Shown: positions 1 through 64,000 of the stretch, piece by piece
Numbering within the stretch: the stretch's first letter is position 1
Layout of the letters: the number at the start of each line of letters is the position of its first letter
NCBI GenBank assembly: GCA_015233155.1
Contig: JADFYG010000033.1
Coordinates: forward strand, 1,093 to 65,092
DNA: 64,000 bases
Source: Candidatus Rifleibacteriota bacterium
GTDB lineage: Bacteria; Muiribacteriota; Ozemobacteria; Ozemobacterales; Ozemobacteraceae
Direction of reading: 5' to 3'
The notes under the pieces: generated by a model
What the model was told of the DNA's origin: nothing
The model's database searches: none
What the model saw: only the letters and a program-made list of their open reading frames with translations
Made by a program: the position numbers and the translations under genes

Positions 1-1
1 T

Positions 2-136
2 ATTCGTCTTCTCTGCCCCGATTCCGAGGTCGAACAGGTTGTCAGCATTCTCAATCATTGCATGGGCTCGGTTGCCGACCAGATGATGCCAAAGTTTTCG
101 ACGCTGCCAGAGATTACCCGGATATCGTCTAAATGA
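2..136 (+). CDS. C-terminal fragment of an unrecognised protein
   Basis: The window opens inside a reading frame that stays open for 44 codons from base 2 and stops at TGA. The fragment reads like ordinary soluble protein (for example DSEVEQVVSILNHC) and ends in TRISSK. I do not recognise the family, and so short a piece could be open by chance. No terminator-like hairpin follows it before the toxin-antitoxin module. Confidence 0.3.
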   Translation: MRLLCPDSEVEQVVSILNHCMGSVADQMMPKFSTLPEITRISSK

Positions 137-403
137 ATTTTGAGCAGCGTGGCCAAAAGCTACGCGCTTACTTCGCGGTCAGGGTCGCAGTGCAACTAAG
201 ATCTTCAAATAGTGTCTCCCAGTATACACCCATAAAGTTGATGGCTATATACTGGGATCAGTTCAACTGTCTTCTGAAGCATCGTATAGTCACCGTCTTG
301 GCATATCTGCACAGCGTCATGCCCTCACCGGGCGAATGTCCGAGCAGTACAGGCCTGCCACCGATTGATCTGGAGTATTCCGAATATCAAAGAGCTTGCG
401 TTT

Positions 404-422
404 TATACGTCAGTGACGTATA
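404..422. promoter_or_regulatory. Operator palindrome of the HigB/NadS-like module
   Basis: TATACGTCA-G-TGACGTATA is a perfect 9-bp inverted repeat around one central base, ending 8 bases before the toxin ATG. A candidate promoter overlaps it: -35 TTGCGT at 396-401, a 17-base spacer and -10 TATATT at 419-424. Autorepression by the antitoxin HTH protein is normal for this class, so this is the likely operator. With this -10 the transcript would start at about the ATG, and no Shine-Dalgarno is visible, so the mRNA may be leaderless. Confidence 0.6.
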
Positions 423-430
423 TTAATAGT

Positions 431-742
431 ATGATCTTTATTGAAATGACAGTCTTTACGGAAGACTTGTTAGCACTTCTTTCGGATGATGAATATCGCG
501 AAATGCAAAGGGTACTTTTGCTCGATCCGATAAAAGGCGCTCTCATTAAGGGCAGTGGCGGATTCCGAAAACTACGTTGGCAGCAGGCCCATAAGGGAAA
601 ACGTGGCGGCACCCGGATTATTTATTACTGGGAAAAGTATTCTGAAAAACTCTATCTGATCTTTATTTACAAAAAAGCTGCCCAGGAAAACTTAACGCCG
701 GAGCAGGTGAAGTTATTAAAGTCCCTTGTGAAAGGAATATAG
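431..742 (+). CDS. RelE/HigB-type toxin
   Basis: This 103-residue protein belongs to the RelE/HigB superfamily of ribosome-associated mRNA interferase toxins. The start at MIFIE fits the family, whose members commonly begin MIFIE and continue with a LLSDDEY-like helix; the longer ORF-track start would read through the operator. A lysine/arginine-rich core (KLRWQ, GKRGGTRIIYYW) matches the glycine-turn and strand region before the YLIFIYKK strand. It lies 2 bases upstream of an HTH antitoxin gene, the toxin-first order typical of higBA. No catalytic residue can be assigned from sequence alone. Confidence 0.85.
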   Translation: MIFIEMTVFTEDLLALLSDDEYREMQRVLLLDPIKGALIKGSGGFRKLRWQQAHKGKRGGTRIIYYWEKYSEKLYLIFIYKKAAQENLTPEQVKLLKSLVKGI

Positions 743-744
743 CC

Positions 745-1035
745 ATGGAATCTAAACTTTTTGACAGACTTGCTGAAGGTGTAGAACAATTTGTAAAAGT
801 CAGGCGCGGCGAAATGAAGCCCTCTCGGGTCTTCGAATTCACCGCCCTTGATGTAAAGGCACTCAGAGAAGGGCTGCATAAGTCTCAGTCGGAGTTCGCA
901 CACATGATCGGTGTAAGTATATCTACGCTCCAGAACTGGGAACAAGGCCGTCGCAAACCGGTCGGGCCTGCTCAAGCTCTTCTGCGAGTAGTTCAGAAAC
1001 AGCCCAAGGCTGTTCTTAAAGCGTTAAATGCGTAG
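745..1035 (+). CDS. NadS/HigA-like HTH antitoxin
   Basis: This 96-residue protein has an Xre-type helix-turn-helix at about residues 40-80 (SQSEFAHMIGVSISTLQNWEQG), preceded by the ALDVKALREGL segment typical of NadS-type antitoxins. It should neutralise the upstream RelE/HigB-like toxin and repress their shared promoter at the 404-422 palindrome. The gene starts 2 bases after the toxin stop, so the two are co-transcribed. It ends in a basic tail. Assignment to the toxin-antitoxin class is firm; the subfamily name is less so. Confidence 0.88.
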   Translation: MESKLFDRLAEGVEQFVKVRRGEMKPSRVFEFTALDVKALREGLHKSQSEFAHMIGVSISTLQNWEQGRRKPVGPAQALLRVVQKQPKAVLKALNA

Positions 1036-1261
1036 GTGCAAACAAGCCGGATAACTTATTGCTGCACATTTTCATCTCAGAATCTGTAACCCTTACTGAC
1101 ATAAGTAATCTGCACTGCACACGTCACCCTGACTCCGGAGTTCAAATACGTGGCAGAATAGACTCTCCGAGCCATTATCTCCAAGCATTGATAAAACTGC
1201 ATTTTATAAGACAACCTTGCATTTTCCAAAATTCCTGATAGCTTCTATCCAGGTGGCAATG
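1036..1261. other. Intergenic, no gene seen
   Basis: This stretch follows the antitoxin and precedes repeat copy A. Neither strand holds an ORF with a ribosome-binding site or recognisable product; the 74-residue minus ORF in the track runs through the repeat and has no family resemblance. No clear terminator hairpin was found directly after the antitoxin stop. Confidence 0.5.
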
Positions 1262-1365
1262 TGTTTTCTGCGGGATACATGAAATCAGCAAAAGCGGTCT
1301 GGCGACTCGAAATATCCGGAAATGAAAACAGGCCCCGAAATCGGAGCCCGGCTCTTTGTTAAATG
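1262..1365. repeat. Diverged ~100-bp repeat, copy A
   Basis: This segment aligns without gaps over most of its length to copy B at 2517-2620. Both share ATGAAATCAG, a CTCGAAA block, the hairpin core CCGAAATCGGAGCCCG and the end TCTTTGTTAAA. Each copy lies downstream of a plus-strand toxin-antitoxin module. There is no ORF and no terminal inverted repeat typical of an IS. It may be a mobile terminator-like element or the scar of a local duplication. Confidence 0.55.
1331..1348 (-). terminator. Hairpin terminator downstream of the tRNA
   Basis: On the minus strand the sequence folds as GGCUCCG-AUUU-CGGGGCC with one G-U wobble and is followed by TGTTTTCATTT. It lies about 90 bases beyond the 3' end of the minus-strand tRNA gene, so it could end that transcript. 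It is part of repeat copy A and resembles the hairpin at 2586-2603. Confidence 0.5.
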
Positions 1366-1435
1366 AATCACCTACCAAATCACCCACCCATATTTGCAAT
1401 GGTCTGGGGAACCGCTTGTGATGCTTGTCGGGCGG

Positions 1436-1507
1436 TGCTCACTCTAGGATTTGAACCTGTGACCCCCGCCGTGTGAAGGCGATGCTCTTCCACTGAGCTA
1501 AGTGCCC
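1436..1507 (-). tRNA. tRNA-Val (CAC), possibly decayed
   Basis: The reverse complement forms a 72-base cloverleaf: acceptor GGGCACT, D-arm GCTC/GAGC, anticodon arm TCGCC-TTCACAC-GGCGG with anticodon CAC (valine, GUG codons), and T-arm with loop TTCAAAT. The 3' half is damaged. The T-stem ACAGG faces CCTAG where CCTGT is expected, and the acceptor 3' strand is AGTGAGC where AGTGCCC is expected, leaving two mismatches in each stem. It may be a pseudogene, a poorly folding copy, or a gene whose 3' end was replaced by recombination. CCA is not encoded (ACCG). Confidence 0.7.
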
Positions 1508-1857
1508 GAACGACCTGATTCTAGCATGTTACACCGACCTTTGCAAGAGATGAGCAGGGCAATAATTGGACGTGATTTTTAGTTAAAGGGCGATTGAGTG
1601 GAGGACAATCGAACATGCAGCATCCGGGCTGGTTTGGCAGGGAAATGAGAACAAAGAGAGTGTTCCGGATTTTTACGAATCACACACCCAATCACCCCCC
1701 TCGAAATATTCATAAAAGGAGCTTTTGTAATGAAATGTATAATCAACTCGGGAGATCTGACAACTACCCGACTCTGATACCCACGTTTTAAATCACTTCG
1801 GAGCTTTAGTTAAAAGTCCCACAGATATGCAGCTGTTCTATTAAATCTCCTGATTTC
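1508..1857. other. Intergenic, no gene seen
   Basis: Between the tRNA and the vapBC promoter no credible gene is present. The 65-residue ORF at 1594-1791 has no ribosome-binding site and a low-complexity look (THNHPP-like stretch), and is treated as chance. The tRNA promoter should lie here on the minus strand but no convincing -35/-10 pair was identified. Confidence 0.45.
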
Positions 1858-1886
1858 TTGACAATAATTCTATTTTCGATCAGAAT
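1858..1886 (+). promoter_or_regulatory. Sigma-70-type promoter for vapBC
   Basis: TTGACA at 1858-1863, a perfect consensus -35, is followed after exactly 17 bases by CAGAAT at 1881-1886 as -10. The start site would be near 1893, leaving a short leader that contains the strong ribosome-binding site GCGGAGGTC before the vapB ATG at 1922. Confidence 0.65.
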
Positions 1887-1921
1887 AAGTAAGACGCAAA
1901 CAATATCGATGCGGAGGTCGT

Positions 1922-2131
1922 ATGAACACTGTTACCGTTTCTCCAAAATTTCAGATCGTCATTCCAGCCCAAATTCGCGAGTCTATGGGAATCAAGGTTG
2001 GAACCAAAGTTCAAGTTATTCCTTACAAAGGACGGATTGAATTAGTTCCGGTCAGACCTATGAAGGAACTTTTTGGATCCTTGCCTCTGATCGATCCTGC
2101 CGTTAAAAGAGATGAACCAGACCGGCTATGA
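1922..2131 (+). CDS. vapB: VapB-type antitoxin, AbrB/MazE fold
   Basis: This 69-residue protein has the swapped-hairpin AbrB DNA-binding domain at its N-terminus (VSPKFQIVIPAQIRESMGIKVGTKV), which binds its own promoter. The C-terminal tail (MKELFGSLPLIDPAVKRDEPDRL) is the type of segment that wraps the PIN toxin. The start is set by GGAGG 6-7 bases upstream. The stop overlaps the toxin start as ATGA, indicating translational coupling. A consensus promoter lies just upstream. Confidence 0.9.
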   Translation: MNTVTVSPKFQIVIPAQIRESMGIKVGTKVQVIPYKGRIELVPVRPMKELFGSLPLIDPAVKRDEPDRL

Positions 2132-2505
2132 GAAATTTCAACCTTGTAGATTCCTGTGGATGGCTGGAATATGTTGTCGGGTCAGCTCAGGGAAAAAAGT
2201 ATTTCGCCCCTATCAATGATCTTGAGAACCTTATTGTACCAACAATTTGTATTTATGAAGTCTTCAAGCGAATCATGAGTCAGCAGGACGAAGAAGAAGC
2301 ATTGCGAGTAGTCGCCAACATGCATCTTGGAAAGGTTGTAGATCTGGATTCGAGATTAGCTGTTGATGCTGCTCAACTGAGCCGGACTCTTCGAATTCCA
2401 ATGGCAGACGCCATTGTTGTTGCAACTGCTCATCTGGTTTCTGCAACCATTTGGACTCAAGACGAACACTTCAAGGACATGAAATCCGTGAAGTTTCTCG
2501 GCTGA
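2128..2505 (+). CDS. vapC: VapC-type PIN-domain ribonuclease toxin
   Basis: This 125-residue PIN-domain protein is the likely RNase partner of VapB. The acidic residues expected to bind metal are visible: Asp in LVDSCGW near residue 8, Glu in TICIYEVFKR near residue 49, Asp in MADAIVVATA near residue 98, and Asp in IWTQDEHF near residue 115. Length is normal for VapC. Its ATG overlaps the antitoxin stop by four bases. Known relatives cut tRNA or rRNA, but the target here cannot be read from sequence. Confidence 0.9.
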   Translation: MRNFNLVDSCGWLEYVVGSAQGKKYFAPINDLENLIVPTICIYEVFKRIMSQQDEEEALRVVANMHLGKVVDLDSRLAVDAAQLSRTLRIPMADAIVVATAHLVSATIWTQDEHFKDMKSVKFLG

Positions 2506-2516
2506 ACGATGTCTAT

Positions 2517-2620
2517 GTGTTTTTACAGGAGAAATGAAATCAGGGAACACAGTCGGGTAGCTCGAAAGAGCAGGAAACAAAAACAGGCTCCGAAATCGGA
2601 GCCCGAGTCTTTGTTAAACG
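2517..2620. repeat. Diverged ~100-bp repeat, copy B
   Basis: This is the second copy of the element at 1262-1365, again just downstream of a plus-strand toxin-antitoxin operon. It contains an uninterrupted version of the palindrome GGCTCCGAAATCGGAGCC and the trailing TCTTTGTTAAA. It lies between vapC and the end of the minus-strand M16 peptidase gene. Confidence 0.55.
2586..2603 (-). terminator. Terminator of the M16 peptidase gene
   Basis: GGCTCCG-AAAT-CGGAGCC is a perfect 7-bp hairpin. On the minus strand it is followed by TGTTTTTGTTTCC, a usable U-tract, and it lies about 85 bases past the peptidase stop. On the plus strand the tail CGAGTCTTTGTT is weaker, so it may also help end vapBC transcripts. 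Confidence 0.6.
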
Positions 2621-2688
2621 ATTTCCCATTAATCGCACCTTGATACAGCACCTGGAAGCCGCCGATTTATCAGAGCATCAGAAAAAAG

Positions 2689-5409
2689 CTACCGGACAGT
2701 ACCGTCTGGACCCGTAATCGCTAAAACAGCCTGATCAGGCTTCAAATATGTATTGGCAAGACGCTTAACATCCTCCGCCGTGGTCTTCCAGAGCTCCCCG
2801 GGATAAGCAAAATCATATGCAAAACCAACACCTATCGATTCAAACCAGGAAAGATACTGCGCCGACCGCAGACAGGTCCCGTGATCAATGGCATACTGAC
2901 CAGACGTAAACGATAGCGCCCGATCCAACTCTTCCTTTTTCACACCGTTCGCAGCAATATCCGCTATCTCAGCCAGTACAAGCTCTTTGACCCTGCCGGC
3001 AGACTTCGGATCCGTGCCAACAATGGCCGCAATGCCGCCTCCGTCTATGCGCGACGGAAACACTCCGGTAACCGCGTATGCCAGCCCCGCCTTGTTGCGT
3101 ATATTCATGAAATAGCGCGCGGACATGCCACCACCAAGAACCGCATTCAACACTTTCATTCCCGCGTAATCCGGATGCCCGATACACGGACCAATCCAAC
3201 CTAGCGCCACCATTGCCTGTTTCTTCGCCTTGACATCGAAGACTGTCGTGAAGGAAGCCGGCGCCGCGGGAATCCCGATTTTATGAACATTTTCAGGCGC
3301 GCTCGCGACCTTCTGAGAAATGTCGTCCACTGAAGATATCGCGCCACGATGCAAAGTTCCAAAAAAAGTCGAGGTGAGAGAAAGCGCGTCAGACGCGGTA
3401 ATATCTCCAACTATGGCCAGCACCATGTTTTCCGGTACATACCACTCGCCATGAAACTTTGACAGATTTTCCGTAGTCAGCTTATCCACTGTTCCAGCCT
3501 CTCCGAGCGGATATACGGAATATGGATGCCCCTTGAACAACGTCGCGTTGAAAAGTCGCCAGGTATTCTCAAACATGTCATCCGCAACAGCCTTTAGCCG
3601 CATAAGAACCTTGCCGCGCTCAATATTGAATGGAGCTGCCGGGAACGATGGATTGCGGATAACATCCGCGAGAATCTCGAATGCACGTCCAAAAGCAGCC
3701 TTCGAACAACTCAGATTGAACCGCACCAGATCAGGCTCCGCTGACGTCGATAATTCTGCTCCCAGACTTTCCAAGTCCCATAATATTTTCGTTCCGTCGC
3801 GTTTTGCCGTCCCCTTCATCATCATTTCAGCGGTCAGATTCGCGATTCCTTCCTGTCCCTTCGATTCCCGGCGAGAACCTGCATCGACAGCCAGCGAAAT
3901 ACCTATGAGACCGGTTCCCGGAAGCGGACGGTGAATGAGCCGCACTCCGTTTTCAAGTTCGTATTTCTTCGTTCCATTCGAATCGCCTTTTTCGACGTAT
4001 TTCGCGCGAGGACTGACCAGGACCATCGCATACCCCTCCTGAGACAGGAACTTGTTGGCAAGCACCTGAATCTGGGACGACGTAACCGCACGCATATTCT
4101 TCAGATAATTCTTTTCGGCGTTAAGCCTGGACATAACAATCGCCGAACCAAGCGTCTCAGCCTTCCCCTCAACTGATTCAGCGCCACGAATGTAAAGTGT
4201 CTCAAGATAATCTTTCGCTTTCTGCAACTCCTCAGAAGAAACCGGCTCGTGCACTATACGTCGAATCTCTTCACGAATCCCCTTTATTACCTCTTCCTCA
4301 TCAATAGGATCGAATTCAGAGCGCACCATAAACAAACCATCATCAATCAGCCCCTGTTGCCCGGCTCCGATCGATGTGACAATACCACGATTCTCCTTCA
4401 ACGCCATCGATAATCGACTTGAACGCCCCTGCCCGAGAACTATTCCCAATAAATCGAGACCAACAGACTCCTCATCGGCGGAAGCCGGAACGGTTCGATA
4501 CGCCATCAACAGATACTCCCGCGCAACGTCCAAATGCCGGCGCACGATGCGGGGACTCTTCATTTCCGGGTCCCGATCGAACTTCGCGACAGGCACCGCC
4601 GCCCCGACGTGACCGGAATAAAGCGTCTTCACTTTGGCAAGAATAGCCTTCGGATCAACATCTCCGACAACAATCAACGTCATGTTCTCAGGTCCATACC
4701 AGGTCTTGAAAAAAGATACCATATCATCACGCGAAATACCGGTACAAGACGTGGCGACGCCAGGAGCTCCTCCGGTCGACGCGTTAGGGGAAGATGGACC
4801 CGTGGCGATGTTTTCCTTAGGTCCAAGCGTCGGACGTCTGTACGGATGGTTCGTATAAATTGTATGAAAAAGGGTTTCCCAGAGAAGGTGCCCCGGGTCA
4901 TCGGCAGCGCGCTTAATTTCTTCTATGATGACCGGACGCTCATTATCTATTGCGCTCTGATCGAAAGCCGAATTCATGAAAACATCGGCAAAGATGTCAA
5001 GAGCTTTTTCTATATGTCGGCTCTCACATGAAATGTAGTAATGCGTGTAATCAAGCGACGTCCCGGCATTTGTTCGACCGCCGAATGCCTCAATGTCACG
5101 AGCGACCTGCCCGACACCACGCGTTTTAGTTCCCTTGAACATTGTGTGTTCGAGAAAATGCGCAATGCCATTGGTTCTGTCGCTTTCATTCCGGCTTCCG
5201 GTGCGAAACCAGACATCGGTTACAGCAAGCGGCGTCGTATGGTCTTCCTTGATGACAATCGTCATGCCATTCGAAAGCTTCTCGATAACCACGGGGTCCC
5301 AGGAAAACGCCGGCTCATCTCCGGAAACACCGCCAGAAACCCCGCTAGTAACATCAGCAGCGGAAACAGCGGCAATCATCATAAACATCAACAAAAAACA
5401 CTTGCACAT
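2689..5409 (-). CDS. Secreted two-lobe M16 zinc peptidase
   Basis: This pitrilysin-family (M16) metallopeptidase, about 906 residues, carries two M16 lobes in one chain, so one molecule can form the closed chamber that cuts peptides. The zinc motif HFLEH is at about residues 84-88, with the distal glutamate in NERPVIIEEIKR. The second lobe has lost the motif (GIANLTAEMM at the matching place) and should be structural. A signal peptide (MCKCFLLMFMMIAAVSA) points to the periplasm. The start at 5409 is chosen because AAAGGA lies about 8 bases upstream; the ATG at 5427 and the TTG at 5466 lack a good site. It follows an amidohydrolase gene on the same strand. Confidence 0.88.
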   Translation of the reverse strand: MCKCFLLMFMMIAAVSAADVTSGVSGGVSGDEPAFSWDPVVIEKLSNGMTIVIKEDHTTPLAVTDVWFRTGSRNESDRTNGIAHFLEHTMFKGTKTRGVGQVARDIEAFGGRTNAGTSLDYTHYYISCESRHIEKALDIFADVFMNSAFDQSAIDNERPVIIEEIKRAADDPGHLLWETLFHTIYTNHPYRRPTLGPKENIATGPSSPNASTGGAPGVATSCTGISRDDMVSFFKTWYGPENMTLIVVGDVDPKAILAKVKTLYSGHVGAAVPVAKFDRDPEMKSPRIVRRHLDVAREYLLMAYRTVPASADEESVGLDLLGIVLGQGRSSRLSMALKENRGIVTSIGAGQQGLIDDGLFMVRSEFDPIDEEEVIKGIREEIRRIVHEPVSSEELQKAKDYLETLYIRGAESVEGKAETLGSAIVMSRLNAEKNYLKNMRAVTSSQIQVLANKFLSQEGYAMVLVSPRAKYVEKGDSNGTKKYELENGVRLIHRPLPGTGLIGISLAVDAGSRRESKGQEGIANLTAEMMMKGTAKRDGTKILWDLESLGAELSTSAEPDLVRFNLSCSKAAFGRAFEILADVIRNPSFPAAPFNIERGKVLMRLKAVADDMFENTWRLFNATLFKGHPYSVYPLGEAGTVDKLTTENLSKFHGEWYVPENMVLAIVGDITASDALSLTSTFFGTLHRGAISSVDDISQKVASAPENVHKIGIPAAPASFTTVFDVKAKKQAMVALGWIGPCIGHPDYAGMKVLNAVLGGGMSARYFMNIRNKAGLAYAVTGVFPSRIDGGGIAAIVGTDPKSAGRVKELVLAEIADIAANGVKKEELDRALSFTSGQYAIDHGTCLRSAQYLSWFESIGVGFAYDFAYPGELWKTTAEDVKRLANTYLKPDQAVLAITGPDGTVR

Positions 5410-5462
5410 AGATTCATTCCTTTCCATGCTATCCGGGTATGGAATACTGCCTGTTGTAATGA

Positions 5463-6698
5463 TCAAGGTTCAGCAATCGGCAGAAATGGAAACACGCACG
5501 GCACACCCAGCTTGCTGGATATGCGTTCCAGGAGCTGAAGAGGCTTGCCCCAGATCAACTTGGGACGCCCCCCGACAAGCACTTCGGAAAATTGGTCAAA
5601 TTCGACAAAACAGGCATTTCTGAAAGCCTCATCTCCAAATACCAGGACTCCCCGATGCGTCAGAATCGTTACATCCCTGGGTGTAAGAGCAAAAAAACTT
5701 TCGAACGGATCACCCTTCAGGTCTTCAAAAATGAGCAGATCCGCAAACTTTCCCTCAGCTATCGTTCCACGCTGGGCCCCGACACGAAACACCTGCGCCG
5801 CACGACGCGTCACCATGTCAATCAGATCGACAGACTTCAAGCGATCGCCTAAATGATCATGCGAGATCGCCCGCGCCAGTCGCAGCTCATCAAATAGGTT
5901 CGCCGAGCCTTTCATCGGACTGTCGGTGCCAAGCACGACAGGAATACCCATGTCGAGCATCTTCGCAACCGGAGCCATACTTCCGAATATATGCCGGTTC
6001 GCCTCAGGGGTCCAGACAACTGAAGCTTTTTTTGCCGCAATCAACTCCAGATCAGAATCTGAAAATCCTATGCCATTTACAAGAACCGTGTTCTCCGCAA
6101 GCGCGCCAAGCCGGTTCAACACCTCTATCTCTTCGACAATATCGGAATCAAACCCTTCTTCCATATGCAGAATAAAGGGCAATACTCCGCGCGACTGGCA
6201 GAATTCCTCATAAAGCCCCTCGCCCCATTCCAGGGCGTGAGATGACACTGAGTGTGCCAGAAAAAAATGCTCCAGCATAGCCAGAAGAGGTTTCCCAAGA
6301 AAAGTTCCGGAAACTTCACGCGGAAAATGATCGACTACGAGCCCAACCCCGGAAATAGCATTCCGGTACATACCAAGCGCATACAAATCGGCAATGGAAA
6401 GATACTGCTTCAGGCGATGAATGGGAGATTCTAAAAAATCGCGTTCCCAGTCGAACCAATTCCTGAAGTGCCCATCTTCACCGCGTGGACCAAAGGTTTC
6501 ATACATGTGATCATGACAATTGATCAGAGCCGGAAACACTATCCGACCTTCAAGATTGATGGTTAATTCACTGACCTTCGGAAGCGGATCGTCAGGACCG
6601 TACACCCCGGTGATGATATCGTCGCAGATTAACACCTTCCCCGGACGAATCTCGAATTCAGGAGTCAAGATACGACCGTTTTCAAGGAGCTTATACAT
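5463..6698 (-). CDS. Amidohydrolase-superfamily metal hydrolase
   Basis: This 411-residue protein has the composite-domain layout of cytosine-deaminase/guanine-deaminase-like amidohydrolases: an N-terminal beta-sandwich, the metal motif HxH in NCHDHMYE at about residues 61-63, and the late aspartate in LGTDSPMK. The C-terminal ADLLIFED strand is typical of the family. It would remove an amino or amide group from a small cyclic or linear substrate that cannot be predicted. AAAGGA precedes the ATG. It lies between the PocR-domain gene and the M16 peptidase, probably in one transcript. Confidence 0.75.
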   Translation of the reverse strand: MYKLLENGRILTPEFEIRPGKVLICDDIITGVYGPDDPLPKVSELTINLEGRIVFPALINCHDHMYETFGPRGEDGHFRNWFDWERDFLESPIHRLKQYLSIADLYALGMYRNAISGVGLVVDHFPREVSGTFLGKPLLAMLEHFFLAHSVSSHALEWGEGLYEEFCQSRGVLPFILHMEEGFDSDIVEEIEVLNRLGALAENTVLVNGIGFSDSDLELIAAKKASVVWTPEANRHIFGSMAPVAKMLDMGIPVVLGTDSPMKGSANLFDELRLARAISHDHLGDRLKSVDLIDMVTRRAAQVFRVGAQRGTIAEGKFADLLIFEDLKGDPFESFFALTPRDVTILTHRGVLVFGDEAFRNACFVEFDQFSEVLVGGRPKLIWGKPLQLLERISSKLGVPCVFPFLPIAEP

Positions 6699-6726
6699 CT
6701 CGTTTTCCTTTCGAACAGTTCGCGAT

Positions 6727-7347
6727 TCAGACAGCTTCGATACGCTTCAGATCGCTCTTGATCTCACGGTAGAACAACGGCCATGTCTTCTCAGAAAAGG
6801 CCAGTTCGGAAAAATTATCCCCGAGCTTTTTCAGGAATTCCAAAAACGAAATCCGCTGAAAATCAGGCTCGAGAGTTTTGACATGTTTAAAACTCGCAAA
6901 AAAAGGCTCCAGATCATGAAGTCCAACCGAACGAGCGGCTATTCCAAAAGCTCCATCAATTGCGGATCGATCGGAAAGCCTCTGCGGCATAATCTGCGCC
7001 CCAAGAATTGTCCCGATCATTTCACCCTGAAGTTCGATGGGTACCGCAAATATCAGGAAGCCTGCCCAGCATATATTTACAAACGGTGTCTTTCGCCGAA
7101 GTAACTTTTCCTCAATGTTCGCGTATGTGCGGCGACAACGTAAACGTCCAGGCTCCGTGCCACGCAAAATAGAGCATGGTCCGCCAAAATAATCGGTCTT
7201 GCACACCACTTCGCCGGACGAAGACCGAAGAGAAAGCGGTACACCGAGGAATTCTTCAAGTCGCCGCAGAATATCCGGAACCTGTCCCTTGGCGAAGGTC
7301 ACCGATGTATTCACATTAGGAACAACAGGGATCTTGCCTTCACTCAT
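6727..7347 (-). CDS. PocR-domain ligand-sensing protein
   Basis: This 206-residue protein looks like a stand-alone PocR sensory domain. Supporting marks are the cysteine cluster in FGGPCSILRGTEPGRLRCRR, the NICWAGFLIFAVPI strand and GEMIGTILGAQIM. PocR domains are known as small-molecule sensors (for example in propanediol regulation) and usually sit ahead of an HTH or kinase domain. Here no output domain is visible, only a C-terminal helical tail. A good ribosome-binding site (GAGGTGG) precedes the ATG. Its place between phosphate butyryltransferase and an amidohydrolase suggests metabolite sensing, but the ligand is unknown. Confidence 0.7.
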   Translation of the reverse strand: MSEGKIPVVPNVNTSVTFAKGQVPDILRRLEEFLGVPLSLRSSSGEVVCKTDYFGGPCSILRGTEPGRLRCRRTYANIEEKLLRRKTPFVNICWAGFLIFAVPIELQGEMIGTILGAQIMPQRLSDRSAIDGAFGIAARSVGLHDLEPFFASFKHVKTLEPDFQRISFLEFLKKLGDNFSELAFSEKTWPLFYREIKSDLKRIEAV

Positions 7348-7389
7348 ATCTCATCCACCTCACTCAAAACTGCTGATAAACAAACAAGG

Positions 7390-8304
7390 TCAGGAACCGC
7401 CGGAACGCGCGTTTCTCCACAATGTCACACCGAGCAGCAGAGAGAAGAACTTTGTCTCGTTGCTATCGGAACGCGACGTAAGAACCACCGGACACTGCGC
7501 ACCGAAAACCACTCCGCCAAGATTTGCGCCGGAAAAATATTGAAGAGACTTGTACAAAACGTTGCCGACCTCGATACGCGGAACAACCAGAATGTCTGCG
7601 TCACCTTGAATTTTTCCCTTGTATTTCTTGATACGCGCCGATTCGGCACTTACTGAAAGATCGAGTGAAACGGGCCCTTCCACGATAGCTTCCATGCAGC
7701 CGGAAAACTTTGCCGCGACCGCTTGCGCCAGAACAGTACCGGGAATTTTATCAGAAACTTTTTCATTCGCGGACAAAAGGGCGACCTTCGGAATGTCAGG
7801 CTTGAAAAGGTGAAATGCCTCTATCGCATTGCGAACGATCTTTTCCAGAGCATCCGGATCGGGAGCGATATTGATCCCAACGTCGGTAATCATACGCATT
7901 CCAGGCTGCTCTTTCAGCTCGAAAAAAGTTATATGAGAAAGCAGAGGGCTTTTCTTCAATCCAGCCTCGGAGTTCAGTATGGCCTTCAAAATCGTCGATG
8001 TCGGAACAAGCCCCTTCATCAACAAATCCACCCGGCCTTCACGAACCATGCTGACGGCGATTTTACAGGCTTTCACCGAGTCGGTTTCATGAACAATCGT
8101 GACGTTCTTCGATGAAGCCAAATCGGCGTAGATGACGCTGATCTTATCTGAATCACCGATCAATACGGCGTCGATAAACCCATCCCTCACTCCGCGCTCT
8201 ACAGCATACGCAACCGCTTCGTCTTCGGCCATCGGAACCGCAATACGAGCTTTGCCAACTTTCCCGGCATTTTTCGTCAGATCCTCGAAAAAAGAACTGG
8301 TCAT
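7390..8304 (-). CDS. ptb: Phosphate butyryltransferase-like phosphotransacylase
   Basis: This 304-residue member of the phosphate acetyl/butyryltransferase family converts an acyl-CoA plus phosphate to an acyl-phosphate. Length and motifs (LLMKGLVPTSTILKAILN, DVGINIAPDPDALEKIVRNA, PKVALLSANEKVSDKIPGT) favour the Ptb branch over Pta. With a butyrate kinase it would give ATP from butyryl- or branched-chain acyl-CoA; the only such kinase seen is the fusion at 55960. It stands next to acyl-CoA dehydrogenase and ETF genes, which fits short-chain acyl metabolism. AAAGGAT lies upstream of the ATG. Confidence 0.85.
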   Translation of the reverse strand: MTSSFFEDLTKNAGKVGKARIAVPMAEDEAVAYAVERGVRDGFIDAVLIGDSDKISVIYADLASSKNVTIVHETDSVKACKIAVSMVREGRVDLLMKGLVPTSTILKAILNSEAGLKKSPLLSHITFFELKEQPGMRMITDVGINIAPDPDALEKIVRNAIEAFHLFKPDIPKVALLSANEKVSDKIPGTVLAQAVAAKFSGCMEAIVEGPVSLDLSVSAESARIKKYKGKIQGDADILVVPRIEVGNVLYKSLQYFSGANLGGVVFGAQCPVVLTSRSDSNETKFFSLLLGVTLWRNARSGGS

Positions 8305-8350
8305 TCCCGTTCTATCCTTTCGCCTGCTGAACCGGCCTGTATTTCCCTGG

Positions 8351-9493
8351 TCATTTCAGGACGTGCGATGCGATTACCATACGCTGAATCTCGCTCGTGC
8401 CCTCATACAGTTCGGTAATTCGCGCATCACGATAAAATCTTTCAACCGGATAATCCTTGATGAAACCGTAACCGCCATGAATCTGGATCGCGGCATGACA
8501 AACGCGAGTCGCCATTTCTGATCCATACAGTTTCGCCATCGCCGCATCCTTTGCATATCTTTTCTTTTGATCTTTCAACCATGCGGCTTTCCAGGTCAAA
8601 AGACGTGCAGTCTCTATTTCCATCTGCATCTCGACTAATTTATGAGCCAGTCCCTGAAAGTCGATCAAAGGCGATCCAAACTGTTTGCGCTCCCGAGCGT
8701 ATTTTAATGCCGCCTCGAAGGCGGCTCGCGCAATCCCGACTCCCTGCGCGCCAACTCCTACGCGACCACCGTCGAGGGTGTCCATGGCAATTCGGAAGCC
8801 GCGTCCAGGCCCTCCGATGATGTTCGCTTTTGGAATGCGACAATTCTGAAAAACCAGTTCAGCTGTATTGGAAGCCCTGATGCCAAGCTTATTCTCTTTG
8901 ACCCCGACAGTAAAACCCGGCGTTCCCTTCTCAACGATAAACGCCGTCAAACCGCGAATCTTCGCGGCCCGATCCGTACTGGCTATTACAATCGCGAAAT
9001 CGGCCACTCCACCATTGGAAATAAAGATCTTGGTACCATTAAGTATCCATTCGTCACCATCGAGAACAGCGGTGGTTTCCTGGTTCGCCGAGTCTGAACC
9101 CGCGTTCGGCTCTGTCAATGCAAAGCAACAAAGTTTTTCGCCCCTCGCCAGAGGGGGAAGATACTTTTTTTTCTGCTCGTCACTGCCAAAATTGATGATC
9201 GGGCCCGCAACCAGCGAGTTCGTCAGTGACATGGTGACGCTCTGCGCCGCGCACGCCCGGGAAATCTCTTCAATAATAAGGCAATATGTCATTACGTCGG
9301 CGCCAGCACCGCCGTATTCCCGTGGAACTATAATACCCATATAGCCCTGCTTCGCGATTTTGGAGGTCAGTTCACGCGAAAATTCCTGCTTTTCATCGAG
9401 TTCTCCCGCAATCGGAAGGATATGAGTCTCGGCAAACTCGCGAGCCGACGCGCGGATCAATTCCTGTTCCGGAGTAAGTTTAAATGTGATCAC
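8351..9493 (-). CDS. Acyl-CoA dehydrogenase (short-chain type)
   Basis: This FAD enzyme of 380 residues should oxidise an acyl-CoA to the 2-enoyl-CoA and pass electrons to the adjacent EtfAB. It has the FAD/substrate motif CCFALTEPNAGSDS, and near the C-terminus ELYEGTSEIQRM with the canonical catalytic glutamate of the butyryl/medium-chain group. A GTG start at 9493 is chosen over the longer ORF: AAGGAGG lies 8 bases upstream and GTGA overlaps the etfA stop, which implies coupling. The close gene order with a ferredoxin-fused EtfA suggests a butyryl-CoA-dehydrogenase/Etf complex. Chain-length specificity is not certain. Confidence 0.9.
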   Translation of the reverse strand: MITFKLTPEQELIRASAREFAETHILPIAGELDEKQEFSRELTSKIAKQGYMGIIVPREYGGAGADVMTYCLIIEEISRACAAQSVTMSLTNSLVAGPIINFGSDEQKKKYLPPLARGEKLCCFALTEPNAGSDSANQETTAVLDGDEWILNGTKIFISNGGVADFAIVIASTDRAAKIRGLTAFIVEKGTPGFTVGVKENKLGIRASNTAELVFQNCRIPKANIIGGPGRGFRIAMDTLDGGRVGVGAQGVGIARAAFEAALKYARERKQFGSPLIDFQGLAHKLVEMQMEIETARLLTWKAAWLKDQKKRYAKDAAMAKLYGSEMATRVCHAAIQIHGGYGFIKDYPVERFYRDARITELYEGTSEIQRMVIASHVLK

Positions 9494-10692
9494 CGGACAG
9501 CCTCCTTCTTCAGACTTCGAATCTCGGCCGCCAGCAATGGGATAACCTGATGAAGGTCTCCGATGATGGCCACATCGGCCGCTTTCACCATCGGGCACTC
9601 CGGATCACGGTTTACCGCAACAACATAGTCCGCACCGGCTATTCCCGCAAGATGCTGAACGGCGCCGCTGATTCCGCAGGCGATATATAACCTGGGACTG
9701 ACGGACTTGCCCGTCTGTCCAATCTGATGGTAATGTGCCACCCAGCCGGACTCGACAGCAGCTCGTGAAGCCCCAACCTGACCGCCGAAAGCATCCGCAA
9801 GTTCTTCGATAAGTCCAAACTGGGCTTTGCCCCCCACCCCACGTCCACCGGCAATGATGACTTCTGCTTCGGAAAGATCGGCTCGCAGAGTCGTTTCCAA
9901 TGCGACCTCTCTAATTATCGCCGTCAGATCAGCTGGTTTCAGGCTGATCTTCATTTTCTTCACTTCGCCCTTACGGCTTTTGTCCGCCGGAAGAGGTTTC
10001 ATCACTCCAGGGCGCACAGTCGACATCTGCGGTCTGTGATTCGGGCACACGATCGTCGCCATGACGTTTCCGCCGAACGCCGGACGAGTCTGCAACAGCA
10101 AGCCAGTTCCCTCTTCGATATCCAGGGATGTACAGTCAGCGGTCAGCCCGGTCCGGAGTCGATTCGCCACGCGCGGAGCCAGATCGCGACCCGTCGGAGT
10201 AGCACCTATGAGTACAAGTTCAGGCTTTGCCTCGCGAATGACGCCTGTCAGCACACGTGCATAAGGCGCCGTGCGATACTCCACAAGCTCGGGATCTTCG
10301 ACCAGATATACCATGTCCGCGCCATGAGCGATCAACTGCGCCGCGCTCTCATCAAGTCGCATGCCTGCAACCACGGCGCTTAAAGTTGCACCCCTTGCAT
10401 CGGCCAGAGCGCGACCACGCCCCAGAAGCTCAAGACCCACCTTGGCGAGGACTTCCCCACGACGCTCCGCAAAAACCATAACACCCTTGAAACCTGACAG
10501 ATCCGTCTTTCCGACACTCCCGGCCACGGAGTCGATCGCCTTGAAAGAGCAGCTGTCGACGCATGAACCACAATGAACACAAGAAGCGTTCAGAAAGGCC
10601 TTCCTGTCGATCATGTCAATGGCATCATAGGGACAAGCCCTGAGGCAGGCGGAACAACCAACGCACTTCTCTTTATTTATGCGAATCGTCAT
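9490..10692 (-). CDS. etfA: ETF alpha subunit with N-terminal ferredoxin domain
   Basis: This 400-residue protein joins two [4Fe-4S] motifs (CVGCSACLRACPYDAI near residue 10 and CVHCGSCVDSCSFKAI near residue 38) to a full EtfA with the C-terminal FAD-binding signature (GASRAAVESGWV, QIGQTGKSVSPRLYIACGISGA). Ferredoxin-fused EtfA proteins are known from ETF-linked dehydrogenase complexes, including electron-confurcating and -bifurcating ones such as CarDE and LctBC. It is followed by a coupled acyl-CoA dehydrogenase gene and preceded by etfB. Bifurcation is possible but not shown. Confidence 0.93.
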   Translation of the reverse strand: MTIRINKEKCVGCSACLRACPYDAIDMIDRKAFLNASCVHCGSCVDSCSFKAIDSVAGSVGKTDLSGFKGVMVFAERRGEVLAKVGLELLGRGRALADARGATLSAVVAGMRLDESAAQLIAHGADMVYLVEDPELVEYRTAPYARVLTGVIREAKPELVLIGATPTGRDLAPRVANRLRTGLTADCTSLDIEEGTGLLLQTRPAFGGNVMATIVCPNHRPQMSTVRPGVMKPLPADKSRKGEVKKMKISLKPADLTAIIREVALETTLRADLSEAEVIIAGGRGVGGKAQFGLIEELADAFGGQVGASRAAVESGWVAHYHQIGQTGKSVSPRLYIACGISGAVQHLAGIAGADYVVAVNRDPECPMVKAADVAIIGDLHQVIPLLAAEIRSLKKEAVR

Positions 10693-10704
10693 ATCTTCTC
10701 CCGG

Positions 10705-11496
10705 TCAGACCAGGCCTCTTTCATGTATCAGACCGACGAGTCTGAGCACGCAGTCCTGTGCGTCACCAGTAAGTAAAAATCCGTTGCCGCGTGGAGACGG
10801 CTGGAAAGTGCGCCGCACCTGAGTTGGTGACCCCCTCAAACCTATATCATCGACAGGGGCCCCGATGTATGAGGCATCCCAGACATGAAACGGCCGCTCG
10901 CGATAGGCGTCCATGCAGCCACGCAGGGTGGGAATCCTTGGGCGATTGGCCTCTTTGAGGCATGTAACCAGTGCCGGCAGCGGAACCGCGATGGTCTGAA
11001 AACCAACATCAGTCATTCGTTTCACCAGCAACGTCTTTGAATTTTCAAGTCTGGCACCCACCGAATACGTGACCTGCGGAATATTCAGGAACTCGGCCAG
11101 TTGTGGCCCGACCTGGGCTGTATCGCCATCGATAGCCTGTCGCCCACAGATGATCAGATCGAAAACGCCGATTTTTTTCACGGCATGATAAAGTGTACAA
11201 GCCGTTGCAAGCGTATCCGCGCCGGCAAACGCCCGATCGGACAACAGAACAGCTTCATCCGCGCCCATGGCAAGAACCTGGCGAAGAGCCACCTCTGCTT
11301 GCGGCGGCCCCATACTGATTACGGTGACCTTGCCTCCGCCAGCCTCATCGCGTAAGGAGAGACCCAGTTCGACAGCGTGACGGTCCTCCGGATTCACTAT
11401 GCTGGGAACTCCCTCGCGAATCAGAGTACCGGTAATCGGATCTATCCGGACGTCATTAGTGTCTGGAACCTGTTTGATGGTAACGATGATGTTCAT
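10705..11496 (-). CDS. etfB: ETF beta subunit
   Basis: This 263-residue beta subunit pairs with the ferredoxin-fused EtfA encoded 12 bases downstream. The EtfB marks are present: MNIIVTIKQVPDTNDVRI at the start, the DGDTAQVGP nucleotide-binding loop, and LPALVTCLKEANRPRIPTL, the dehydrogenase-docking recognition loop region. It binds a second FAD or AMP depending on the subtype. A REP-like palindrome separates its start from the preceding acyl-CoA dehydrogenase gene, so it may have its own promoter. Confidence 0.93.
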   Translation of the reverse strand: MNIIVTIKQVPDTNDVRIDPITGTLIREGVPSIVNPEDRHAVELGLSLRDEAGGGKVTVISMGPPQAEVALRQVLAMGADEAVLLSDRAFAGADTLATACTLYHAVKKIGVFDLIICGRQAIDGDTAQVGPQLAEFLNIPQVTYSVGARLENSKTLLVKRMTDVGFQTIAVPLPALVTCLKEANRPRIPTLRGCMDAYRERPFHVWDASYIGAPVDDIGLRGSPTQVRRTFQPSPRGNGFLLTGDAQDCVLRLVGLIHERGLV

Positions 11497-11536
11497 CGAT
11501 GGTCCTTGTTATAAATACATATTATATTCATTCCGT

Positions 11537-11559
11537 GGGGTGGGGTTGAAACCCGCCCC
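11537..11559. repeat. REP-like palindrome
   Basis: GGGGTGGGGTT-G-AAACCCGCCCC is an imperfect inverted repeat followed by TACAA. It matches the perfect palindrome GGGCGGGTTTGAAACCCGCCC with CGTACAA at 24775-24795. It sits between two minus-strand genes, touching the stop codon of the upstream acyl-CoA dehydrogenase. Confidence 0.5.
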
Positions 11560-12701
11560 TACAACCGCGTCGAAACGAGATTACGCAATGTTTCTGAAGT
11601 ACCGAAACCGATCTTCAGAAAACGTGCATCCCGAAACAATCGCTCGCTGAGGCTTCCGCGAAGGTATCCCTGACTGCCCATTGCCTGGACAGCAAAATCC
11701 GTGACTGCGCACGCACTCTCAGTCGCGAAGATCTTTGCCATGGCAGCGAAGGTATAAACCGGATTTTTCTCGGCCGCCTGCTCGACTGCACGCCAGACAT
11801 GCATCCGACTGCCGTCGATACGTACAGCCGCGTCGGAAAACCGCCACTGGAGACTCTGGAACGTGTTCAAAGATTTTCCCTGCTGTTTCTTTTTTTTGGT
11901 ATGTTGTGCGGCCTCATCGAAGGCGCCCTGGGAGATCCCGACTGCGATGGCACCTATAGCTATCCGCATCTCATGCATTATCTGGTTGTACAAATCATAC
12001 CCGAAACCGTGAACCCCGGCCAGCGCATCGGCGGAAACCATCACTTCGCGAAATTCAACCGGTGCCGCCTCGAGGCCGGCCATACCCATTGTCAGAAGAG
12101 CGTCTCCAATTCTGACACCGGGTGTATCACGCGGAACAAAAAACATGGATGCGGACGGAGGCTCTTTGCCCTCGAGCCTGGCCATGGTCAGAAATGCGCG
12201 GGCGCGTCCGGCCTGATTGACATAGGATTTGCCACCCCTTATCGTGAAACTTCCGTCACTGTCCGCGGGGCAAGCGCTACAGACGGTCTCGATACTGTGC
12301 AAGTCCGATCCGGCGGCCGACTCCGTTGCCGCTATCGGAAACAACATACGGAAGGAAGCGGCTTCACGCGCCCATTCCTGACGCTGGGGATGGTTTGATA
12401 CACGCAATAAAGCCCTGATACCGACAATGACCTGCTGAGCCATCAATATCGCAACTACAGGAGAAGTCTTCCCGACTTCTTCCAATAGAAGCGCAAGGCT
12501 CATCAGACCACATCCTTCGCCCCCCAGCTCCGCAGGTAGAAAGGGCTTGAGCAGTTCGCTTTTTTCGAGCACGTCAAGCAGCTCGTCAAAAAGGGAAGCA
12601 TTTTGATCGACCTTCTGTGAAAGCGGGCCGATGCGATTTTTCGCAAGGTCCCGCCAGATGTCCAGGAGTTCCTTGTCCCGGGATTCGAGTTCAAGATTCA
12701 C
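11559..12701 (-). CDS. Acyl-CoA dehydrogenase paralog with altered active-site loop
   Basis: This 380-residue acyl-CoA dehydrogenase homolog keeps the overall fold (FPIAATESAAGSDLHSIETV, QAMGSQGYLRGSLSERLFRDARF) but reads FLKIGFGTSETLRN where the canonical catalytic glutamate (YEGTSE) would be. On the helix used by isovaleryl-CoA dehydrogenase it reads HEMRIAI, with the Glu one residue off the LDLER pattern. Its chemistry may differ from simple alpha,beta-dehydrogenation. GTG start with AAAGGA upstream. It is on the same strand as etfBA and the other dehydrogenase. Confidence 0.82.
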   Translation of the reverse strand: MNLELESRDKELLDIWRDLAKNRIGPLSQKVDQNASLFDELLDVLEKSELLKPFLPAELGGEGCGLMSLALLLEEVGKTSPVVAILMAQQVIVGIRALLRVSNHPQRQEWAREAASFRMLFPIAATESAAGSDLHSIETVCSACPADSDGSFTIRGGKSYVNQAGRARAFLTMARLEGKEPPSASMFFVPRDTPGVRIGDALLTMGMAGLEAAPVEFREVMVSADALAGVHGFGYDLYNQIMHEMRIAIGAIAVGISQGAFDEAAQHTKKKKQQGKSLNTFQSLQWRFSDAAVRIDGSRMHVWRAVEQAAEKNPVYTFAAMAKIFATESACAVTDFAVQAMGSQGYLRGSLSERLFRDARFLKIGFGTSETLRNLVSTRL

Positions 12702-12762
12702 CGCGATAAGTTCCTTTCTGCGAAGGTATCAATCTAAAATTTACTCAAAACTGATACTAAGT

Positions 12763-13311
12763 TCATTTCTGATATATTTCCGGTTTTAAAACACCTATGT
12801 ATGGCAGATTTCGATAATAATCCCTGTAATCAAGGCCAAATCCGACGACGAACTCCTGTGGCAATATAAAACCACAGTAATCAATCTGCACGGGGGTTTT
12901 ATGGCATTGGGGTTTGTTCGACAATGTACAGATGCGAATACTATTGGGTTTGCGAGCTTCCAGCAGTTGTTCCAGGTAGGAGACGGTTAATCCTGTGTCC
13001 ACTATGTCCTCAATTATCAGAACATTGCGGCCGGCGATACTCTCATTTAAATCTTTCAGAATACGCACAACTCCGGAAGACTCCGTCGAATGCCCATAAG
13101 AACTGATTGCCATGAACTCTGTATTAACCGGAACCCTGATGTGCCTGCAAAGATCGGCCATAAACAGAAATGCGCCCTTCAGAATGCAGACCAGGACAAT
13201 GTCTTCATTCTGATAATCCACCGTGATTTCTTCTCCGAGAACTTTGATCCGCGCCTGAATCTCATCAGCGGAAATAAGAACTCGCGAAATATCCTGATGA
13301 ATATCACTCAT
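12763..13311 (-). CDS. hpt: Hypoxanthine phosphoribosyltransferase
   Basis: This 182-residue purine-salvage enzyme converts hypoxanthine or guanine and PRPP to IMP or GMP. The PRPP loop VLIIEDIVDTGLTVSYL, the flexible loop after VCILKGAFLFMADL, and the C-terminal VGFGLDYRDYYRNLPYIG are diagnostic. I chose the ATG at 13311 (MSDIHQDI); the TTG at 13329 overlapping the stop of the upstream epimerase gene is possible, and neither has a strong ribosome-binding site. It is directly downstream of the sugar-nucleotide gene, probably in one transcript. Confidence 0.93.
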   Translation of the reverse strand: MSDIHQDISRVLISADEIQARIKVLGEEITVDYQNEDIVLVCILKGAFLFMADLCRHIRVPVNTEFMAISSYGHSTESSGVVRILKDLNESIAGRNVLIIEDIVDTGLTVSYLEQLLEARKPNSIRICTLSNKPQCHKTPVQIDYCGFILPQEFVVGFGLDYRDYYRNLPYIGVLKPEIYQK

Positions 13312-13329
13312 GATTGCTATCTGTGACAA

Positions 13330-14268
13330 TCAGCAAGGGCTTACCACAGTTCGCGCCCAGGCCACGGTTTTTTCGAGGCCTTCCTGGAGCGTAACCTTTG
13401 GCTCCCAATCAAGCATTGTCTTGGCTCGCGTGATGTCCGGGCGCCGTCGGCGCGGATCGTCAACGGGAAGAGGCCGTTCGACAATCCTGGTTTTCCCGCC
13501 GACAATGTCCCGGATGCGCTCCGCGAACTCACGAATCGTTATTTCAGAAGGATTGCCTATATTGCAGGGGTTTTCATCACCTTTGTCCATCAGTGAGATA
13601 AGGCCTGAAACCAGATCGCTCACGTAGCAGAATGAACGCGTCTGGGAACCGTCCCCGAACACTGTCAGGTCTTCCCCGGCAAGGACTTGTGAAATGAAAG
13701 CCGGAACCACGCGGCCGTCGTTCAGACGCATGCGGGGGCCATATGTATTGAAGATTCTTACGATACGCGTATCGACCTTATGATATGTGTGGTATGCCAT
13801 CATCAGGGCTTCCGCAAAACGCTTCGATTCATCGTAACAACCGCGTGGCCCCACCGGATTCACGTGACCCCAGTATGTCTCTTTCTGCGGGTGCTCTTCG
13901 GGATCTCCATAGACTTCGGACGTCGAAGCAAGAAGAACGCGCGCCTTTTTCAACTTGGCCATGCCCAATATGTTGTGTGTTCCCAGGGCACCTACCTTGA
14001 GCGTCGGAATGGGCAGTTTCTGATAATCGATCGGACTGGCCGGTGAGGCCAGATGAAAGATACGATCGACTCCCTCCGCCAGATATATCGGCTTGGAAAT
14101 GTCATGCTCGACGATAGTGACAGCATCATTGCCCTTGTGCTGCGCCAGATTACCGGGGCACCCGGTAATGAAATTGTCGATGACGACAATACGATGTCCC
14201 TGTTCGACCAGTCGGTCGACGAGATGTGATCCTATGAAGCCAGCTCCGCCGGTCACTACGATGCGCAT
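13330..14268 (-). CDS. UDP-glucuronate decarboxylase-like NAD epimerase
   Basis: This 312-residue extended short-chain dehydrogenase has the NAD motif [10 protein letters not shown], the SDR YxxxK site in [13 protein letters not shown], and the features of bacterial UXS proteins ([41 protein letters not shown]). It would make UDP-xylose from UDP-glucuronate for envelope polysaccharide. The start at 14268 is set by AGGAGGTC upstream; the longer ORF is unsupported. dTDP-glucose dehydratase is a less likely alternative. Confidence 0.88.
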
Positions 14269-14499
14269 ACCCGACCTCCTGATCTTGGTGCCCGAACTGT
14301 TAAATTTTGAGGCTCTTATACAACCACAATCCAACGATAGAAATCAAGCATTGGTTTCATAACGGAAACAAATCGGGAATCAACAAATTCGGGAACTTTT
14401 TCACGGCGAAGTTGTCAAACAATCGTGAATCAGCTGCCGCCGGTCTTATGATTAAGGGCTCAGCATAAGCTTTTCATGAGCAACACAGGAGGTTTTACC

Positions 14500-16065
14500 A
14501 TGTATTACAGTTTTCGAACGTTGTCCAGATGGCAACTTCTTTCCCTTGCACTTGTTCTCGCAATCATACTGCCCGCCACTGTCCAGGCCGCTGCCATCGA
14601 AAGCACCGCGGCCGGCGCTTCATCCCGGGGGTCCTCCGCGGCACGTGAGATGCAGAATGCGTTCATCGTGGTTGCGCGTGAATTAAGACCCAGCGTGGTC
14701 AATATCCGCGTCGAACGTTCGGAAAGTGCGCAGGAAGGCCCTTCAATGGACCTCTTCGGCGCGCCGGAAGATTCCCCTTTCGGCGACTTCTTCAACAAGT
14801 TCTTTAAGGAACACCCCGGCAAGCATCATTTCAAGACGCCCCACTCCCCTTTCAAGTCAGAAGGCGCCGGATCAGGTGTTATTTTCGATGAAAAAGGCAC
14901 CATCCTGACCAACAACCACGTGGTCAAGGGTGCGACCACCATCACTGTGAAACTACAGGATGGGCGTGAACTGAAAGCCAAAGTTGTCGGACAGGATCCA
15001 CAAAGCGATCTGGCAGTCGTGCGCGTTGAATCGCCGACTCCACTTCCCGCAGCAAAATTTGCCGACTCCGACGGTGTTCAGGTCGGAGAATGGGCAATAG
15101 CGATAGGCAGCCCGATGGGCCTGGAGCAGACAGTCACGGTCGGCGTCGTCAGTGCTGTCGGCCGCTCCGGTCTCGGCGCATCGCCTATTGAAGATTTCAT
15201 CCAGACTGACGCGGGAATAAATCCGGGCAACTCCGGCGGGCCACTCGTCGACATTGATGGCAACGTAATGGGCATCAACACACTGATCTTCAATGCTCCG
15301 GGTGCCGGAATCGGTTTTGCCATTCCATCTAACATGTGCAAGCGCGTAGCGGCACAAATCGTAAGCAGCGGATCAGTCGAGCGTCCGTATGTCGGGATCA
15401 CGATGTCGGCAGTTACTCCGGAACTCGCTGAGCATTATTCTCTTCCAGACAAGAACGGCACCGTCGTCATGGAGGTGAGCCCTAATACCCCCGCATCCAA
15501 GGCAGGTTTACAGCAGATGGATATTATCCGATCGATCGACGACAAACCGATGAACAGCTCGAATGATGTGCAGAAGCTCGTTCTGAGTCACAAGGTGGAC
15601 GATGTTCTTCAGCTGAAAATTCTACGAGCCGGAGCCGAGAAAACACTCGCGGTCAAACTCGAACGTATGCCGCGCACCTTCGGTTTGAAAGACCCGGAAG
15701 ACCTCGCGGAAACTCCGAAAGCCAAGGAAAAGGCCGATGAACCCGAGCCTCAGGAAAAGCTGGGCTTCGTCTATAAAAAACTTACTCCGGAAGTATGCAA
15801 ATCGATGAGACTCGAAGAGTCCATCAAGGGGCTTCTGGTAACCGAGATCGAGGAAGGGTCCTCTGCCGATCGTGGCGGACTGCAGGAGTCAGATGTAATC
15901 ACGCAGGTAAATAATCAGCCGGTTTCTGATGAAGCAAGCCTGAAAACAGCTCTGAAAGCTGGAAATACGACCAAGAAGAGTTCTGTGTTTGTCGTAATGC
16001 GAGAGGGATCACCAATGTTTCTGGTCATCCCGGAAGAAGCTGCCGCATCGAAAAAAGAAAAATGA
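14500..16065 (+). CDS. degP: Periplasmic DegP/HtrA serine protease
   Basis: This 521-residue protein is a trypsin-like periplasmic protease/chaperone. A signal peptide (MYYSFRTLSRWQLLSLALVLAIILPATVQA) precedes a protease domain with His in ILTNNHVVKG, Asp in DPQSDLAVV and Ser in NPGNSGGPLV, then two PDZ domains (VERPYVGITMSAV and EKLGFVYKKL onward). The ATG at 14500 follows AGGAGG, which overrules the ORF-track start at 14476. It is a single-gene unit converging on yihY, with a strong hairpin between them. It probably degrades misfolded envelope proteins. Confidence 0.95.
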   Translation: MYYSFRTLSRWQLLSLALVLAIILPATVQAAAIESTAAGASSRGSSAAREMQNAFIVVARELRPSVVNIRVERSESAQEGPSMDLFGAPEDSPFGDFFNKFFKEHPGKHHFKTPHSPFKSEGAGSGVIFDEKGTILTNNHVVKGATTITVKLQDGRELKAKVVGQDPQSDLAVVRVESPTPLPAAKFADSDGVQVGEWAIAIGSPMGLEQTVTVGVVSAVGRSGLGASPIEDFIQTDAGINPGNSGGPLVDIDGNVMGINTLIFNAPGAGIGFAIPSNMCKRVAAQIVSSGSVERPYVGITMSAVTPELAEHYSLPDKNGTVVMEVSPNTPASKAGLQQMDIIRSIDDKPMNSSNDVQKLVLSHKVDDVLQLKILRAGAEKTLAVKLERMPRTFGLKDPEDLAETPKAKEKADEPEPQEKLGFVYKKLTPEVCKSMRLEESIKGLLVTEIEEGSSADRGGLQESDVITQVNNQPVSDEASLKTALKAGNTTKKSSVFVVMREGSPMFLVIPEEAAASKKEK

Positions 16066-16124
16066 GTTGAGCAGGGGTGAACACAAACGACAGAATAACG
16101 ATAAAGCATCGCGAATATATCAAG

Positions 16125-16154
16125 CGAAGGGGCACGGCGCGCCGTGCCCCTTCG
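16125..16154. terminator. Bidirectional hairpin between degP and yihY
   Basis: CGAAGGGGCACGGCG and its exact complement form a 15-bp perfect palindrome with no loop bases, about 60 bases after the degP stop and 22 bases before the yihY end. No long U-tract follows on the plus strand (TCGCAATTAAATGCGCTCTTTGTT). The word CTCTTTGTTAA downstream also follows the hairpin at 1331-1348 and, nearly, that at 2586-2603. Confidence 0.6.
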
Positions 16155-16176
16155 TCGCAATTAAATGCGCTCTTTG

Positions 16177-17082
16177 TTAATCCTGCCTTGGCATATCAGA
16201 GGATGGGTCTTGAATGCGAGTGGTAAAAGCAATAGTGGCGGTGAGGTTGGCGCCAAGCAAAATGACCAGACTGTAGAGATACATCCAGAACATGAACCCA
16301 GCCACGGCGCCCATGCCACCATATACATTCCGCAGGCCCTCGGCTCCGAGAAAAAAATACCAGTAAACGAAGGCCACTTTGGTAAATTCTCCGACGATTG
16401 TTGAAAACAGTGCTCCCCATGCTGCTTCCCGCCAGTAAACCCGCGTATTTGGAATGAATCTGTACATCAGAATAAAAACGGTGAATGTGAAAAGCATCGG
16501 AATAAGCCAGATCAGAAACCCCGTGGAATTCTTTTCAAAAGGCATGAGAATTTGAAGAATTGATTGTTGGGAAAACCAGCCGTGATAAAATTGCAGGGCG
16601 GTCGTCAAGAACAGCGTAACGCCCAGCAAAATGGTAAGAGAAACGATCATAATGACTGCAATCACTCTCTCAAGAAGAAAGTGACGCGAATTTGCCTGAT
16701 GCCAGGCCTGATTGATGTTTTGAACGAGGCCGGCAAAAACGCCAGTGGCCGACCAAAGCAGGGCACCGAATCCCAATAAACCACCCAGGGTCCAGAAAGA
16801 GGTCCCCTTGATCAGAATCAGTTGATCCATGGTGGCTTTCAGCAGGTCCTCGGAGGTGGGCAGAAATTCACGCGTAAAATTTATTATTTTGCCATAGATT
16901 TCCGGATTTCCAAATAAAGTGGCGGAAGGAACTATGACCAATACCAACAATGGGAACAGGGAAAACAAAGCGTAATAGGCAATCGCCGCCGCCGCTTCCG
17001 AGCCCTCCACTTCTGAGAAACGTTGCCAGGTGGCCCACCCAAGAGCCGCAATATATTTTACGCCCCGCCAAAAACTCTTCAC
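16177..17082 (-). CDS. YihY/BrkB-family inner-membrane protein
   Basis: This 301-residue protein has about six hydrophobic segments and the family signature near the start (SEAAAAIAYYALFSLFPLLVLVI). YihY proteins are inner-membrane proteins of unsettled function, once misnamed ribonuclease BN. A GTG start at 17082 has GGAGG 6-7 bases upstream. It lies 24 bases after the eutBC-like gene, so the two are probably co-transcribed, though no functional link is known. Confidence 0.9.
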   Translation of the reverse strand: MKSFWRGVKYIAALGWATWQRFSEVEGSEAAAAIAYYALFSLFPLLVLVIVPSATLFGNPEIYGKIINFTREFLPTSEDLLKATMDQLILIKGTSFWTLGGLLGFGALLWSATGVFAGLVQNINQAWHQANSRHFLLERVIAVIMIVSLTILLGVTLFLTTALQFYHGWFSQQSILQILMPFEKNSTGFLIWLIPMLFTFTVFILMYRFIPNTRVYWREAAWGALFSTIVGEFTKVAFVYWYFFLGAEGLRNVYGGMGAVAGFMFWMYLYSLVILLGANLTATIAFTTRIQDPSSDMPRQD

Positions 17083-17106
17083 GCCCAGCCTCCGATAGCC
17101 GCCCCC

Positions 17107-19392
17107 CTACATTTTCTTGCCCATTTTCATCATGGACATGATCATGCTGAGCGTCTCTTTTGCTGCATCAACCGGCGAATAGGCTGTATCGGAAATGCCG
17201 CTGATCACCATGGATATATCATGGTCCACCGTCTTTTTTGCCCAGACACCCGCCTTGGGGCCGGTCAGATAGACTGAATAATTTCGATGCTCGGTACCCG
17301 GCCTTTCCCCGATAACATGCACAATAATTCTGGGTTTCTCCGGATCAGACTTGCCGAACAGAATACTCCCTATTTCATACCCCGCTCTTACTCGACCTGA
17401 TTTCACCACAATGTATTTCTCGCTGGCAGTCAACCCTGATTTTGACAATTCCTCGCGAATCGTCTTTAAATAGGGCGCAAGATGCCCCTCGTCCATGATT
17501 GCGCGACCATTCAAACCGTCCGAAATGACGATCTGGACATCGGGGATCTTGTCGCCCCAAGAGTCACGAAGTTTTTCAACGGCGGCGGTGGCTTCGGAGT
17601 TGAGCTTCTCCCCGGATTCGGGATGAGCAACATAATCTTCACGATCTTTTGAGTTCGTGGAAATAAAAACGGAATTCGGGAGCGTTTTCAAAAACTCAGG
17701 AGTGAACTCCGTCCAGATGCACATCTTCGCATCGTCGTAAAGTTTCTGAACTTTTGCCGCCAGTTCCGGCTGAAGATCCCACAGTTTTTTTCCATGACCG
17801 CGAGCAATGAAGCATCCTCGGGCCTCAACGCGCTTGATAATTGCTTCGCCTTCAGCATAGATCTCTTCGCGTGAGCGTTTATCGCCTTTGGCCAGACGAT
17901 ACTGATAATAAACCCAGACAGGATCTCCGAAATGTTCTGTGTATCTGTTCTGCTGGTCTACGATCTGTATGCGCTTGAAAAAATCCTGCATGGCATCATT
18001 GACTTTGTATCCGAATTTCTCCCGCAACCGCACGTGATCCTGAAAAGCTGTGGTCAGATAGCTCAGCATCGGGTCATTTTTGGTTGGAAGGCCCATGAGA
18101 TAGGCCGGATTTGCGGGCATAATCTGATCCATGCACCAGTCCAGGTCTTCCAGGCTGATGGGCATGTGCAATGTAGAGCATATATCCAGGCCAAGGCACA
18201 ATCCATGGAGTTTTCCCATGACAATATCTTCAAGACAACAGCGGACCAATTGTTCCCGACACTTGAACACCTCGGGGCCGATAAAGCCGGCAACGTCATT
18301 GGTGTGCTGCCACATGCGTCCCTGGGGCGCCACCTTGGCTATGTCCTTCTTTAATGCCCGGGAAAAGCCATACTTTCTGGATTCATGAATGACCATGTCA
18401 AAACCGTGACCAGCGCCATTCGTGAAGTCAGCTCCCTGGCCGGTTTCAAAATACATGCCAAATGAGCCGACACGCATGGATGCATAGTTTCGCATTTTTT
18501 CAACCGTAACATCAAAGGTCTGATTGGCATCATCGCAACTGGCAAGACTTTGAAACCAAAGAGCTGTCGAGCCCGGGTATTTCTTCTCTACCTCGTTCTG
18601 CTTGTCAATATGGGATAAAACACACCAGGGAATTACATCCTGCAAACCAAAAGTAACGATAATGTCCTTGAGGGCTTCTTCTATGTTTTTCAGATCGTCA
18701 ATGGAGCCGGAAACCGGATTGGTGCCAAGAACGACGTCTCCGGTTCCATAGCACCATCCGTCGAAGACCTGCCAAACGATGTCTTCCGGGTTGTCTGTAG
18801 GGGAATTCGGCTGAAGACGGGCTCCCATATAGCCTTTGGCGCCGATTTTGCTACCGGGCAGGGGGTTGAAGATTTTCTGGCCAACCACCGTTAATTCAGA
18901 ATTATTCATGAGCTTAACCACGCAACCTATTACGTCACTATCCAGTCCCGGCATTATTTCTCTGATTTCAGTTTCAGTTTTGGTCAGCAGAAACTGTTCA
19001 AGCTCTCCAAGAGTCCAGTTTTTGATCTTTTCATAAGCGGCAGTATCAGTTGTTTCCCAAATGAATTTCTGAACTTTGTCTTCGAGCATCGGATGCTCAT
19101 GAATAACGTTGATTTTTGTGTTTGTCAGCAGCATCCAGGCATGAATGCGGCTGGCGTCATCCTGGGCGGCCACCCCTACGGTTTCATCACCTTCCTTGAA
19201 ATAGTTGCCAGCGCCGATGACCTGACGATACAAGGTCTGATCGAAGTTCCCCTTCGTTCGCTGCACGTACTGCAACACGTCTTCGCCATTCCTGGGCAGA
19301 TCAATGGCAACTGCCCATACTGAAGAAATACCCAGGAAAATCCCAAGACAAGCCATTCTGACGGAAGAAGAAAAACAAAATGAATCCCTCAC
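17107..19392 (-). CDS. eutBC: Fused ethanolamine ammonia-lyase EutB-EutC with signal peptide
   Basis: One 761-residue chain carries both subunits of the B12-dependent lyase that splits ethanolamine to acetaldehyde and ammonia. Residues ~30-480 match EutB (NPVSGSIDDLKNIEEALKDI, GQGADFTNGAGHGFDM), and ~500-745 match EutC (VQIVISDGLNGRAIMDEGHL, VGRVRAGYEIGSILFG-like segment, HVIGERPGTEHRNYSVY). The start is the GTG at 19392 with AAAGGGGG upstream, giving the N-terminus RDSFCFSSSVRMACLGIFLGISSVWA, a convincing signal peptide. Subunit genes are normally separate and cytosolic or in microcompartments. No other eut gene and no cobalamin riboswitch was seen nearby. Family assignment is firm; export and activity are inferred. 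Confidence 0.88.
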   Translation of the reverse strand: MRDSFCFSSSVRMACLGIFLGISSVWAVAIDLPRNGEDVLQYVQRTKGNFDQTLYRQVIGAGNYFKEGDETVGVAAQDDASRIHAWMLLTNTKINVIHEHPMLEDKVQKFIWETTDTAAYEKIKNWTLGELEQFLLTKTETEIREIMPGLDSDVIGCVVKLMNNSELTVVGQKIFNPLPGSKIGAKGYMGARLQPNSPTDNPEDIVWQVFDGWCYGTGDVVLGTNPVSGSIDDLKNIEEALKDIIVTFGLQDVIPWCVLSHIDKQNEVEKKYPGSTALWFQSLASCDDANQTFDVTVEKMRNYASMRVGSFGMYFETGQGADFTNGAGHGFDMVIHESRKYGFSRALKKDIAKVAPQGRMWQHTNDVAGFIGPEVFKCREQLVRCCLEDIVMGKLHGLCLGLDICSTLHMPISLEDLDWCMDQIMPANPAYLMGLPTKNDPMLSYLTTAFQDHVRLREKFGYKVNDAMQDFFKRIQIVDQQNRYTEHFGDPVWVYYQYRLAKGDKRSREEIYAEGEAIIKRVEARGCFIARGHGKKLWDLQPELAAKVQKLYDDAKMCIWTEFTPEFLKTLPNSVFISTNSKDREDYVAHPESGEKLNSEATAAVEKLRDSWGDKIPDVQIVISDGLNGRAIMDEGHLAPYLKTIREELSKSGLTASEKYIVVKSGRVRAGYEIGSILFGKSDPEKPRIIVHVIGERPGTEHRNYSVYLTGPKAGVWAKKTVDHDISMVISGISDTAYSPVDAAKETLSMIMSMMKMGKKM

Positions 19393-19593
19393 GACAGATC
19401 CCCCTTTGATCTTTAATAACCTGTTCATCTGAGTTTGAATCATGCACCGCAGGAGCATGAAACGCCGGCCCCAAAAAACAAAATTCTATATGCCTATATC
19501 CGAATAAGATCCCCATTTTTCATGCGGTCAGTATATCAGCCATTCTGAAAAAATCAATCAACTTGAAGTGCTGCCGGCAATTCTCCGTGGATT

Positions 19594-20451
19594 TTACCAG
19601 GCGGCAAGTGCGAGAAGAATACCGATTCCGAGCCAGGAATTCCAGAGTCTGAAAAACCGTCTGCCATAATTATTCAGGCTGCTGATCGTGGTTGCAAGAA
19701 AGAACATGATTATTGCGAACTGAACCCACTGAATCCAAAATCGAATCAATTCCGGAATATTTCCGCCGGCCTGGATTGCCGCAAAAAAGCAGAAAAACAT
19801 GCTAACCAAAGTGGTCAGCACCACTCCAGACTTTCCAAGATATTTATACAAATTCGATTTCGCTGATATTTCATAATCTCCGGAATATGCAATTAATAGA
19901 AGCCCAAAATGGGCAATCTGCCAGAAATAGGCAAATCCGAGCCCTATCCAGAGAGAATAACTGAAAATTTCTCCACCACCTGCAATCCATCCCATAAGGG
20001 GCGGGAGACAACCGGCTATTGCACCGAAAAAAATGGCAAAAGGAGTTCTGGATTTTAGCGGAGTGTATCCAAAATTATAGATAAGCAAGCCGACAATACC
20101 AATTAAAGTAATCACGGCTGATTGGAAAACCATGAGCAATAAAAGCCCAAAGCAAATCATGGCCAAGGCCGAATGAAAAACAAAGGCCGGACTGACTTTC
20201 CTGGCCGGCAAGGGGCGATTTCTCGTTCTGGCCATTTCCTGATCGTCAGCGCGTTCCTGAAACTGATTCAAAGCCGAACAACCTGCAGCAAGAAAAAAAA
20301 CGCCGAGAAAAATGCTGAATTCAAGAGTCATATTGCCGGGATGGGGGATGATCCTGCTTCCTGCGGCAAGAAATCCAAGAAGAGCTGAAAGCGCGATGGG
20401 CAATGAAGAAGATATTTTAATAATTATGCCGAATACATAAACAAATTTCAT
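19594..20451 (-). CDS. ctaB: Protoheme IX farnesyltransferase-like UbiA protein
   Basis: This 285-residue UbiA-superfamily prenyltransferase has the first Asp-rich motif in NQFQERADDQEMARTRNRPLP and about seven to nine membrane segments. Heme O synthase farnesylates heme b for heme-copper oxidases, and its place directly downstream of coxB supports that role. The second motif is weak: YSGDYEISAKSNLYKYLG replaces the usual region. The ATG at 20451 has AGAGG upstream; a GTG at 20472 is possible. Another UbiA activity cannot be excluded. Confidence 0.8.
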   Translation of the reverse strand: MKFVYVFGIIIKISSSLPIALSALLGFLAAGSRIIPHPGNMTLEFSIFLGVFFLAAGCSALNQFQERADDQEMARTRNRPLPARKVSPAFVFHSALAMICFGLLLLMVFQSAVITLIGIVGLLIYNFGYTPLKSRTPFAIFFGAIAGCLPPLMGWIAGGGEIFSYSLWIGLGFAYFWQIAHFGLLLIAYSGDYEISAKSNLYKYLGKSGVVLTTLVSMFFCFFAAIQAGGNIPELIRFWIQWVQFAIIMFFLATTISSLNNYGRRFFRLWNSWLGIGILLALAAW

Positions 20452-20478
20452 TGCGCCTCTGTATAAATCCACGGGCCA

Positions 20479-21390
20479 TTAAGGCAGGCTTTTTAGACAG
20501 TTGATTATAGTATTCAGATCTTCAGGGGAAATATCCATTGGTGGCGGCATAAGATCAGGAAAGCCTTTTACGATTTCCGCCTTTGGATCGAGAATCGAGC
20601 GTCTCAAATACGCTTCATCAGCAGTGAGTGATTCTTCCTGGCCACCCTTGATCACAAATGTCTTGCGGCCAAAAATACCTTTGAACGTGGGCCCTGCCTT
20701 CACGCTTCCATCAAGAGAGTGACAGCCGAGACAACCCTTGTCAAAGAGAATCTTTTGCGGTCCGGTGGCGACCACGGCTCCGGGTGTGGTGAAATCATTT
20801 ACCCACTCATCGAATTCAGTCTGAGTGGCGACGACCACTTTCGCGGACATATCCGCATGTTTGAGGCCGCAATACTCCGCGCAAAAAACTGTAAATTCCC
20901 CGGTTTTCATGGGGAGAAACCATGTATATGTCTCTCTTCCCGGAAGAGCGTCCATCTTTATGCGATAGGCCGGCATATAAAAACTATGAATGACATCAAG
21001 GGATTGAAGAATTATCTTGATAGGTTTCCCCTGCGGAACCCACAGGGTGTCAGCTATTTTTCCGTTCGGATATTCAAAATTCCATGCCCACATCCTGGCA
21101 GTGGTCTTTATCGGATAAGCGCCAACAGGCACGGTGCGGGCGGCTTTGAAACCAGTCCAGCCGGAAACAAACATTCCCGATACCAAAATAACAGGGATTA
21201 TTGTCCAGACAAACTCAAGGAGCAGATTTCCTTCTATGGGGTCGGGGTCAGGATTTCGTGTATGGTGATACCTGAAAAGAAAATAAATGCTCAGCCCGCT
21301 GATTCCAAGCAGAATAAAAGCGGAGATGCTGAAAATAATCAAAAACGTATGGTCAATTTGTTCCATTGGATTGAGAATCTGTGGAATCAT
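20479..21390 (-). CDS. coxB: Cytochrome c oxidase subunit II with fused cytochrome c
   Basis: This 303-residue subunit has two N-terminal membrane segments, a cupredoxin domain with the CuA site (FCAEYCGLKHADM), and a C-terminal cytochrome c domain with CLGCHS at about residue 232 and a later methionine (FPDLMPPPMD) as candidate axial ligand. This is the caa3 arrangement, in which electrons enter through the fused cytochrome. It follows CoxA, CoxC and CoxD genes on the same strand, with a six-base gap to the last. Confidence 0.95.
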   Translation of the reverse strand: MIPQILNPMEQIDHTFLIIFSISAFILLGISGLSIYFLFRYHHTRNPDPDPIEGNLLLEFVWTIIPVILVSGMFVSGWTGFKAARTVPVGAYPIKTTARMWAWNFEYPNGKIADTLWVPQGKPIKIILQSLDVIHSFYMPAYRIKMDALPGRETYTWFLPMKTGEFTVFCAEYCGLKHADMSAKVVVATQTEFDEWVNDFTTPGAVVATGPQKILFDKGCLGCHSLDGSVKAGPTFKGIFGRKTFVIKGGQEESLTADEAYLRRSILDPKAEIVKGFPDLMPPPMDISPEDLNTIINCLKSLP

Positions 21391-21396
21391 CGTTTC

Positions 21397-21675
21397 TTAC
21401 CGGTACAAAACGTCAAAAAATGTTAAGCCAATGAAAATGGCCAGGACAATCAGTGCCACCAGAAAAGCATATTTTATAAAGGACTGTTCATCCTTGAGAT
21501 GCATGAAAAAAAGAAGGACCAGACTTCCTTTTATTGTCGCAATTGTCAATGCAATCCAGATAGCCGGGTGACCGAGCTGCAGCGTTGAGCAGAATACCGT
21601 CAGCGCGGTTAAACAAAGCAGAATGATCCAGATAAATACATACGACATATAAGACTTGTTCAAATTATCCGTCAT
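21397..21675 (-). CDS. Cytochrome c oxidase small subunit IV
   Basis: This 92-residue membrane protein has three hydrophobic helices. The block LGHPAIWIALTIATIKGSLVLLFFMHLKDE is the signature of the prokaryotic subunit IV family (CoxD/CtaF/CyoD-like). It stabilises the oxidase core. The start overlaps the coxC stop by four bases (ATGA). Confidence 0.88.
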   Translation of the reverse strand: MTDNLNKSYMSYVFIWIILLCLTALTVFCSTLQLGHPAIWIALTIATIKGSLVLLFFMHLKDEQSFIKYAFLVALIVLAIFIGLTFFDVLYR

Positions 21676-22265
21676 GGGACCACCAGATAAAACAGGGGAA
21701 ATATGTAAATCCAGATCAGATCAACCAGGTGCCAGTAAAGCCCGGAATTTTCAAGGCTCACGTAATCATTGGAACTTGTTTTTCCGGAGTATACAGACCA
21801 CGTAATAATGCCGAGAACGATCGCCCCGATGATGATATGAATTGCATGAAGGCCTGTAATAGTAAAGTAGAGATTGAAAAAAACTATTTCGCCTTTCGGC
21901 TTTGCAAGCAGTGTCGGAGTGTTAGGAAAAAGCCCGTGGTGGTATTTTTCCGACCATTCAACTGATTTTACCCCGAGGAATATCCCTGCACAGGCTATTG
22001 TGGCAAGCAAAAAGGCCACGGTGTGCCGAGGTTTGTTATTTCGGATTCCGGCAACCGCAAGAACGACAAACAGGCTCGAAGTCAACAGAACGACAGTATT
22101 CAAACTTCCCATGATCGTGGAAAGTTCTTTCGAGGCACGGGAGAATTCTGCCGGATACCTATTGGAATAGACGGCATAGAGAAGGAACAAACCGCCAAAA
22201 AGCATGAGTTCCGTAAAAAGAAACAACCACATTCCAAGTCTGGAACCGACAGAATCATTCTGCAT
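21672..22265 (-). CDS. coxC: Cytochrome c oxidase subunit III
   Basis: This 197-residue subunit has five predicted helices, the short bacterial form. Family marks include GMWLFLFTELMLFGGLFLLY and TGLHAIHIIIGAIVLG, then YWHLVDLIWIYIFPLFYL. It forms the lipid-filled oxygen access part of the oxidase. Its start overlaps the end of coxA by 11 bases. Confidence 0.93.
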   Translation of the reverse strand: MQNDSVGSRLGMWLFLFTELMLFGGLFLLYAVYSNRYPAEFSRASKELSTIMGSLNTVVLLTSSLFVVLAVAGIRNNKPRHTVAFLLATIACAGIFLGVKSVEWSEKYHHGLFPNTPTLLAKPKGEIVFFNLYFTITGLHAIHIIIGAIVLGIITWSVYSGKTSSNDYVSLENSGLYWHLVDLIWIYIFPLFYLVVP

Positions 22266-23883
22266 GGGGTGCTTTTATATCCTTGAAATCATAAGGTGAG
22301 CGAGTGAGAACCGGCTCTCCCTCAAAATTTTCGGCCGGAGGCGGGGAAGAAACGGTCCACTCGAGAGTTGCTCCTCCCCATGGATTGTCTCCAGCCTTTT
22401 CACCGTAACGCATACCATAAAACAGATTGATGACCATCATTATGATACCAGCGGCTAGAATCCAGGAGCCCACAGTGGAAATCACCTGCAGGTTTTGAAA
22501 CTCGGGAAGATAATCATAATAACGGCGGGGCATTCCCTGCACGCCCATAATCAACATTGTAAAGTAAAGAAGATTGAACCCTATGAACTTCAAAAACAGT
22601 GCGGCCGTTGCCCATTCATAGTTGTAAAGTCTGCCAAACATCTTGGGAAGCCAGTAGTGCAGGGCGGCAAAAAAACCGAAAATTGCTCCCCCGAACACCA
22701 CATAATGAAAATGGCCGACAACGAAATATGTGTCGTGAACATGCATGTCAGTACCCGCTGAACCTAAAATCAATCCTTGAAGGCCACCCAAAGAAAAAAG
22801 AAAGATAAAAGCGAGCGCATAAAGTAGTGGCGGGCCTAAATAAATCGAACCTTTGTACAATGTGGCCGTCCAGTTGAAAACTTTTATTGCGCTCGGAATC
22901 GCCACGACGAAAGTCAGAAACGAAAATACCATGACCGCTGTATCGCTGATTCCAGCAACAAACATATGGTGCGCCCATACCATTGAGCCGGCAGTGGCGA
23001 TCACAAAACCGCTGAAGACAATGGCGCGGTATCCGAAGGCGGGTTTTCTGGCAAAAACCGGAACGATCTCAGAGATTACGCCCATCGCGGGAAGAATCAT
23101 GATATAAACAGCCGGATGTGAATAGATCCAAAAAAGATGCTGGTACAACAGCGGATCGCCGCCCTTGGTCGGATCGAAAAGGCCTAAACCGATCACTCGC
23201 TCAAGGATGATCAAAAGCAGGGTAATAGCAAGAATCGGAGTCACTAAAACCTGAATCCAGGCAGTGAAATAGAGAGACCAGGTAAAAAGCGGCAGCTTCA
23301 TCCACGGCGTTGTTGACGGCTTCAGACGATGTACTGTTGTAATGAAATTCAGTCCGGTCAGAATTCCGGAGAAACCGAGTATGAAAACTCCGAATACCGA
23401 AAGGGTGGTGTTGGATTTCGTCATTGTGCTGAACGGGACGTAGAAGGTCCAGCCTGTATCCGGAGGGCCACCACCAGTGAAAAGGGATATGACGGCTACT
23501 CCGGCCCCGAACATGTAAAGCCACCATGAAAGAAGGTTCAGGCGTGGGAAAAAGACGTCTTTCGCTCCAAGTTGGATAGGCAATATCATATTTCCGAATA
23601 CCGCCGGAATGCTTGGAATGACGACAAGGAAAATCATTATGACCCCATGCACGGTGAATAAGGCATTATATGTTTGAGGCCCCATGATGATTCCGCCGGG
23701 AGCAATGAGTTCGAGGCGCATCAGAAGACCAAGACATAGCCCAACCAGGAAAAAAGTGGAGATGGCAACCAAATACAGGATGCCTATTCGTTTATGATCG
23801 GTGGAAAAAATCCATGACCCCAACCAGGAACGGTCAGGCTGCGGTGCCAAAAAGTTCAGATGATGATTTGATTCCATGGTCAT
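22255..23883 (-). CDS. coxA: Heme-copper oxidase subunit I (A2-like)
   Basis: This 542-residue catalytic subunit reduces O2 to water and pumps protons. Twelve helices are expected. The heme and CuB ligands appear in FTVHGVIMIF, YSHPAVYIM, VWAHHMFVAG and VHDTYFVVGHFHYV. The YSHP sequence replaces the glutamate of the GHPEVY motif, the mark of A2-type oxidases that use Tyr-Ser for proton delivery. The neighbouring caa3-type subunit II fits this class. The ATG overlaps the SCO gene stop as ATGA. Confidence 0.96.
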   Translation of the reverse strand: MTMESNHHLNFLAPQPDRSWLGSWIFSTDHKRIGILYLVAISTFFLVGLCLGLLMRLELIAPGGIIMGPQTYNALFTVHGVIMIFLVVIPSIPAVFGNMILPIQLGAKDVFFPRLNLLSWWLYMFGAGVAVISLFTGGGPPDTGWTFYVPFSTMTKSNTTLSVFGVFILGFSGILTGLNFITTVHRLKPSTTPWMKLPLFTWSLYFTAWIQVLVTPILAITLLLIILERVIGLGLFDPTKGGDPLLYQHLFWIYSHPAVYIMILPAMGVISEIVPVFARKPAFGYRAIVFSGFVIATAGSMVWAHHMFVAGISDTAVMVFSFLTFVVAIPSAIKVFNWTATLYKGSIYLGPPLLYALAFIFLFSLGGLQGLILGSAGTDMHVHDTYFVVGHFHYVVFGGAIFGFFAALHYWLPKMFGRLYNYEWATAALFLKFIGFNLLYFTMLIMGVQGMPRRYYDYLPEFQNLQVISTVGSWILAAGIIMMVINLFYGMRYGEKAGDNPWGGATLEWTVSSPPPAENFEGEPVLTRSPYDFKDIKAPHAE

Positions 23884-24767
23884 TTCTTCTCTTCCCGTTT
23901 CCCGGACTTAAACAGGAAAAATAAAAGCGTAACCACAAGAAGCAGGATAGCCAGCCCGGAGATTCGCATAATGTTTAATACGTACTTCTTTCCCGCCGAA
24001 TCATACGAGAAACAAAAAGTAACTACGGATTTTATGGAAAATCCCACTCTGTTTTCAGCGGCTTCCGTTAATGCCAGAGTAACATTCAGAGGCAGGAATT
24101 GTGTTCCGTGCAGATACCGGACAATTTTGCCCTCGGAAGAAACGAATATCAAAGCAGCCGGATGCACAATCGAACCGTCTACCCGCGTAAAGTAAAATCC
24201 GGCGGCCTCAGTGACTGCCTTAATATTCTCTTTTGAGCCAAAAAGGAATTTCCAGGCGGAATCCGGAAATTTTCCGCCAACAAGATTATTGAAAAATTCA
24301 TTCTTCTTTTTGCCGGCTGTGGTGGCATCATCTAACTCGTCAATGCTTATGGAAAGAACATTGTAATCCTGACCGGGTTTCAATGTGATTTTATTTATCG
24401 CCTCGGCAATGCTTCCTTGTACAAGGTTGCAGACTACGGGGCATCGATAAAAAACGAATGCTATGATCGTAGGCTTGGTGATTCGTTCTCTTAAAGTCTT
24501 TGTAGCGCCGGTTTCATCCGTAAATGAAAGATCCAGGGGAAGAATAGCTCCAAGTTTTTCATCAACTCCAGGCTGAACCGCTTTTTCGTTTACGGACGAA
24601 ACCAGTTTCGCCGTCTCCGTGGCTGTGCGGCAACACGCCGGAAGAGATGCAATCTCAGAACCCGGAGTTTGTCCTTCCACAGCACCTTGCCCGATATTTG
24701 CCATGATGAAAAGACAAATAAAAGCATTTCTTAATAATTTGAGGGACTTGCAATATTCACGAAACAT
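23880..24767 (-). CDS. SCO1/SenC-type copper chaperone
   Basis: This protein of about 295 residues delivers copper to the CuA site of subunit II. It has a signal-peptide-like start (LLRNAFICLFIMANIGQG), a thioredoxin fold with the copper motif FYRCPVVCN, the distal histidine in GSIVHPAALIFV, and a C-terminal membrane anchor (ISGLAILLLVVTLLFFLF). The ATG at 24767 is preferred because longer forms read through a REP-like palindrome, but it lacks a clear ribosome-binding site. The stop overlaps coxA. Confidence 0.88.
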   Translation of the reverse strand: MFREYCKSLKLLRNAFICLFIMANIGQGAVEGQTPGSEIASLPACCRTATETAKLVSSVNEKAVQPGVDEKLGAILPLDLSFTDETGATKTLRERITKPTIIAFVFYRCPVVCNLVQGSIAEAINKITLKPGQDYNVLSISIDELDDATTAGKKKNEFFNNLVGGKFPDSAWKFLFGSKENIKAVTEAAGFYFTRVDGSIVHPAALIFVSSEGKIVRYLHGTQFLPLNVTLALTEAAENRVGFSIKSVVTFCFSYDSAGKKYVLNIMRISGLAILLLVVTLLFFLFKSGKREEKK

Positions 24768-24774
24768 CACGCAA

Positions 24775-24795
24775 GGGCGGGTTTGAAACCCGCCC
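24775..24795. repeat. REP-like perfect palindrome
   Basis: GGGCGGGTTT-G-AAACCCGCCC is a perfect 10-bp inverted repeat around one base, followed by GTACAA. It lies in the 116-base gap between the pentaheme cytochrome gene and the SCO gene. It resembles the imperfect element at 11537-11559. Confidence 0.6.
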
Positions 24796-24883
24796 GTACA
24801 AATGGAGGATGCGTATTCTCTCATGATTGCCATATAATTTTGCAAGTTGCTCAATTTAATAGTCATTATTCGCATCATTGATA

Positions 24884-25705
24884 CTATTGTGACTTGTTTT
24901 CAGGATCATCAAAACTTTTCCTGAAAAAGTGCAGAATCAAAGCCAATGCAAATATTATGCTGATGGCCAAAACTCCAATTTTCTCTCGTGATGACTTTTC
25001 TCTGTCTATCAGGAGATGGCTGGCTTCAGCCTTATCAAGACCGGGTTTAATTTTGGCAATCGATTCCTTGACTTTGACTATGTTCACTTCATGTATTACT
25101 GAGTGCAAGTCGTTTCTGGATGAAAAAATCCCCTTTTCAACTCCCTCAACATCGAAACCCTCCATTTTCAAAACGCTGTTTTTTTTCTGTAGAGTATCAA
25201 TGAGGTCCTCGGTTTCCTTGAAAGCATTCTTCAATATCCTGGAGCCCTCATAAGAGTGGCATTTTGAACAAAGCTGTTCATTTATTATTTCGATAGACGC
25301 CTTCTTGGCGGCATGACTCCCGTGGCAATCAATGCAGACAGGACCACTGGCCAAATCGGCTTTCCCATGGGCGCTGGCAAGATAATTCTCAAGAACTCCA
25401 ACGTGGCACTTGCCGCAAAATTTCGGAATATCAGCCCGCTTGGGAGCCCCCAGAAAGCCACGGGAGGGACTCATTGCATTTACGGCATCACTTGGGTCGC
25501 CACCATGGCAAGAATTACAAAATACTCCATTTTCGGCATGAATACTTGTCTTCCATAAATTGACAGGCGCAAGTGCCCGCCCCGTTTGTGTGCTGTGGCA
25601 ATCGATACACACAATTGCACAAATGGAATCAGTAAAAAATACGGTCATGAAAAGAACGGCCAGAATCAGATGTATCAGACGCCTGCTTCTTTGGTATTTT
25701 TTCAC
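24884..25705 (-). CDS. Membrane-anchored pentaheme cytochrome c
   Basis: This 273-residue protein has an N-terminal signal/anchor (LIHLILAVLFMTVFFTDSICA), five CxxCH heme sites (CIDCH, CNSCH, CGKCH, CIDCH, CSKCH), a helical stretch and a C-terminal membrane helix (IGVLAISIIFALALILHFF). The start is the GTG at 25705, which overlaps the cytochrome b stop as GTGA; the 70 upstream residues in the ORF track are a shadow of cytochrome b. It occupies the cytochrome c1 position after Rieske and cytochrome b, so it probably carries electrons from the bc complex to the oxidase. Confidence 0.88.
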   Translation of the reverse strand: MKKYQRSRRLIHLILAVLFMTVFFTDSICAIVCIDCHSTQTGRALAPVNLWKTSIHAENGVFCNSCHGGDPSDAVNAMSPSRGFLGAPKRADIPKFCGKCHVGVLENYLASAHGKADLASGPVCIDCHGSHAAKKASIEIINEQLCSKCHSYEGSRILKNAFKETEDLIDTLQKKNSVLKMEGFDVEGVEKGIFSSRNDLHSVIHEVNIVKVKESIAKIKPGLDKAEASHLLIDREKSSREKIGVLAISIIFALALILHFFRKSFDDPENKSQ

Positions 25706-26802
25706 GAAAAGTGTCCCCAAATCATCAGACCAATGAACGTGAAAATACCAAGCATGACGCAGGTCAGAAAAAGCGGCCGTTTCAGGAAGTTGCGCTTGGG
25801 CCATATGTCGATGAATGGAAGGGCGGCAAGAAAAGTCATGGCAATTCCCTGTACAATAAGCCCAATAAACTCGTTGGGGAAAATCTTCAATACCTGATAA
25901 TTTGGAAGAAAATACCATTCAGGCTTGATATGAGCAGGAGTTTCAAATGGATTGGCAGGAAAGAAAGCCTCTGCCGGAAAAAAAATATTCGGGACAAAGA
26001 AGACGATGGCGAAGAAGAAAATGGCATAAATACAATTGGCTACAAGATCCTGCACTAAAAAGTGAGGGAAGAATGGTATTCCGTCTGGATGTTTTTCATA
26101 CTCATACTGTTCACCTTTCCAATGCTCAACAGGACCGTCATACGATGGCGGGGTGGAAACTCCTGTGCGCTGAAGAAGAAACAGATGTATCCCAATCAAG
26201 CCGGCAATTCCTGCCGGCAATACAATGACATGAAGAACAAAAAAACGGCCCAAAGTGGGAGCCCCAACCAATTTTCCTCCGCGAACAAATTCGAGGATAT
26301 ACTCACCGATAAATGGAACGCTGCCGGCTCCACTCGTGGCAACAGTTGTTGCCCAAAATGAAAGCTGGCTCCATGGCAAAAGATAGCCGGTCAGGCAGAT
26401 TCCAAAAACCATGTTCAGCAGGCCAAACCCGGAAAGCCAGTTGAACTCCCTGGGAGCCTTGTAGCTTCCCATGAAAATAACTGAAATCATGTGAATCAAA
26501 AGGAAAAGAACCATCATGTTGGCACCCACCGCATGGCATGTGCGTATCAGCCATCCAAAGGGGACCTGGTTCATAATGAAGGTAATGCTCTTGAATGCCG
26601 TTTCTATGCTCGGTGAGTAATAAACCAGCAGAAGGATTCCCGTTAAAACCTGAACCCCAAAGATAAGCAACAGGATGCTTCCCATGGAGTACCAGATGTT
26701 GATGTTGCGAGGCAAAAGATAGCCGGTGAGATACTTCGCCGTAAGATCATTCAGACCGATTCGGCGGTCGATCCAATCATAGATGAATGTGACTGGATTC
26801 AT
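25702..26802 (-). CDS. Cytochrome b of a bc/b6-type complex
   Basis: This 366-residue subunit joins the N- and C-terminal cytochrome b domains in one chain. Four histidines bind two b hemes: CHAVGANMMVLFLLIH in helix B and LHVIVLPAGIAGLIGIH in helix D, the latter pair with 14 residues between, as in b6-type proteins. The quinol site motif is KPEWYFLP. It starts 3 bases after the Rieske gene and overlaps the pentaheme cytochrome gene. Together they form a quinol:cytochrome c oxidoreductase. Confidence 0.95.
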   Translation of the reverse strand: MNPVTFIYDWIDRRIGLNDLTAKYLTGYLLPRNINIWYSMGSILLLIFGVQVLTGILLLVYYSPSIETAFKSITFIMNQVPFGWLIRTCHAVGANMMVLFLLIHMISVIFMGSYKAPREFNWLSGFGLLNMVFGICLTGYLLPWSQLSFWATTVATSGAGSVPFIGEYILEFVRGGKLVGAPTLGRFFVLHVIVLPAGIAGLIGIHLFLLQRTGVSTPPSYDGPVEHWKGEQYEYEKHPDGIPFFPHFLVQDLVANCIYAIFFFAIVFFVPNIFFPAEAFFPANPFETPAHIKPEWYFLPNYQVLKIFPNEFIGLIVQGIAMTFLAALPFIDIWPKRNFLKRPLFLTCVMLGIFTFIGLMIWGHFS

Positions 26803-26805
26803 ATG

Positions 26806-27216
26806 CTATCCGACATTGACGGATCCATCTTTAACAACGAATGGAAGTTGTTCGAGCGGCTTCGGGGGAGGCCCGCCAAGAACCGTTCCGTCCGGGGAAA
26901 ATCTTCCTCCGTGGCAAGGACAAAGGAATTCCTCCTTTTCTTTTTCCCACTTCACGATACAGCCCAGGTGAGTACAAACCGCTGAAAGCAGGCTCAGATT
27001 ACCGTTTTTACGCTTGATGAGTACGGCCGCTCTTCCCTGAAACTCAAAAAATTTAGCTTCACCTTCGGGAAGGTTTTCCAAAGAAATGGCAACCTTTGCT
27101 CCGTGGCTATCAACAGAAAGAGGAGACAAAAAACGAAAAATAGGATAAACGGTTCCTGCTCCTATTAGGGTAAGCAGCCCGCCAGAACAAACCCCCAAAA
27201 AATCCCTGCGTCTCAT
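26806..27216 (-). CDS. Rieske iron-sulfur protein
   Basis: This 136-residue protein holds a [2Fe-2S] cluster bound by CTHLGC and CPCHGG, the Rieske signature. The N-terminus MRRRDFLGVCSGGLLTLIG is a twin-arginine signal that also anchors the protein. It accepts electrons from quinol in the bc complex. It is the first gene of the respiratory cluster. AGG lies close to the ATG and a -10-like GATAAAAT is just upstream. Confidence 0.95.
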   Translation of the reverse strand: MRRRDFLGVCSGGLLTLIGAGTVYPIFRFLSPLSVDSHGAKVAISLENLPEGEAKFFEFQGRAAVLIKRKNGNLSLLSAVCTHLGCIVKWEKEKEEFLCPCHGGRFSPDGTVLGGPPPKPLEQLPFVVKDGSVNVG

Positions 27217-27449
27217 AGACCTAATTTTATCACAAATGAAGTTACGAAGTAATACTTTCGGTCAATAATAGTTGCTTTTAACCACTTTTTTGAGCTGAAC
27301 AATGGATATTCACGTTTCTATTTATGGGTAAGAATGAGTCATCCAGAAAAAGAAGGAGCTTTTTTGATGAGTGAAATTTTTTGATTATGCCAACATATTC
27401 CCGGGGTACAAAATCCGATCATTGCGACAAAACAACGAAGAGGTGATTC

Positions 27450-27650
27450 ATGAACAAATTCGTCTTGAGTATGCTTGTTTTGAGTATGATGTCCCTGGTT
27501 GGCTGTGGCTCAACGCCACTGCCCACTCCGAGCCTCGCGACCCTCGCCTCTGCCACTTCCACGTTAGCGAAGGAGCCGGCTGCTTTCGCGGCTGCAGCCT
27601 CCACGGTAGCCGGCATCGGATCTGGCACGGCAACGAGTACCCCGAAGTAG
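27450..27650 (+). CDS. Small Ala/Thr-rich lipoprotein
   Basis: This 66-residue protein has a lipoprotein signal (MNKFVLSMLVLSMMSLVGC) with the lipobox LVGC, leaving a mature chain of about 48 residues made mostly of Ala, Thr, Ser and Pro. AAGAGGTG precedes the ATG by a normal distance. Such tiny lipoproteins resemble entericidins but no family motif is clear. It stands alone between the respiratory cluster and a GGDEF gene. Confidence 0.7.
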   Translation: MNKFVLSMLVLSMMSLVGCGSTPLPTPSLATLASATSTLAKEPAAFAAAASTVAGIGSGTATSTPK

Positions 27651-27817
27651 CTCTCCGGCTGGGAAATACCTAAAAGAGCTGTTCCGTCGATAAGCCTTCG
27701 CCATTAGGGGGGGGAACTGTTTGTCCGATTCTCAAGAACCACGAAAGTCTCGCCCCGCCACAAATCCGCTGGTCGATATTTAAATATACTGTCCCCAAAA
27801 CTTCAGAACTCATGGAG

Positions 27818-28477
27818 TTAGGCAGCCCACGTCGGGAGCCCCTCGGCCTCGTCAGCAATAACGCCGCATCGACGAATGTCGCCCATTTTCGCCTTCCAGA
27901 TCTTCTCCGCAAACCATTCGCGCGCCCGGGAGATATTCGGTTCGATCCGCCAACTCACGCGACAGATTACCGCGTTCACAACTATGTGTTCACGAGATGG
28001 GTCGTCGGCGCGCCGGTATTCTATCCGCGCGGTCGATACCGCTGCCAGGGTTGTCTGGGCGAACTCGACGGCATTGGCGTGCGTTTGGCCCCGGAGAGTG
28101 ACCAGGAATTCGTCACCACCAATCCTGAACGCGGGAAGATCCAACGTCGCAGCTCGCTCTTGAATTATGCGCCCCACGCGAATGATGGCTTCGTCCGACG
28201 CGCGGAAACCACACATATCCGTGAGTCGAACAAGGGCATCAATGTCGAAGAAAACCGCAATTGGCGAGGCTGACACGGAGAGCTGTCGCGCCAACTCCAA
28301 GTGCGTCGGAAGTCCTGTAAGCCCGTCGATGAACAATGTATCCTTGTTGACCGCTCCAACCGTTCTGCCGCCATCTTGCATCCGATTTTGATTGTCCTCG
28401 ATCGCGGAATTGTCCGATTGTCCTTTTGTCTGATTTTTTACACCCTCAATATACCAGCCCCGCTGCGCTCTCTGCAA
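27818..28477 (-). CDS. Minimal GGDEF diguanylate cyclase
   Basis: This 219-residue cytosolic protein is essentially one GGDEF domain: DGLTGLPTHLELAR near residue 50, the metal aspartate in AVFFDIDALVRL, and the intact active motif RIGGDEFLV near residue 120. No inhibitory RxxD pair is obvious just before the motif and no sensory domain is present. It probably makes cyclic di-GMP. The first 32 residues are poorly supported and Met33 (28381) may be the true start. Confidence 0.8.
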   Translation of the reverse strand: MQRAQRGWYIEGVKNQTKGQSDNSAIEDNQNRMQDGGRTVGAVNKDTLFIDGLTGLPTHLELARQLSVSASPIAVFFDIDALVRLTDMCGFRASDEAIIRVGRIIQERAATLDLPAFRIGGDEFLVTLRGQTHANAVEFAQTTLAAVSTARIEYRRADDPSREHIVVNAVICRVSWRIEPNISRAREWFAEKIWKAKMGDIRRCGVIADEAEGLPTWAA

Positions 28478-28519
28478 TCCCCGTTTACTCCAGGAGTTTT
28501 GCCTTTTGGAACCTTAAAA

Positions 28520-28682
28520 TCAGGGAAGCTTCCTCATGTGCTCCATGCGCGGAACCATTTTGTCAAAGCTCATCGGTCGCCCCTTACTTTAAGGAGCCGA
28601 AACGTGAGTCCCGGCTCCGGAAGACCGGGGCAAGCTCGATAACGGCTTCGTGCAGCGAGAGATCCAGGGGATTGATGTTCAA
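28520..28682 (-). other. Short ORFs after the decarboxylase gene, possible remnants
   Basis: Two tiny minus-strand frames follow the decarboxylase homolog. A TTG-initiated 32-codon frame overlaps its stop as TGATTG (NINPLDLSLHEAVIELAPVF), and an ATG-initiated 17-codon frame has AAGGGG upstream (MSFDKMVPRMEHMRKLP). Both look protein-like but are too short to name. They may be pieces of a lost downstream gene. Confidence 0.25.
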
Positions 28683-29485
28683 TCAGCGTGGTGGCCGTCA
28701 AACAGAACGCTCCGGACAAGGGGGGCCGAAACTGTGAGGAAAGGACGGCGCGAAGGATTTAAACTCTTCAACAACGCCGACCGTGGATGGTTTCCCAGTC
28801 GGAATTTGGAATCCGGAGAGCACAGCGAAACACCTGCCTCGCCCTCCGTTCGAACCATGGTGCGAAGAATTCGGCCTTCGTGCCAGGTATATGTAGGATA
28901 TGGATTTGCATCTACCCGCGGAGGAAGAATTTTTACCCGAAGCGAGAGAACTTCCTGCTCTTGTTCACTGACGCTGCAAATCACCCACCCGTCAAGTTTT
29001 CGGAAAGTAATGGTGGCCTGACACTTAGGGTAACCCCACACTTCCCGGCCAAACGCTTCGGCCTGGAGAGTAGTAACCGGGAGATACTGAACGAACCACC
29101 CAAAATCAGAAAACTTGCCCGGAAACAGAACAGGCAGGAGCGGCAGATTGATACGAGGGCGCAATCTTACTGGAAACATTACGCCAAACTCCTGGTACCG
29201 GGGCAGGCCTTCAACCTCTTGATAATCCATGGCTGCCATACCGACCAAGGTTCTGCCTGATATCGCTGGAACTGGTACAAGGAGCGGGCTGGGCAGCAGT
29301 TGTTTCACTGAGGCCGAGTCCACGGTGAAACAGGCGAAGATTGAACTCCAACGTCTGAAAAAGACCGGTACCTTCACGAGAAGGTCGTTGTTCAGGCGTC
29401 GCTCAGTGACTTCGATACCGGAAAAAAAACGTTTTCCGCCTGTGGCGAACGCCTTCGCAGCTTCCGGTGCGAGATTCCAGTCCAT
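28679..29485 (-). CDS. Acetoacetate decarboxylase homolog
   Basis: This 268-residue protein belongs to the acetoacetate decarboxylase superfamily. The motif AEAFGREVWGYPKCQATI carries the lysine expected to form the Schiff base. The N-terminal FTVDSASVKQLLPSPL and PAISGRTLVGMAAMDY are also family-like. True decarboxylases make acetone from acetoacetate, but many homologs act on other keto acids, so the substrate is open. GAGGT lies upstream of the ATG. It may be co-transcribed with the upstream cyclase gene. Confidence 0.75.
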   Translation of the reverse strand: MDWNLAPEAAKAFATGGKRFFSGIEVTERRLNNDLLVKVPVFFRRWSSIFACFTVDSASVKQLLPSPLLVPVPAISGRTLVGMAAMDYQEVEGLPRYQEFGVMFPVRLRPRINLPLLPVLFPGKFSDFGWFVQYLPVTTLQAEAFGREVWGYPKCQATITFRKLDGWVICSVSEQEQEVLSLRVKILPPRVDANPYPTYTWHEGRILRTMVRTEGEAGVSLCSPDSKFRLGNHPRSALLKSLNPSRRPFLTVSAPLVRSVLFDGHHAD

Positions 29486-29562
29486 AATTTACCTCATCAA
29501 CTATTTTTTCTGTTCAGACATGCCTCTTCAGTTCATCAGTAACATTTATAAGCATGATGTCA

Positions 29563-30795
29563 TCAGATGGCATCCAGGTACGTTTTCTGCAGGAAATCCC
29601 GAATCTTCAACGGAATGGATGTGAAATAAACCTTGAATGTCGAGGACGATTCAGCGGGTGATTCTGTGACTTTGACGTACAAATCATCCTCCATTTCTCG
29701 GCCGTCACTCCCGATGAGAGCAAGCTTGAGGTTTCCAAAGCGTTCCGCCTTCATATTCGACCTGATAACGGCCGACCTGGCGCTAAGTCTAATGATTTCA
29801 CCCTCAATGGTTTCGTCTCCGGCGTGCTTGCCTTCCAGCACTGAGATCCTGACGCCTAATCCGGAAGTAATTTCCGTCATATTTTCCGGGGCTTTCTCGG
29901 GCAGATAAAGATTGAAGTCACCTTCGATTCCACACACCTCATAGATTTTAATTGGCGTCCTGATCCCCTTGGGATGCACTTCCTGGCAGGCAACTATCTT
30001 CAGGATAGATCCGCAGGCCTTGAGAGTACTCTCGGATATGAAAATCTGACCGCCAAGCGTATATGATTCCACACGCGCAGTGAGATTCACATTCTTGCCG
30101 ACGGCGCCGTATTTGGTCCTTTTGTCGGAGCCGATATTTCCCACGACCAGTTCGCCTGTATTAAGTCCTATCCCCTGTTCTACTTCCGGATAGCCACGCT
30201 CACGGCATTCACGGTTCACGTCACCCATTGCCCTCTGCATCTCGATTGCACACGCTGTTGCCTGCTGTGCATCGTCACTTCTGAACACAGGAGCTCCGAA
30301 AACAACGAAAATGGAATCTCCGATGAATTCAATTATCGTGCCGTTATAACGCATAATGATGTCGGTCATCTTTGACAGATAAATATTGATGATATTCATG
30401 ACTGTCTCTGCGGGGAGACTCTCGCTGATGGCCGTGAAACCGCGCAGATCGCTCATCAATATGGTTACAATGCGCGTCTCACCTCCCAGAACAAGTCCTT
30501 CACTGGAAAGGATCCCCTTGACAACATCGTCCGAAAGATAACGGCCGAAGGTCTTGCGTATGAGGTTGTTGGCAATTTCGAGCTTATTGTTGAGGTTGTT
30601 CAGTTTTTCCTGCTGTTTGTCGCTCAACCTTATCAGCCTGCGGAGCTGTTTGAACATATTCTTATACTGCTGAAGAAGATATGCATATTTGGAGAAGAGT
30701 GGTGAACCGTGATATTGCTCGTCTTTCAATACTCCTTCGGCTTCATCGATTGTTATCTCTTCAGTTTCGTAAAGGGTATTTTCGCTCTTCTCCAT
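29563..30795 (-). CDS. Class III nucleotidyl cyclase with C-terminal PilZ-like region
   Basis: This 410-residue protein has a helical N-terminus (QQYKNMFKQLRRLIRLSDKQ and following), a linker ending in FGRYLSDDVVKGIL, and a class III cyclase domain at ~100-285 with metal aspartates in ILMSDLRGFTAIS and EFIGDSIFVVFGAP. The last ~95 residues (RISVLEGKHAGDETIEGEIIRLSARSAVI) resemble a small beta-barrel such as PilZ, tentatively. It follows SiaC on the same strand, where Pseudomonas has the diguanylate cyclase SiaD. The product is most likely cAMP; a cyclic-nucleotide-binding protein is encoded divergently at 34358. Confidence 0.85.
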   Translation of the reverse strand: MEKSENTLYETEEITIDEAEGVLKDEQYHGSPLFSKYAYLLQQYKNMFKQLRRLIRLSDKQQEKLNNLNNKLEIANNLIRKTFGRYLSDDVVKGILSSEGLVLGGETRIVTILMSDLRGFTAISESLPAETVMNIINIYLSKMTDIIMRYNGTIIEFIGDSIFVVFGAPVFRSDDAQQATACAIEMQRAMGDVNRECRERGYPEVEQGIGLNTGELVVGNIGSDKRTKYGAVGKNVNLTARVESYTLGGQIFISESTLKACGSILKIVACQEVHPKGIRTPIKIYEVCGIEGDFNLYLPEKAPENMTEITSGLGVRISVLEGKHAGDETIEGEIIRLSARSAVIRSNMKAERFGNLKLALIGSDGREMEDDLYVKVTESPAESSSTFKVYFTSIPLKIRDFLQKTYLDAI

Positions 30796-30820
30796 TATCT
30801 TTCCTTCCGTACCATTCTAT

Positions 30821-31204
30821 TCAACCTTTCTTCACGAGATTGAATTTCAACGATGTCATATCTTCCTTGAACTCCTCGCCATATTCGAGGGAACTTTCGT
30901 TTTCCTTGTCATAAATCCAGTTAACGACGATATTCTTGCCCCCTTCAACATTTGTTTCAAGCCTGTCAAACAAATTCATCAGTATCTTTGAAGAACTGCT
31001 GTTGAAGTATATCAGTTCGATACTCACGGTGAAGCACTCGTCATGCAGCCCGTCGAGATGCTTATTGAGCCACTTGAAGAATGGATCGTAAAATTCCGAT
31101 GTGTTTTCAGGATACGATTCGCCTGTGATCTCCAGAACGTTTTTTCCTTCGTCGAAAAAAATCCTCGGAGTGCTCTTTGTAGAATCTATTGCAAATGCCG
31201 CCAT
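30821..31204 (-). CDS. siaC: SiaC-type regulatory phosphoprotein
   Basis: This 127-residue protein matches the SiaC family (DUF1987) of small partner-switch proteins. The family core IELIYFNSSSSKILMNLFDRLE is clear; Pseudomonas SiaC is phosphorylated on a threonine in the matching stretch, here a run of serines. By analogy the unphosphorylated form activates a cyclase and SiaA/SiaB set its phosphorylation. It lies 3 bases after siaB and just before the nucleotidyl cyclase. Confidence 0.85.
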   Translation of the reverse strand: MAAFAIDSTKSTPRIFFDEGKNVLEITGESYPENTSEFYDPFFKWLNKHLDGLHDECFTVSIELIYFNSSSSKILMNLFDRLETNVEGGKNIVVNWIYDKENESSLEYGEEFKEDMTSLKFNLVKKG

Positions 31205-31207
31205 ATC

Positions 31208-31777
31208 TCACTCCCTGCTTATCAGAGTTACTAAAGTGAAGAAAGACTCACGCTCACTTAACTCGGAAAACTCGAATTCAAGCGGTTTGCTGGCATTTCT
31301 GGCCATTTCTATGAAGCCTAGTCCGGCTCCCTTGGAGTCTTCAGGGATCTCTTTTTTTCTCATTTCCTTATAATATGCCCTTAGCTGATCTTTATCCATT
31401 GAACGGATTTTTTCAAGCTTTTCCCTTATCCTGGCAACTTCTACTGTGTCCACCTTGTTGCCGCTGGCAACAAAATAATTACTTCCATCAAAACCTACTG
31501 ACAGGACTCCGACCTGCTGTTCCGCCAAATCGGGGGGAACGTTAGTTCCGCCGGAAACTGAGTAACGGATAATGTTTTGCATTTGTTCTACAAACATGGA
31601 AAAGACCTTCATGCTTGTTTGCGACTTCACTTCTTCCGTTTTCAATTTCTGTTTCAGGGTATCGCCAAGTTGAACCAGCAATTCCTGCGATATCTGCCCG
31701 TTGAAATACAAAAACACACCTTTTTCATCAAGATCTTTTTTCAAATCCAGTAGCTTGATCATGTCTGATTTTTCCAT
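31208..31777 (-). CDS. siaB: SiaB-type serine/threonine kinase
   Basis: This 189-residue protein matches the SiaB family, a divergent GHKL-type kinase that phosphorylates SiaC. Visible marks are FVEQMQNIIRYSV (the N-box helix region), GVLSVGFDGSNYFVASGNKV, and the glycine-rich DSKGAGLGFIEMARNASKP. It sits between siaA and siaC in the same order as the Pseudomonas operon. Kinase activity is inferred. Confidence 0.83.
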   Translation of the reverse strand: MEKSDMIKLLDLKKDLDEKGVFLYFNGQISQELLVQLGDTLKQKLKTEEVKSQTSMKVFSMFVEQMQNIIRYSVSGGTNVPPDLAEQQVGVLSVGFDGSNYFVASGNKVDTVEVARIREKLEKIRSMDKDQLRAYYKEMRKKEIPEDSKGAGLGFIEMARNASKPLEFEFSELSERESFFTLVTLISRE

Positions 31778-31798
31778 TCTCCCTTGAAATCGAATCGT

Positions 31799-34018
31799 TC
31801 AGATGCTGAACCCTATTACAGTTACATCATCCAGTCGTTCATTGTCACCGATATGCTCGTTGAAGGCGTTAAGAAGCATTTCCCTCTGCTGGTGGAAAGG
31901 GCGTTTGCCTATCTCATTCAATAGCGCTCTGAAGCGTCTGTTTCCAAATGAAAAACCGTTCTTGCCTCCGGTCTGATCGACATAACCGTCTGTCGAAAGG
32001 TAAAACGACATATCATCGGACATCGCCACCTTTATGTTCGTGAAATTAAGATCCGAAGACGATGCTTTGTATCCGATGCTCTGCCTGTCGCCCTTCAGGA
32101 CTTCAACATAGCCATTACTGATGCAGTAAAGCGGCAATCTCGCCCCGGAAAACTCCAGTTCCTTCTCACGAGGTTTTACAATGCACACGGCGGCATCCAT
32201 CCCGACGTCGAAGAGATCATGTTCGGAGTTAGTCAGTAACAGGGATTTTACCGCACGGTTCAGCCTCTTTAGTATCTCCGCCGGATCATGACAGCGGTCC
32301 TCGTTGATTATCTTTTTCAGGCTTGACGACGCAATCATCGTCATAAAAGCGCCCGGTACCCCGTGGCCGGTGCAGTCCACTATTGCGACGATATAACTGT
32401 GCTCAAGAATCTCGGCAAAATAGATGTCCCCGCCGACGATGTCCTTCGGCATCCATATGAACAGACTGTTCGGAAGATGCGCCATGACCGTATCGCTATC
32501 CGGCAGGAGCGAACCCTGTATCATCTTTGCATAACGAATACCGTTAAGGATTTTGTTGTTGGCTGCATTGACCTCCGTCAGTGAGGCTTGCAGCTCGGAC
32601 GTTCTTTCGGCCACCCTTTGTTCCAGTGTCCTGTTATGCTCCGCCAACTCTTCTATGAGCGCCTTGTTTGTCGCATCGCTGGCCCTGAGATCAGAGAGCA
32701 TGCTGTTGAATATCTCTCCCAGTTCCCTCGTTTCCACAGTGCCCGCCACGGGAGATTCTCCAGAGTATATTCCCTCACTCTTGATCTTTCCGATCGAGTC
32801 AGCAAGCCTGCTGATCGGCACTGTAAGACTTTTCGCGAAAAGAATGACGGTCACTATCCCCGCGATAAGCACGATTACCGAGATCAAAAGGAACTTTTCG
32901 ATGACCTTACTGATCTGGTTATTAATCAACAAGGCCTTCATGGAAGTTTCTTTTACTATGTTGTCGATATAGACGCCTGTCCCGATAATCCATCCCCATG
33001 GCTTGAATACTTTTACAAATGACAATTTAGGAACCGGGTCACTCATGCCTTCCTTTGTAGGCTTTGGCCAGACATAATCCACAAAACCCTCACCCTCATC
33101 ATTTTTGCATGCCTCTGCCATCGCCTGGAAAAGGTTCTTCCTGATGCTCAATGCGTTGTTGAATTTCGGATCATCCAGGATCTTGCCGTCAAGCTCTGGC
33201 ATAGTCGGGTGCATAATCATGCTGGGGTATGGAAGCGCAGTGTCGTTGATCCAGAAATAGCCGGTCCCGTCGTCATACCTTATTTTGCTTATGTCTCCTT
33301 TGCTTTTTTCCTTGGCATCGACAAGTGCGTCATCGATATAGATACCGGTTCCGATTATTATGTCCCATTCAGTGAATAGTTTTACATATGAAAGCTTTGG
33401 CACCTGAGCGCTAAGCCCGTCGTTTGTCGGTTTCGGCCAGAAATAGTCGATGAAACCTTCTCCTTTTGCCTTCGTGACCTCTGCGAAGGCCTGAAAGAGG
33501 TTCTTCTTTATTCCAAGTGCGCAGTTGAATTTCGGGTCGTCAAGCACGGTGCCGTCTAGCGCTGGCAGCGTCGGGTGCATAATCATCCGCGGGTATGGAA
33601 GCGTAGTGTCGTTGATCCAGAAATAGCCTGTCCCGTTGTCATACCTTATGCCACTGATCGTACTGAAAGCCTCTTTTTTGGCCTGATCGAGAGATATTTT
33701 CCCTTCCTTCGCCATTTTAGAGTACATTCTGAGAATCGGCTCAACGATGCTGATCGCGTCTTTCAGTCGCACACCGTAGCTTTCTTCGAGAAACTTCTTG
33801 TCATGAGCTATAGCGTCATTCTTCTCCAAAATCCCGTAGGCCATGTATGCCAGATTCTTGAGATTATGCCTGACTTTCGCAAGTTCATCCGCCTGGTATT
33901 TCTGTATGTCATCCTCTCCCTGCTTCTTGATCGTAAACACCGCAACCAAAGTTACGGTCACCATAGATACGATCACGATTGCAGTAGTTATTATAATAAG
34001 CAAACTTCTGATCTTCAT
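31799..34018 (-). CDS. siaA: SiaA-like membrane PP2C/SpoIIE phosphatase with two Cache domains
   Basis: This 739-residue receptor has a first membrane helix (LLIIITTAIVIVSMVTVTLVAV), a periplasmic region with two tandem single-Cache domains, a second helix near residue 385, a HAMP linker and coiled coil, and a SpoIIE/PP2C phosphatase with metal aspartates in PKDIVGGDIYF, VDCTGHGVPGAFMT and LSTDGYVDQTGG. It should dephosphorylate SiaC when the sensor is stimulated. The two Cache copies are nearly identical (GTGYFWINDT, YPxMIMHPT, DDPKFNxAL), also at nucleotide level, so the duplication is recent; Pseudomonas SiaA has one sensor module. Confidence 0.9.
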   Translation of the reverse strand: MKIRSLLIIITTAIVIVSMVTVTLVAVFTIKKQGEDDIQKYQADELAKVRHNLKNLAYMAYGILEKNDAIAHDKKFLEESYGVRLKDAISIVEPILRMYSKMAKEGKISLDQAKKEAFSTISGIRYDNGTGYFWINDTTLPYPRMIMHPTLPALDGTVLDDPKFNCALGIKKNLFQAFAEVTKAKGEGFIDYFWPKPTNDGLSAQVPKLSYVKLFTEWDIIIGTGIYIDDALVDAKEKSKGDISKIRYDDGTGYFWINDTALPYPSMIMHPTMPELDGKILDDPKFNNALSIRKNLFQAMAEACKNDEGEGFVDYVWPKPTKEGMSDPVPKLSFVKVFKPWGWIIGTGVYIDNIVKETSMKALLINNQISKVIEKFLLISVIVLIAGIVTVILFAKSLTVPISRLADSIGKIKSEGIYSGESPVAGTVETRELGEIFNSMLSDLRASDATNKALIEELAEHNRTLEQRVAERTSELQASLTEVNAANNKILNGIRYAKMIQGSLLPDSDTVMAHLPNSLFIWMPKDIVGGDIYFAEILEHSYIVAIVDCTGHGVPGAFMTMIASSSLKKIINEDRCHDPAEILKRLNRAVKSLLLTNSEHDLFDVGMDAAVCIVKPREKELEFSGARLPLYCISNGYVEVLKGDRQSIGYKASSSDLNFTNIKVAMSDDMSFYLSTDGYVDQTGGKNGFSFGNRRFRALLNEIGKRPFHQQREMLLNAFNEHIGDNERLDDVTVIGFSI

Positions 34019-34357
34019 TATTCCTGCACCCGTCTTGATTGAAAATTACCCCCGCTTGCTACCCGGCCATCGAAAGCGTCCGTCTCAGAATTTTAACCGT
34101 TGCCAAATCGACGATGATAAACTCACAAAACGCTGACAGACCAATTCTAATGCCACTCTCAGAGGTATTCAGGCTACCACGCACATCACACGATGTCAAA
34201 AATCTTGTTTCTATGATATTCTTGGATAATTGAAGGACTTACAATTTACCGAGCTATTCGGAGCCAGTCAGATTGATGTGTGAGACCGATTTGAAATACC
34301 CCGAAGAACGAATCGATTCGTTGCGATTAACGATAAGCGAGGGGGCTGAAGACTAAA
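34019..34357. other. Divergent intergenic region, siaA / fusion gene
   Basis: This 339-base gap must hold promoters for both siaA (minus) and the cyclic-nucleotide/Fe-S fusion gene (plus). No consensus sigma-70 or sigma-54 (GG-N10-GC) pair stood out. GAGGGGG about 13 bases before the ATG at 34358 is a distant but possible ribosome-binding site. No gene is seen. Confidence 0.4.
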
Positions 34358-36937
34358 ATGATTGCCCTGCCCGATCTTCTGAATATCAATATTTTTCGCG
34401 ACTTCCTTCAGGAAGATCTTGAAAAGATCTTCCCCAGCCTGACTGAGAGAACTTTTTCGTCCGAGGAGATGATCATTTTCCGGGGTGATCCGGGATACTC
34501 GCTGTTCCTGATTCTCAGCGGAACTGTTGCCGTGACTCTCATTAATGATGAGGGGATCGAGTATACGATCAATACCCAGGGTCCGGGGGATAATTTTGGC
34601 GAAATGGCGCTGATGACGGGCGAACCGCGCTCAGCCAATGTGAAGGCTGTTACGGACGTTCGTCTGGCGGAGCTCTCCCAGGAAGCATTTTTTGAACTGC
34701 TCTCAAACTTCCCCAAACTGGGCGACGACTTTCTTCATCAGCTGGCTCAGAGGCGAGGGAAAACTCTGGCGCGACAGCATTTTGCCGATCTTGAACGCGC
34801 TGAGATCATTGCAACACTTTTTGCTCAGCAGCCTCCCGATATCAACTGCTTTCTCGGGAAATCCAGCTGGACAAAAGAGACCAATGACTCTATCGACAGA
34901 ATTGCCAACTCGACAACGAATATTCTGATTCTCGGCGAAAGGGGAACCGGCAAGGATCTTGCCGCACGACTGATTCATTTTCACAGTGCAGCCGGATCTC
35001 GCCCTCTGTTCCATCTGGATTGCGCTAATCCCCCTCCCATTCAACGCAAATCCGTTACTGAAAAAGCGAATAACGCGGATGAATGCCATCAGGAAATTGC
35101 CCAGGAATCGGCTCTGTTCGGCCACGCAGCCGATGCGGGGAGCTTTGCCAGAGGGTTCAGGAAGGGATACCTGGAGTTGGCGAACGGTGGGACTGTAATT
35201 CTGGAAAATATAGAATCGATGACGGCTCATGTACAGCAACTTTTCAAGCAGTATCTCAAGGGAGGAACCTTTGCCCGCCTGGGGGAATCGCGACAGATAT
35301 ATTCCAAGACCCGTCTTATTGCCACTTCCACCAGAACACTCGAGGAATTGAATACCCGTGGAGTGCTTGATCCAGAGCTTCTGCCGCTTTTCAACGCGGA
35401 ATTTCTACAGATGAAGCCCCTTCGCGAACGCAAGAAGGATATTCCGGTGTTGGCGGAACACCTCGTCCAGGAATACAATAAAAAATTCGCCAAGAAAGTT
35501 ATCGGCTTTTCAAATGAGGCTCTCAATCTCATGGTCGATCATGAATGGCCGCTGAATGTAGATGAAATGCATCAGGTGCTGGAACGCGCTATTGTAGTAG
35601 CCGACGCCGAAACAATTATGGAGAGTCAGCTATTCCTGAATATCCCGACTTTTTCCACTACCGGGAAATTCAACCTGCTGAAGGTTCCGTTCATCAGGGA
35701 ACTGGCGAATCTTGATTCATTTCCGGCGGGATTGCGTATTGTCACGTTCCCGTTCATCATCGGCCTGATATTACTGACACTACTCGGTCCAACACAAAAT
35801 AATCCGGCAAACCTTGTCGTATGGGCAATATGGTGGCCGTTCCTGATCTTCTCGATAATTTTCGGTGCGCGGAGCTGGTGCGGCTATTGCCCAATGCCGG
35901 TTCTAAGTGACGGTGTGAACTACTTCAAGAAGAGATTCCATTCGGTGCCGGATATACTCGCCAAATATGGTTTATGGATCGGGATTGCCGGATTTGCCCT
36001 GATCCTTACAGCCGAGCATGCCACGCACATGTTTACTGAGGCACGTGCGACCAGTGTTCTGCTCATCTGCATTCTTGCCGGCACGACCATGACCAATTTC
36101 ATCTTCGGCAAACGCAGCTGGTGCAAATACTTCTGCCCGCTGGGAAGGATGGTTTCAAGCTCCACCGCAGTTTCCCTGATTGAACTTGGAAGCAACAGCA
36201 ATGTCTGTTCGAGTCAGTGCCACAATCATGACTGCGTTAAAGCGGGAAACTGTCCCATGGGCATTCATCCCGCCACTGCCGTGATCAGCAAGGATTGCAT
36301 TCTGTGCCTTTCCTGCCTGAAGAGATGCAAGCATCAATCTGTGAGAATCGACCTTCGTTTCCCCTGGTATGAACTGTCAGCCAGGGAAAAATGGAACGCG
36401 GCGGAGGCTTTCTTTGCCGTGTTATTGACTGCCCTGGTTCTTGCCTTGAAACTGCCCTCCTGGGGGCCTCTTGCCGACTTAGCAAAACATCAGATGTTTA
36501 ATGGTTCCGGCATTGGAGATGTTTCACTTTCTGTATTAATCGGAGTTCTCTATATTTTCATTTTTGTCGCAGCTTCCGGCTTCTTTACTGAAGACTCCTG
36601 GAAAAAGAATTTCGCAATTCTGGGATCCGCCTATCTGTTTTTGGCTTTCTCCGGTTTTTTCAACATATATTTTCATGAATTCGTTTATCACGGAGGCAAT
36701 CTCCTCCCATGGATTCAGGAGATGGCCGGGTTCGGGACTATTATTCCAAACGAATGGATTACGCCGGAATTGGGTACATTAAAAGCCGTCATTCCCATGG
36801 TTACTCTTCTCAGTTCCACGGCTTCATTTCTGCTTCTCACCAGATTGCACAGGAAATATTCACTTTCCCGGTTCGTGTTGCTGGCTCACAGGGGTATGAT
36901 CATTATCACGACCTTGATATTTCTCGTTATACTTTAA
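34358..36937 (+). CDS. Cyclic-nucleotide-binding, degenerate NtrC-AAA+, NapH/NosR-like Fe-S membrane fusion
   Basis: This 859-residue protein has three parts. Residues ~8-130 form a cyclic-nucleotide-binding domain with an intact phosphate cassette (FGEMALMTGEPRSANV). Residues ~165-430 form an NtrC-type AAA+ domain: Walker A GERGTGKD is intact, but Walker B is ILENIE, the GAFTGA loop is GSFARG, and the sensor II GNVREL is LNVDEM. Residues ~460-859 hold about ten membrane helices with SWCGYCPMP and SWCKYFCPLGRM, a Cys cluster (CSSQCHNHDC, CPMG), and a ferredoxin motif CILCLSCLKRC, as in NapH/NosR electron-transfer proteins. There is no HTH. It probably couples cAMP and ATP binding to membrane redox control rather than activating sigma-54. 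Confidence 0.87.
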   Translation: MIALPDLLNINIFRDFLQEDLEKIFPSLTERTFSSEEMIIFRGDPGYSLFLILSGTVAVTLINDEGIEYTINTQGPGDNFGEMALMTGEPRSANVKAVTDVRLAELSQEAFFELLSNFPKLGDDFLHQLAQRRGKTLARQHFADLERAEIIATLFAQQPPDINCFLGKSSWTKETNDSIDRIANSTTNILILGERGTGKDLAARLIHFHSAAGSRPLFHLDCANPPPIQRKSVTEKANNADECHQEIAQESALFGHAADAGSFARGFRKGYLELANGGTVILENIESMTAHVQQLFKQYLKGGTFARLGESRQIYSKTRLIATSTRTLEELNTRGVLDPELLPLFNAEFLQMKPLRERKKDIPVLAEHLVQEYNKKFAKKVIGFSNEALNLMVDHEWPLNVDEMHQVLERAIVVADAETIMESQLFLNIPTFSTTGKFNLLKVPFIRELANLDSFPAGLRIVTFPFIIGLILLTLLGPTQNNPANLVVWAIWWPFLIFSIIFGARSWCGYCPMPVLSDGVNYFKKRFHSVPDILAKYGLWIGIAGFALILTAEHATHMFTEARATSVLLICILAGTTMTNFIFGKRSWCKYFCPLGRMVSSSTAVSLIELGSNSNVCSSQCHNHDCVKAGNCPMGIHPATAVISKDCILCLSCLKRCKHQSVRIDLRFPWYELSAREKWNAAEAFFAVLLTALVLALKLPSWGPLADLAKHQMFNGSGIGDVSLSVLIGVLYIFIFVAASGFFTEDSWKKNFAILGSAYLFLAFSGFFNIYFHEFVYHGGNLLPWIQEMAGFGTIIPNEWITPELGTLKAVIPMVTLLSSTASFLLLTRLHRKYSLSRFVLLAHRGMIIITTLIFLVIL

Positions 36938-37308
36938 CCAGCTGTATTGAAATTGCTGTGCCCTGAACTTCGATGCTGCTGCTATCGGTCTTTTTATAAT
37001 ATATTATGTAGCAAAATTATCACTTATGGCATTGACCAGTTTTTCCCGGTTAGCTCTAACATTTATAAGATTATCAAATGGGTCAGAAATCGCACGAAAA
37101 CAATGGTATCATATATCGAGCGAGCTCGTCGATGTTCGATCTCGCTTCGAATATGTGTTTAACTATTTTTTTCTCCACTTGCGGCGGCCGCACAGAAATC
37201 GAAACAAAAGGGACGGAAGGGCTCCAGCGGCCAACCCCCAATTCCATTTTTATTTTCCGCAGAAAAGGCTGCTCAAAATCAGGAATAGACAGGAGGACGA
37301 CGGTCAAC
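36938..37308. other. Intergenic, no firm gene
   Basis: AT-rich sequence after the fusion gene. The overlapping ORFs here (71-134 residues) have poor protein character. One frame from 37078 runs open into the small ORF at 37309, so a longer 127-residue product ending at 37461 cannot be excluded. No clear terminator after 36937 was found. Confidence 0.4.
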
Positions 37309-37461
37309 GTGATTGGTCACTGTCTCACAACGGCTGTGATAATGCGGTGGGAAGGCGAGTTCCCCGAGTTTCCGCCCCGGGACACCGGCTCCTCATACGC
37401 AGTTGGAGTAAGACTTACGATGGACGTTAACTTGCTACGCGAGACAAGGTATGGATTATAA
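37309..37461 (+). CDS. Candidate precursor-like peptide before the radical SAM gene
   Basis: A GTG-initiated 50-codon frame with AGGAGG 12 bases upstream ends 11 bases inside the radical SAM gene, which suggests coupling. The peptide runs from IGHCLTTAVIMRWEGEF to NLLRETRYGL. Small genes directly before SPASM radical SAM maturases often encode the modified peptide, but this one has no repeated Cys or known leader, and the start could be upstream in the same frame (37078). Confidence 0.35.
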   Translation: MIGHCLTTAVIMRWEGEFPEFPPRDTGSSYAVGVRLTMDVNLLRETRYGL

Positions 37462-38560
37462 GCTCGTTTTGATGATAACCGGCAAGTGCAATCTTGCTTG
37501 CGATTATTGTTATAATAGACATCACGTTGATGAGAACACAATGTCGATGGAAATCGCATGTCGGGCCATTCGTTTGGCAGCGGAAAAAGTGAACGCGGGC
37601 GAATCGCTTACATTGCATTTCTTCGGCGGCGAGCCGCTGACGGCTTACGAACTAATGACGGATATTCAAAAAGAAGCGACCGGAATCTGCCGCTCACGTG
37701 ATATTTCTCTCGTTTCATCGTGTTCGACCAACGGAACCTTGTTAACGGCGGAAAAATATAAGAATTTGGAGGATTTGGGGATCGAGACCATGCTGAGCCT
37801 GGACGGCATAAAGGTTGCCCAGGACACGCATCGGCGATTTCCGGATGGCGGATCTTCATATGAAGTCATCAAACGCTTATGGGAAGAAAAGATAATCGAT
37901 GCCGAAAAAATCTTGGTAAATATCGTACTAACGCCTAAGAATATTGTCGAACTTACCGCAAGTGTCTCAGGCTTGGTGGAAATCGGGTTCAGAAAACTTT
38001 CATTCAGCCCGGATTATTCGGCGGATTGGAATGAGAATGCCAGGCAGGCGGCGAAAGAGGCTTTTGTCGAATTGATAAGGAGATATTCGATCTGGATGCG
38101 CGATGAACTGCCTGTATATTTTTCCTTCGTCGAGGAAAAAATTCGCAGACTACTGATGAATGGACGATATGAGTGGGTGAACCCATGTTCCTTCGGGACG
38201 CGTGAGATTGCTGTTGCGCCGGACGGAAGCATATTTCCATGCGAACGGTTCATCTGCAAGGGAGCGAAGTCGGGCTTTTGTATCGGCAACATTATGATTA
38301 TTTCAGGCATCGATTTGAATGCCGACTCGGGCCGGATTGACGCAGGCCATGGGAAGGAAGATTCCAAAATACGGGGCCACAAACGGTGTGGACTACCGAA
38401 CATATGTCTGAACTGTAATTTCAGAGCTGCATGTACGAATGCATGCGGCTGTGTCAATTTCGAGCGCACCGGGGACATAGATTGTCCGGATGAACTGATA
38501 TGTTTCTTCGAGCGGCTTTTCATCGAGTCTGCGCAATTAGCGATGAAAATGATGTCTTGA
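37451..38560 (+). CDS. Radical SAM/SPASM peptide maturase
   Basis: This 369-residue radical SAM enzyme has the cluster motif CNLACDYCYN at about residues 14-21, the SAM-binding FFGGEPLTAYE, and a SPASM/Twitch C-terminus with cysteines in PCSFGTREIAVAPDGSIFPCERF and CGLPNICLNCNFRAACTNACGC. Such enzymes modify ribosomal peptides (thioether or carbon-carbon links) or act as anaerobic sulfatase-type maturases. No sulfatase gene is near, so a peptide substrate is favoured. Several small ORFs overlap or abut its 3' end on the same strand. Confidence 0.85.
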   Translation: MDYKLVLMITGKCNLACDYCYNRHHVDENTMSMEIACRAIRLAAEKVNAGESLTLHFFGGEPLTAYELMTDIQKEATGICRSRDISLVSSCSTNGTLLTAEKYKNLEDLGIETMLSLDGIKVAQDTHRRFPDGGSSYEVIKRLWEEKIIDAEKILVNIVLTPKNIVELTASVSGLVEIGFRKLSFSPDYSADWNENARQAAKEAFVELIRRYSIWMRDELPVYFSFVEEKIRRLLMNGRYEWVNPCSFGTREIAVAPDGSIFPCERFICKGAKSGFCIGNIMIISGIDLNADSGRIDAGHGKEDSKIRGHKRCGLPNICLNCNFRAACTNACGCVNFERTGDIDCPDELICFFERLFIESAQLAMKMMS

Positions 38561-38655
38561 GATGGCAGCCTGAGATTGAGGCAAAGATAACGGAGAGCGA
38601 AGCTGCGGATCTTGCAGCGTGCATAGCTAAAGTGAAAAAGCCGGGAGAAGATTAA
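38500..38655 (+). CDS. Small overlapping ORF after the radical SAM gene
   Basis: This 51-residue frame starts inside the radical SAM 3' end. Its distal part (NDVLRWQPEIEAKITESE, then AADLAACIAKVKKPGED) has strong protein character and ends in TAAATG, shared with the next ORF. The overlapping first ~20 codons may not be real. No family is recognised; it could be a RiPP-associated small protein or a frameshifted remnant. Confidence 0.35.
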   Translation: MFLRAAFHRVCAISDENDVLRWQPEIEAKITESEAADLAACIAKVKKPGED

Positions 38656-38865
38656 ATGGATATCTCAACAGTCGTGCTTCACGTGATTCCACGTCAGTCG
38701 CGTTACGCCTGCAAAAAGTTCGAGTTCGCCCTGTTTACGATTTTGAATTGCCGAAAAGAATTTGATATGTGGTATAATCTGATAGAATATCGTGTTTCAA
38801 TGATGCTTTGCAGCAGGTATTGGAAATATCGCTTGAAAGCGCATTCCGATGAGAAAAGGATTTGA
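38656..38865 (+). CDS. Small unrecognised ORF
   Basis: A 69-residue frame begins at the ATG of TAAATGG. It is rich in Tyr, Arg and Cys (NCRKEFDMWYNLIEYRV). In a second frame the same DNA reads VALRLQKVRVRPVYDFELPKRI, which looks at least as protein-like, so the true coding frame here is unclear and a frameshift is possible. Confidence 0.25.
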   Translation: MDISTVVLHVIPRQSRYACKKFEFALFTILNCRKEFDMWYNLIEYRVSMMLCSRYWKYRLKAHSDEKRI

Positions 38866-38869
38866 CTAA

Positions 38870-39211
38870 ATGGATGAGTTGGCTGTGAATAAGAACAACG
38901 GAGATTCAGTAGATTCCGGTGAGGTTATTTCACGCTGGCATAGAAAGGGAAACTCCGAATGGAAGAGGGATCCGATAATATATAATGAAAATGCTGTTGA
39001 TACTAATTTCCCATTGAATATCCTTGGAATTAGTGTAATCGGACTTGGAGCTCTCGGTGTTCTATCTTTCGCCATGATTCCAACCTTTGGATCCAATGCC
39101 ACCTCCTGGAGCGATTCCAACGGGAAACCGATACTCCAGCAACTGAAAAACTGCCGCATTGTAAGCCAAGAAAATTCTTCCCGCGATGCGACGACATTTC
39201 ACAGATCATAG
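38870..39211 (+). CDS. Small protein with one hydrophobic segment
   Basis: A 113-residue frame starts 4 bases after the previous stop, with AAAGGA about 13 bases upstream. It has a polar N-terminus, one hydrophobic stretch (LNILGISVIGLGALGVLSFAMI) and a polar tail. It could be a membrane-anchored partner of the radical SAM locus. No family is recognised. Confidence 0.4.
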   Translation: MDELAVNKNNGDSVDSGEVISRWHRKGNSEWKRDPIIYNENAVDTNFPLNILGISVIGLGALGVLSFAMIPTFGSNATSWSDSNGKPILQQLKNCRIVSQENSSRDATTFHRS

Positions 39212-39448
39212 TCAGACAAGACGTTTGAGATATCAAGTTTTGTGCGGAGAAGCCATCCTCAGGGAAACCAACCTTCCATTCGAGATGGCGATTCGGTGAA
39301 CGTAGCGCCCAAGATACTTCTATGGGCCTTCCAAGCCCTGCATGGCCGGTTTTATAACCTACTTTAAACTCAGGGATTCACATATCGGGAAAGCGAGCTG
39401 AAGCGATTCATCAGCACATGAACAGAAGCAATCATTGGGGAGACTTAC

Positions 39449-40534
39449 ATGAATGACGGTTTGACAATTACTCAAAGTATTGTGCAGTATCTGGCGCCGG
39501 CCAGCGTGACCATCCCGATTGCGGCGGAGAACTTCGATCGGACTCCGACACCACTGATTGTAGTCCTGGAGATCATTACCGTTTGCGTCTCCGTGATGCT
39601 CGTAAAGTATCTGAAAAGAATCAGGCCCGACATTATCGGCAGATTCGCCGTAATGATGGCGGCGGTCGGTTCCTTCGAAGTATTCACGATGTCCATGTGG
39701 AACAACTTCAAACTGGGTTTCTGGGCATACGTGTATCGCGATGTCAGTTGGATTCTTATGCTGGCCTGGACATCACTGATAATGTCAGTAATCTTTCTGG
39801 TGGATCGATGGAAGAAGGAGTGGCGACCGGAATGGAGATTCCCGTTGATCCTGGCGATTCTGACGCTTGCGGTTCTGCCCCTTGATTCCCTGCTAATCAA
39901 GGTCGGCGTCCGAAGCTATACTCCGGAAGTCGAAGCAGTGATTTGGGGCCGAATGCCTGGCCTCGAGGTTCCGTGGAACATCCTTTATTACGTGCCTGTA
40001 TTCTGCGGCCTGATCCTCGGATTTTACCGATACTGGGAGCTAATACTGGATAACGTGCCGGTAATGCCCTTCCCGAATCGGCTTTGGCTGAGAGACTTCA
40101 CAATAGCGGCCATTGCCGTGTTCATGTTCGAGGTCATGATAGAACCGATGGTCGAAAACGTTGGATTTCCATCATGGAGCTATGTATACAGAGACATCAG
40201 CTTCCTGCTCACGCTTGGGTGGGTCGTGATGATCGGGTTGGGACTCAAGGCAGTAGATACCTTTTTCATACATTACGATTCCATAAAGCGGTTCTTACTC
40301 TATGTATCCCTTCTCACCTGCATGGCCGTTCCACTCGAAGCATACATGATGGCCAAGGGAATCAGGGTATACAGCCCAACCACAGCCATGAATTTTTCCG
40401 GTTTCAGGGTTCCGATACTAGATGTGCCTATCGAGGTCGTTGGCGGTTTCATGCTGTATTTCAGCCTCGTCGTCGGCTTCATCCGATACTGGGAGATAAT
40501 CCTGGACCAGAGGAGACTGGGTCATGAAAAATGA
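39449..40534 (+). CDS. Multi-helix membrane protein made of two tandem repeats
   Basis: This 361-residue protein has about ten membrane helices and an obvious internal duplication. The first half carries WAYVYRDVSWIL, GVRSYTPE and GFYRYWELILDN; the second carries WSYVYRDISFLL, GIRVYSPT and GFIRYWEIILDQ at matching positions. I do not recognise the family. The conserved YVYRD and RYWE blocks lie at membrane edges and may form a binding or catalytic site. GGGGAG lies upstream of the ATG. It overlaps the next gene by 11 bases. Confidence 0.75.
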   Translation: MNDGLTITQSIVQYLAPASVTIPIAAENFDRTPTPLIVVLEIITVCVSVMLVKYLKRIRPDIIGRFAVMMAAVGSFEVFTMSMWNNFKLGFWAYVYRDVSWILMLAWTSLIMSVIFLVDRWKKEWRPEWRFPLILAILTLAVLPLDSLLIKVGVRSYTPEVEAVIWGRMPGLEVPWNILYYVPVFCGLILGFYRYWELILDNVPVMPFPNRLWLRDFTIAAIAVFMFEVMIEPMVENVGFPSWSYVYRDISFLLTLGWVVMIGLGLKAVDTFFIHYDSIKRFLLYVSLLTCMAVPLEAYMMAKGIRVYSPTTAMNFSGFRVPILDVPIEVVGGFMLYFSLVVGFIRYWEIILDQRRLGHEK

Positions 40535-41093
40535 AACCGGAATACCGGAGCAGGTCAACACTGGCATGGGCAACCCAGTTTCTTGGTTGATCAGTACGAT
40601 CTTTTTTACATTCGGCTCACTTTTTACGGGATATTTTTTGTTGATTCCCGTGTATATCTCCAGTGTCGTCAACGCGCCTCCGATCACACAGGGCATGTGC
40701 GGCCCGACGGGCGGATTCGGCATCCTGGATTTTATTATTCTGACGATAAAACTGTTCCCGATCGCATTAATTCTGGGAATACTATCCGGGGCCATAATTG
40801 CTGCCCTCAGGGCGAAAGATAACTATGCTCCCGAGAAGACGGACAAGCCAACGCTGAGACTGCCGCCGAAGATGCCGAAGGCGCCGGCGGCGTCGACGAC
40901 GTCGAAGAAGCTCCTGGCCTTATGCCGATTTATCGAGGATTCGCGTAAAGCTGGCTATTCAGAAGAAAGAATTGACAGCGATATGAAGATCGCCGGATGG
41001 CCAGAGAAGGATATCGGGGCGGCTCAGGCGATTTCAAACAGGAATGAATGGGGACTGCCGACACAGCCTTCAACGAGGCCGGGGTCCCAATGA
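40524..41093 (+). CDS. Unrecognised protein with two membrane helices and a cytosolic tail
   Basis: This 189-residue protein has two N-terminal hydrophobic segments (WLISTIFFTFGSLFTGYFLLI and FIILTIKLFPIALILGILSG) and a soluble C-terminal part. The tail ends in a small helical motif (FIEDSRKAGYSEERIDSDMKIAGWPEKDI) of the kind seen in bacterial SHOCT-like or helix-turn segments. It overlaps the tandem-repeat membrane protein gene, so the two are probably partners. Function unknown. Confidence 0.65.
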   Translation: MKNETGIPEQVNTGMGNPVSWLISTIFFTFGSLFTGYFLLIPVYISSVVNAPPITQGMCGPTGGFGILDFIILTIKLFPIALILGILSGAIIAALRAKDNYAPEKTDKPTLRLPPKMPKAPAASTTSKKLLALCRFIEDSRKAGYSEERIDSDMKIAGWPEKDIGAAQAISNRNEWGLPTQPSTRPGSQ

Positions 41094-41095
41094 AT

Positions 41096-42313
41096 TCATG
41101 TAATTCGGGGCGTCTCGACCATTTCCCGGACCTTCGCCACGATATGTTTGCCGATCGGAATGGCTGACGTGGCCGCCGGGGACGGAGCGTTGCATACAGC
41201 CAGTGCCCGCGCGGTGTTGACGAACAGAAAGTCGTTGATCAGCACACCATCACGTGTGATCGCCTGGGCGCGAATGCCCGCCGGATAGTCGAGCAGATCA
41301 TCCAGGGACAGGCTCGGGCAGTATTTTTGCACCAAGGCCAGATAGCCTTTTTTGTACAGGCTGTTTTTCAATTCCATTACGCTGACCTTGAAGTGTTTGC
41401 ACAGCACTTTGAGCAGGCCTGGATAGGTCAGGATTTCGAAACATTCCCGCAGACTGATATCGGTTTTGAGATAACCTTCGCGTTTGAATGCCAGGACCGC
41501 GTTGGGTCCAACGGTGACAGTGCCGTCGATCATCCGAGTCAGATGAACACCGAGAAACGGGAGTTCCGGATCGGGGATCGGGTAAATGAGGTGCCGGACA
41601 ATCTGGTTGTGACGGGGGCTCAACAGAAAGTAGTCGCCACGGAATGGAATAATCTTGAACTCCGGTTTGATACCTATCATGGAGACTATCCGATCTGCCA
41701 TCAGTCCGGCGCAGGCCACCAGATAACGCCCTGCGACGCGCCCCTTGCAGGTTTTTACGATTATCCCGTCAGGTTGTTCGTCGATTCCCAAGACCCTCGC
41801 CCCAAACCTTACCTCCCCCCCTCCTTGCTGCACAAGTGTCACCATTTTGGCCGTAATCGCACTGTAACTCACGATGCCTGTAGACGGCACCAGAATGGCC
41901 CCGAGACCTGCAATGCCAGGTTCCTGCAGATGCAATTGCCTGGCCGTCAGCACATCAATGGGAATCCGGTTGTCGGCACAGCGGGTCACAAGACTCTGCA
42001 TTCTTTGCAGCTCAGGCTCGGTGGTGGCTACCAGTAACTTGCCACACTCGACATACGGAATATCGTGTTCCTTACAGAAGGCTTTGGTCGCAATATTGCC
42101 TTCCCGACAAAATGCGGCCTTCAGGCTTCCCGGTGTGTAGTAAACCCCGGCATGAATCACCCCGGAATTGTGTCCGGTTTGATGGCAGGCGGGGCCGGCC
42201 TCTTTTTCCAGAACCAGGACGGATCGGCCGGGAAAGGCCAGCTGGAGCTGCCAGGCGGTGGACATGCCAATGATTCCCGCACCGATTACGATGAAATCAT
42301 GGATCATCTGCAT
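41096..42313 (-). CDS. lhgO: L-2-hydroxyglutarate oxidase-type FAD enzyme
   Basis: This 405-residue FAD-dependent oxidoreductase has the dinucleotide motif VIGAGIIGMSTAWQL at the N-terminus and the LhgO-type core (HQTGHNSGVIHAGVYYTPGSLKA, IKPEFKIIPFRGDYFLL, GPNAVLAFKREGY). LhgO oxidises L-2-hydroxyglutarate to 2-oxoglutarate and feeds electrons to quinone. The start at MQMIHDF is chosen because the FAD motif follows directly; the ribosome-binding site is weak. It converges with the membrane-protein pair and is not part of the acyl-CoA operon. Confidence 0.9.
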   Translation of the reverse strand: MQMIHDFIVIGAGIIGMSTAWQLQLAFPGRSVLVLEKEAGPACHQTGHNSGVIHAGVYYTPGSLKAAFCREGNIATKAFCKEHDIPYVECGKLLVATTEPELQRMQSLVTRCADNRIPIDVLTARQLHLQEPGIAGLGAILVPSTGIVSYSAITAKMVTLVQQGGGEVRFGARVLGIDEQPDGIIVKTCKGRVAGRYLVACAGLMADRIVSMIGIKPEFKIIPFRGDYFLLSPRHNQIVRHLIYPIPDPELPFLGVHLTRMIDGTVTVGPNAVLAFKREGYLKTDISLRECFEILTYPGLLKVLCKHFKVSVMELKNSLYKKGYLALVQKYCPSLSLDDLLDYPAGIRAQAITRDGVLINDFLFVNTARALAVCNAPSPAATSAIPIGKHIVAKVREMVETPRIT

Positions 42314-42433
42314 ATTCTTACGGTTGCCGAGGCAATAACGCCGCACAAATATCCATCATACGCTCTAACAATATCATGATATAGGATCGCCGGCAAATAT
42401 TCACGTCCCGGGAGACTTAAACCATCCAGCGCC

Positions 42434-42631
42434 TCACATATCTTGGCAGCTGCATTTGCAAGCAATAACGGCTTCCGGATGAAATGACTTCAACTGAAAT
42501 TCATCACAATGGAGCGAGATTCCGTTCTGGCCGGGCAGGCTGGCGAGATCGCACACCCGCTCAGCCTCTTTCTCTATCCGAAGGTATTCCATATTTCCGG
42601 CCCGGGTTACTGGAAATACAAATTCCGTCAT
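42434..42631 (-). CDS. Small unrecognised protein upstream of lhgO
   Basis: A 65-residue frame has AAAGGATAAC directly before its ATG. It begins MTEFVFPVTRAGNMEYLRIEKE and ends with a Cys-rich tail (ACKCSCQDM). It is on the same strand as lhgO, 120 bases ahead of it. The ribosome-binding site and protein-like composition support a real gene, but no homolog is recognised. Confidence 0.4.
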   Translation of the reverse strand: MTEFVFPVTRAGNMEYLRIEKEAERVCDLASLPGQNGISLHCDEFQLKSFHPEAVIACKCSCQDM

Positions 42632-42733
42632 GTTATCCTTTGTTCGTTCTCCCCATTATTCGGGGAATGAAGCAGAAGTCTGGCACCTATGCCGGACAGC
42701 CTTCATTGAAATCTATTTAAGGACAGAGGAAAA

Positions 42734-44074
42734 ATGGAACTGAACACCAGGTTGAAGAATGTTGCGGTGGTAGGTGCCGCGGGGAAAATGGGTCGGGGCA
42801 TATGTCTTCTGATGACCGACCTGATTGCCAATCTGCAGTTGAATTCCCCGAACAAGCTCGGATACAAGATCACCATGGTTGACGTTTCCGATGACGCTCT
42901 TTCCGGTCTCCTGGAATACCTTCGCTCTCAACTCCGAAAATACGCAGAAAAAAACATCAACAATCTCCGAAAAGCATATGCTTCCAGAAAAGACCTCGTG
43001 GAAAACGGAGAAATGATTGATGAGTTCATCAACGGCGCAATGCTGCTGCCGCGGCCAACCACACTCCTGGAAGCCGCCAAGGATGCAACTATCGTATTCG
43101 AGGCCGCCATCGAGAACATTGACATCAAGAATCAGATCTATGCGACCCTGGACAAGGTCTGTTCGAAGGATACCTTCTATTACACCAACACTTCATCCAT
43201 GCCCATCGCTGAACTGGAAAAAGTCGGCGGTTTGAAAGGCCGGATCATGGGAGTTCATTTTTACAACCCTCCGCCGGTACAAAAACTCGTCGAGATGATC
43301 ATTTCCAAAAACACCAGGCCCGAAGTAAAAGAAGCCGCCTACGAAATAGGAAAAATGCTGAAGAAGACCCTCATTCCATCCAACGACGTTGCCGGCTTCA
43401 TCGGAAACGGTCATTTCATGAGAGACGGTCTCCATGCCATCGGTGAGGTCGAAGCCCTTCAAAAAATCGGCATGAAAATGTATGAGGGAATATACGCTTT
43501 GAATCGGGTTTCTCAGGATTTCATGATCCGTCCCATGGGCATTTTCCAGCTCATCGACTACGTCGGACTGGACGTCTATCAACTGATTCTGCAGGTTATG
43601 AAAAAGCACCTTAATGATAAGGAACTGCATTCTCAACTCATTGACGAGATGATCAAACAGGACGTCAAAGGCGGACAGTTCGCGGATGGATCTCAAAAAG
43701 ACGGATTCCTGAAATACGAAAAGAACAGACCGGTTGGCGTCTATTGTACCAAAGAAAAAAAATACATCCTTTTCACGGAAAACAATTGGACAAAGGCTAT
43801 AGACGAGAAACTTGGAGAAGTTCCGACGGGTTACCAGCCATGGAAGGCTCTCTTGTCCGACAAGGGGAAGGATAAGAAGCTTGAAGCTTATTTCACATCA
43901 ATGAAATCCATGAACACTACGGGCGCCACACTCGCCTGGAAGTACCTCCTGAGATCCAAGGAAATTGCTCATTTCCTGAAAAATTCCGGGGTCACCGATG
44001 ATGTCGAAAATGTCAATGGGGTCCTGATGAATGGTTTTTATCACTTGTACGGCCCGGTCAACAAATACTACTGA
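42734..44074 (+). CDS. 3-hydroxyacyl-CoA dehydrogenase
   Basis: This 446-residue enzyme oxidises 3-hydroxyacyl-CoA to 3-ketoacyl-CoA with NAD. The Rossmann motif VAVVGAAGKMGRGICLL and the active-site region MGVHFYNPPPVQKLVEMI with catalytic His are clear, as are SSMPIAEL and NDVAGFIGNGHFMRDG. It is longer than standard 3-hydroxybutyryl-CoA dehydrogenase (about 280 residues), with an added C-terminal part. GGACAGAGGAAAA precedes the ATG. It opens the large plus-strand acyl-CoA gene cluster. Confidence 0.9.
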   Translation: MELNTRLKNVAVVGAAGKMGRGICLLMTDLIANLQLNSPNKLGYKITMVDVSDDALSGLLEYLRSQLRKYAEKNINNLRKAYASRKDLVENGEMIDEFINGAMLLPRPTTLLEAAKDATIVFEAAIENIDIKNQIYATLDKVCSKDTFYYTNTSSMPIAELEKVGGLKGRIMGVHFYNPPPVQKLVEMIISKNTRPEVKEAAYEIGKMLKKTLIPSNDVAGFIGNGHFMRDGLHAIGEVEALQKIGMKMYEGIYALNRVSQDFMIRPMGIFQLIDYVGLDVYQLILQVMKKHLNDKELHSQLIDEMIKQDVKGGQFADGSQKDGFLKYEKNRPVGVYCTKEKKYILFTENNWTKAIDEKLGEVPTGYQPWKALLSDKGKDKKLEAYFTSMKSMNTTGATLAWKYLLRSKEIAHFLKNSGVTDDVENVNGVLMNGFYHLYGPVNKYY

Positions 44075-44225
44075 AATCATTCAAGGATCACGCGAAATCG
44101 GGAGAATGATTATTTCGACATACGGACACACCTCTATATTTTACGATAATGTCGCATGTTGCTTGTCATCTTAGATCATCTTCAGCAACGTATTTGAAAT
44201 CAAATTATCTTTCATGGAGTGCAAT

Positions 44226-45476
44226 ATGACCAGAAAATTTCCCAAAGACGTTTTCATCACCGCTGGGTTCAATACCATTTCCCTCGGCTCCGGAAGAAAA
44301 GAATTCAACCCCAAAAAGCCACGCCCCGGAATAGCCCAATATGTGGCTGAAGCCGGCAAGGGCGCGGTTAAGCAAATAAACTCACCCGCCAATATTGACG
44401 AGTGTGTAGTGGCGAATTTTATGGCGGGACGATTCGTTCATCAGGGCCACCTTGGTGCTTTCGCGGCTTTGATAGATGATTCCCTCGAATACAAGCCATC
44501 GACACGGGTCGAAGGAGCATGCTGTTCCGGTGGACTGGGCCTGGTCGCTTCGATGAAAAATGTTCTTTCCGGCCTGTCCGATGTTTCAATGACCGTCGGA
44601 ATCGAAGTCCAGAACTCGGTTAAAGCCATCTATGGAGCAGACATTCTGGCGGGCGCGGGATATTACGACGGCACGCGCAAAGATGGACACGCGTTCTATT
44701 TTCCCAGCCTCTTTGCTGATAAGGCCAAGGCATTCTATCAGAAATACGGCGAAGAAAAGGCGCGCAAGGCTATGGCCACCTGGTATGCGAACGCCATTCA
44801 GAACGCCCGACTTTGTCCTGAGGCCCAGGAAAACCACAACACTGATCCCGACCCATTTTCTACTGGCATGACTCCACCGAACCCAAAGGCATTCCTGGAT
44901 GGCATTAACGTATTCGACTGTTCAAAAGTTTCGGACGGCGGATCCGCAATTATCCTGGCCACCCGTGAAGGTCTGAAGAAAATCGGAAAAAGCGAAAAAG
45001 ATTCGGTCCAGATAGCCGGCTATGGCCATTGCGTTGCCGATATCACAAAAGTCGCCTCTGATTTGACCTGCCTGGAAACCACCAGACGCGCTGTTGAACA
45101 AGCTTACGCCATGGCCGGAGTAACGCCAGCCGATATCGGCATCTTTGAATGCCACGACTGCTTCACGATAACCGGCTTGTTATCCCTGGAAGCCGCTGGC
45201 TTCTGCACCGCCGGCAAAAGCACGGAGTTTGTCATCGACGGCAAGAGCCGGCGGGACGGGATACTCCCGACAAATTCTTCCGGAGGACTGATCGGATTCG
45301 GACACTATACCGGCGGAACGGGTGTACGACAGGCAGTCGATATTCTTCGCCACCTGACCGGCACAGCCGGAACGTATCAGGTTGCGGTTGATCCGAAGCG
45401 GCCATACGGGCTCATGATCAGCATGGGTGGAAACGACAGGACAGTTGTAGCCTTCGTTTTCAAAAAGGTTGCCTGA
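44226..45476 (+). CDS. Thiolase-superfamily acetyltransferase
   Basis: This 416-residue thiolase has the nucleophile Cys in VEGACCSGGLGLV, a HDCFTITGLL motif and the C-terminal GFGHYTGGTGVRQ with histidine. It should cleave a 3-ketoacyl-CoA with CoA or condense acetyl-CoA. The sequence belongs to the SCP-x/archaeal-like branch rather than the AtoB branch. ATG at 44226 is preferred since GGAG lies 7 bases upstream. It follows the hydroxyacyl-CoA dehydrogenase and precedes a crotonase. Confidence 0.88.
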   Translation: MTRKFPKDVFITAGFNTISLGSGRKEFNPKKPRPGIAQYVAEAGKGAVKQINSPANIDECVVANFMAGRFVHQGHLGAFAALIDDSLEYKPSTRVEGACCSGGLGLVASMKNVLSGLSDVSMTVGIEVQNSVKAIYGADILAGAGYYDGTRKDGHAFYFPSLFADKAKAFYQKYGEEKARKAMATWYANAIQNARLCPEAQENHNTDPDPFSTGMTPPNPKAFLDGINVFDCSKVSDGGSAIILATREGLKKIGKSEKDSVQIAGYGHCVADITKVASDLTCLETTRRAVEQAYAMAGVTPADIGIFECHDCFTITGLLSLEAAGFCTAGKSTEFVIDGKSRRDGILPTNSSGGLIGFGHYTGGTGVRQAVDILRHLTGTAGTYQVAVDPKRPYGLMISMGGNDRTVVAFVFKKVA

Positions 45477-45669
45477 ACGCATAGTGGCTCACAGGCAAAG
45501 GCGGGATGCCGCACTATGGAGATCAGACGGCGCTTGATGCGGCGCGCCCGGCTGTCACGCTCTGCTTTTGCATATAATCAATAGTTTCGAAGACGGATTG
45601 GTGAAGCGTAATCCGCCGATTTGCAGTGGCTATTTGACGAATCGACAAGTGTTTACCAGGGAGATAATA

Positions 45670-46443
45670 ATGGAAAATCTCGTTTTTGAAAAATCGGGAA
45701 AGATCGGAACTTTGACCGTAAATCGGCCGAAGGCACTCAATGCTTTGAACACGCAGACTCTCCGGGAGTTGAAGGATTTTCTGTCAAATCACGTTCAAAA
45801 AGAGGAGCTGACGGTCCTGATCATTACTGGCGGCGGCGAAAAGGCGTTTATCGCCGGCGCAGACATCAAGGAAATGCTGGAGATGACCCACGTGGATATG
45901 CTCCGGTTTTGTGACCTTGGCCAGGAAGTCACGAAATTACTTGAACAGGCCGCATTCGTGACCATCGCAGCAGTTAATGGCTATGCTTTGGGCGGCGGCC
46001 TGGAAGTAGCGCTTGCCTGTGATTTCATTTATGCCTCTGATAACGCCAAACTTGGCCTCCCGGAAGTTACTCTGGGCCTGATTCCAGGCTTTGGCGGAAC
46101 TCAGCGGCTGTTGCGTGCCGTAGGTACCCGCTGGGGCAAGGAGCTCGTCTTCTCCGGCAAGAGCCTCTCCGCTGCCGAAGGATTGAATATCGGGCTGGTG
46201 AACAAGGTGTTTCCGCTGGCCGATCTGCAGAAACAGGTGAGAGACCTGGGTGAAGCCATCTGTCGCAACGGCAGATTCTCTGTCCTGGAAGCCAAGAAAG
46301 CCATAAATCATGGCGAAGGAATGAATCTCAATGACGGGCTCGAATTCGAGAAACAGCTTTGCGCCGTATGTTTTGCCACGGAAGACCGCAAAGAAGGAAT
46401 GAAAGCCTTCGTCGAAAAACGAAAACCTGAATTTCGAATGTAA
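45670..46443 (+). CDS. Enoyl-CoA hydratase (crotonase)
   Basis: This 257-residue crotonase hydrates a 2-enoyl-CoA. It has the oxyanion-hole segments AFIAGADIKEML and YALGGGLEVALACDFIYA, and the catalytic glutamates in GGGLEVAL and LGLPEVTLGLIPG. The start at 45670 has AGGGAG upstream; the longer ORF lacks support. With its neighbours it completes a beta-oxidation set for short acyl-CoA. Confidence 0.93.
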   Translation: MENLVFEKSGKIGTLTVNRPKALNALNTQTLRELKDFLSNHVQKEELTVLIITGGGEKAFIAGADIKEMLEMTHVDMLRFCDLGQEVTKLLEQAAFVTIAAVNGYALGGGLEVALACDFIYASDNAKLGLPEVTLGLIPGFGGTQRLLRAVGTRWGKELVFSGKSLSAAEGLNIGLVNKVFPLADLQKQVRDLGEAICRNGRFSVLEAKKAINHGEGMNLNDGLEFEKQLCAVCFATEDRKEGMKAFVEKRKPEFRM

Positions 46444-46535
46444 CAGGAAAAAAGCTTGCCAAGTAAGATTTAACGATATATGTTTATTCATTCGTTTTTT
46501 TGTCTAAATTTTTTACTTTTTTCAGGAGGTTTTAG

Positions 46536-47582
46536 ATGGTTGGTATTTCAGGTTATGGGACCCAAATTCCGCGGTACAGAATAAAGGTCGAGGAAATTGC
46601 AAAAGTCTGGGGTACCGACGCCCCCGCTTACCGCAGAGGAATGAATTTAAACGAGAAATCCGTTCCGGCACCAGATGAAGATGTAGGAACGTTGTCCGTC
46701 AATGCGGCTTACAATGCGTTGGCAAGATCAGGCATTGCCCCCAAGGATATCGGGGCTGTCTACGTCGGCAGCGAATCTCATCCATATGCGGTGAAACCCA
46801 CCGGAACGATGGTCGCGGAAGCTATCGGAGCATGTCCACATGTACATACGGCATCTCTGGAATTCGCCTGCAAGGCCGGAACCGAAGGAATGTTCATCGG
46901 GACTCAGATGGTACAGGCCGGCAGAGTCGCGAATGTGCTTGCCATTGGCGCCGATACATCCCAGGGAGCCCCCGGAGACGCGCTTGAATACTCCGCAGCA
47001 GCCGGAGCCGCCGCTTTCGTGATCAGCACCAAAAATATCGTTGCGGAATTGCTCGATACAGATTGCTATATGACCGACACTCCTGATTTCTGGCGACGGC
47101 CTTATTCTCATTATCCAGCTCACGGCGGAAGATTCACCGGAGAACCCGCGTATTTCAAACATGTTGAAGGGGCGACAAATGCAATGCTCGCAAGAGCAAA
47201 GATGAAGCCTTCCGACTTTGATTACGTCATTTTCCATCAGCCGAACGGAAAATTCCCCGTCGTCGTTGCCAAAAAGCTCGGATTCAAAGAACCACAGTAC
47301 AGGCATGGACTCTTAACGCCGGTTCTTGGCAATACATACTCTGGTTCCTCCCCATTGGGCCTGGCTGCCACCCTTGATGAAGCCAAGCCGGGACAATTGA
47401 TTCTCCTGGTTTCTTACGGTTCCGGCGCTGGAAGCGACGCCTTTATTTTCAAAACCACGAAACGCCTTCTTGAAGTTCGCGATCTTGCCCCAAGAGTCAG
47501 AAAGCAACTCGATGAACACAAATATTATCTGGAATACGGGCAATACGCCAAAAATCGCGGAAAAATCCTGAGAGCGGAGTAG
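46536..47582 (+). CDS. Hydroxymethylglutaryl-CoA synthase, archaeal type
   Basis: This 348-residue thiolase-fold enzyme interconverts HMG-CoA with acetyl-CoA plus acetoacetyl-CoA. Catalytic residues are visible: Glu in [14 protein letters not shown], Cys in [14 protein letters not shown], His in [11 protein letters not shown], and the [13 protein letters not shown] loop. Length and sequence match the archaeal-type branch. A strong AGGAGG lies before the ATG. It is followed by a thiolase and a DUF35 gene, the trio known in archaea to form one complex that channels acetoacetyl-CoA. Here it sits among leucine-catabolic genes. Confidence 0.92.
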
Positions 47583-47593
47583 GAGAAAGAAAT

Positions 47594-48751
47594 ATGCGAG
47601 ATGTAGCAATTGTTGGCGTTGGACTCATGAAATGGGGAGAACTCTGGGAAAAATCGATTCGCGACCTGTGTGTCGAGGCTGCTTTGAGCTGCTTCGAGGA
47701 TGCGGGAAATGATAAGATAGATTCCATCGTTGTCGGAACAATGGCCAGCGGCCTATTGACCGGCCAGGAACACATGGCCAATATGGTTCCGGATTATCTT
47801 GGAAAAAAACACGTTCCAGCCATGCGCGTTGAATCGGCATGTTGTTCAGGCAGTCAGGCGGTTCGCACCGCCTTCATGGAAGTCGCCTCCGGAATGTCGG
47901 ACTGCGTTCTCGCTCTCGGAGTCGAAAAAATGACTGATGTGAGCGGAAATGACGCTACCTATGCATTGGCAACCGCTTCCGATCAGGAATTCGAAGCTTT
48001 TCACGGCGTTACGTTTCCCGGCCTTTATGCAATGATGGCCAGAAAGCACATGGAACAATACGGTACGACAAGAGAGCAACTTGCTGAAGTTTCTTCGAAA
48101 AATCACAGAAACGGAAGCCTGAATCCTCATGCTCAGTACCCGTTCCCGATGACCCGCGAGCAGGTAATGAATTCCACCCTGGTTGCGGATCCGCTTCGTC
48201 TGATGGACTGTTCCCCAATCACGGACGGAGCAGCCGCGGTTCTTCTTGTACCGGCAACTGATGCGAAAAAGTATAAAAAACATGGAATGGTCGTGATTTC
48301 CGGAGTCGGCCATGCCACGGACACCATCGCACTATGTCAGCGCAAGGATATGCTGAAAATGGAAGCGGTGACCCTGGCTGCAAAAGCGGCGTTAAAAATG
48401 GCCGGAAAAACAATAAAAGACGTTAATTTTGCTGAGGTTCATGACTGCTTTACAATCGCGGAAATAATGATCATGGAAGCCCTTGGCATTGTAAAACCCG
48501 GCCAAGGCGGACCGGCAACCCTCAAGGGACTGACCGCCCTGGAAGGCAAATTCCCGGTCAATCCTTCTGGCGGTTTGAAGTCTAAGGGGCATCCGGTGGG
48601 AGCCACTGGCGTTGCCCAGATTTGTGAAGCGGTTTATCAATTACGGGGCGAAGCCGGAAAACGACAGGTAAAAAATGCGAAAGTCGGACTGACACAAAAC
48701 ATGGGCGGAACCGGCGGAACGAGCGTAGTTCACATTCTGGAGGCTAAATAA
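47594..48751 (+). CDS. Acetoacetyl-CoA thiolase, archaeal-complex type
   Basis: This 385-residue thiolase has Cys in [25 protein letters not shown], and [14 protein letters not shown] near the C-terminus with [12 protein letters not shown]. It is the partner of the adjoining HMG-CoA synthase in the archaeal-type thiolase/HMGCS/DUF35 complex. It starts 11 bases after the synthase stop, and its TAA shares a base with the DUF35 ATG. Direction of flux is not set by sequence. Confidence 0.92.
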
Positions 48752-49149
48752 TGTCCATACCACGACATTGGAGAGAAATACCCCGACGATATCGCCTGGA
48801 AGCAGGCAAGTGCAAAAAATGTAAAGTTATCAACTTTCCCAGCCGGCTCGTTTGCCCGGAATGCGGAGGCAAGACATTCGAAACCGTTAAGCTCTCCGGA
48901 AAAGGGAAGCTGGATACCTTCACCATCATCCGGGTTGCCCCGGAAGGCTTCGGCGACGAGGTTCCATACGCAGTCGGAATCATCGACCTGAAGGATGGCG
49001 TTCGACTCATGGCCCAGATCACCGATTGCGATCCGACTACATTGAAAACCGGCGACAAATTAGTAGCCAAGTTCCGTAAAGTCCAGGAGGACGGGAAAAA
49101 CGGAATAATCAAGTACGGCTACAAATTTGTTCCTGACGTAGGAGTTTAA
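48751..49149 (+). CDS. DUF35 OB-fold zinc-ribbon scaffold protein
   Basis: This 132-residue protein has an N-terminal zinc ribbon (CKKCKVINFPSRLVCPECGG) and an OB-fold (KLSGKGKLDTFTIIRVAPEGF). DUF35 proteins bridge thiolase and HMG-CoA synthase in the archaeal complex and provide a shared CoA-binding site. The gene overlaps the thiolase stop (TAATG) and is followed by a strong terminator, closing this transcription unit. Confidence 0.92.
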   Translation: MSIPRHWREIPRRYRLEAGKCKKCKVINFPSRLVCPECGGKTFETVKLSGKGKLDTFTIIRVAPEGFGDEVPYAVGIIDLKDGVRLMAQITDCDPTTLKTGDKLVAKFRKVQEDGKNGIIKYGYKFVPDVGV

Positions 49150-49154
49150 TTGCC

Positions 49155-49189
49155 AAAAGGGCACACGTATCCTTACGTGTGCCCTTTTT
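49155..49189 (+). terminator. Rho-independent terminator after the DUF35 gene
   Basis: AAAAGGGCACACGTA-TCCT-TACGTGTGCCCTTTT is a perfect 15-bp hairpin with a T-rich 3' arm, 6 bases after the DUF35 stop. It separates the HMG-CoA synthase unit from the carboxylase unit that begins at 49222. Confidence 0.9.
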
Positions 49190-49221
49190 AGGTTTTGAGA
49201 ATATCCGCCTGAGGAGTTCGC

Positions 49222-50829
49222 ATGCGCCGCATCCAAACAAAGATTCAGCCGAGTTCCCCGGAATTCAGGGAGAACGTCGATTATCACAAGGGATTAGCCA
49301 GAGAGTTACAGGAAAAGCTTCAGAAGTTTGCTCAGGGCGGTCCCAAACATGCCCGTGAAAAGCATACCGCACGAGGCAAACTGCTGGTCAGAGACAGATT
49401 AGCTCACCTTTTCGACCCGAACACCCCATTTCTTGAATTATGTCCATTAGCGGCGCTTAGTATGTATGAGGATTCCGCCCCGGCCGCTGGAATGGTCACC
49501 GGCATCGGAGTCGTGAATGGCCGGGAAGTCATGATTGTAGCCAATGACGCCACAGTCAAGGGCGGCACATATTTCCCGATGACGATAAAGAAGCATCTTC
49601 GAGCCCAGGAAGTAGCCATGGAAAACAATCTTCCATGCATCTACCTCGTGGATTCCGGTGGAATTTTCCTGCCTCACCAAAGTGAGACGTTCCCGGACAG
49701 AGAACATTTTGGTCGAATTTTCTATAACCAGGCTCGAATGTCAGCCATGGGAATTCCTCAGATTTCAGTCGTTATGGGGTCATGTACCGCCGGTGGAGCC
49801 TATGTTCCGGCAATGAGCGACGAGAGTGTCATTGTCAAGAACCAGGGCACTATTTTCATTGGAGGCCCGCCACTCGTTAAGGCGGCCACGGGTGAAATCG
49901 TGACCGAGGAAGAGTTGGGCGGAGCGGATGTTCATTGCCGCATCTCCGGCGTTGCTGATCATTACGCGGAAAACGACGCTCACGCAATTTCAATCGCGCG
50001 TGACATCGTTGAGGCCTTGGCTCCACAGAATCGCACCGATATAGGCAGAATGACTCCGGAAGACCCTTTCTATGATCCGGAAGAACTTTACGGAATCGTC
50101 CCAAAAGATGATAGAAAGCCGTTCGATGTCAGGGAAATAATTGCGCGTATCGTCGATGGAAGCCGTTTTCAGGAGTTCAAGGCCCTGTATGGTTTGACCG
50201 TTGTCTGCGGCTTTGCCAGAATAATGGGATATCCGGTCGGAATAATCGGGAATAACGGAGTCCTCTTCTCTGAATCCTCTCTGAAAGCAGCTCATTTTGT
50301 AACATTGTGTTCTATGCGAAAAATTCCGCTCATTTTCCTTCAGAATATCACTGGTTTCATTGTCGGAAAACAGTATGAGCATGGAGGAATTGCCAGAGAC
50401 GGCGCAAAACTGGTTCATGCGGTTTCCAATGCGGACGTACCTAAATTCACGATCGTCATCGGGGGCTCCTATGGCGCAGGAAATTACGGTATGTGCGGTC
50501 GCGCATTCGGTCCCAGATTCATGTGGATGTGGCCCAACTCAAAGATTTGTGTCATGGGCGGCAAGCAGGCTGCCGGCGTGCTTTCGACTGTAAAAGTTGA
50601 GCAACTGAAAAAGCAGGGACAGGAAATCACTCCTGAAATGCTCGAACAAATCCAGGCGCCGATTCTTGCCAGATACGAAGAAGAGGCCAACTGCTATTAT
50701 TCGACCGGGAGAATCTGGGACGATGGAATAATCGACTTGAAGAACACCAGAAATATATTGGGGCTTGGAATTCCTGTTACATTGAATAGCCAGATTCCCA
50801 ATTATAAACTCGGAATTATGAGGATGTGA
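49222..50829 (+). CDS. mccB: Methylcrotonyl-CoA carboxylase carboxyltransferase subunit
   Basis: This 535-residue carboxyltransferase moves CO2 from biotin to 3-methylcrotonyl-CoA, giving 3-methylglutaconyl-CoA. Length and motifs fit the MCC beta branch: [46 protein letters not shown] (split here by family alignment), [17 protein letters not shown] and [24 protein letters not shown] lies upstream of the ATG. It starts a five-gene unit with hydratase, biotin carboxylase, carrier and acyl-CoA dehydrogenase, the liu-type leucine pathway layout. Confidence 0.93.
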
Positions 50830-50833
50830 GTAA

Positions 50834-51637
50834 ATGACTGCAGAAAAGGCTTTTGAAACGATAATTTATCAACAGGAAGGACCTGTTGCACGGGTAACTC
50901 TCAACAGGCCCGTGGTCCATAATGCATTCAATAGCGCCATGATAGAAGAACTGATCCGAATTTTCACTTCTATCTCTAATGATAAATCAGTAAGGGTCGT
51001 AGTATTTGGCGGATCCGGTAAATCATTCTGCGCCGGGGCCGATCTGAACTGGATGCGGGAAATAATAAAATTTTCCTATGAGGAAAACCTTCGCGACTCA
51101 AACCGCGTCGCGGATATGATGGAAGCGATCAATTTCTGCCGTAAACCGGTAATAGCTAAAGTACAAGGTGCTACTCTCGGCGGCGGAACAGGACTTGCAG
51201 CCGCCTGCGACCTTGTTATCGCATCTGAAGCCGCTTTTTTCAGTTTATCAGAGGTGAAGATCGGTCTTGTTCCGGCATGTATTGCCCCTTACGTCATAGC
51301 ACGAATCGGCCCCGGAAAAGCCCGTGAATGTTTCATAACCGGCGAACGCCTTTCGGCATTAAAGGCTGTTCAAATCGGCCTTGCCACAGAAGTAGTCTCC
51401 GCGGACAAACTCGACAGTCGGGTAAACGAAAGAGTCGCCGAAATTCTCAATAACGGTCCGGAAGCAATTGCGGAGGCCAAGGCTCTCGTGGCGTCAGTCA
51501 CCGGAATGCCCATCGCTGAAGCGAAAAAACATACTGCGGAAATCATTGCGCGGCTTCGAATCAGCCCGGAAGGCCAGGAAGGAATGGACGCCTTCCTGAG
51601 CATGCGCAAACCTAAATGGGTAGTGGCAAATGATTAA
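50834..51637 (+). CDS. Methylglutaconyl-CoA hydratase-like crotonase
   Basis: This 267-residue crotonase has SGKSFCAGADLNWMRE and ATLGGGTGLAAACDLVIASE with the FSLSEVKIGLVPA segment. The ADLNWM element and the place between MCC subunits are typical of 3-methylglutaconyl-CoA hydratase (LiuC-like), which makes HMG-CoA. It starts 4 bases after mccB and overlaps the biotin carboxylase gene by 8 bases. General enoyl-CoA hydratase activity is the alternative. Confidence 0.88.
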   Translation: MTAEKAFETIIYQQEGPVARVTLNRPVVHNAFNSAMIEELIRIFTSISNDKSVRVVVFGGSGKSFCAGADLNWMREIIKFSYEENLRDSNRVADMMEAINFCRKPVIAKVQGATLGGGTGLAAACDLVIASEAAFFSLSEVKIGLVPACIAPYVIARIGPGKARECFITGERLSALKAVQIGLATEVVSADKLDSRVNERVAEILNNGPEAIAEAKALVASVTGMPIAEAKKHTAEIIARLRISPEGQEGMDAFLSMRKPKWVVAND

Positions 51638-53117
51638 AAAGGTTCTTATAGCAAATCGATCTGAAATTGCCGTTCGAATTATCAGAGCTGCCAGAGAAGA
51701 AGGTATTTCGTCCGTTGCCGTTTATTCCGATGTGGACAAGGATGCTCTTCATGTCCGAATGGCCGATGAAAGTTACAATATAGGCCTTCCGCCTGCAAAA
51801 GAGAGTTATCTTAACGCGGATAAAATAATTGAAACCGCCTTGAAGGCAAATTGTCAGGCAATTCATCCGGGATATGGCTTTTTAGCGGAAAATGCTGATT
51901 TCGCAAAAAAAGTTGAGGATGCAGGCCTGATATTCGTCGGACCGTCTCATGCATCGGTTTTAGCTATGGGCGATAAAATTCAGGCTCGTAACCTGATGAC
52001 TAAAGCCGGGGTTCCGGTTGTACCAGGCATTCTTGCAAAAATTGATTCGTTCAGTCATGCAAAAAAAGAGGCCGAACAACTTGGGTATCCGATACTTGTA
52101 AAAGCCGCCGGAGGCGGAGGAGGAAAAGGGATACGGCTGGTCAGCAATTCGAACGAGCTCGAAGCCGCATTGGAAGCCGCCGCCCGGGAGGCGACTTCCG
52201 CATTCAGTGACCCCAGAGTTTATCTGGAAAAATATCTGGAGAAGCCCAGGCATATCGAAGTACAAGTTCTTGCTGATTCATTTGGAAACACCGTCCATCT
52301 GTTCGAAAGAGAATGCTCAATCCAGAGGCGCCATCAAAAGGTCATAGAAGAATCTCCCTCTTTCATCGTGGATGATGATTTGCGGGCGAAAATGGGCAAT
52401 GCGGCTGTCCGGGCTGCAAAAGCGGTAAATTATCGAAGTGCCGGAACCATCGAATTTCTGGTCGATCAGAATAAAAACTTTTTTTTCCTCGAGATGAACA
52501 CCCGCATCCAGGTCGAGCACCCTTTAACTGAGTTGATTACCGGCCTCGATCTTGTTCGGCTCCAGTTCAGGATCGCCAATGGCGCGAAAATTCCGTTTAC
52601 ACAGGATCAGATCCATAGACACGGACATGCTATTGAATGCCGGATTTATGCGGAAGATCCCGAGAACAACTTCCTCCCCTCCCCCGGAAAACTGCACCTG
52701 GTCAGAATGCCGCAAGGCCCCGGAATTCGCGTGGACTCCGGAATTGAGACCGGCCTCGAAATATCAATTTATTATGACCCTATTCTCAGCAAAATAATTG
52801 CATGGGGAGAAAACCGGGAAACAGCGCGGCAGAGAATGCTTATCGCCCTCCGGGAAACAGTAGTATTAGGCGTACAAACCCCGGTCTCATTCCTGCTGGA
52901 TGTCCTGAATGACCCGAATTTTATATCCGGACATACGCATACGGGTTTCCTGGAAGAACATGGCTTCATAAACAAGCCGCCGACGGACAAAGAGGTTCCC
53001 CTGGAAGTCCTCGTCGCCGCAGCGTTGTATCGACCCGAAAGAGCTGTTGCCGCGGAAGGAAAAACTCTTTCCTCGACACCATGGACCGAAATCGGGCCAT
53101 GGAAAATCGGAGGATGA
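51630..53117 (+). CDS. mccA: Biotin carboxylase subunit of the acyl-CoA carboxylase
   Basis: This 495-residue ATP-grasp enzyme carboxylates biotin. Diagnostic parts are the N-terminal KVLIANRSEIAVRIIRAARE, the glycine loop KAAGGGGGKGIRLV, the FFLEMNTRIQVEHPLTE active-site block and AIECRIYAEDPENNFLPS. Unlike most MCC alpha subunits, the biotin carrier is not fused but is encoded by the next gene 3 bases downstream. Specificity is inferred from the neighbours. Confidence 0.93.
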   Translation: MIKKVLIANRSEIAVRIIRAAREEGISSVAVYSDVDKDALHVRMADESYNIGLPPAKESYLNADKIIETALKANCQAIHPGYGFLAENADFAKKVEDAGLIFVGPSHASVLAMGDKIQARNLMTKAGVPVVPGILAKIDSFSHAKKEAEQLGYPILVKAAGGGGGKGIRLVSNSNELEAALEAAAREATSAFSDPRVYLEKYLEKPRHIEVQVLADSFGNTVHLFERECSIQRRHQKVIEESPSFIVDDDLRAKMGNAAVRAAKAVNYRSAGTIEFLVDQNKNFFFLEMNTRIQVEHPLTELITGLDLVRLQFRIANGAKIPFTQDQIHRHGHAIECRIYAEDPENNFLPSPGKLHLVRMPQGPGIRVDSGIETGLEISIYYDPILSKIIAWGENRETARQRMLIALRETVVLGVQTPVSFLLDVLNDPNFISGHTHTGFLEEHGFINKPPTDKEVPLEVLVAAALYRPERAVAAEGKTLSSTPWTEIGPWKIGG

Positions 53118-53120
53118 CCA

Positions 53121-53648
53121 ATGGAAAGAAGTTTCAAGGTAGGGGAAAAGGTATATATAGTTCAGATTTCAAGCCAGACACAGGCCCCGGAAGCGGGAGA
53201 ATGCGCCATCAAGGCAACCGTTGACGGCAAGGAAATAGAAATTTCCCTGAATCGCGTTGCGAATGGAGAATTCATAATCAACAAGGCGGGAAAGCAGACT
53301 CGTCTTTTTCTGGCCCAGGGAAAATCCGGAGAGATTTTTGTTCATCGACAGGGCAGGGTTTATACCGTCGCTCCTGTGGAAAAAGATTTCGGAGCTGGTG
53401 AAAATGCTGGCCCGGTCAGCAGTCGTCTTGTCGCGACGATGCCTGGAAAGATTCTGAAAGTTCTGGTTGAACTTGGGCAAACTGTTGAAAAGAACCAGCC
53501 TGTTTTAATCATGGAATCAATGAAAATGGAAATGACTCAAACCGTTCACTTTCACGGGAAAGTTGAAGAGATCTGTGTTAAAGCCGGAGATCAGGTCAAT
53601 GCCGGAGCTTTGATGGTCCGCATCGAACCGACGCCGAAGGACAATTAA
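53121..53648 (+). CDS. Biotin carboxyl carrier protein
   Basis: This 175-residue protein ends in a biotinyl domain with the modification motif MESMKMEM, the biotin lysine at about residue 135. The first ~95 residues (EISLNRVANGEFIINKAGKQ and on) form a beta-rich linker domain like the BT domain of MCC/PCC alpha subunits. It supplies the swinging arm between the biotin carboxylase and MccB. Confidence 0.92.
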   Translation: MERSFKVGEKVYIVQISSQTQAPEAGECAIKATVDGKEIEISLNRVANGEFIINKAGKQTRLFLAQGKSGEIFVHRQGRVYTVAPVEKDFGAGENAGPVSSRLVATMPGKILKVLVELGQTVEKNQPVLIMESMKMEMTQTVHFHGKVEEICVKAGDQVNAGALMVRIEPTPKDN

Positions 53649-53680
53649 CCACAGATGAATACAGATTATAAGGAGTAAAT

Positions 53681-54868
53681 ATGGATTTTGATTGGACAAA
53701 CGATCAGATTGAATTTCGGAAAATGGCCAGAGATTTCGCGGAGCGCGAAATTCGACCAGTTGCCGCATGGATTGAGGGGCGGGATCAACCAAATGGGTTA
53801 GGAAACTTTCCCAGAGAGCTCCTTCAAAAAATGGGCAAAGCAGGGTTCATGAGTTGTCTTCATGACAAGGAGTTCGGAGGCAATGGAAAAGGGTTGCTGT
53901 ACGAATGTATTATCGCCGAAGAATTCGGAGCTGTCAGCCCTGCCGCTGAGCTGGCCCGACTGGTTTCATGCGCCCTTTTTGGAATGCCACTGGCAATGTT
54001 CGGAACGAAAGAGCAGAAAGCCGAATTTCTGCCAAAGATTCTGGCCGGAGAATTAATCGGCGCAATCGGAATTACCGAACCCAACGTGGGCTCAGATACT
54101 GCGGGAATGAAAACGACAGCTATACTCGATGGCGATACATGGGTAATAAACGGGGAAAAACGTTTCATTACGAATGGCAGTCAGGCCGATGTATTAAGCC
54201 TTTTTGCAATCACGGATCCAACAGTAAAAGCACATAAAGGAATGAGCACATTTCTTTTTGAAACGAAAACTCCCGGCTTTTCAGTAGTCAAGAATTATGA
54301 AATGCATGGTATGCATGGAATGCGTGTTTCTCATCTGGCTTTCAATAACTGCAGAATTCCCAGGCATCGCCTGCTTGGCCAGTTAAACCAGGGTTTCAAA
54401 CAGCTGATGATGGAACTCGACAAAGAGCGTATAGCCCTTGCGGCGGAATCTCTCGGCATGGGAAGAGCCTGCATTGAAGCCGCGCTGAAATTTTCGCAGG
54501 AAAGAGTGCAATTTGGTAAGCCAATTAAGGATTTCGAGGGAATATCCTTCAAAATTGCCGAAAATGCAACCTTGCTGGAAGCATCTCAACTGATGGTTCA
54601 TCGTGCAGCCTGTAAAGCCGACAAAAATTTACCTTGTACAAAAGAAGCCGCTATGGCGAAGCTTTTCGCATGCGATGAAGTCATCAGGATTTGTGACGAC
54701 TGCATCCAGATTCTTGGCGGAACCGGGTACACCTGCGATAGTTTCGTTGAACAATTTTACCGGGATGCGCGTCTGATGTCGATCGGCGGCGGAACTCGCG
54801 AAATCATGAAATATCTTATTTCCCGTGAAGTTTATTCACAAGCCGGCTATTCTTCAAAGGGCGCCTGA
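53681..54868 (+). CDS. Isovaleryl-CoA dehydrogenase-type acyl-CoA dehydrogenase
   Basis: This 395-residue flavoenzyme has GAIGITEPNVGSDTAGMKTT and a FITNGSQADVLSLFAITD region. At the usual catalytic site it reads LMSIGGGTREIMKYL, with no glutamate, but helix G carries LDKERIALAAE, where isovaleryl-CoA and long-chain dehydrogenases keep their catalytic Glu (LDLER in human IVD). That, and the link to MCC genes, supports isovaleryl-CoA oxidation to 3-methylcrotonyl-CoA. A ribosome-binding site (AAGGAG) precedes the ATG. Confidence 0.88.
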   Translation: MDFDWTNDQIEFRKMARDFAEREIRPVAAWIEGRDQPNGLGNFPRELLQKMGKAGFMSCLHDKEFGGNGKGLLYECIIAEEFGAVSPAAELARLVSCALFGMPLAMFGTKEQKAEFLPKILAGELIGAIGITEPNVGSDTAGMKTTAILDGDTWVINGEKRFITNGSQADVLSLFAITDPTVKAHKGMSTFLFETKTPGFSVVKNYEMHGMHGMRVSHLAFNNCRIPRHRLLGQLNQGFKQLMMELDKERIALAAESLGMGRACIEAALKFSQERVQFGKPIKDFEGISFKIAENATLLEASQLMVHRAACKADKNLPCTKEAAMAKLFACDEVIRICDDCIQILGGTGYTCDSFVEQFYRDARLMSIGGGTREIMKYLISREVYSQAGYSSKGA

Positions 54869-54877
54869 AAACATAAA

Positions 54878-55942
54878 ATGGAAACATTTGAATTGATGCA
54901 TGGAGCAGGCCTGGAACAGATCATCTTTTTCAGGGAAGATTCGGTTGATTTAAAAGCGGTTGTAGCCATTCACAATACTCTCCTCGGGCCTGCGATCGGT
55001 GGTATACGGGTAATGGATTATCCAGACCAGGAAAGCATGTTGAAGGATGCTACAGAGCTGGCACGCGAGATGACCCTGCGCACTGGTCTTTCCGACTGCG
55101 ACTTCGGAGGAGGCAGCGCCATACTCTGCGGAAACTCCAGGAAGGGCGAAGCTTATTTCCGGGCTTTCGGAAGATTTATCAATCGTCTGGCCGGCCAGTT
55201 CTATGCCATCATGGAAGTCGGAACAGACAGCAAGGATTTGAAACACATCAAAAGAGAAACAAACTACGTACTGGCGCTTCCCGAAGCTTTCGGAGGTATC
55301 GCCGACCCTACCAGCATTACTGCCCAGGGTCTTCTTCACGGTATCAGGGCCACTGCAAAAATAGTCTTCGGACAATCAAGTCTGGAAAATGTCACTTGTT
55401 TAGTGCAAGGTGCCGGGCGAATTGGAAGCAACATAGTCGAGCTGCTCGTCCAGGCAAAGGCAAAACTTCTGGTCAGCGATAAAAATTACGACAGGATCAA
55501 GAACATCCAGGACCGCTATCCCGAAGTGTCCATGGTCCGCCCCGAGGAAGTCGTGGATACAAAGTGCGATTTGATCGTTCCGTGTGCTCTCGGAAATCTG
55601 GTTAATTCCCAGACTGTAGAACGCCTTAAATGTCGTGCTATCGCAGGTGGTGCCAGTAATATAATTCCGGATATGGAAACCGGCGAGCTTCTGCACAAAC
55701 ACAATATCCTGTATACACCTCATTTTTTAATTGATTCAGGAGAAGTAATTCAGGCTGATTATGAGTTGAAAAAGCGTTCACGCACTCTCCTGCAATCCGC
55801 AATCGGAGAGATTTACGGACGCACCCTTGAGCTTCTTGAATCGGCAAGGGAGAACAGGGAACCGCCTGTCAAAACAGCGTTGAGATTGGCAACAGAACGT
55901 TTCGCCAATATAGGCAGTATCGGCCGCCGGATTTCCATCTGA
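54878..55942 (+). CDS. Leucine dehydrogenase homolog lacking catalytic lysines
   Basis: This 354-residue protein aligns end to end with leucine/valine/phenylalanine dehydrogenases (LKAVVAIHNTLLGPAIGGIRV, RAFGRFINRL, DCDLIVPCALGN-like block, HFLIDSGEVIQADYEL). The active-site signature is changed: MTLRTGLSDCDFGGGSAI replaces the MTYKNAAAGLNLGGGKTV of Bacillus LeuDH. The substrate lysine 68 is Arg and the catalytic lysine 80 is Ser, with the same numbering. The later catalytic Asp (ITAEDVGT) appears as Glu (AIMEVGT). The NAD loop is VQGAGRIGSN. It is unlikely to be a normal deaminating dehydrogenase; it may be a sensor, a scaffold or a new enzyme. Confidence 0.88.
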   Translation: METFELMHGAGLEQIIFFREDSVDLKAVVAIHNTLLGPAIGGIRVMDYPDQESMLKDATELAREMTLRTGLSDCDFGGGSAILCGNSRKGEAYFRAFGRFINRLAGQFYAIMEVGTDSKDLKHIKRETNYVLALPEAFGGIADPTSITAQGLLHGIRATAKIVFGQSSLENVTCLVQGAGRIGSNIVELLVQAKAKLLVSDKNYDRIKNIQDRYPEVSMVRPEEVVDTKCDLIVPCALGNLVNSQTVERLKCRAIAGGASNIIPDMETGELLHKHNILYTPHFLIDSGEVIQADYELKKRSRTLLQSAIGEIYGRTLELLESARENREPPVKTALRLATERFANIGSIGRRISI

Positions 55943-55959
55943 GAAAAGACGAAGTAAAC

Positions 55960-57966
55960 ATGAAAAGCAGTAAGAGTTTCCTTATTCTCGTTATAAATCC
56001 TGGTTCTACCTCCACAAAAATCGGAATCTTCGAAGATGAACTCTGCAAGTCTGAAAAGATACTTCGACATAGTTCCACCGAGCTGGAGAAATTCGAGAAA
56101 ATATGGGATCAATATGAGTTTCGTAAGCGGGAAATTCTGGCTTTTCTGAAGTCTACCAACGTCGATCTTACTAAATTTCATTGCGTCGTAGGACGCGGTG
56201 GGCCGCTTAAACCAATAGAAAGCGGCACATATCGCGTCGATGAAAGAATGATCAACGACCTGCGATGCGGTATCCAGGGGCAACACGCTTCAAATCTCGG
56301 CGGTGTCCTCGCCTATGGCATAGGCTGGGATTATTCCATCCCCTCCTTCATTGTCGATCCTATTTCAGTCGATGAATTGGAGCCTGTTTCACGTTACTCC
56401 GGCATTGCCGAAATCCCTCGATACAGCCTGGTTCACGCACTCAATATCAAGGCTACGGCAAGAAAAGTCGCCAGGGATATCAAACGCCCGCTTGAAGATT
56501 TGAATCTCATCGTCGCACATCTGGGCGGCGGAATCACCGTCGCCGCGCTGAAAAAAGGGCGCATTGTCGATGTAAATAACGGACTTTGCGAGGGACCTTT
56601 CACTCCGGAACGTTCCGGGTCAGTGCCCCTGATTCCGCTCGTCGAAATGTGTTTCTCCGGGAAATACGACAAAAAGAGTATATTGAAGAAAATTGTCGGG
56701 AAGGGCGGACTGACAAGTTATCTCAATACAAACAGCTGCGCGGAAGTCGAAGCGCTCATCCGCGCAGGCAACACCCGCGCAAAGATCATTTTTGAAGCGA
56801 TGGCCTACCAGATTTCCACTGAAATCGGCGCCCGAGCAGTGACACTTTTCGGAAAAGTCGATGGAATCATTCTGACTGGTGGCATGGCTCATTCCGCTAT
56901 GCTTACCAACCTGATCGAGGAACGTTGTTCTTTTCTGGGAAACGTTCAGCGTTACCCGGGGGAGGACGAATTGGAAGCCCTTGCCCTGGGCGGACTTCGC
57001 GTCCTTCGCGGAGAAGAGGCGGCCAAAACATACGATGCGAAAAAGAAAAGTATCGGTATTTTCTTCTCCGAGAATCTCCAGGAATATGATCTGGCAATAC
57101 AAGCCCTTGAAAGGGAGTTGCGTGAGCACGGGTATAGATTCCGGCAGAGCGACGAAAATCTGGAGATCATCGTTCGCAACGCCCACGGGAATACAGCCAT
57201 TATGCATGACGCCGCGGAGGAATTCCTTGCACGAAATGTCGATCTTGTCGTTTCTATAGGCTCCCCGGCCGCGGCCGCCACAAAGTTGTATTTGAAAGGG
57301 CATGTGATTCCCGTAATCTGCGTTGCCTGCTTCGACCCGGTGGTCATGGGGTTGGCTGAGAGTTATGCGGGGTCCGGCAACAATATTGCGGGCAACTGTT
57401 ATCGAATCGATATCGAGAATCAGATCAAAGAAGGGCTGTGCCCATTGATCCCGGGTCTGAAACGTTTAGGTGTAATTTATAAATCAGGAGAATTACAGTC
57501 AGAGATCCAACTGGACGAAACCAGGGAAGTGGGACAGAAATTGGGATTCGAAGTGATTTGTTTCGATTGCCAGACTCCCGAGGATCTGACCAGCGGCGCC
57601 GTATTTTTCCGCAAGCAGCTGGTTCAGGCTGTTTTCCTCGCATCCGACACAACTGCTGCCGGAGCAACCGAGCAACATTTAATGCCCTTGACCGAAAAAA
57701 TTCCGACTCTCTGCGCCCTCGAATCGACAGTAAAAAAGGGGGGGCTTGTCGGGCGGGTTGCCGACTGGGACTCTCTATGCAAAGACTCGGTCGGAATCGG
57801 CCTGGACATCCTGGAAGGTGCAGCTCCCGCAAAAATCCCGATCTCTCGAAATCCGAATGCAAGAACGATAATCAATCTTCGCACGGCTAAGATGCTCGGA
57901 ATCAAACCCTCAGAAGAATTCATGAAATCCGCGGAAGAAAAACTGTTCGCAGACGTGGAGCAATAG
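55960..57966 (+). CDS. Butyrate kinase fused to an ABC-type substrate-binding-like domain
   Basis: This 668-residue protein is two families in one frame. Residues ~1-360 are a butyrate/branched-chain fatty acid kinase (LVINPGSTSTKIGIFED, VGRGGPLKPIESGTY, IVAHLGGGITVAALKKGRIV, GIILTGGMAHS), which makes ATP from an acyl-phosphate. Residues ~370-668 match the TrpX/ABC_sub_bind fold (NVDLVVSIGSPAAAATKLYLK, DPVVMGLAESYAGSGNNIAGN, LIPGLKRLGVIYKSGE), normally an exported amino-acid-binding protein. No signal peptide or membrane helix is present, so the binding domain must be cytosolic and may regulate the kinase. It starts 17 bases after the dehydrogenase homolog. Confidence 0.88.
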   Translation: MKSSKSFLILVINPGSTSTKIGIFEDELCKSEKILRHSSTELEKFEKIWDQYEFRKREILAFLKSTNVDLTKFHCVVGRGGPLKPIESGTYRVDERMINDLRCGIQGQHASNLGGVLAYGIGWDYSIPSFIVDPISVDELEPVSRYSGIAEIPRYSLVHALNIKATARKVARDIKRPLEDLNLIVAHLGGGITVAALKKGRIVDVNNGLCEGPFTPERSGSVPLIPLVEMCFSGKYDKKSILKKIVGKGGLTSYLNTNSCAEVEALIRAGNTRAKIIFEAMAYQISTEIGARAVTLFGKVDGIILTGGMAHSAMLTNLIEERCSFLGNVQRYPGEDELEALALGGLRVLRGEEAAKTYDAKKKSIGIFFSENLQEYDLAIQALERELREHGYRFRQSDENLEIIVRNAHGNTAIMHDAAEEFLARNVDLVVSIGSPAAAATKLYLKGHVIPVICVACFDPVVMGLAESYAGSGNNIAGNCYRIDIENQIKEGLCPLIPGLKRLGVIYKSGELQSEIQLDETREVGQKLGFEVICFDCQTPEDLTSGAVFFRKQLVQAVFLASDTTAAGATEQHLMPLTEKIPTLCALESTVKKGGLVGRVADWDSLCKDSVGIGLDILEGAAPAKIPISRNPNARTIINLRTAKMLGIKPSEEFMKSAEEKLFADVEQ

Positions 57967-57970
57967 GCGC

Positions 57971-59224
57971 ATGCTGAAAAATCCACGAACACCCCAGCAA
58001 AAATCGCCCATACCGGTGATTTTGACCGGGAAAAAGTGGGCTCCTTCAACCGAAGGTTCAACCAAATCAGGTAAGAATTATGGATATATTGTCGTCGTTA
58101 TTTTTTGTCTTGCCGCCTTTCTGCTCTGGCGGATATTTTCAGGAGGAGCTCCGACACAAGCCGTCATAACGCCAATTGCCGCGCCTCAAACCGCTTCACC
58201 AACCATTGCCTCTGCTTCTGTCACAGACAAGGCTATTTCGACTCCGCTCCCGGACAGGATAGCTTCAGCTACAATAACGGAGAAGACGGCTTCGGCTACG
58301 ATCCAGGACAAGATAGCCTCAGCTTCGATTCCAGGCAGCATAACCTCGACTCTGCTCTCAGACAAGATCGCCTCGGCTAAGATTCCGGACAAAACAGCCT
58401 CAACGCCGATACAAGTTAATATTGCATCGATGACAATCCCGCCAATGGTTGCAGTGCCCGTGGCCAGCCATGTTATGCATGTAAAAACAGATAACCAGGA
58501 TATTTCGGGCGTTCCATCACTGAAGAGGCATTCCAGACTTCTCATGGGCTTGCGGCCGGTTCTTCAGGCTGACGGTTGGAAGATCACATGGGTTAGCCGT
58601 AAAAAGGGAGTCTCGTGCAGAAACGACGCAGGGAGTTCCCTTATCATCATCCCCGGGAATAAACGGGCTATCTTGAATGGAAAGCCTCTCTATTCGAGTG
58701 AAAAGCCACTCGTCACAAAAAACGGGCAGCTTTTCGTTTCCATAGAACTGTTGAATGATATCCTTGATGGCAGACTTTCCATAGTCGGCGGTCGCTCGTC
58801 TCGTGAACTGAAAGTTCGTCTGGCCGCGACAAAAACAAATGCTGGCACCGACATGCAGGCATCGAAAAATATATTGTCTGCAACCAGAGAACTGTCCGGA
58901 ATTACCGCCGTTCGACGGAAAGGGCACCTCATGATCAGTCTTCGTCAGGTCCTTGAGGCCGATGGCTGGACGATTACCTGGAAAGACATGAAAATGGGCG
59001 CGATGTGTAATAAAGGTGATTCCCGGGTCTTTGCTGTTGCCCCCGGGAAAATCAAAAGTAAGCTGAATGATACGACGATCAGAAACAGGCGGACTCCAAT
59101 CATCCATCGTAAACGTCTTCTTGTTGCCGCGACCACTCTTGAAAAGGTGTTGGAATGCAGGATTACCCTGCTAAGCTTCAGCAGAAAGTCTCATGAGGCC
59201 GAAATCCGGCTTTCCGGTGGCTAG
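57971..59224 (+). CDS. Membrane-anchored stalk protein with two copper-amine-oxidase-N-like domains
   Basis: This 417-residue protein has a short cytosolic N-terminus, one membrane helix (YIVVVIFCLAAFLLWRIF) and a Ser/Thr/Ala-rich stalk of imperfect ~11-residue repeats (IASATITEKTA, SATIQDKIASA, SIPGSITS, LLSDKIASA, KIPDKTAST). Two related domains follow, each of the Cu_amine_oxidN1 type (RPVLQADGWKITWVSRKKGV and RQVLEADGWTITWKDMKMGA). These usually serve as envelope-binding modules. It starts 4 bases after the kinase fusion; a functional link is doubtful. Confidence 0.65.
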   Translation: MLKNPRTPQQKSPIPVILTGKKWAPSTEGSTKSGKNYGYIVVVIFCLAAFLLWRIFSGGAPTQAVITPIAAPQTASPTIASASVTDKAISTPLPDRIASATITEKTASATIQDKIASASIPGSITSTLLSDKIASAKIPDKTASTPIQVNIASMTIPPMVAVPVASHVMHVKTDNQDISGVPSLKRHSRLLMGLRPVLQADGWKITWVSRKKGVSCRNDAGSSLIIIPGNKRAILNGKPLYSSEKPLVTKNGQLFVSIELLNDILDGRLSIVGGRSSRELKVRLAATKTNAGTDMQASKNILSATRELSGITAVRRKGHLMISLRQVLEADGWTITWKDMKMGAMCNKGDSRVFAVAPGKIKSKLNDTTIRNRRTPIIHRKRLLVAATTLEKVLECRITLLSFSRKSHEAEIRLSGG

Positions 59225-59269
59225 TTTCCAGCTGTTAATTATTAGATTGTTATATAAAGAGGTCTTTAA

Positions 59270-60337
59270 ATGTCCATAACCGGGTCAAACAGTGTTCCAA
59301 AGGATGATCAGATTATATCCATCCCCCGGAATCTTCTTTCCGGTGTTTTTAACCAGGTTTCCTACAGAAAGGATGGCCAGGAAGTAGAAGTTTTTTTTCA
59401 ATTCCTCATTCCCCCCGCGGATGATTGGAACACTGTCGTTGCAATCGATTCCAGCGAATCCATGCGGCCTCTTTTTGGAAAATCATTGATTGGAGACATC
59501 CCGCTTTCAGTTCAGGAGCGATACCATAGACAGAATCTCGTTATTGAAGAAACACGTGATGGATGCTCCCTTCTCCTTTATAAGCCCGAAGCCTACGAAG
59601 ACGCAGTTGCCAATGGCTTTTTGAAGTGGACTGACAATGAGATCGAGCCGAAAGCCCGGGAGATTATTGACTTCCTCGGAACACATATCGATGCCCGGAA
59701 ATCATGCAATCTTATGTACTGGGGCTGTGAAAAAAAACCTGGTTGGGTTGATACAGGTGAAATCAAGATTGAAGACTGCAATCGGGTCACAATCTCAGGC
59801 CCCGATACCTTCGGAACTGACTCCAGATTACTTCCAATTTTGAAATATCTTGTAGGCAGACTGAGTGTTGTTAAAAGAAGCATGGTCGTGATTTTGACCG
59901 ATGGCCTTTTTTCAGATGCTGAAGATGTAAAAACCTACTGCAGCAATCTGGCAATACTCATCAAGGCCAAAGAGCGGAATTTCATGAAATTAGTACTCAT
60001 CGGCATAGGAAAAAACATAGATAAAAAAGCGATGGCTTCATTTAATGACATGAAAATCGGACCGACTACGGAACTATGGGATTGTAGAATGGCTGAAGAC
60101 ATCAGTGAAATGTCTGAGATCTTCGTCGGAGATATATCTGATGAAAAAATCCTTGCCCCACGAGCCGTGGTTTTCGACTCAAAGGGAAACGTCGTAAAGG
60201 AATTTCCGGATGGGCTTCCGGCAAAGGGTTCCTTCAGAATGCCCATTGAAGAAACCTCTTTTACTTTCCAGATTTTCCCAAGTAACAAGAAAATCCAGCA
60301 ATCTCTCTTGATGTCCTTCAGAAAAAGCCTTATCTGA
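59270..60337 (+). CDS. von Willebrand factor A-domain protein
   Basis: This 355-residue protein has a vWA domain with an intact MIDAS: DSSES at residues 60-64 and MVVILTDGLFSD later. After it comes a beta-rich C-terminal part (APRAVVFDSKGNVVKEFPDGL) with an immunoglobulin-like look. No signal peptide is visible, so it is probably cytosolic. Such proteins often work with AAA+ ATPases or in complex assembly, but no partner is identified. AGAGG precedes the ATG by 8-10 bases. Confidence 0.75.
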   Translation: MSITGSNSVPKDDQIISIPRNLLSGVFNQVSYRKDGQEVEVFFQFLIPPADDWNTVVAIDSSESMRPLFGKSLIGDIPLSVQERYHRQNLVIEETRDGCSLLLYKPEAYEDAVANGFLKWTDNEIEPKAREIIDFLGTHIDARKSCNLMYWGCEKKPGWVDTGEIKIEDCNRVTISGPDTFGTDSRLLPILKYLVGRLSVVKRSMVVILTDGLFSDAEDVKTYCSNLAILIKAKERNFMKLVLIGIGKNIDKKAMASFNDMKIGPTTELWDCRMAEDISEMSEIFVGDISDEKILAPRAVVFDSKGNVVKEFPDGLPAKGSFRMPIEETSFTFQIFPSNKKIQQSLLMSFRKSLI

Positions 60338-60363
60338 GTTTAACGAGTCTCGGTCACGCTGAC

Positions 60364-60429
60364 AGGTAGGGCGCGACGGCCCGGCGCGCCGTATCAAAAA
60401 GCGGCGGGCCCGGCGGTCCCGCCCTACCT
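60364..60429. repeat. Long imperfect REP-like hairpin
   Basis: AGGTAGGGC and GCCCTACCT bracket a second, GC-rich imperfect arm pair (GCGACGGCCCGGCGCGCCG against its near-complement, four mismatches) around the loop TATCAAAAAG, giving a stem of about 28 bp. It lies between the convergent vWA and Fe-S oxidoreductase genes and its last base is the first of the latter's stop codon. It may act as a bidirectional terminator. Confidence 0.65.
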
Positions 60430-62579
60430 CAGAGAAGGCTGTCGCGAAGCAGCTCCGCGATATCCTTGGTCGGCATGTTATCCCGGTTCGCTGCTTTAAC
60501 GCCATCGTCAAGCATGGTCAGACAGTATGGACACGCTGAAACAATGCAATTGGCACCTGTATCGAGGCACTCTTTCGCGCGGAGCACGTTGATTTTCTCG
60601 CCTTCGGTTTCTTCCATCCACATGCGACCTCCGCCGGCTCCGCAACAGAAGCTGCGATCGAGGTTGCGGGGCATTTCTAGAGCGGGATTTCCGGTGGCGG
60701 CTTTTATCAACTCTCTTGGACTTTCATAAATTTTGTTGTACCGGCCAAGATAACATGAGTCATGGAATGCAACACGCGTCAGGGCATTGTTCGGATTCGC
60801 AGGTATCTGAAGCCTGCCTTCTTCCAGAAGTTTCGGCAAAAGCTCGGAGTGATGTACAACTTCATATTGGCCGCCAAAATCCGAATACTCGTTTTTCAAA
60901 GTATTGAAACAATGCGGACAGAGTGTAATGATTTTTTTGACTTTCAATTCCTTGAAAAGCTCGATATTGGTTTCCACCGCAGCCTGAAAAAGGCCTTCCT
61001 CGCCCATGCGCCGCGCGGTTTCTCCACAGCATTTTTCATCCTTGCCGAGAATGCCGTAAGATACTCCTGCCTTGTCGAGCAATTCACACAATGCATTGGC
61101 GACCTTCATATTCCTGGCATCGAAGGAGCCCGCACAACCGACATACAGGAGCCATTCGATATCTTCCGATTCGCCGAATGTGCGAATACTGCGTCCTTTG
61201 GCCCAATCGCCGCGCTGCTGCCAGCCGATTCCCCATGGATTTGAATTGCGCTGCACATTCTTCAGGAAACTCTTCACCTGCGGAGAATATGATTTCAACA
61301 TCAAAGTCAGATAGCGACGCATTTCAAAAATTTTATTCGTGTGCTCGATATAAAAAGGACAATGCTCAATGCAATAGCCGCAACTTGTACAAGCCCAGAT
61401 GACATCCTCACTGATGGCTTCTCCAACAAGTACTTTTACTTCTGAGGCAGGCGGTCCCGCCGCTACCATTGGTTGTGCAACGTCAGCGGTTTTCTCTTCA
61501 GGCTCTGCGAGTTTGATGAAACCTTCTTTTACAAGCAATTCTCTCTCAGACCGTGGAATCGGAACAGAGAGTCCCTTTTCGAGTATATATTGAAAAATAA
61601 GGGAACTCTTCGTCGCTTTCAGTTCCGGCCCGCGTGACAACAGATAATTCTTCAGATCGGCAATGAGGAATTTCGGATTCAACGCCTTTCCGGAGCGGGC
61701 CGCCGGACAATTTTCCATGCAGCGACCGCATTCAACGCAGGCAAAAAGATCTAACAGCTGCTTCCACGTATAATCTTCAATTTTTTCAACGCCGAAACTC
61801 TCGGAATTTTCGATATCGATCTTCGTCATACGGCCTTTGGGCCCGATATTCCGAAAATACTCGTTGAAAGCGCAGGCAATCAAATGCATGTGCTTTGAAC
61901 GCGGAATATATACAAGAAAGCTGAGAATGAGCAGAAGATGTCCCCACCACGCCACCCAATAAAGAACATGCAGAACGGAGCCTGAAAAACCAACAAAATA
62001 ATGTGAAAGAAAAGAACCTATCACAGCCCAATTCTGATAGGACAACGTAAACGGGGCGGCGGCAAATCGAAAGACATCGATAAAAAGAGCACAGGTCACG
62101 ATACATGTTATGAGCAGTATAATGACGGTGGCGTCTGACGATGAGCGTTCAAGTCTGTCAGGCCTGATTACATAGCGTCGATATGCCGCCATCGCCAGTC
62201 CGCAATAAACCAGAATGCAGAAAATGTCTTTCCCGAAAGAAACCAGGCCATACAAAGAAGAGTCCATGACTCCCCACATAAGAGACGGCGCCAGATACTC
62301 GCTGAAAAGGAAAATGTTTCCAATACCTAAAACCATGAAGCCGTAGAATATGAAAATATGGAGTATGCCCGGATAAGGCTCGCGTAACAGGGCGGAATGC
62401 ATGACGACATTCCGTATGACTCCGGTGGCGCGTTCCAAGGGCTGGTCAAGGCGCGAATCAGGTCTTCCCCGGGCAAGAAGACTGATTCTTCCGTATAAGG
62501 CGCTGGCGAACAGCCAAAGAGAAATACCCCATAAGATAAAAAAAACAGTGAACCCTACGGCTCCGTTCATTGCCCACAT
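60429..62579 (-). CDS. ETF:(methyl)menaquinone oxidoreductase-type membrane Fe-S protein
   Basis: This 716-residue protein has an N-terminal NarI-like membrane domain of about six helices with histidines for heme b, then two [4Fe-4S] motifs (CVECGRCMENCP and CTSCGYCIEHCPF), and a C-terminal pair of CCG domains (KCCGETARRMGEEG and CCGAGGGRMWME). This layout matches the EMO proteins that take electrons from ETF and reduce menaquinone. The adjacent etfAB genes on the same strand, 3 bases away, support this. It would link acyl-CoA oxidation to the bc/oxidase chain. Confidence 0.9.
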   Translation of the reverse strand: MWAMNGAVGFTVFFILWGISLWLFASALYGRISLLARGRPDSRLDQPLERATGVIRNVVMHSALLREPYPGILHIFIFYGFMVLGIGNIFLFSEYLAPSLMWGVMDSSLYGLVSFGKDIFCILVYCGLAMAAYRRYVIRPDRLERSSSDATVIILLITCIVTCALFIDVFRFAAAPFTLSYQNWAVIGSFLSHYFVGFSGSVLHVLYWVAWWGHLLLILSFLVYIPRSKHMHLIACAFNEYFRNIGPKGRMTKIDIENSESFGVEKIEDYTWKQLLDLFACVECGRCMENCPAARSGKALNPKFLIADLKNYLLSRGPELKATKSSLIFQYILEKGLSVPIPRSERELLVKEGFIKLAEPEEKTADVAQPMVAAGPPASEVKVLVGEAISEDVIWACTSCGYCIEHCPFYIEHTNKIFEMRRYLTLMLKSYSPQVKSFLKNVQRNSNPWGIGWQQRGDWAKGRSIRTFGESEDIEWLLYVGCAGSFDARNMKVANALCELLDKAGVSYGILGKDEKCCGETARRMGEEGLFQAAVETNIELFKELKVKKIITLCPHCFNTLKNEYSDFGGQYEVVHHSELLPKLLEEGRLQIPANPNNALTRVAFHDSCYLGRYNKIYESPRELIKAATGNPALEMPRNLDRSFCCGAGGGRMWMEETEGEKINVLRAKECLDTGANCIVSACPYCLTMLDDGVKAANRDNMPTKDIAELLRDSLL

Positions 62580-62582
62580 TAT

Positions 62583-63572
62583 CTAGTTTGCCCTTATTTT
62601 GAGAATCTCTTCGCGCAACACCGGAAGCACCTGGAACAAATCACCTACTATTCCGTAATTTGCCAGTTTGAAAATATTCGCATCCGGATCTTTGTTTATT
62701 GCCACAATGACCTTGGATGACGACATCCCGGCAAGATGCTGTATAGCGCCTGAAATGCCGCATGCTATATACAAGGTTGGGCTGACGGCTTTTCCGGTTT
62801 GTCCTACCTGATGCTCATGACTGATCCAGCCGGAATCGACTGCGGCCCTTGATGCTCCTACAGCGGCACCGATATCTTTGGCGAACTCAAACAACAGCTT
62901 GAAGTTTGCCCCGTCTTTCATGCCTCGTCCGCCTGAGACGATAATATCGGCCTCAGCAACATCCAGAATCGCCCCTGCTGACGCGATGATTTCACGGCAA
63001 ACGGTTTTCAGGGAATCCCGGGCCGCGGGCGTCGAAATCTTTTCCACTTCAGGTGCGGCCCCGGCGCCTTTCACTGCTGCCGCGAAAACATTTGGACGCA
63101 GGGAAAGAATGGGGATAGCACCGGCAGCAGCTCCCACTTCGGCAATCACCTTACCGGAATACATGGGTCGGCGCGCACTGATCTTGTCGCCATCAATGCT
63201 CATTCCTATGACATCGGCAATCAAAGCCCCTTTTACGCGCCCGGCAAGTCGCGCGGCGAGATCGCGCCCCGGAAAGGTGGCGCCCACTAATACCGCAACC
63301 GGCTTTACTTTTTCAATAATCGAGGCGAATATCCCCGTATATGGCTCGGTTGTATAATTTGCCAGAGAGGCATCATCAGCAAGATACACCTTCTCCACCC
63401 CTAGACATCCTAATTCACCCGTCAGGCCGGCAACTTCCTTCCCGATCAAAACCGCGGAAAGTTTTGCACCCATGGACTGACACATCTTCTTGCCTTCACC
63501 AGCAAGCTCAGCCGCTATTTTGAGAAGTTTCCCCTGACGAACCTGTACCCAGATGAGAATTTCTTTACTCAT
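62583..63572 (-). CDS. etfA: ETF alpha subunit (no ferredoxin domain)
   Basis: This 329-residue EtfA has the FAD-binding C-terminus (GASRAAVDSGWI, QVGQTGKAVSPTLYIACGISGAIQHL) and the N-terminal EtfAB domain. Unlike the paralog at 9490 it has no N-terminal ferredoxin part. Its place beside the EMO-type protein suggests it is the ETF that delivers electrons from acyl-CoA dehydrogenases to quinone. Confidence 0.94.
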   Translation of the reverse strand: MSKEILIWVQVRQGKLLKIAAELAGEGKKMCQSMGAKLSAVLIGKEVAGLTGELGCLGVEKVYLADDASLANYTTEPYTGIFASIIEKVKPVAVLVGATFPGRDLAARLAGRVKGALIADVIGMSIDGDKISARRPMYSGKVIAEVGAAAGAIPILSLRPNVFAAAVKGAGAAPEVEKISTPAARDSLKTVCREIIASAGAILDVAEADIIVSGGRGMKDGANFKLLFEFAKDIGAAVGASRAAVDSGWISHEHQVGQTGKAVSPTLYIACGISGAIQHLAGMSSSKVIVAINKDPDANIFKLANYGIVGDLFQVLPVLREEILKIRAN

Positions 63573-63592
63573 GATTGTCCTATTCTCCAGTC

Positions 63593-64000
63593 CTAAATGA
63601 CTTTGGCTTCTTCGCGCAAAAGCTTCGCAAGTTCTTTGGCGGCAGTGCCGGAATCGCCTTTCAGAACCTTGCCGACCGGACGTGGCGGCGGAGAAGTGAA
63701 TTTCCCGATCTTAACACGCGGCCCGCTGAATCCTTCCAGATAAGACTTCGAATCAAAGGTTTCCAAAGCCTTCTTGTTGGCGCGCTTGATATCGATGATC
63801 GTTGGAAGCCGGGGCTCATTCAAGCCTTTCTGACATGATATAACCGCCGGAAGAGGGGCTTCCACAACCATCGTGCCACCTTCGATGTCGCGATGACAAA
63901 CGACCTTTTTGCCGTCTCCGGCAATTTCAACCTTCGTCACGACCAACACTTGAGCCAGTCCGAGATTCTCGGCCAGCATCGAACCTACTCCTGCCGTATC
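63593..64000 (-). CDS. etfB: ETF beta subunit, N-terminus cut by window edge
   Basis: The frame is open to the window edge, and the first readable residues DTAGVGSMLAE are part of the DGDTAxVG loop of EtfB. The docking segment LPAVISCQKGLNEPRLPTI is present. About 135 residues remain, so roughly the first half lies outside. It pairs with the EtfA encoded about 20 bases downstream. Confidence 0.92.
   Translation of the reverse strand, partial: DTAGVGSMLAENLGLAQVLVVTKVEIAGDGKKVVCHRDIEGGTMVVEAPLPAVISCQKGLNEPRLPTIIDIKRANKKALETFDSKSYLEGFSGPRVKIGKFTSPPPRPVGKVLKGDSGTAAKELAKLLREEAKVI

Follow-up and report, generated by a model that had tools for sequence, protein, structure and literature searches.

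A protein encoded in the window, that is, the whole 64,000-nucleotide stretch of Candidatus Rifleibacteriota DNA analysed here, has the fold and cofactor site of a leucine dehydrogenase (LeuDH) without its catalytic residues, and this LeuDH look-alike, judged from sequence, probably regulates a butyrate-kinase pathway or carries out new chemistry. It belongs to a group of paralogs, termed class A, in which the LeuDH base appears to be dispensable while the NAD site and a new pocket are kept. The gene and its informative codons are located as follows.

54878..55942, + strand: class-A LeuDH-like gene, the subject of this report (354 aa; ATG at 54878, stop codon 55940-55942)
55079..55081, + strand: codon of R68 (Lys in LeuDH, carboxylate recognition; ungapped alignment)
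55115..55117, + strand: codon of S80 (Lys, the general base in LeuDH; alignment to 1LEH)
55214..55216, + strand: codon of E113 in the protein's own numbering (D115 in LeuDH; alignment to 1LEH)
55409..55426, + strand: GAGRIG, an intact GxGxxG NAD loop within the Rossmann loop VQGAGRIG
55478..55489, + strand: D201 (NAD-type, D203 in LeuDH) to Y204 (206 in LeuDH)
55742..55744, + strand: codon of E289 (G290 in LeuDH), a gained acid

By its sequence, the protein is a member of the ELFV dehydrogenase superfamily, and PF00208 and PF02812 both match it (66.0 and 54.5 bits, against curated cut-offs of 23.4 and 25.3). The AlphaFold (AF2) model has a pLDDT of 94.4 and the full LeuDH fold; its comparison with LeuDH/PheDH structures gave Z values of 44–47, and the pocket distances used below are taken from the literature (PMC8766677). 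The features of LeuDH-type NAD binding, a GxGxxG loop and D203, are present as GAGRIG and D201, in agreement with the initial annotation, which had described the NAD loop as intact. The same annotation had called overall conservation high; identity is 63–67% within the protein's own clade and about 35% to its closest PDB relatives, the leucine dehydrogenases.

Alignment with the B. sphaericus enzyme (1LEH) runs with zero gaps up to residue 80, and the correspondence of K68 to R68 and of K80 to S80 is therefore unambiguous. The initial annotation was thus correct, in residues and coordinates, in placing Arg68 and Ser80 where LeuDH has its two lysines, and its substitution of Glu for the Asp of AEDVGT reappears in the 1LEH alignment as D115 = E113. 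Two further pocket changes were absent from it, namely N261 to S260 and G290 to E289; in addition, E114 of LeuDH is replaced by Met, and N262 is kept. At none of the pocket positions inspected does a lysine stand in for K68 or K80, and the relocated conserved lysine that the initial annotation had named as counting against its reading is thus absent there. In LeuDH, K80 acts as the general base, and Lys80 mutants show about 1.5% of the deamination activity and can be rescued by ammonia (PMC12018205); K68 and N261/N262 take part in recognising the carboxylate and in substrate specificity, D115 is an essential residue, and position 290 (G290) is listed at 6 Å or less from the substrate (PMC8766677). 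The window protein has Ser for K80, Arg for K68 and Glu for D115, and with N261 also lost and a Glu at 290, ordinary leucine dehydrogenase activity is, by extension from these mutant studies, very unlikely; R68 could still hold a carboxylate. Sequencing error or chance is ruled out as an origin of these residues, since R68, S/A80 and E115 recur in five loci of three other Riflebacteria genomes.

These five loci (Candidatus Riflebacteria) encode the nearest relatives, at the 63–67% identity given above, and more distant members of class A, in which positions 68 and 80 hold different residues, are spread over Riflebacteria and a further four phylum-level groups. Class A is marked by the loss of K68 and N261, an acid at 290, an aromatic residue at 206 and descent within one clade; its 37 sequences, all lacking K68, fall on one side of a branch with SH-aLRT 98 when columns 68, 80 and 115 are masked, and the window protein shares these marks (R68, E289, Y204, clade support 98). 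Class A is accordingly monophyletic in this tree and comprises five phylum-level groups of bacteria including Riflebacteria; the phenomenon extends well beyond the window operon and the Riflebacteria phylum. Among 386 genomes spread over the domain, class-A-like scores were obtained only in four already known non-Riflebacteria genomes, and the eight next-best sequences fetched from this search were canonical; a clade-specific scan of genome contigs gave matches in Riflebacteria only, and no relatives of the window protein were found in viral contigs. The open-access literature searched contained nothing relevant on inactive LeuDH paralogs or on LeuDH together with butyrate kinase, and class A is provisionally, as far as open-access papers go, undescribed.

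The pattern of kept, gained and drifting residues is the same throughout class A. The NAD-type D203 is kept in 37/37 sequences, G180 is invariant while K80 changes, and the second loop glycine, G182, is found in 35 of the 37; an Asp at 75 occurs in 36/37. The aromatic residue at 206 and the acid at LeuDH position 290 are present in all 37, the latter against 0 in classes B and C. Conversely, K80 changes four times inside class A according to the tree, position 80 being K, A, S or M and residue 115 being D, E, A or G; GGGS, by which the initial annotation had proposed to look for homologs, therefore fails as a defining mark in the wider class. Open frames are intact in all 37 rows, and pairwise dN/dS ranges from 0.05 to 0.28 where dS is unsaturated, values that come from other pairs because dS is saturated between the window protein and G013 and G005. 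Class A is under purifying selection, and the window gene is neither a decaying gene, as had already been claimed, nor an assembly error. Low dN/dS, the kept D203, the fixed residues at 290 and 206 and the drift at 80 and 115 together point to selection for the NAD site and a new pocket, not for the LeuDH base.

These observations bear on an ordinary explanation, that class A is the former LeuDH of a ptb-bcd-buk operon whose role has been lost and whose gene is now being lost. Bacillus bkd operons of the ptb-bcd-buk type hold LeuDH beside butyrate kinase in an order that resembles class-A loci, and many Riflebacteria lack class A altogether, both of which speak for such a relic. However, with low dN/dS, intact frames in 37 rows, gained residues fixed across phyla and duplicate copies retained in G005 and G011, this explanation is highly improbable.

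A more serious rival is that class A is a new enzyme. Built on the LeuDH scaffold and using NAD, it would run a K80-independent reaction whose substrate perhaps lacks an alpha-carboxylate, such as a hydroxy compound, amine, ketone or aldehyde belonging to the isovalerate pathway, and the acid at 290 would serve in binding or catalysis. The loss of K68 and N261 mirrors K68S/N261L, which turns LeuDH into an amine dehydrogenase (PMC8766677); the new acid is invariant at a position listed within 6 Å of the substrate, the NAD site is kept, and several class-A members retain both K80 and D115 (QKD, SKD, TKD). Yet the variation at positions 80 (K/A/S/M) and 115 (D/E/A/G) is unusual for an enzyme with one reaction, and the window protein lacks both K80 and D115 and may still be able to bind a carboxylate through R68 and N262. 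A new enzyme is the main rival of the regulatory role favoured below, and less probable than it.

The genomic setting of the gene supplies the candidate pathway.

46536..49149, + strand: archaeal-type HMG-CoA synthase, thiolase, OB-fold (ChsH2/DUF35-type) protein
49222..53648, + strand: carboxyltransferase, methylglutaconyl-CoA hydratase-like crotonase, biotin carboxylase and biotin carrier (methylcrotonyl-CoA carboxylase-like set)
53681..54868, + strand: acyl-CoA dehydrogenase (isovaleryl-CoA dehydrogenase-like by context)
55960..57966, + strand: butyrate kinase (about residues 7-360) fused to an ABC_sub_bind/TrpX-type substrate-binding domain (about 355-660)
7390..12701, - strand: phosphate butyryltransferase, two acyl-CoA dehydrogenases, ETF

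The combination of HMG-CoA synthase, carboxylase and dehydrogenase in one operon (46536-49149 and 49222-54868), together with the absence of an HMG-CoA lyase from the genes inspected, suggests leucine breakdown via a reversed HMG-CoA synthase, or alternatively isovaleryl-CoA synthesis. The set from HMG-CoA synthase to acyl-CoA dehydrogenase recurs in genomes of the G107 group (L079, L171, L178), where the genes of the methylcrotonyl-CoA carboxylase-like part keep their order. Butyrate kinase (Buk) directly follows class A in 14/14 Riflebacteria loci examined and directly adjoins it in the G172 and G117 groups too, the order in G117 being A-Buk-B, where B denotes a second paralog described below. 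In G011, G017 and the G172 group, A adjoins Buk and B lies beside or near phosphate butyryltransferase (Ptb); in G011 and G017, a cluster matching 7390..12701 has class A and Buk at one of its ends and class B adjoining Ptb. In the G107 group, the leucine operon of the window recurs with class A as its first gene, ahead of HMG-CoA synthase, thiolase, OB-fold protein, carboxylase, hydratase, acyl-CoA dehydrogenase and Buk, with class B last. The neighbour of class A in the G158 group is enolase, not Buk. The initial annotation had asked whether such homologs make up a clade linked to this operon; according to tree and neighbourhoods they do make up a clade, whose loci are linked with butyrate kinase and partly with leucine-catabolic genes as well.

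The kinase part of the fusion can be aligned from end to end with the butyrate kinase of T. maritima, and its sequence is intact; the substrate-binding domain, being fused to it, is apparently cytosolic. No such fusion was present in six other long or unusual butyrate-kinase loci fetched, and among the butyrate kinases examined it was found only in the R68 and GSE class-A lineage. Several further features were recorded around these genes. Directly 3' of the kinase, 57971-59224 encodes copper-amine-oxidase-N-like domains after a repetitive Ala/Ser/Thr/Ile-rich stretch, and a stand-alone PocR sensory domain (6727-7347) adjoins the ptb/ETF/acyl-CoA dehydrogenase cluster, as it also does in G017 and G008. 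Elsewhere, in G027 and G032, an extremely diverged LeuDH-like protein with V/K/S at 68/80/115 and no glycine loop lies directly downstream of butyrate kinase (L108:7687-8706 and L047:5612-6631), and a 1241-aa ORF in G033 (L044:5798-9523; G029 too) contains a canonical-residue ELFV domain inside a much larger protein.

Class B is defined as the second paralog in which K68 is kept and K80 is lost; its residue 80 is Q, S, A, C or E, and its residue 115 is often Gly. It is present in 23/34 class-A genomes, none of which (0/34) holds a canonical K68/K80 LeuDH, and it occurs without class A in two genomes, G100 and G309 (the latter 83% complete). The counts of A with B are non-independent, with about three trait changes on the tree, and a sign test on them is without power. 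Riflebacteria class B joins Riflebacteria canonical LeuDH in the tree with support of 96, which suggests repeated K80 loss in class B, although the AU test leaves room for a single class-B clade (p 0.39). The window's lineage, which consists of the R68 clade and G028 (joined at 86), yielded no class B. In the window genome, whose assembly is 84% complete, no canonical LeuDH was found elsewhere, and a glutamate dehydrogenase (on another contig, motifs intact) is its sole further ELFV protein; this enzyme or a class-IV aminotransferase, also present, could handle deamination instead.

The pairing of A and B invites a reading as residual LeuDH, in which A, with B where present, would form a hetero-oligomer for slow deamination of branched-chain amino acids; either one type of subunit would tune its partner, or solvent or free ammonia would take the place of K80. 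The two occur together in 23 genomes and miss different residues, as if complementary. Each LeuDH active site, however, sits within one subunit, and A and B therefore cannot simply complement each other; moreover, in some pairs both subunits are without K80 and D115 (e.g., QAA with KSG), and the window genome has no class B. Even with the ammonia rescue of K80 mutants (PMC12018205) in its favour, residual LeuDH is improbable and, like the relic, ranks below both the new enzyme and a regulatory role.

A regulatory role is the favoured explanation, since a pseudoenzyme sensor would be expected to combine drift at the catalytic residue with a fixed cofactor site. With a probability of roughly 0.45, class A would be a non-catalytic, metabolite-responsive and NAD(H)-binding subunit that acts on the isovaleryl-CoA/butyrate-kinase branch, with NAD binding, kinase contact and regulation as its predicted parts. 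In this scheme, a retooled LeuDH paralog keeps the LeuDH fold and very probably still binds NAD(H); since it has lost K80 as general base, K68 and N261 as carboxylate ligands and D115, normal oxidative deamination would be impossible, as expected from the mutant studies. NAD(H) and a branched-chain metabolite seated in the E289-bearing pocket would set the state of the protein, which would be passed to butyrate kinase, its usual genomic partner, thereby adjusting flux between isovalerate plus ATP and isovaleryl-CoA oxidation. In most other lineages, the disabled class B would be the likely hetero-oligomer partner; in the window lineage, B is missing and the kinase has gained a fused substrate-binding domain.

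Support for this regulatory role comes from K68R, K80S and D115E set against the published roles of K80, K68, N261/N262 and D115, from the drift of K80 while G180, D203, the acid at 290 and the aromatic at 206 are fixed across one clade, and from a dN/dS of 0.05–0.28 with canonical LeuDH in 0/34 genomes and class B in 23. It is further favoured by the position of A directly beside Buk (14/14 Riflebacteria loci, plus G172 and G117) and in the shared leucine operon of G107, by an intact kinase sequence, by the availability of other deaminating enzymes (glutamate dehydrogenase, class-IV aminotransferase), and by a precedent in the same superfamily, Thermus GdhA (PMC9570180). On the other hand, the G158 group has enolase, not Buk, beside class A, the Buk adjacency could go back to an ancestral operon of the ptb-bcd-buk type, the gained invariant pocket acid could equally mean new catalysis, and the A/B pairing is a co-occurrence for which the tree offers few independent contrasts (3 changes). 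A bolder version remains doubtful, namely that A (gained pocket acid) and B (catalytic lysine lost) form an NAD(H)/metabolite-sensing hetero-oligomer controlling butyrate kinase and phosphate butyryltransferase, with B replaced by the kinase-fused substrate-binding domain in the window lineage; if true, it would amount to a novel type of device for metabolic control.

Similarity-based annotation would label class-A proteins leucine dehydrogenases, predicting a deamination that they very probably do not catalyse. Class A is also a natural experiment, combining repeated loss of the catalytic lysine, a kept cofactor site, a fixed new pocket residue and one partner enzyme. A regulatory class A would represent a new control of the acyl-phosphate metabolism from which uncultured and probably fermentative bacteria gain ATP; a catalytic class A would be the counterpart in nature of the amine dehydrogenases engineered from LeuDH.

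Compared with known systems, the window protein has the full-length fold, NAD loop, D203 and N262 in common with leucine dehydrogenase (EC 1.4.1.9; PDB 1LEH, 6ACF, 3VPX), but it is without K68, K80, D115 and N261, and its position 290 is acidic and its position 206 aromatic. Tryptophan dehydrogenase ScyB (NF035922, PDB 5B37) is the best NCBIfam match and has the same fold; the score of 242.4 bits is far below the curated cut-off of 600, which places the protein outside that family. In engineered amine dehydrogenases (K68S/N261L LeuDH), the same two carboxylate-recognition positions are replaced as in class A, whereas K80 and D115 are kept there and both are lost from the window protein, and class A adds the acid at 290. 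The GdhA of Thermus thermophilus is a catalytically inactive glutamate dehydrogenase (GDH) paralog that serves as the regulatory subunit of a hetero-oligomeric GDH (PMC9570180). GdhA is paired with an active GDH subunit, unlike class A, for which no active paralog of the same subfamily is co-encoded: canonical LeuDH is missing from all 34 genomes, paralog B is disabled too, and the other ELFV protein of the window genome is a GDH. Class A nevertheless resembles GdhA (PMC9570180) in its superfamily, in being an apparently inactive paralog kept under selection and in its putative leucine-linked regulation.

Follow-up and report, generated by a model that had tools for sequence, protein, structure and literature searches.

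Many fermentations end in an ATP-yielding step catalyzed by an acyl kinase, and no such kinase is known to us to have a solute-binding domain of its own. In a 64,000-nucleotide stretch of DNA from a Candidatus Rifleibacteriota bacterium (hereafter, the window), a single open frame on the forward strand, running from an ATG at position 55,960 to a stop at 57,966, encodes a 668-amino-acid protein in which a butyrate kinase is followed by a domain resembling a periplasmic binding protein. Why would such a domain be joined to a metabolic kinase, and what might it bind? An initial annotation, made from the sequence alone, suggested that the second domain senses leucine, a keto acid or an acyl product and thereby gates the kinase.

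A butyrate kinase and a binding-protein domain in one frame

Profile searches assign the two halves of the protein to separate families. Residues 1-356 (positions 55,960 to 57,027, forward strand) form the butyrate kinase domain, which matches the full length of the NCBIfam equivalog TIGR02707 (butyr_kinase) over residues 9-356 with 471 bits against a cut-off of 289.1, and which also includes a Pfam Acetate_kinase match at residues 154-316. A linker of approximately seven residues (357-363; 57,028 to 57,048, forward strand), with conserved Y358 and K363, leads to a PF04392/TrpX-like type I binding-protein domain at residues 364-660 (57,049 to 57,939, forward strand). The Pfam ABC_sub_bind profile (PF04392) matches this domain at residues 380-660 (E = 1e-35; 123.8 bits versus 25.9). 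Because the frame opens on the first strand of the kinase, the fusion has neither a signal peptide nor a membrane anchor. Thus, the initial annotation was correct both in placing the two domains in one uninterrupted frame and in assigning the binding-protein domain to the cytosol.

Thermotoga butyrate kinase 2 (Buk2; PDB 1saz/1x9j) is a close relative of the kinase half, with an E value of 1e-104 and, in a fold search, a full-length match of 49% identity. From general knowledge of acetate and butyrate kinases and an alignment to 1x9j, we take N13, S16, S18, R79, H109, D133, H159, H187, R218 and E337 to be candidate catalytic residues, and none of them varies among the 17 fusions. These findings suggest that the fused kinase is intact, as had been claimed, and its sequence carries no sign of inactivity. 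Solved and annotated butyrate kinases stop at approximately 360-380 residues, whereas the fusion continues with a 300-residue binding domain.

Two doubts were raised at the outset: that a sequencing error had joined two separate genes, and that the C-terminal part does not adopt a binding-protein fold. Regarding the first, the same joined frame is present in 16 further proteins, 15 of which come from 14 other genomes when tandem and second copies are counted, and nearly all of these are from independent assemblies. This recurrence excludes a sequencing or assembly join, to which we assign a negligible probability. Regarding the second, an AlphaFold2 model of the C-terminal part alone reaches a pLDDT of 88.9 and a pTM of 0.86, and VIA-align superimposes it on CD0873 (6hni) with a Z score of 34.6 and an rmsd of 2.1 over 293 residues. 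Neither doubt is therefore borne out. The AlphaFold2 model of the full-length fusion has a mean pLDDT of 73.9 and a pTM of 0.48, parts of the kinase being poorly predicted, and this weakness of the kinase half renders the domain interface unreadable.

As the initial annotation proposed, the same architecture was sought elsewhere. A total of 17 fusion proteins are present in 15 genomes. These belong to Ca. Riflebacteria, to a single Muiribacteriota MAG and to the Bacteroidales, where a profile of the second domain recovers an architecture of 650-670 amino acids in 10 of the 247 genomes sampled. Among genomes of the phylum, full-length relatives occur twice in tandem in G016, at two separate loci in G010, and also in G011 and G001. 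A scan of GTDB-type contigs with strict peptide patterns had located relatives in Ca. Riflebacteria, Muiribacteriota and one Bacteroidales MAG; it missed most of the Bacteroidales fusions that the order-wide profile search recovered, and the taxonomic range is therefore a lower bound. When the whole of Bacteroidota is sampled evenly, 1 of 395 genomes carries the fusion, and one other genome (G237) exceeds the threshold because a single long frame contains two binding-protein matches. The named fusion genomes are MAGs, some of which are incomplete, and no plasmid record spans the fusion.

In a tree with 35 stand-alone kinases, all of the fused kinase halves group together in a separate clade (support 99/98), a pattern that fits a single fusion event and later vertical and/or lateral spread. 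Purifying selection acts on the kinase, on the binding domain and on the dehydrogenase-like partner described below (dN/dS 0.03-0.41 for unsaturated pairs), with the binding half mostly evolving faster than the kinase half. In G016, the partner and fusion genes occur as two tandem copies within approximately 10 kb (L033:8662-18758), and these copies are approximately 34-39% different at synonymous sites.

Several other long frames were also noted. Bacteroidales proteins of 640-660 amino acids (L086-L089) combine an N-terminal hydrophobic segment with one or more PF04392-like domains; their hits are weak, they have no kinase match, and they are probably double or anchored binding proteins. A 947-amino-acid frame (L090:2069-4912) has a permease-like N-terminal part and a PF04392 domain, and may be a fusion of a transporter permease with a binding protein.

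A binding domain with an altered pocket

The second half of the fusion matches three solved proteins that bind aromatic amino acids (3lft, 6hni and 3lkv). Throughout its length, the predicted domain shares the fold of TrpX, CD0873 and VC_1101 at Z scores of 33-35 (33.7 to VC_1101 and 33.3 to SP1069 by VIA-align), whereas the wider type I family scores approximately 21 and below. Unlike these relatives, the fusion domain is cytosolic, lacks a signal peptide and is joined to an enzyme. The score of the fusion for the TrpX equivalog NF041285 is 123 bits against a cut-off of 390, and the binding half is therefore a relative of TrpX rather than a TrpX.

Side-chain preference in the TrpX/CD0873 family is set at two positions, which are Glu263 and Tyr279 in CD0873; the first is Ala in Phe and Trp binders, and the second is Gln in the Trp binder (PMC6816091). 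In the fusion, these positions align with Leu587 and Trp603, respectively, each of which is kept in 16 of the 17 proteins. Two further substitutions are invariant among the fusions: Tyr481 replaces the Asp of the SD motif present in the three solved proteins, and Gln513 replaces the Asn of the SExNS motif present in most relatives. Position 435 is Ser instead of Thr in 15 of 17 fusions. Together, the changes at Leu587, Trp603, Tyr481 and Gln513 argue against an ordinary aromatic amino acid as the ligand. Because large hydrophobic residues now occupy both specificity positions, the ligand is likely to be aliphatic and smaller than an aromatic amino acid, possibly a small aliphatic acid, keto acid, carboxylate or branched-chain metabolite. 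In addition, loss of the Asp at position 481 may indicate a ligand without an amino group, provided that this Asp contacts the amine in the relatives. Leucine, as originally named, does not find support, since the pocket positions are unlike those of all solved relatives that bind amino acids.

If the pocket has departed this far from those of its relatives, does the domain bind a ligand at all? It could instead be a scaffold, free of ligand, that only dimerizes the kinase or docks the pseudo-dehydrogenase and a phosphotransbutyrylase into one complex. Conservation of the cleft, suggested as a check in the initial annotation, gives a divided answer: residues are fixed at the aligned pocket positions, but the loops lining the cleft exceed the remainder of the domain in conservation by only a small margin (permutation p 0.06), such that ligand binding is likely and conservation gives no proof of it. 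The weak conservation of these loops is also what a scaffold would predict, and two other observations point the same way. The DP motif (459-460) is among the family motifs lost in the Bacteroidales and Muiribacteriota fusions, where ligand binding may be weaker as a consequence, and a complex is suggested by the perfect co-occurrence of the fusion with a partner whose catalytic residues have changed. However, G434, S435 (or Thr), E511, Q513, L587, G594, W603 and N639 are invariant or nearly so across the 17 fusions at positions that correspond to the ligand motifs of the family. Residues that have been swapped and then fixed at such positions fit changed specificity better than lost binding. 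We consider a ligand-free scaffold unlikely, and favor a domain that binds a small ligand.

Even a domain that binds might have no regulatory purpose. It could act as a carrier or buffer that captures the acid or acyl product of the kinase and passes it to a partner by channeling. Direct fusion to the enzyme through a very short linker, and pocket changes that fit a small aliphatic acid, would both suit this function. In contrast, an acceptor enzyme common to the loci is absent, and the slow release of ligands by binding proteins is better suited to sensing than to flux. A carrier role seems to us highly improbable.

An ordinary role in transport was also considered and rejected. The fusion has no signal peptide, and its neighbors in the window are metabolic genes with no recognized permease among them. 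Furthermore, a PF04392 search of the genome at E<=1e-10 recovers the fusion alone, which makes use of the domain in transport unlikely.

Sensing in the cytosol by a domain of this fold has precedent. LacI/CcpA regulators use a ligand-binding type I fold inside the cell, where it is attached to DNA-binding domains, and CcpA aligns with the predicted domain at a Z score of approximately 19. These regulators belong to a different sequence family, and their partner is a DNA-binding domain instead of a metabolic kinase.

The pseudo-leucine-dehydrogenase partner

The gene immediately upstream (54,878 to 55,942, forward strand), whose stop codon is separated from the fusion ATG by 17 bases, encodes a homolog of leucine dehydrogenase (LeuDH; 1e-71 to 8gxd and 6e-69 to 6acf). 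The catalytic residues Lys68, Lys80 and Asp115 are absent from this product, and Arg, Ser and Glu are present instead. In LeuDH, Lys80 serves as the general base, and Lys80 mutants retain approximately 1.5% activity (Sekimoto 1993, as cited in PMC12018205).

All 15 fusion genomes carry a LeuDH-like partner gene, which is located directly upstream of the fusion in 12 of them (14 copies) and elsewhere, not adjoining the fusion, in G538, G636 and G606. Lys80 is replaced (by S, A or G) in every one of the 17 partner copies, as is Asp115 (by E, S or G). The 14 adjacent copies form one clade (98/95), and the partner and kinase trees share the same main deep split, which separates Riflebacteria from Muiribacteriota plus Bacteroidales. 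Among the 247 Bacteroidales genomes, the partner is present in 10 of 10 with a fusion and in none of the other 237 (Fisher 5e-18, ignoring phylogeny); an eleventh, weaker match, in G574, retains the Asp as well as both lysines and is an ordinary LeuDH. The altered dehydrogenase initially noticed beside the fusion is thus one half of a conserved, co-inherited module. Moreover, these partners constitute a previously unrecognized family of pseudo-leucine-dehydrogenases, and the link to the fusion provides a testable function for degenerate proteins that databases name dehydrogenases.

Might the partner still be an enzyme with other chemistry, such as a reductase or an amino acid dehydrogenase that uses a different base, so that the pair performs an ordinary catabolic step? 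The copies from Riflebacteria still have a GxGxxG-like dinucleotide motif and are under purifying selection, and the Lys80 mutants mentioned above are not entirely inactive. Countering these points are the universal loss of Lys80 and the change of Asp115 in all copies, as well as degradation of the dinucleotide motif in some Bacteroidales copies (GIDGVG and GVDNIG). Continued catalysis of this kind appears decidedly unlikely. We favor a probable non-catalytic partner, which would retain the octamer-type fold without its base and serve as a second sensor or as a binding or assembly subunit.

A LeuDH gene beside a butyrate kinase gene is familiar from the bkd operon of Bacillus (ptb-bcd-buk), which also encodes phosphotransbutyrylase, and whose dehydrogenase is active and kinase unfused. 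The module described here shares this gene pairing, but its dehydrogenase has lost key residues and its kinase bears a sensor-like domain.

Additional LeuDH-like genes were observed near unfused genes. Those at L056:10506-11645, L057:7251-8324, L058:4852-5958 and L059:2799-3872 adjoin unfused butyrate kinases in Riflebacteria and form a second, partly degenerate series in which Lys80 is kept and Lys68 is lost (S/T). Others beside unfused butyrate kinases (L060:8491-9573, L066:319-1401 and L067:3416-4498) have lost both Lys68 (A/S) and Lys80 (S), and at L060 and L067 another LeuDH-like gene comes after the kinase. Finally, genes adjoining ptb (L056:3043-4251, L057:14587-15774 and L065:1953-3155) keep Lys68 and Asp115, with Cys or Ser in place of Lys80.

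Genomic context and a proposed mechanism

Upstream of the pair lies a same-strand unit (44,214 to 54,868, forward strand), seen in this genome only, with genes for thiolases, enoyl-CoA hydratases, an archaeal-type HMG-CoA synthase, a ChsH2-type OB-fold protein, a carboxyltransferase, a biotin carboxylase, a biotin carrier and an acyl-CoA dehydrogenase. This content is consistent with leucine/isovaleryl-CoA/HMG-CoA metabolism. The original placement of the fusion at the end of such a unit holds for this genome and does not extend to the others: the remaining Riflebacteria fusion loci lack those neighbors and share only the pseudo-dehydrogenase, while in three Bacteroidales loci (L046, L083 and L084) the pair is adjoined by ptb and ackA, for phosphotransbutyrylase and acetate kinase. 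The latter arrangement, in which a ptb neighbor is another likeness to butyrate kinases, represents the expected route from acyl-CoA through acyl phosphate to acid and ATP. The genome analyzed here has two ptb homologs. One, a phosphate acetyl/butyryltransferase (PTA_PTB) gene in the window (7,390 to 8,304, reverse strand), is distant from the fusion and is a possible source of its acyl phosphate; the other, on contig C103, is beside a separate, unfused butyrate kinase.

What, then, might the fusion accomplish? We consider it moderately probable that it is a metabolite-gated acyl kinase of the butyrate/isovalerate type with a pseudo-dehydrogenase partner, where the gating, the physical complex and the class of ligand are what we infer. 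The N-terminal half would interconvert acyl phosphate plus ADP with acid plus ATP. The C-terminal half, a type I solute-binding domain from the TrpX/CD0873 family, would be retained in the cytosol and joined to the kinase by the short conserved linker, and its closure on a small ligand would alter the activity or direction of the kinase. The two lobes of an acyl kinase open and close in catalysis, and the closure signal would travel to these lobes via the linker.

A bolder proposal, which we offer tentatively and with considerable doubt, is that the two gene products form one obligate complex that functions as a dual-sensor acyl kinase. The dead LeuDH would read the amino acid/nucleotide state, whereas the binding domain, its specificity shifted away from aromatic amino acids and toward a small acid (branched or aliphatic) or a keto acid, would read the acyl state. 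Both would set substrate-level phosphorylation, and the module would have moved between phyla as a unit.

The component families are known, and their combination amounts to a butyrate kinase variant with what appears to be a new kind of regulatory domain. We did not find this architecture described in the open-access literature on butyrate/acetate kinase fusions, ABC_sub_bind proteins, or butyrate and branched-chain metabolism in Riflebacteria. If the domain does gate the kinase, then it would represent a natural allosteric switch made from a periplasmic binding protein, and the choice of anaerobes between making and spending acyl phosphate would become testable. More broadly, the conserved fusion and its residue-lost partner suggest that an ATP-yielding step has a built-in metabolite sensor in several little-known bacterial groups.

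Three other features of the window were noted. At 46,536-49,149, genes for an archaeal-type HMG-CoA synthase, a thiolase and a ChsH2-type OB-fold protein occur together in a bacterial operon. A frame at 57,971-59,224 starts 4 bases past the fusion stop and encodes a hydrophobic anchor with Cu_amine_oxidN1 repeats. Lastly, a convergent set on the reverse strand (60,429-63,979) encodes an Fe-S/CCG oxidoreductase together with ETF genes, of which the alpha gene is assigned by Pfam and the frame at 63,593-63,979 is a putative member, and is likely the electron acceptor for acyl-CoA dehydrogenases.
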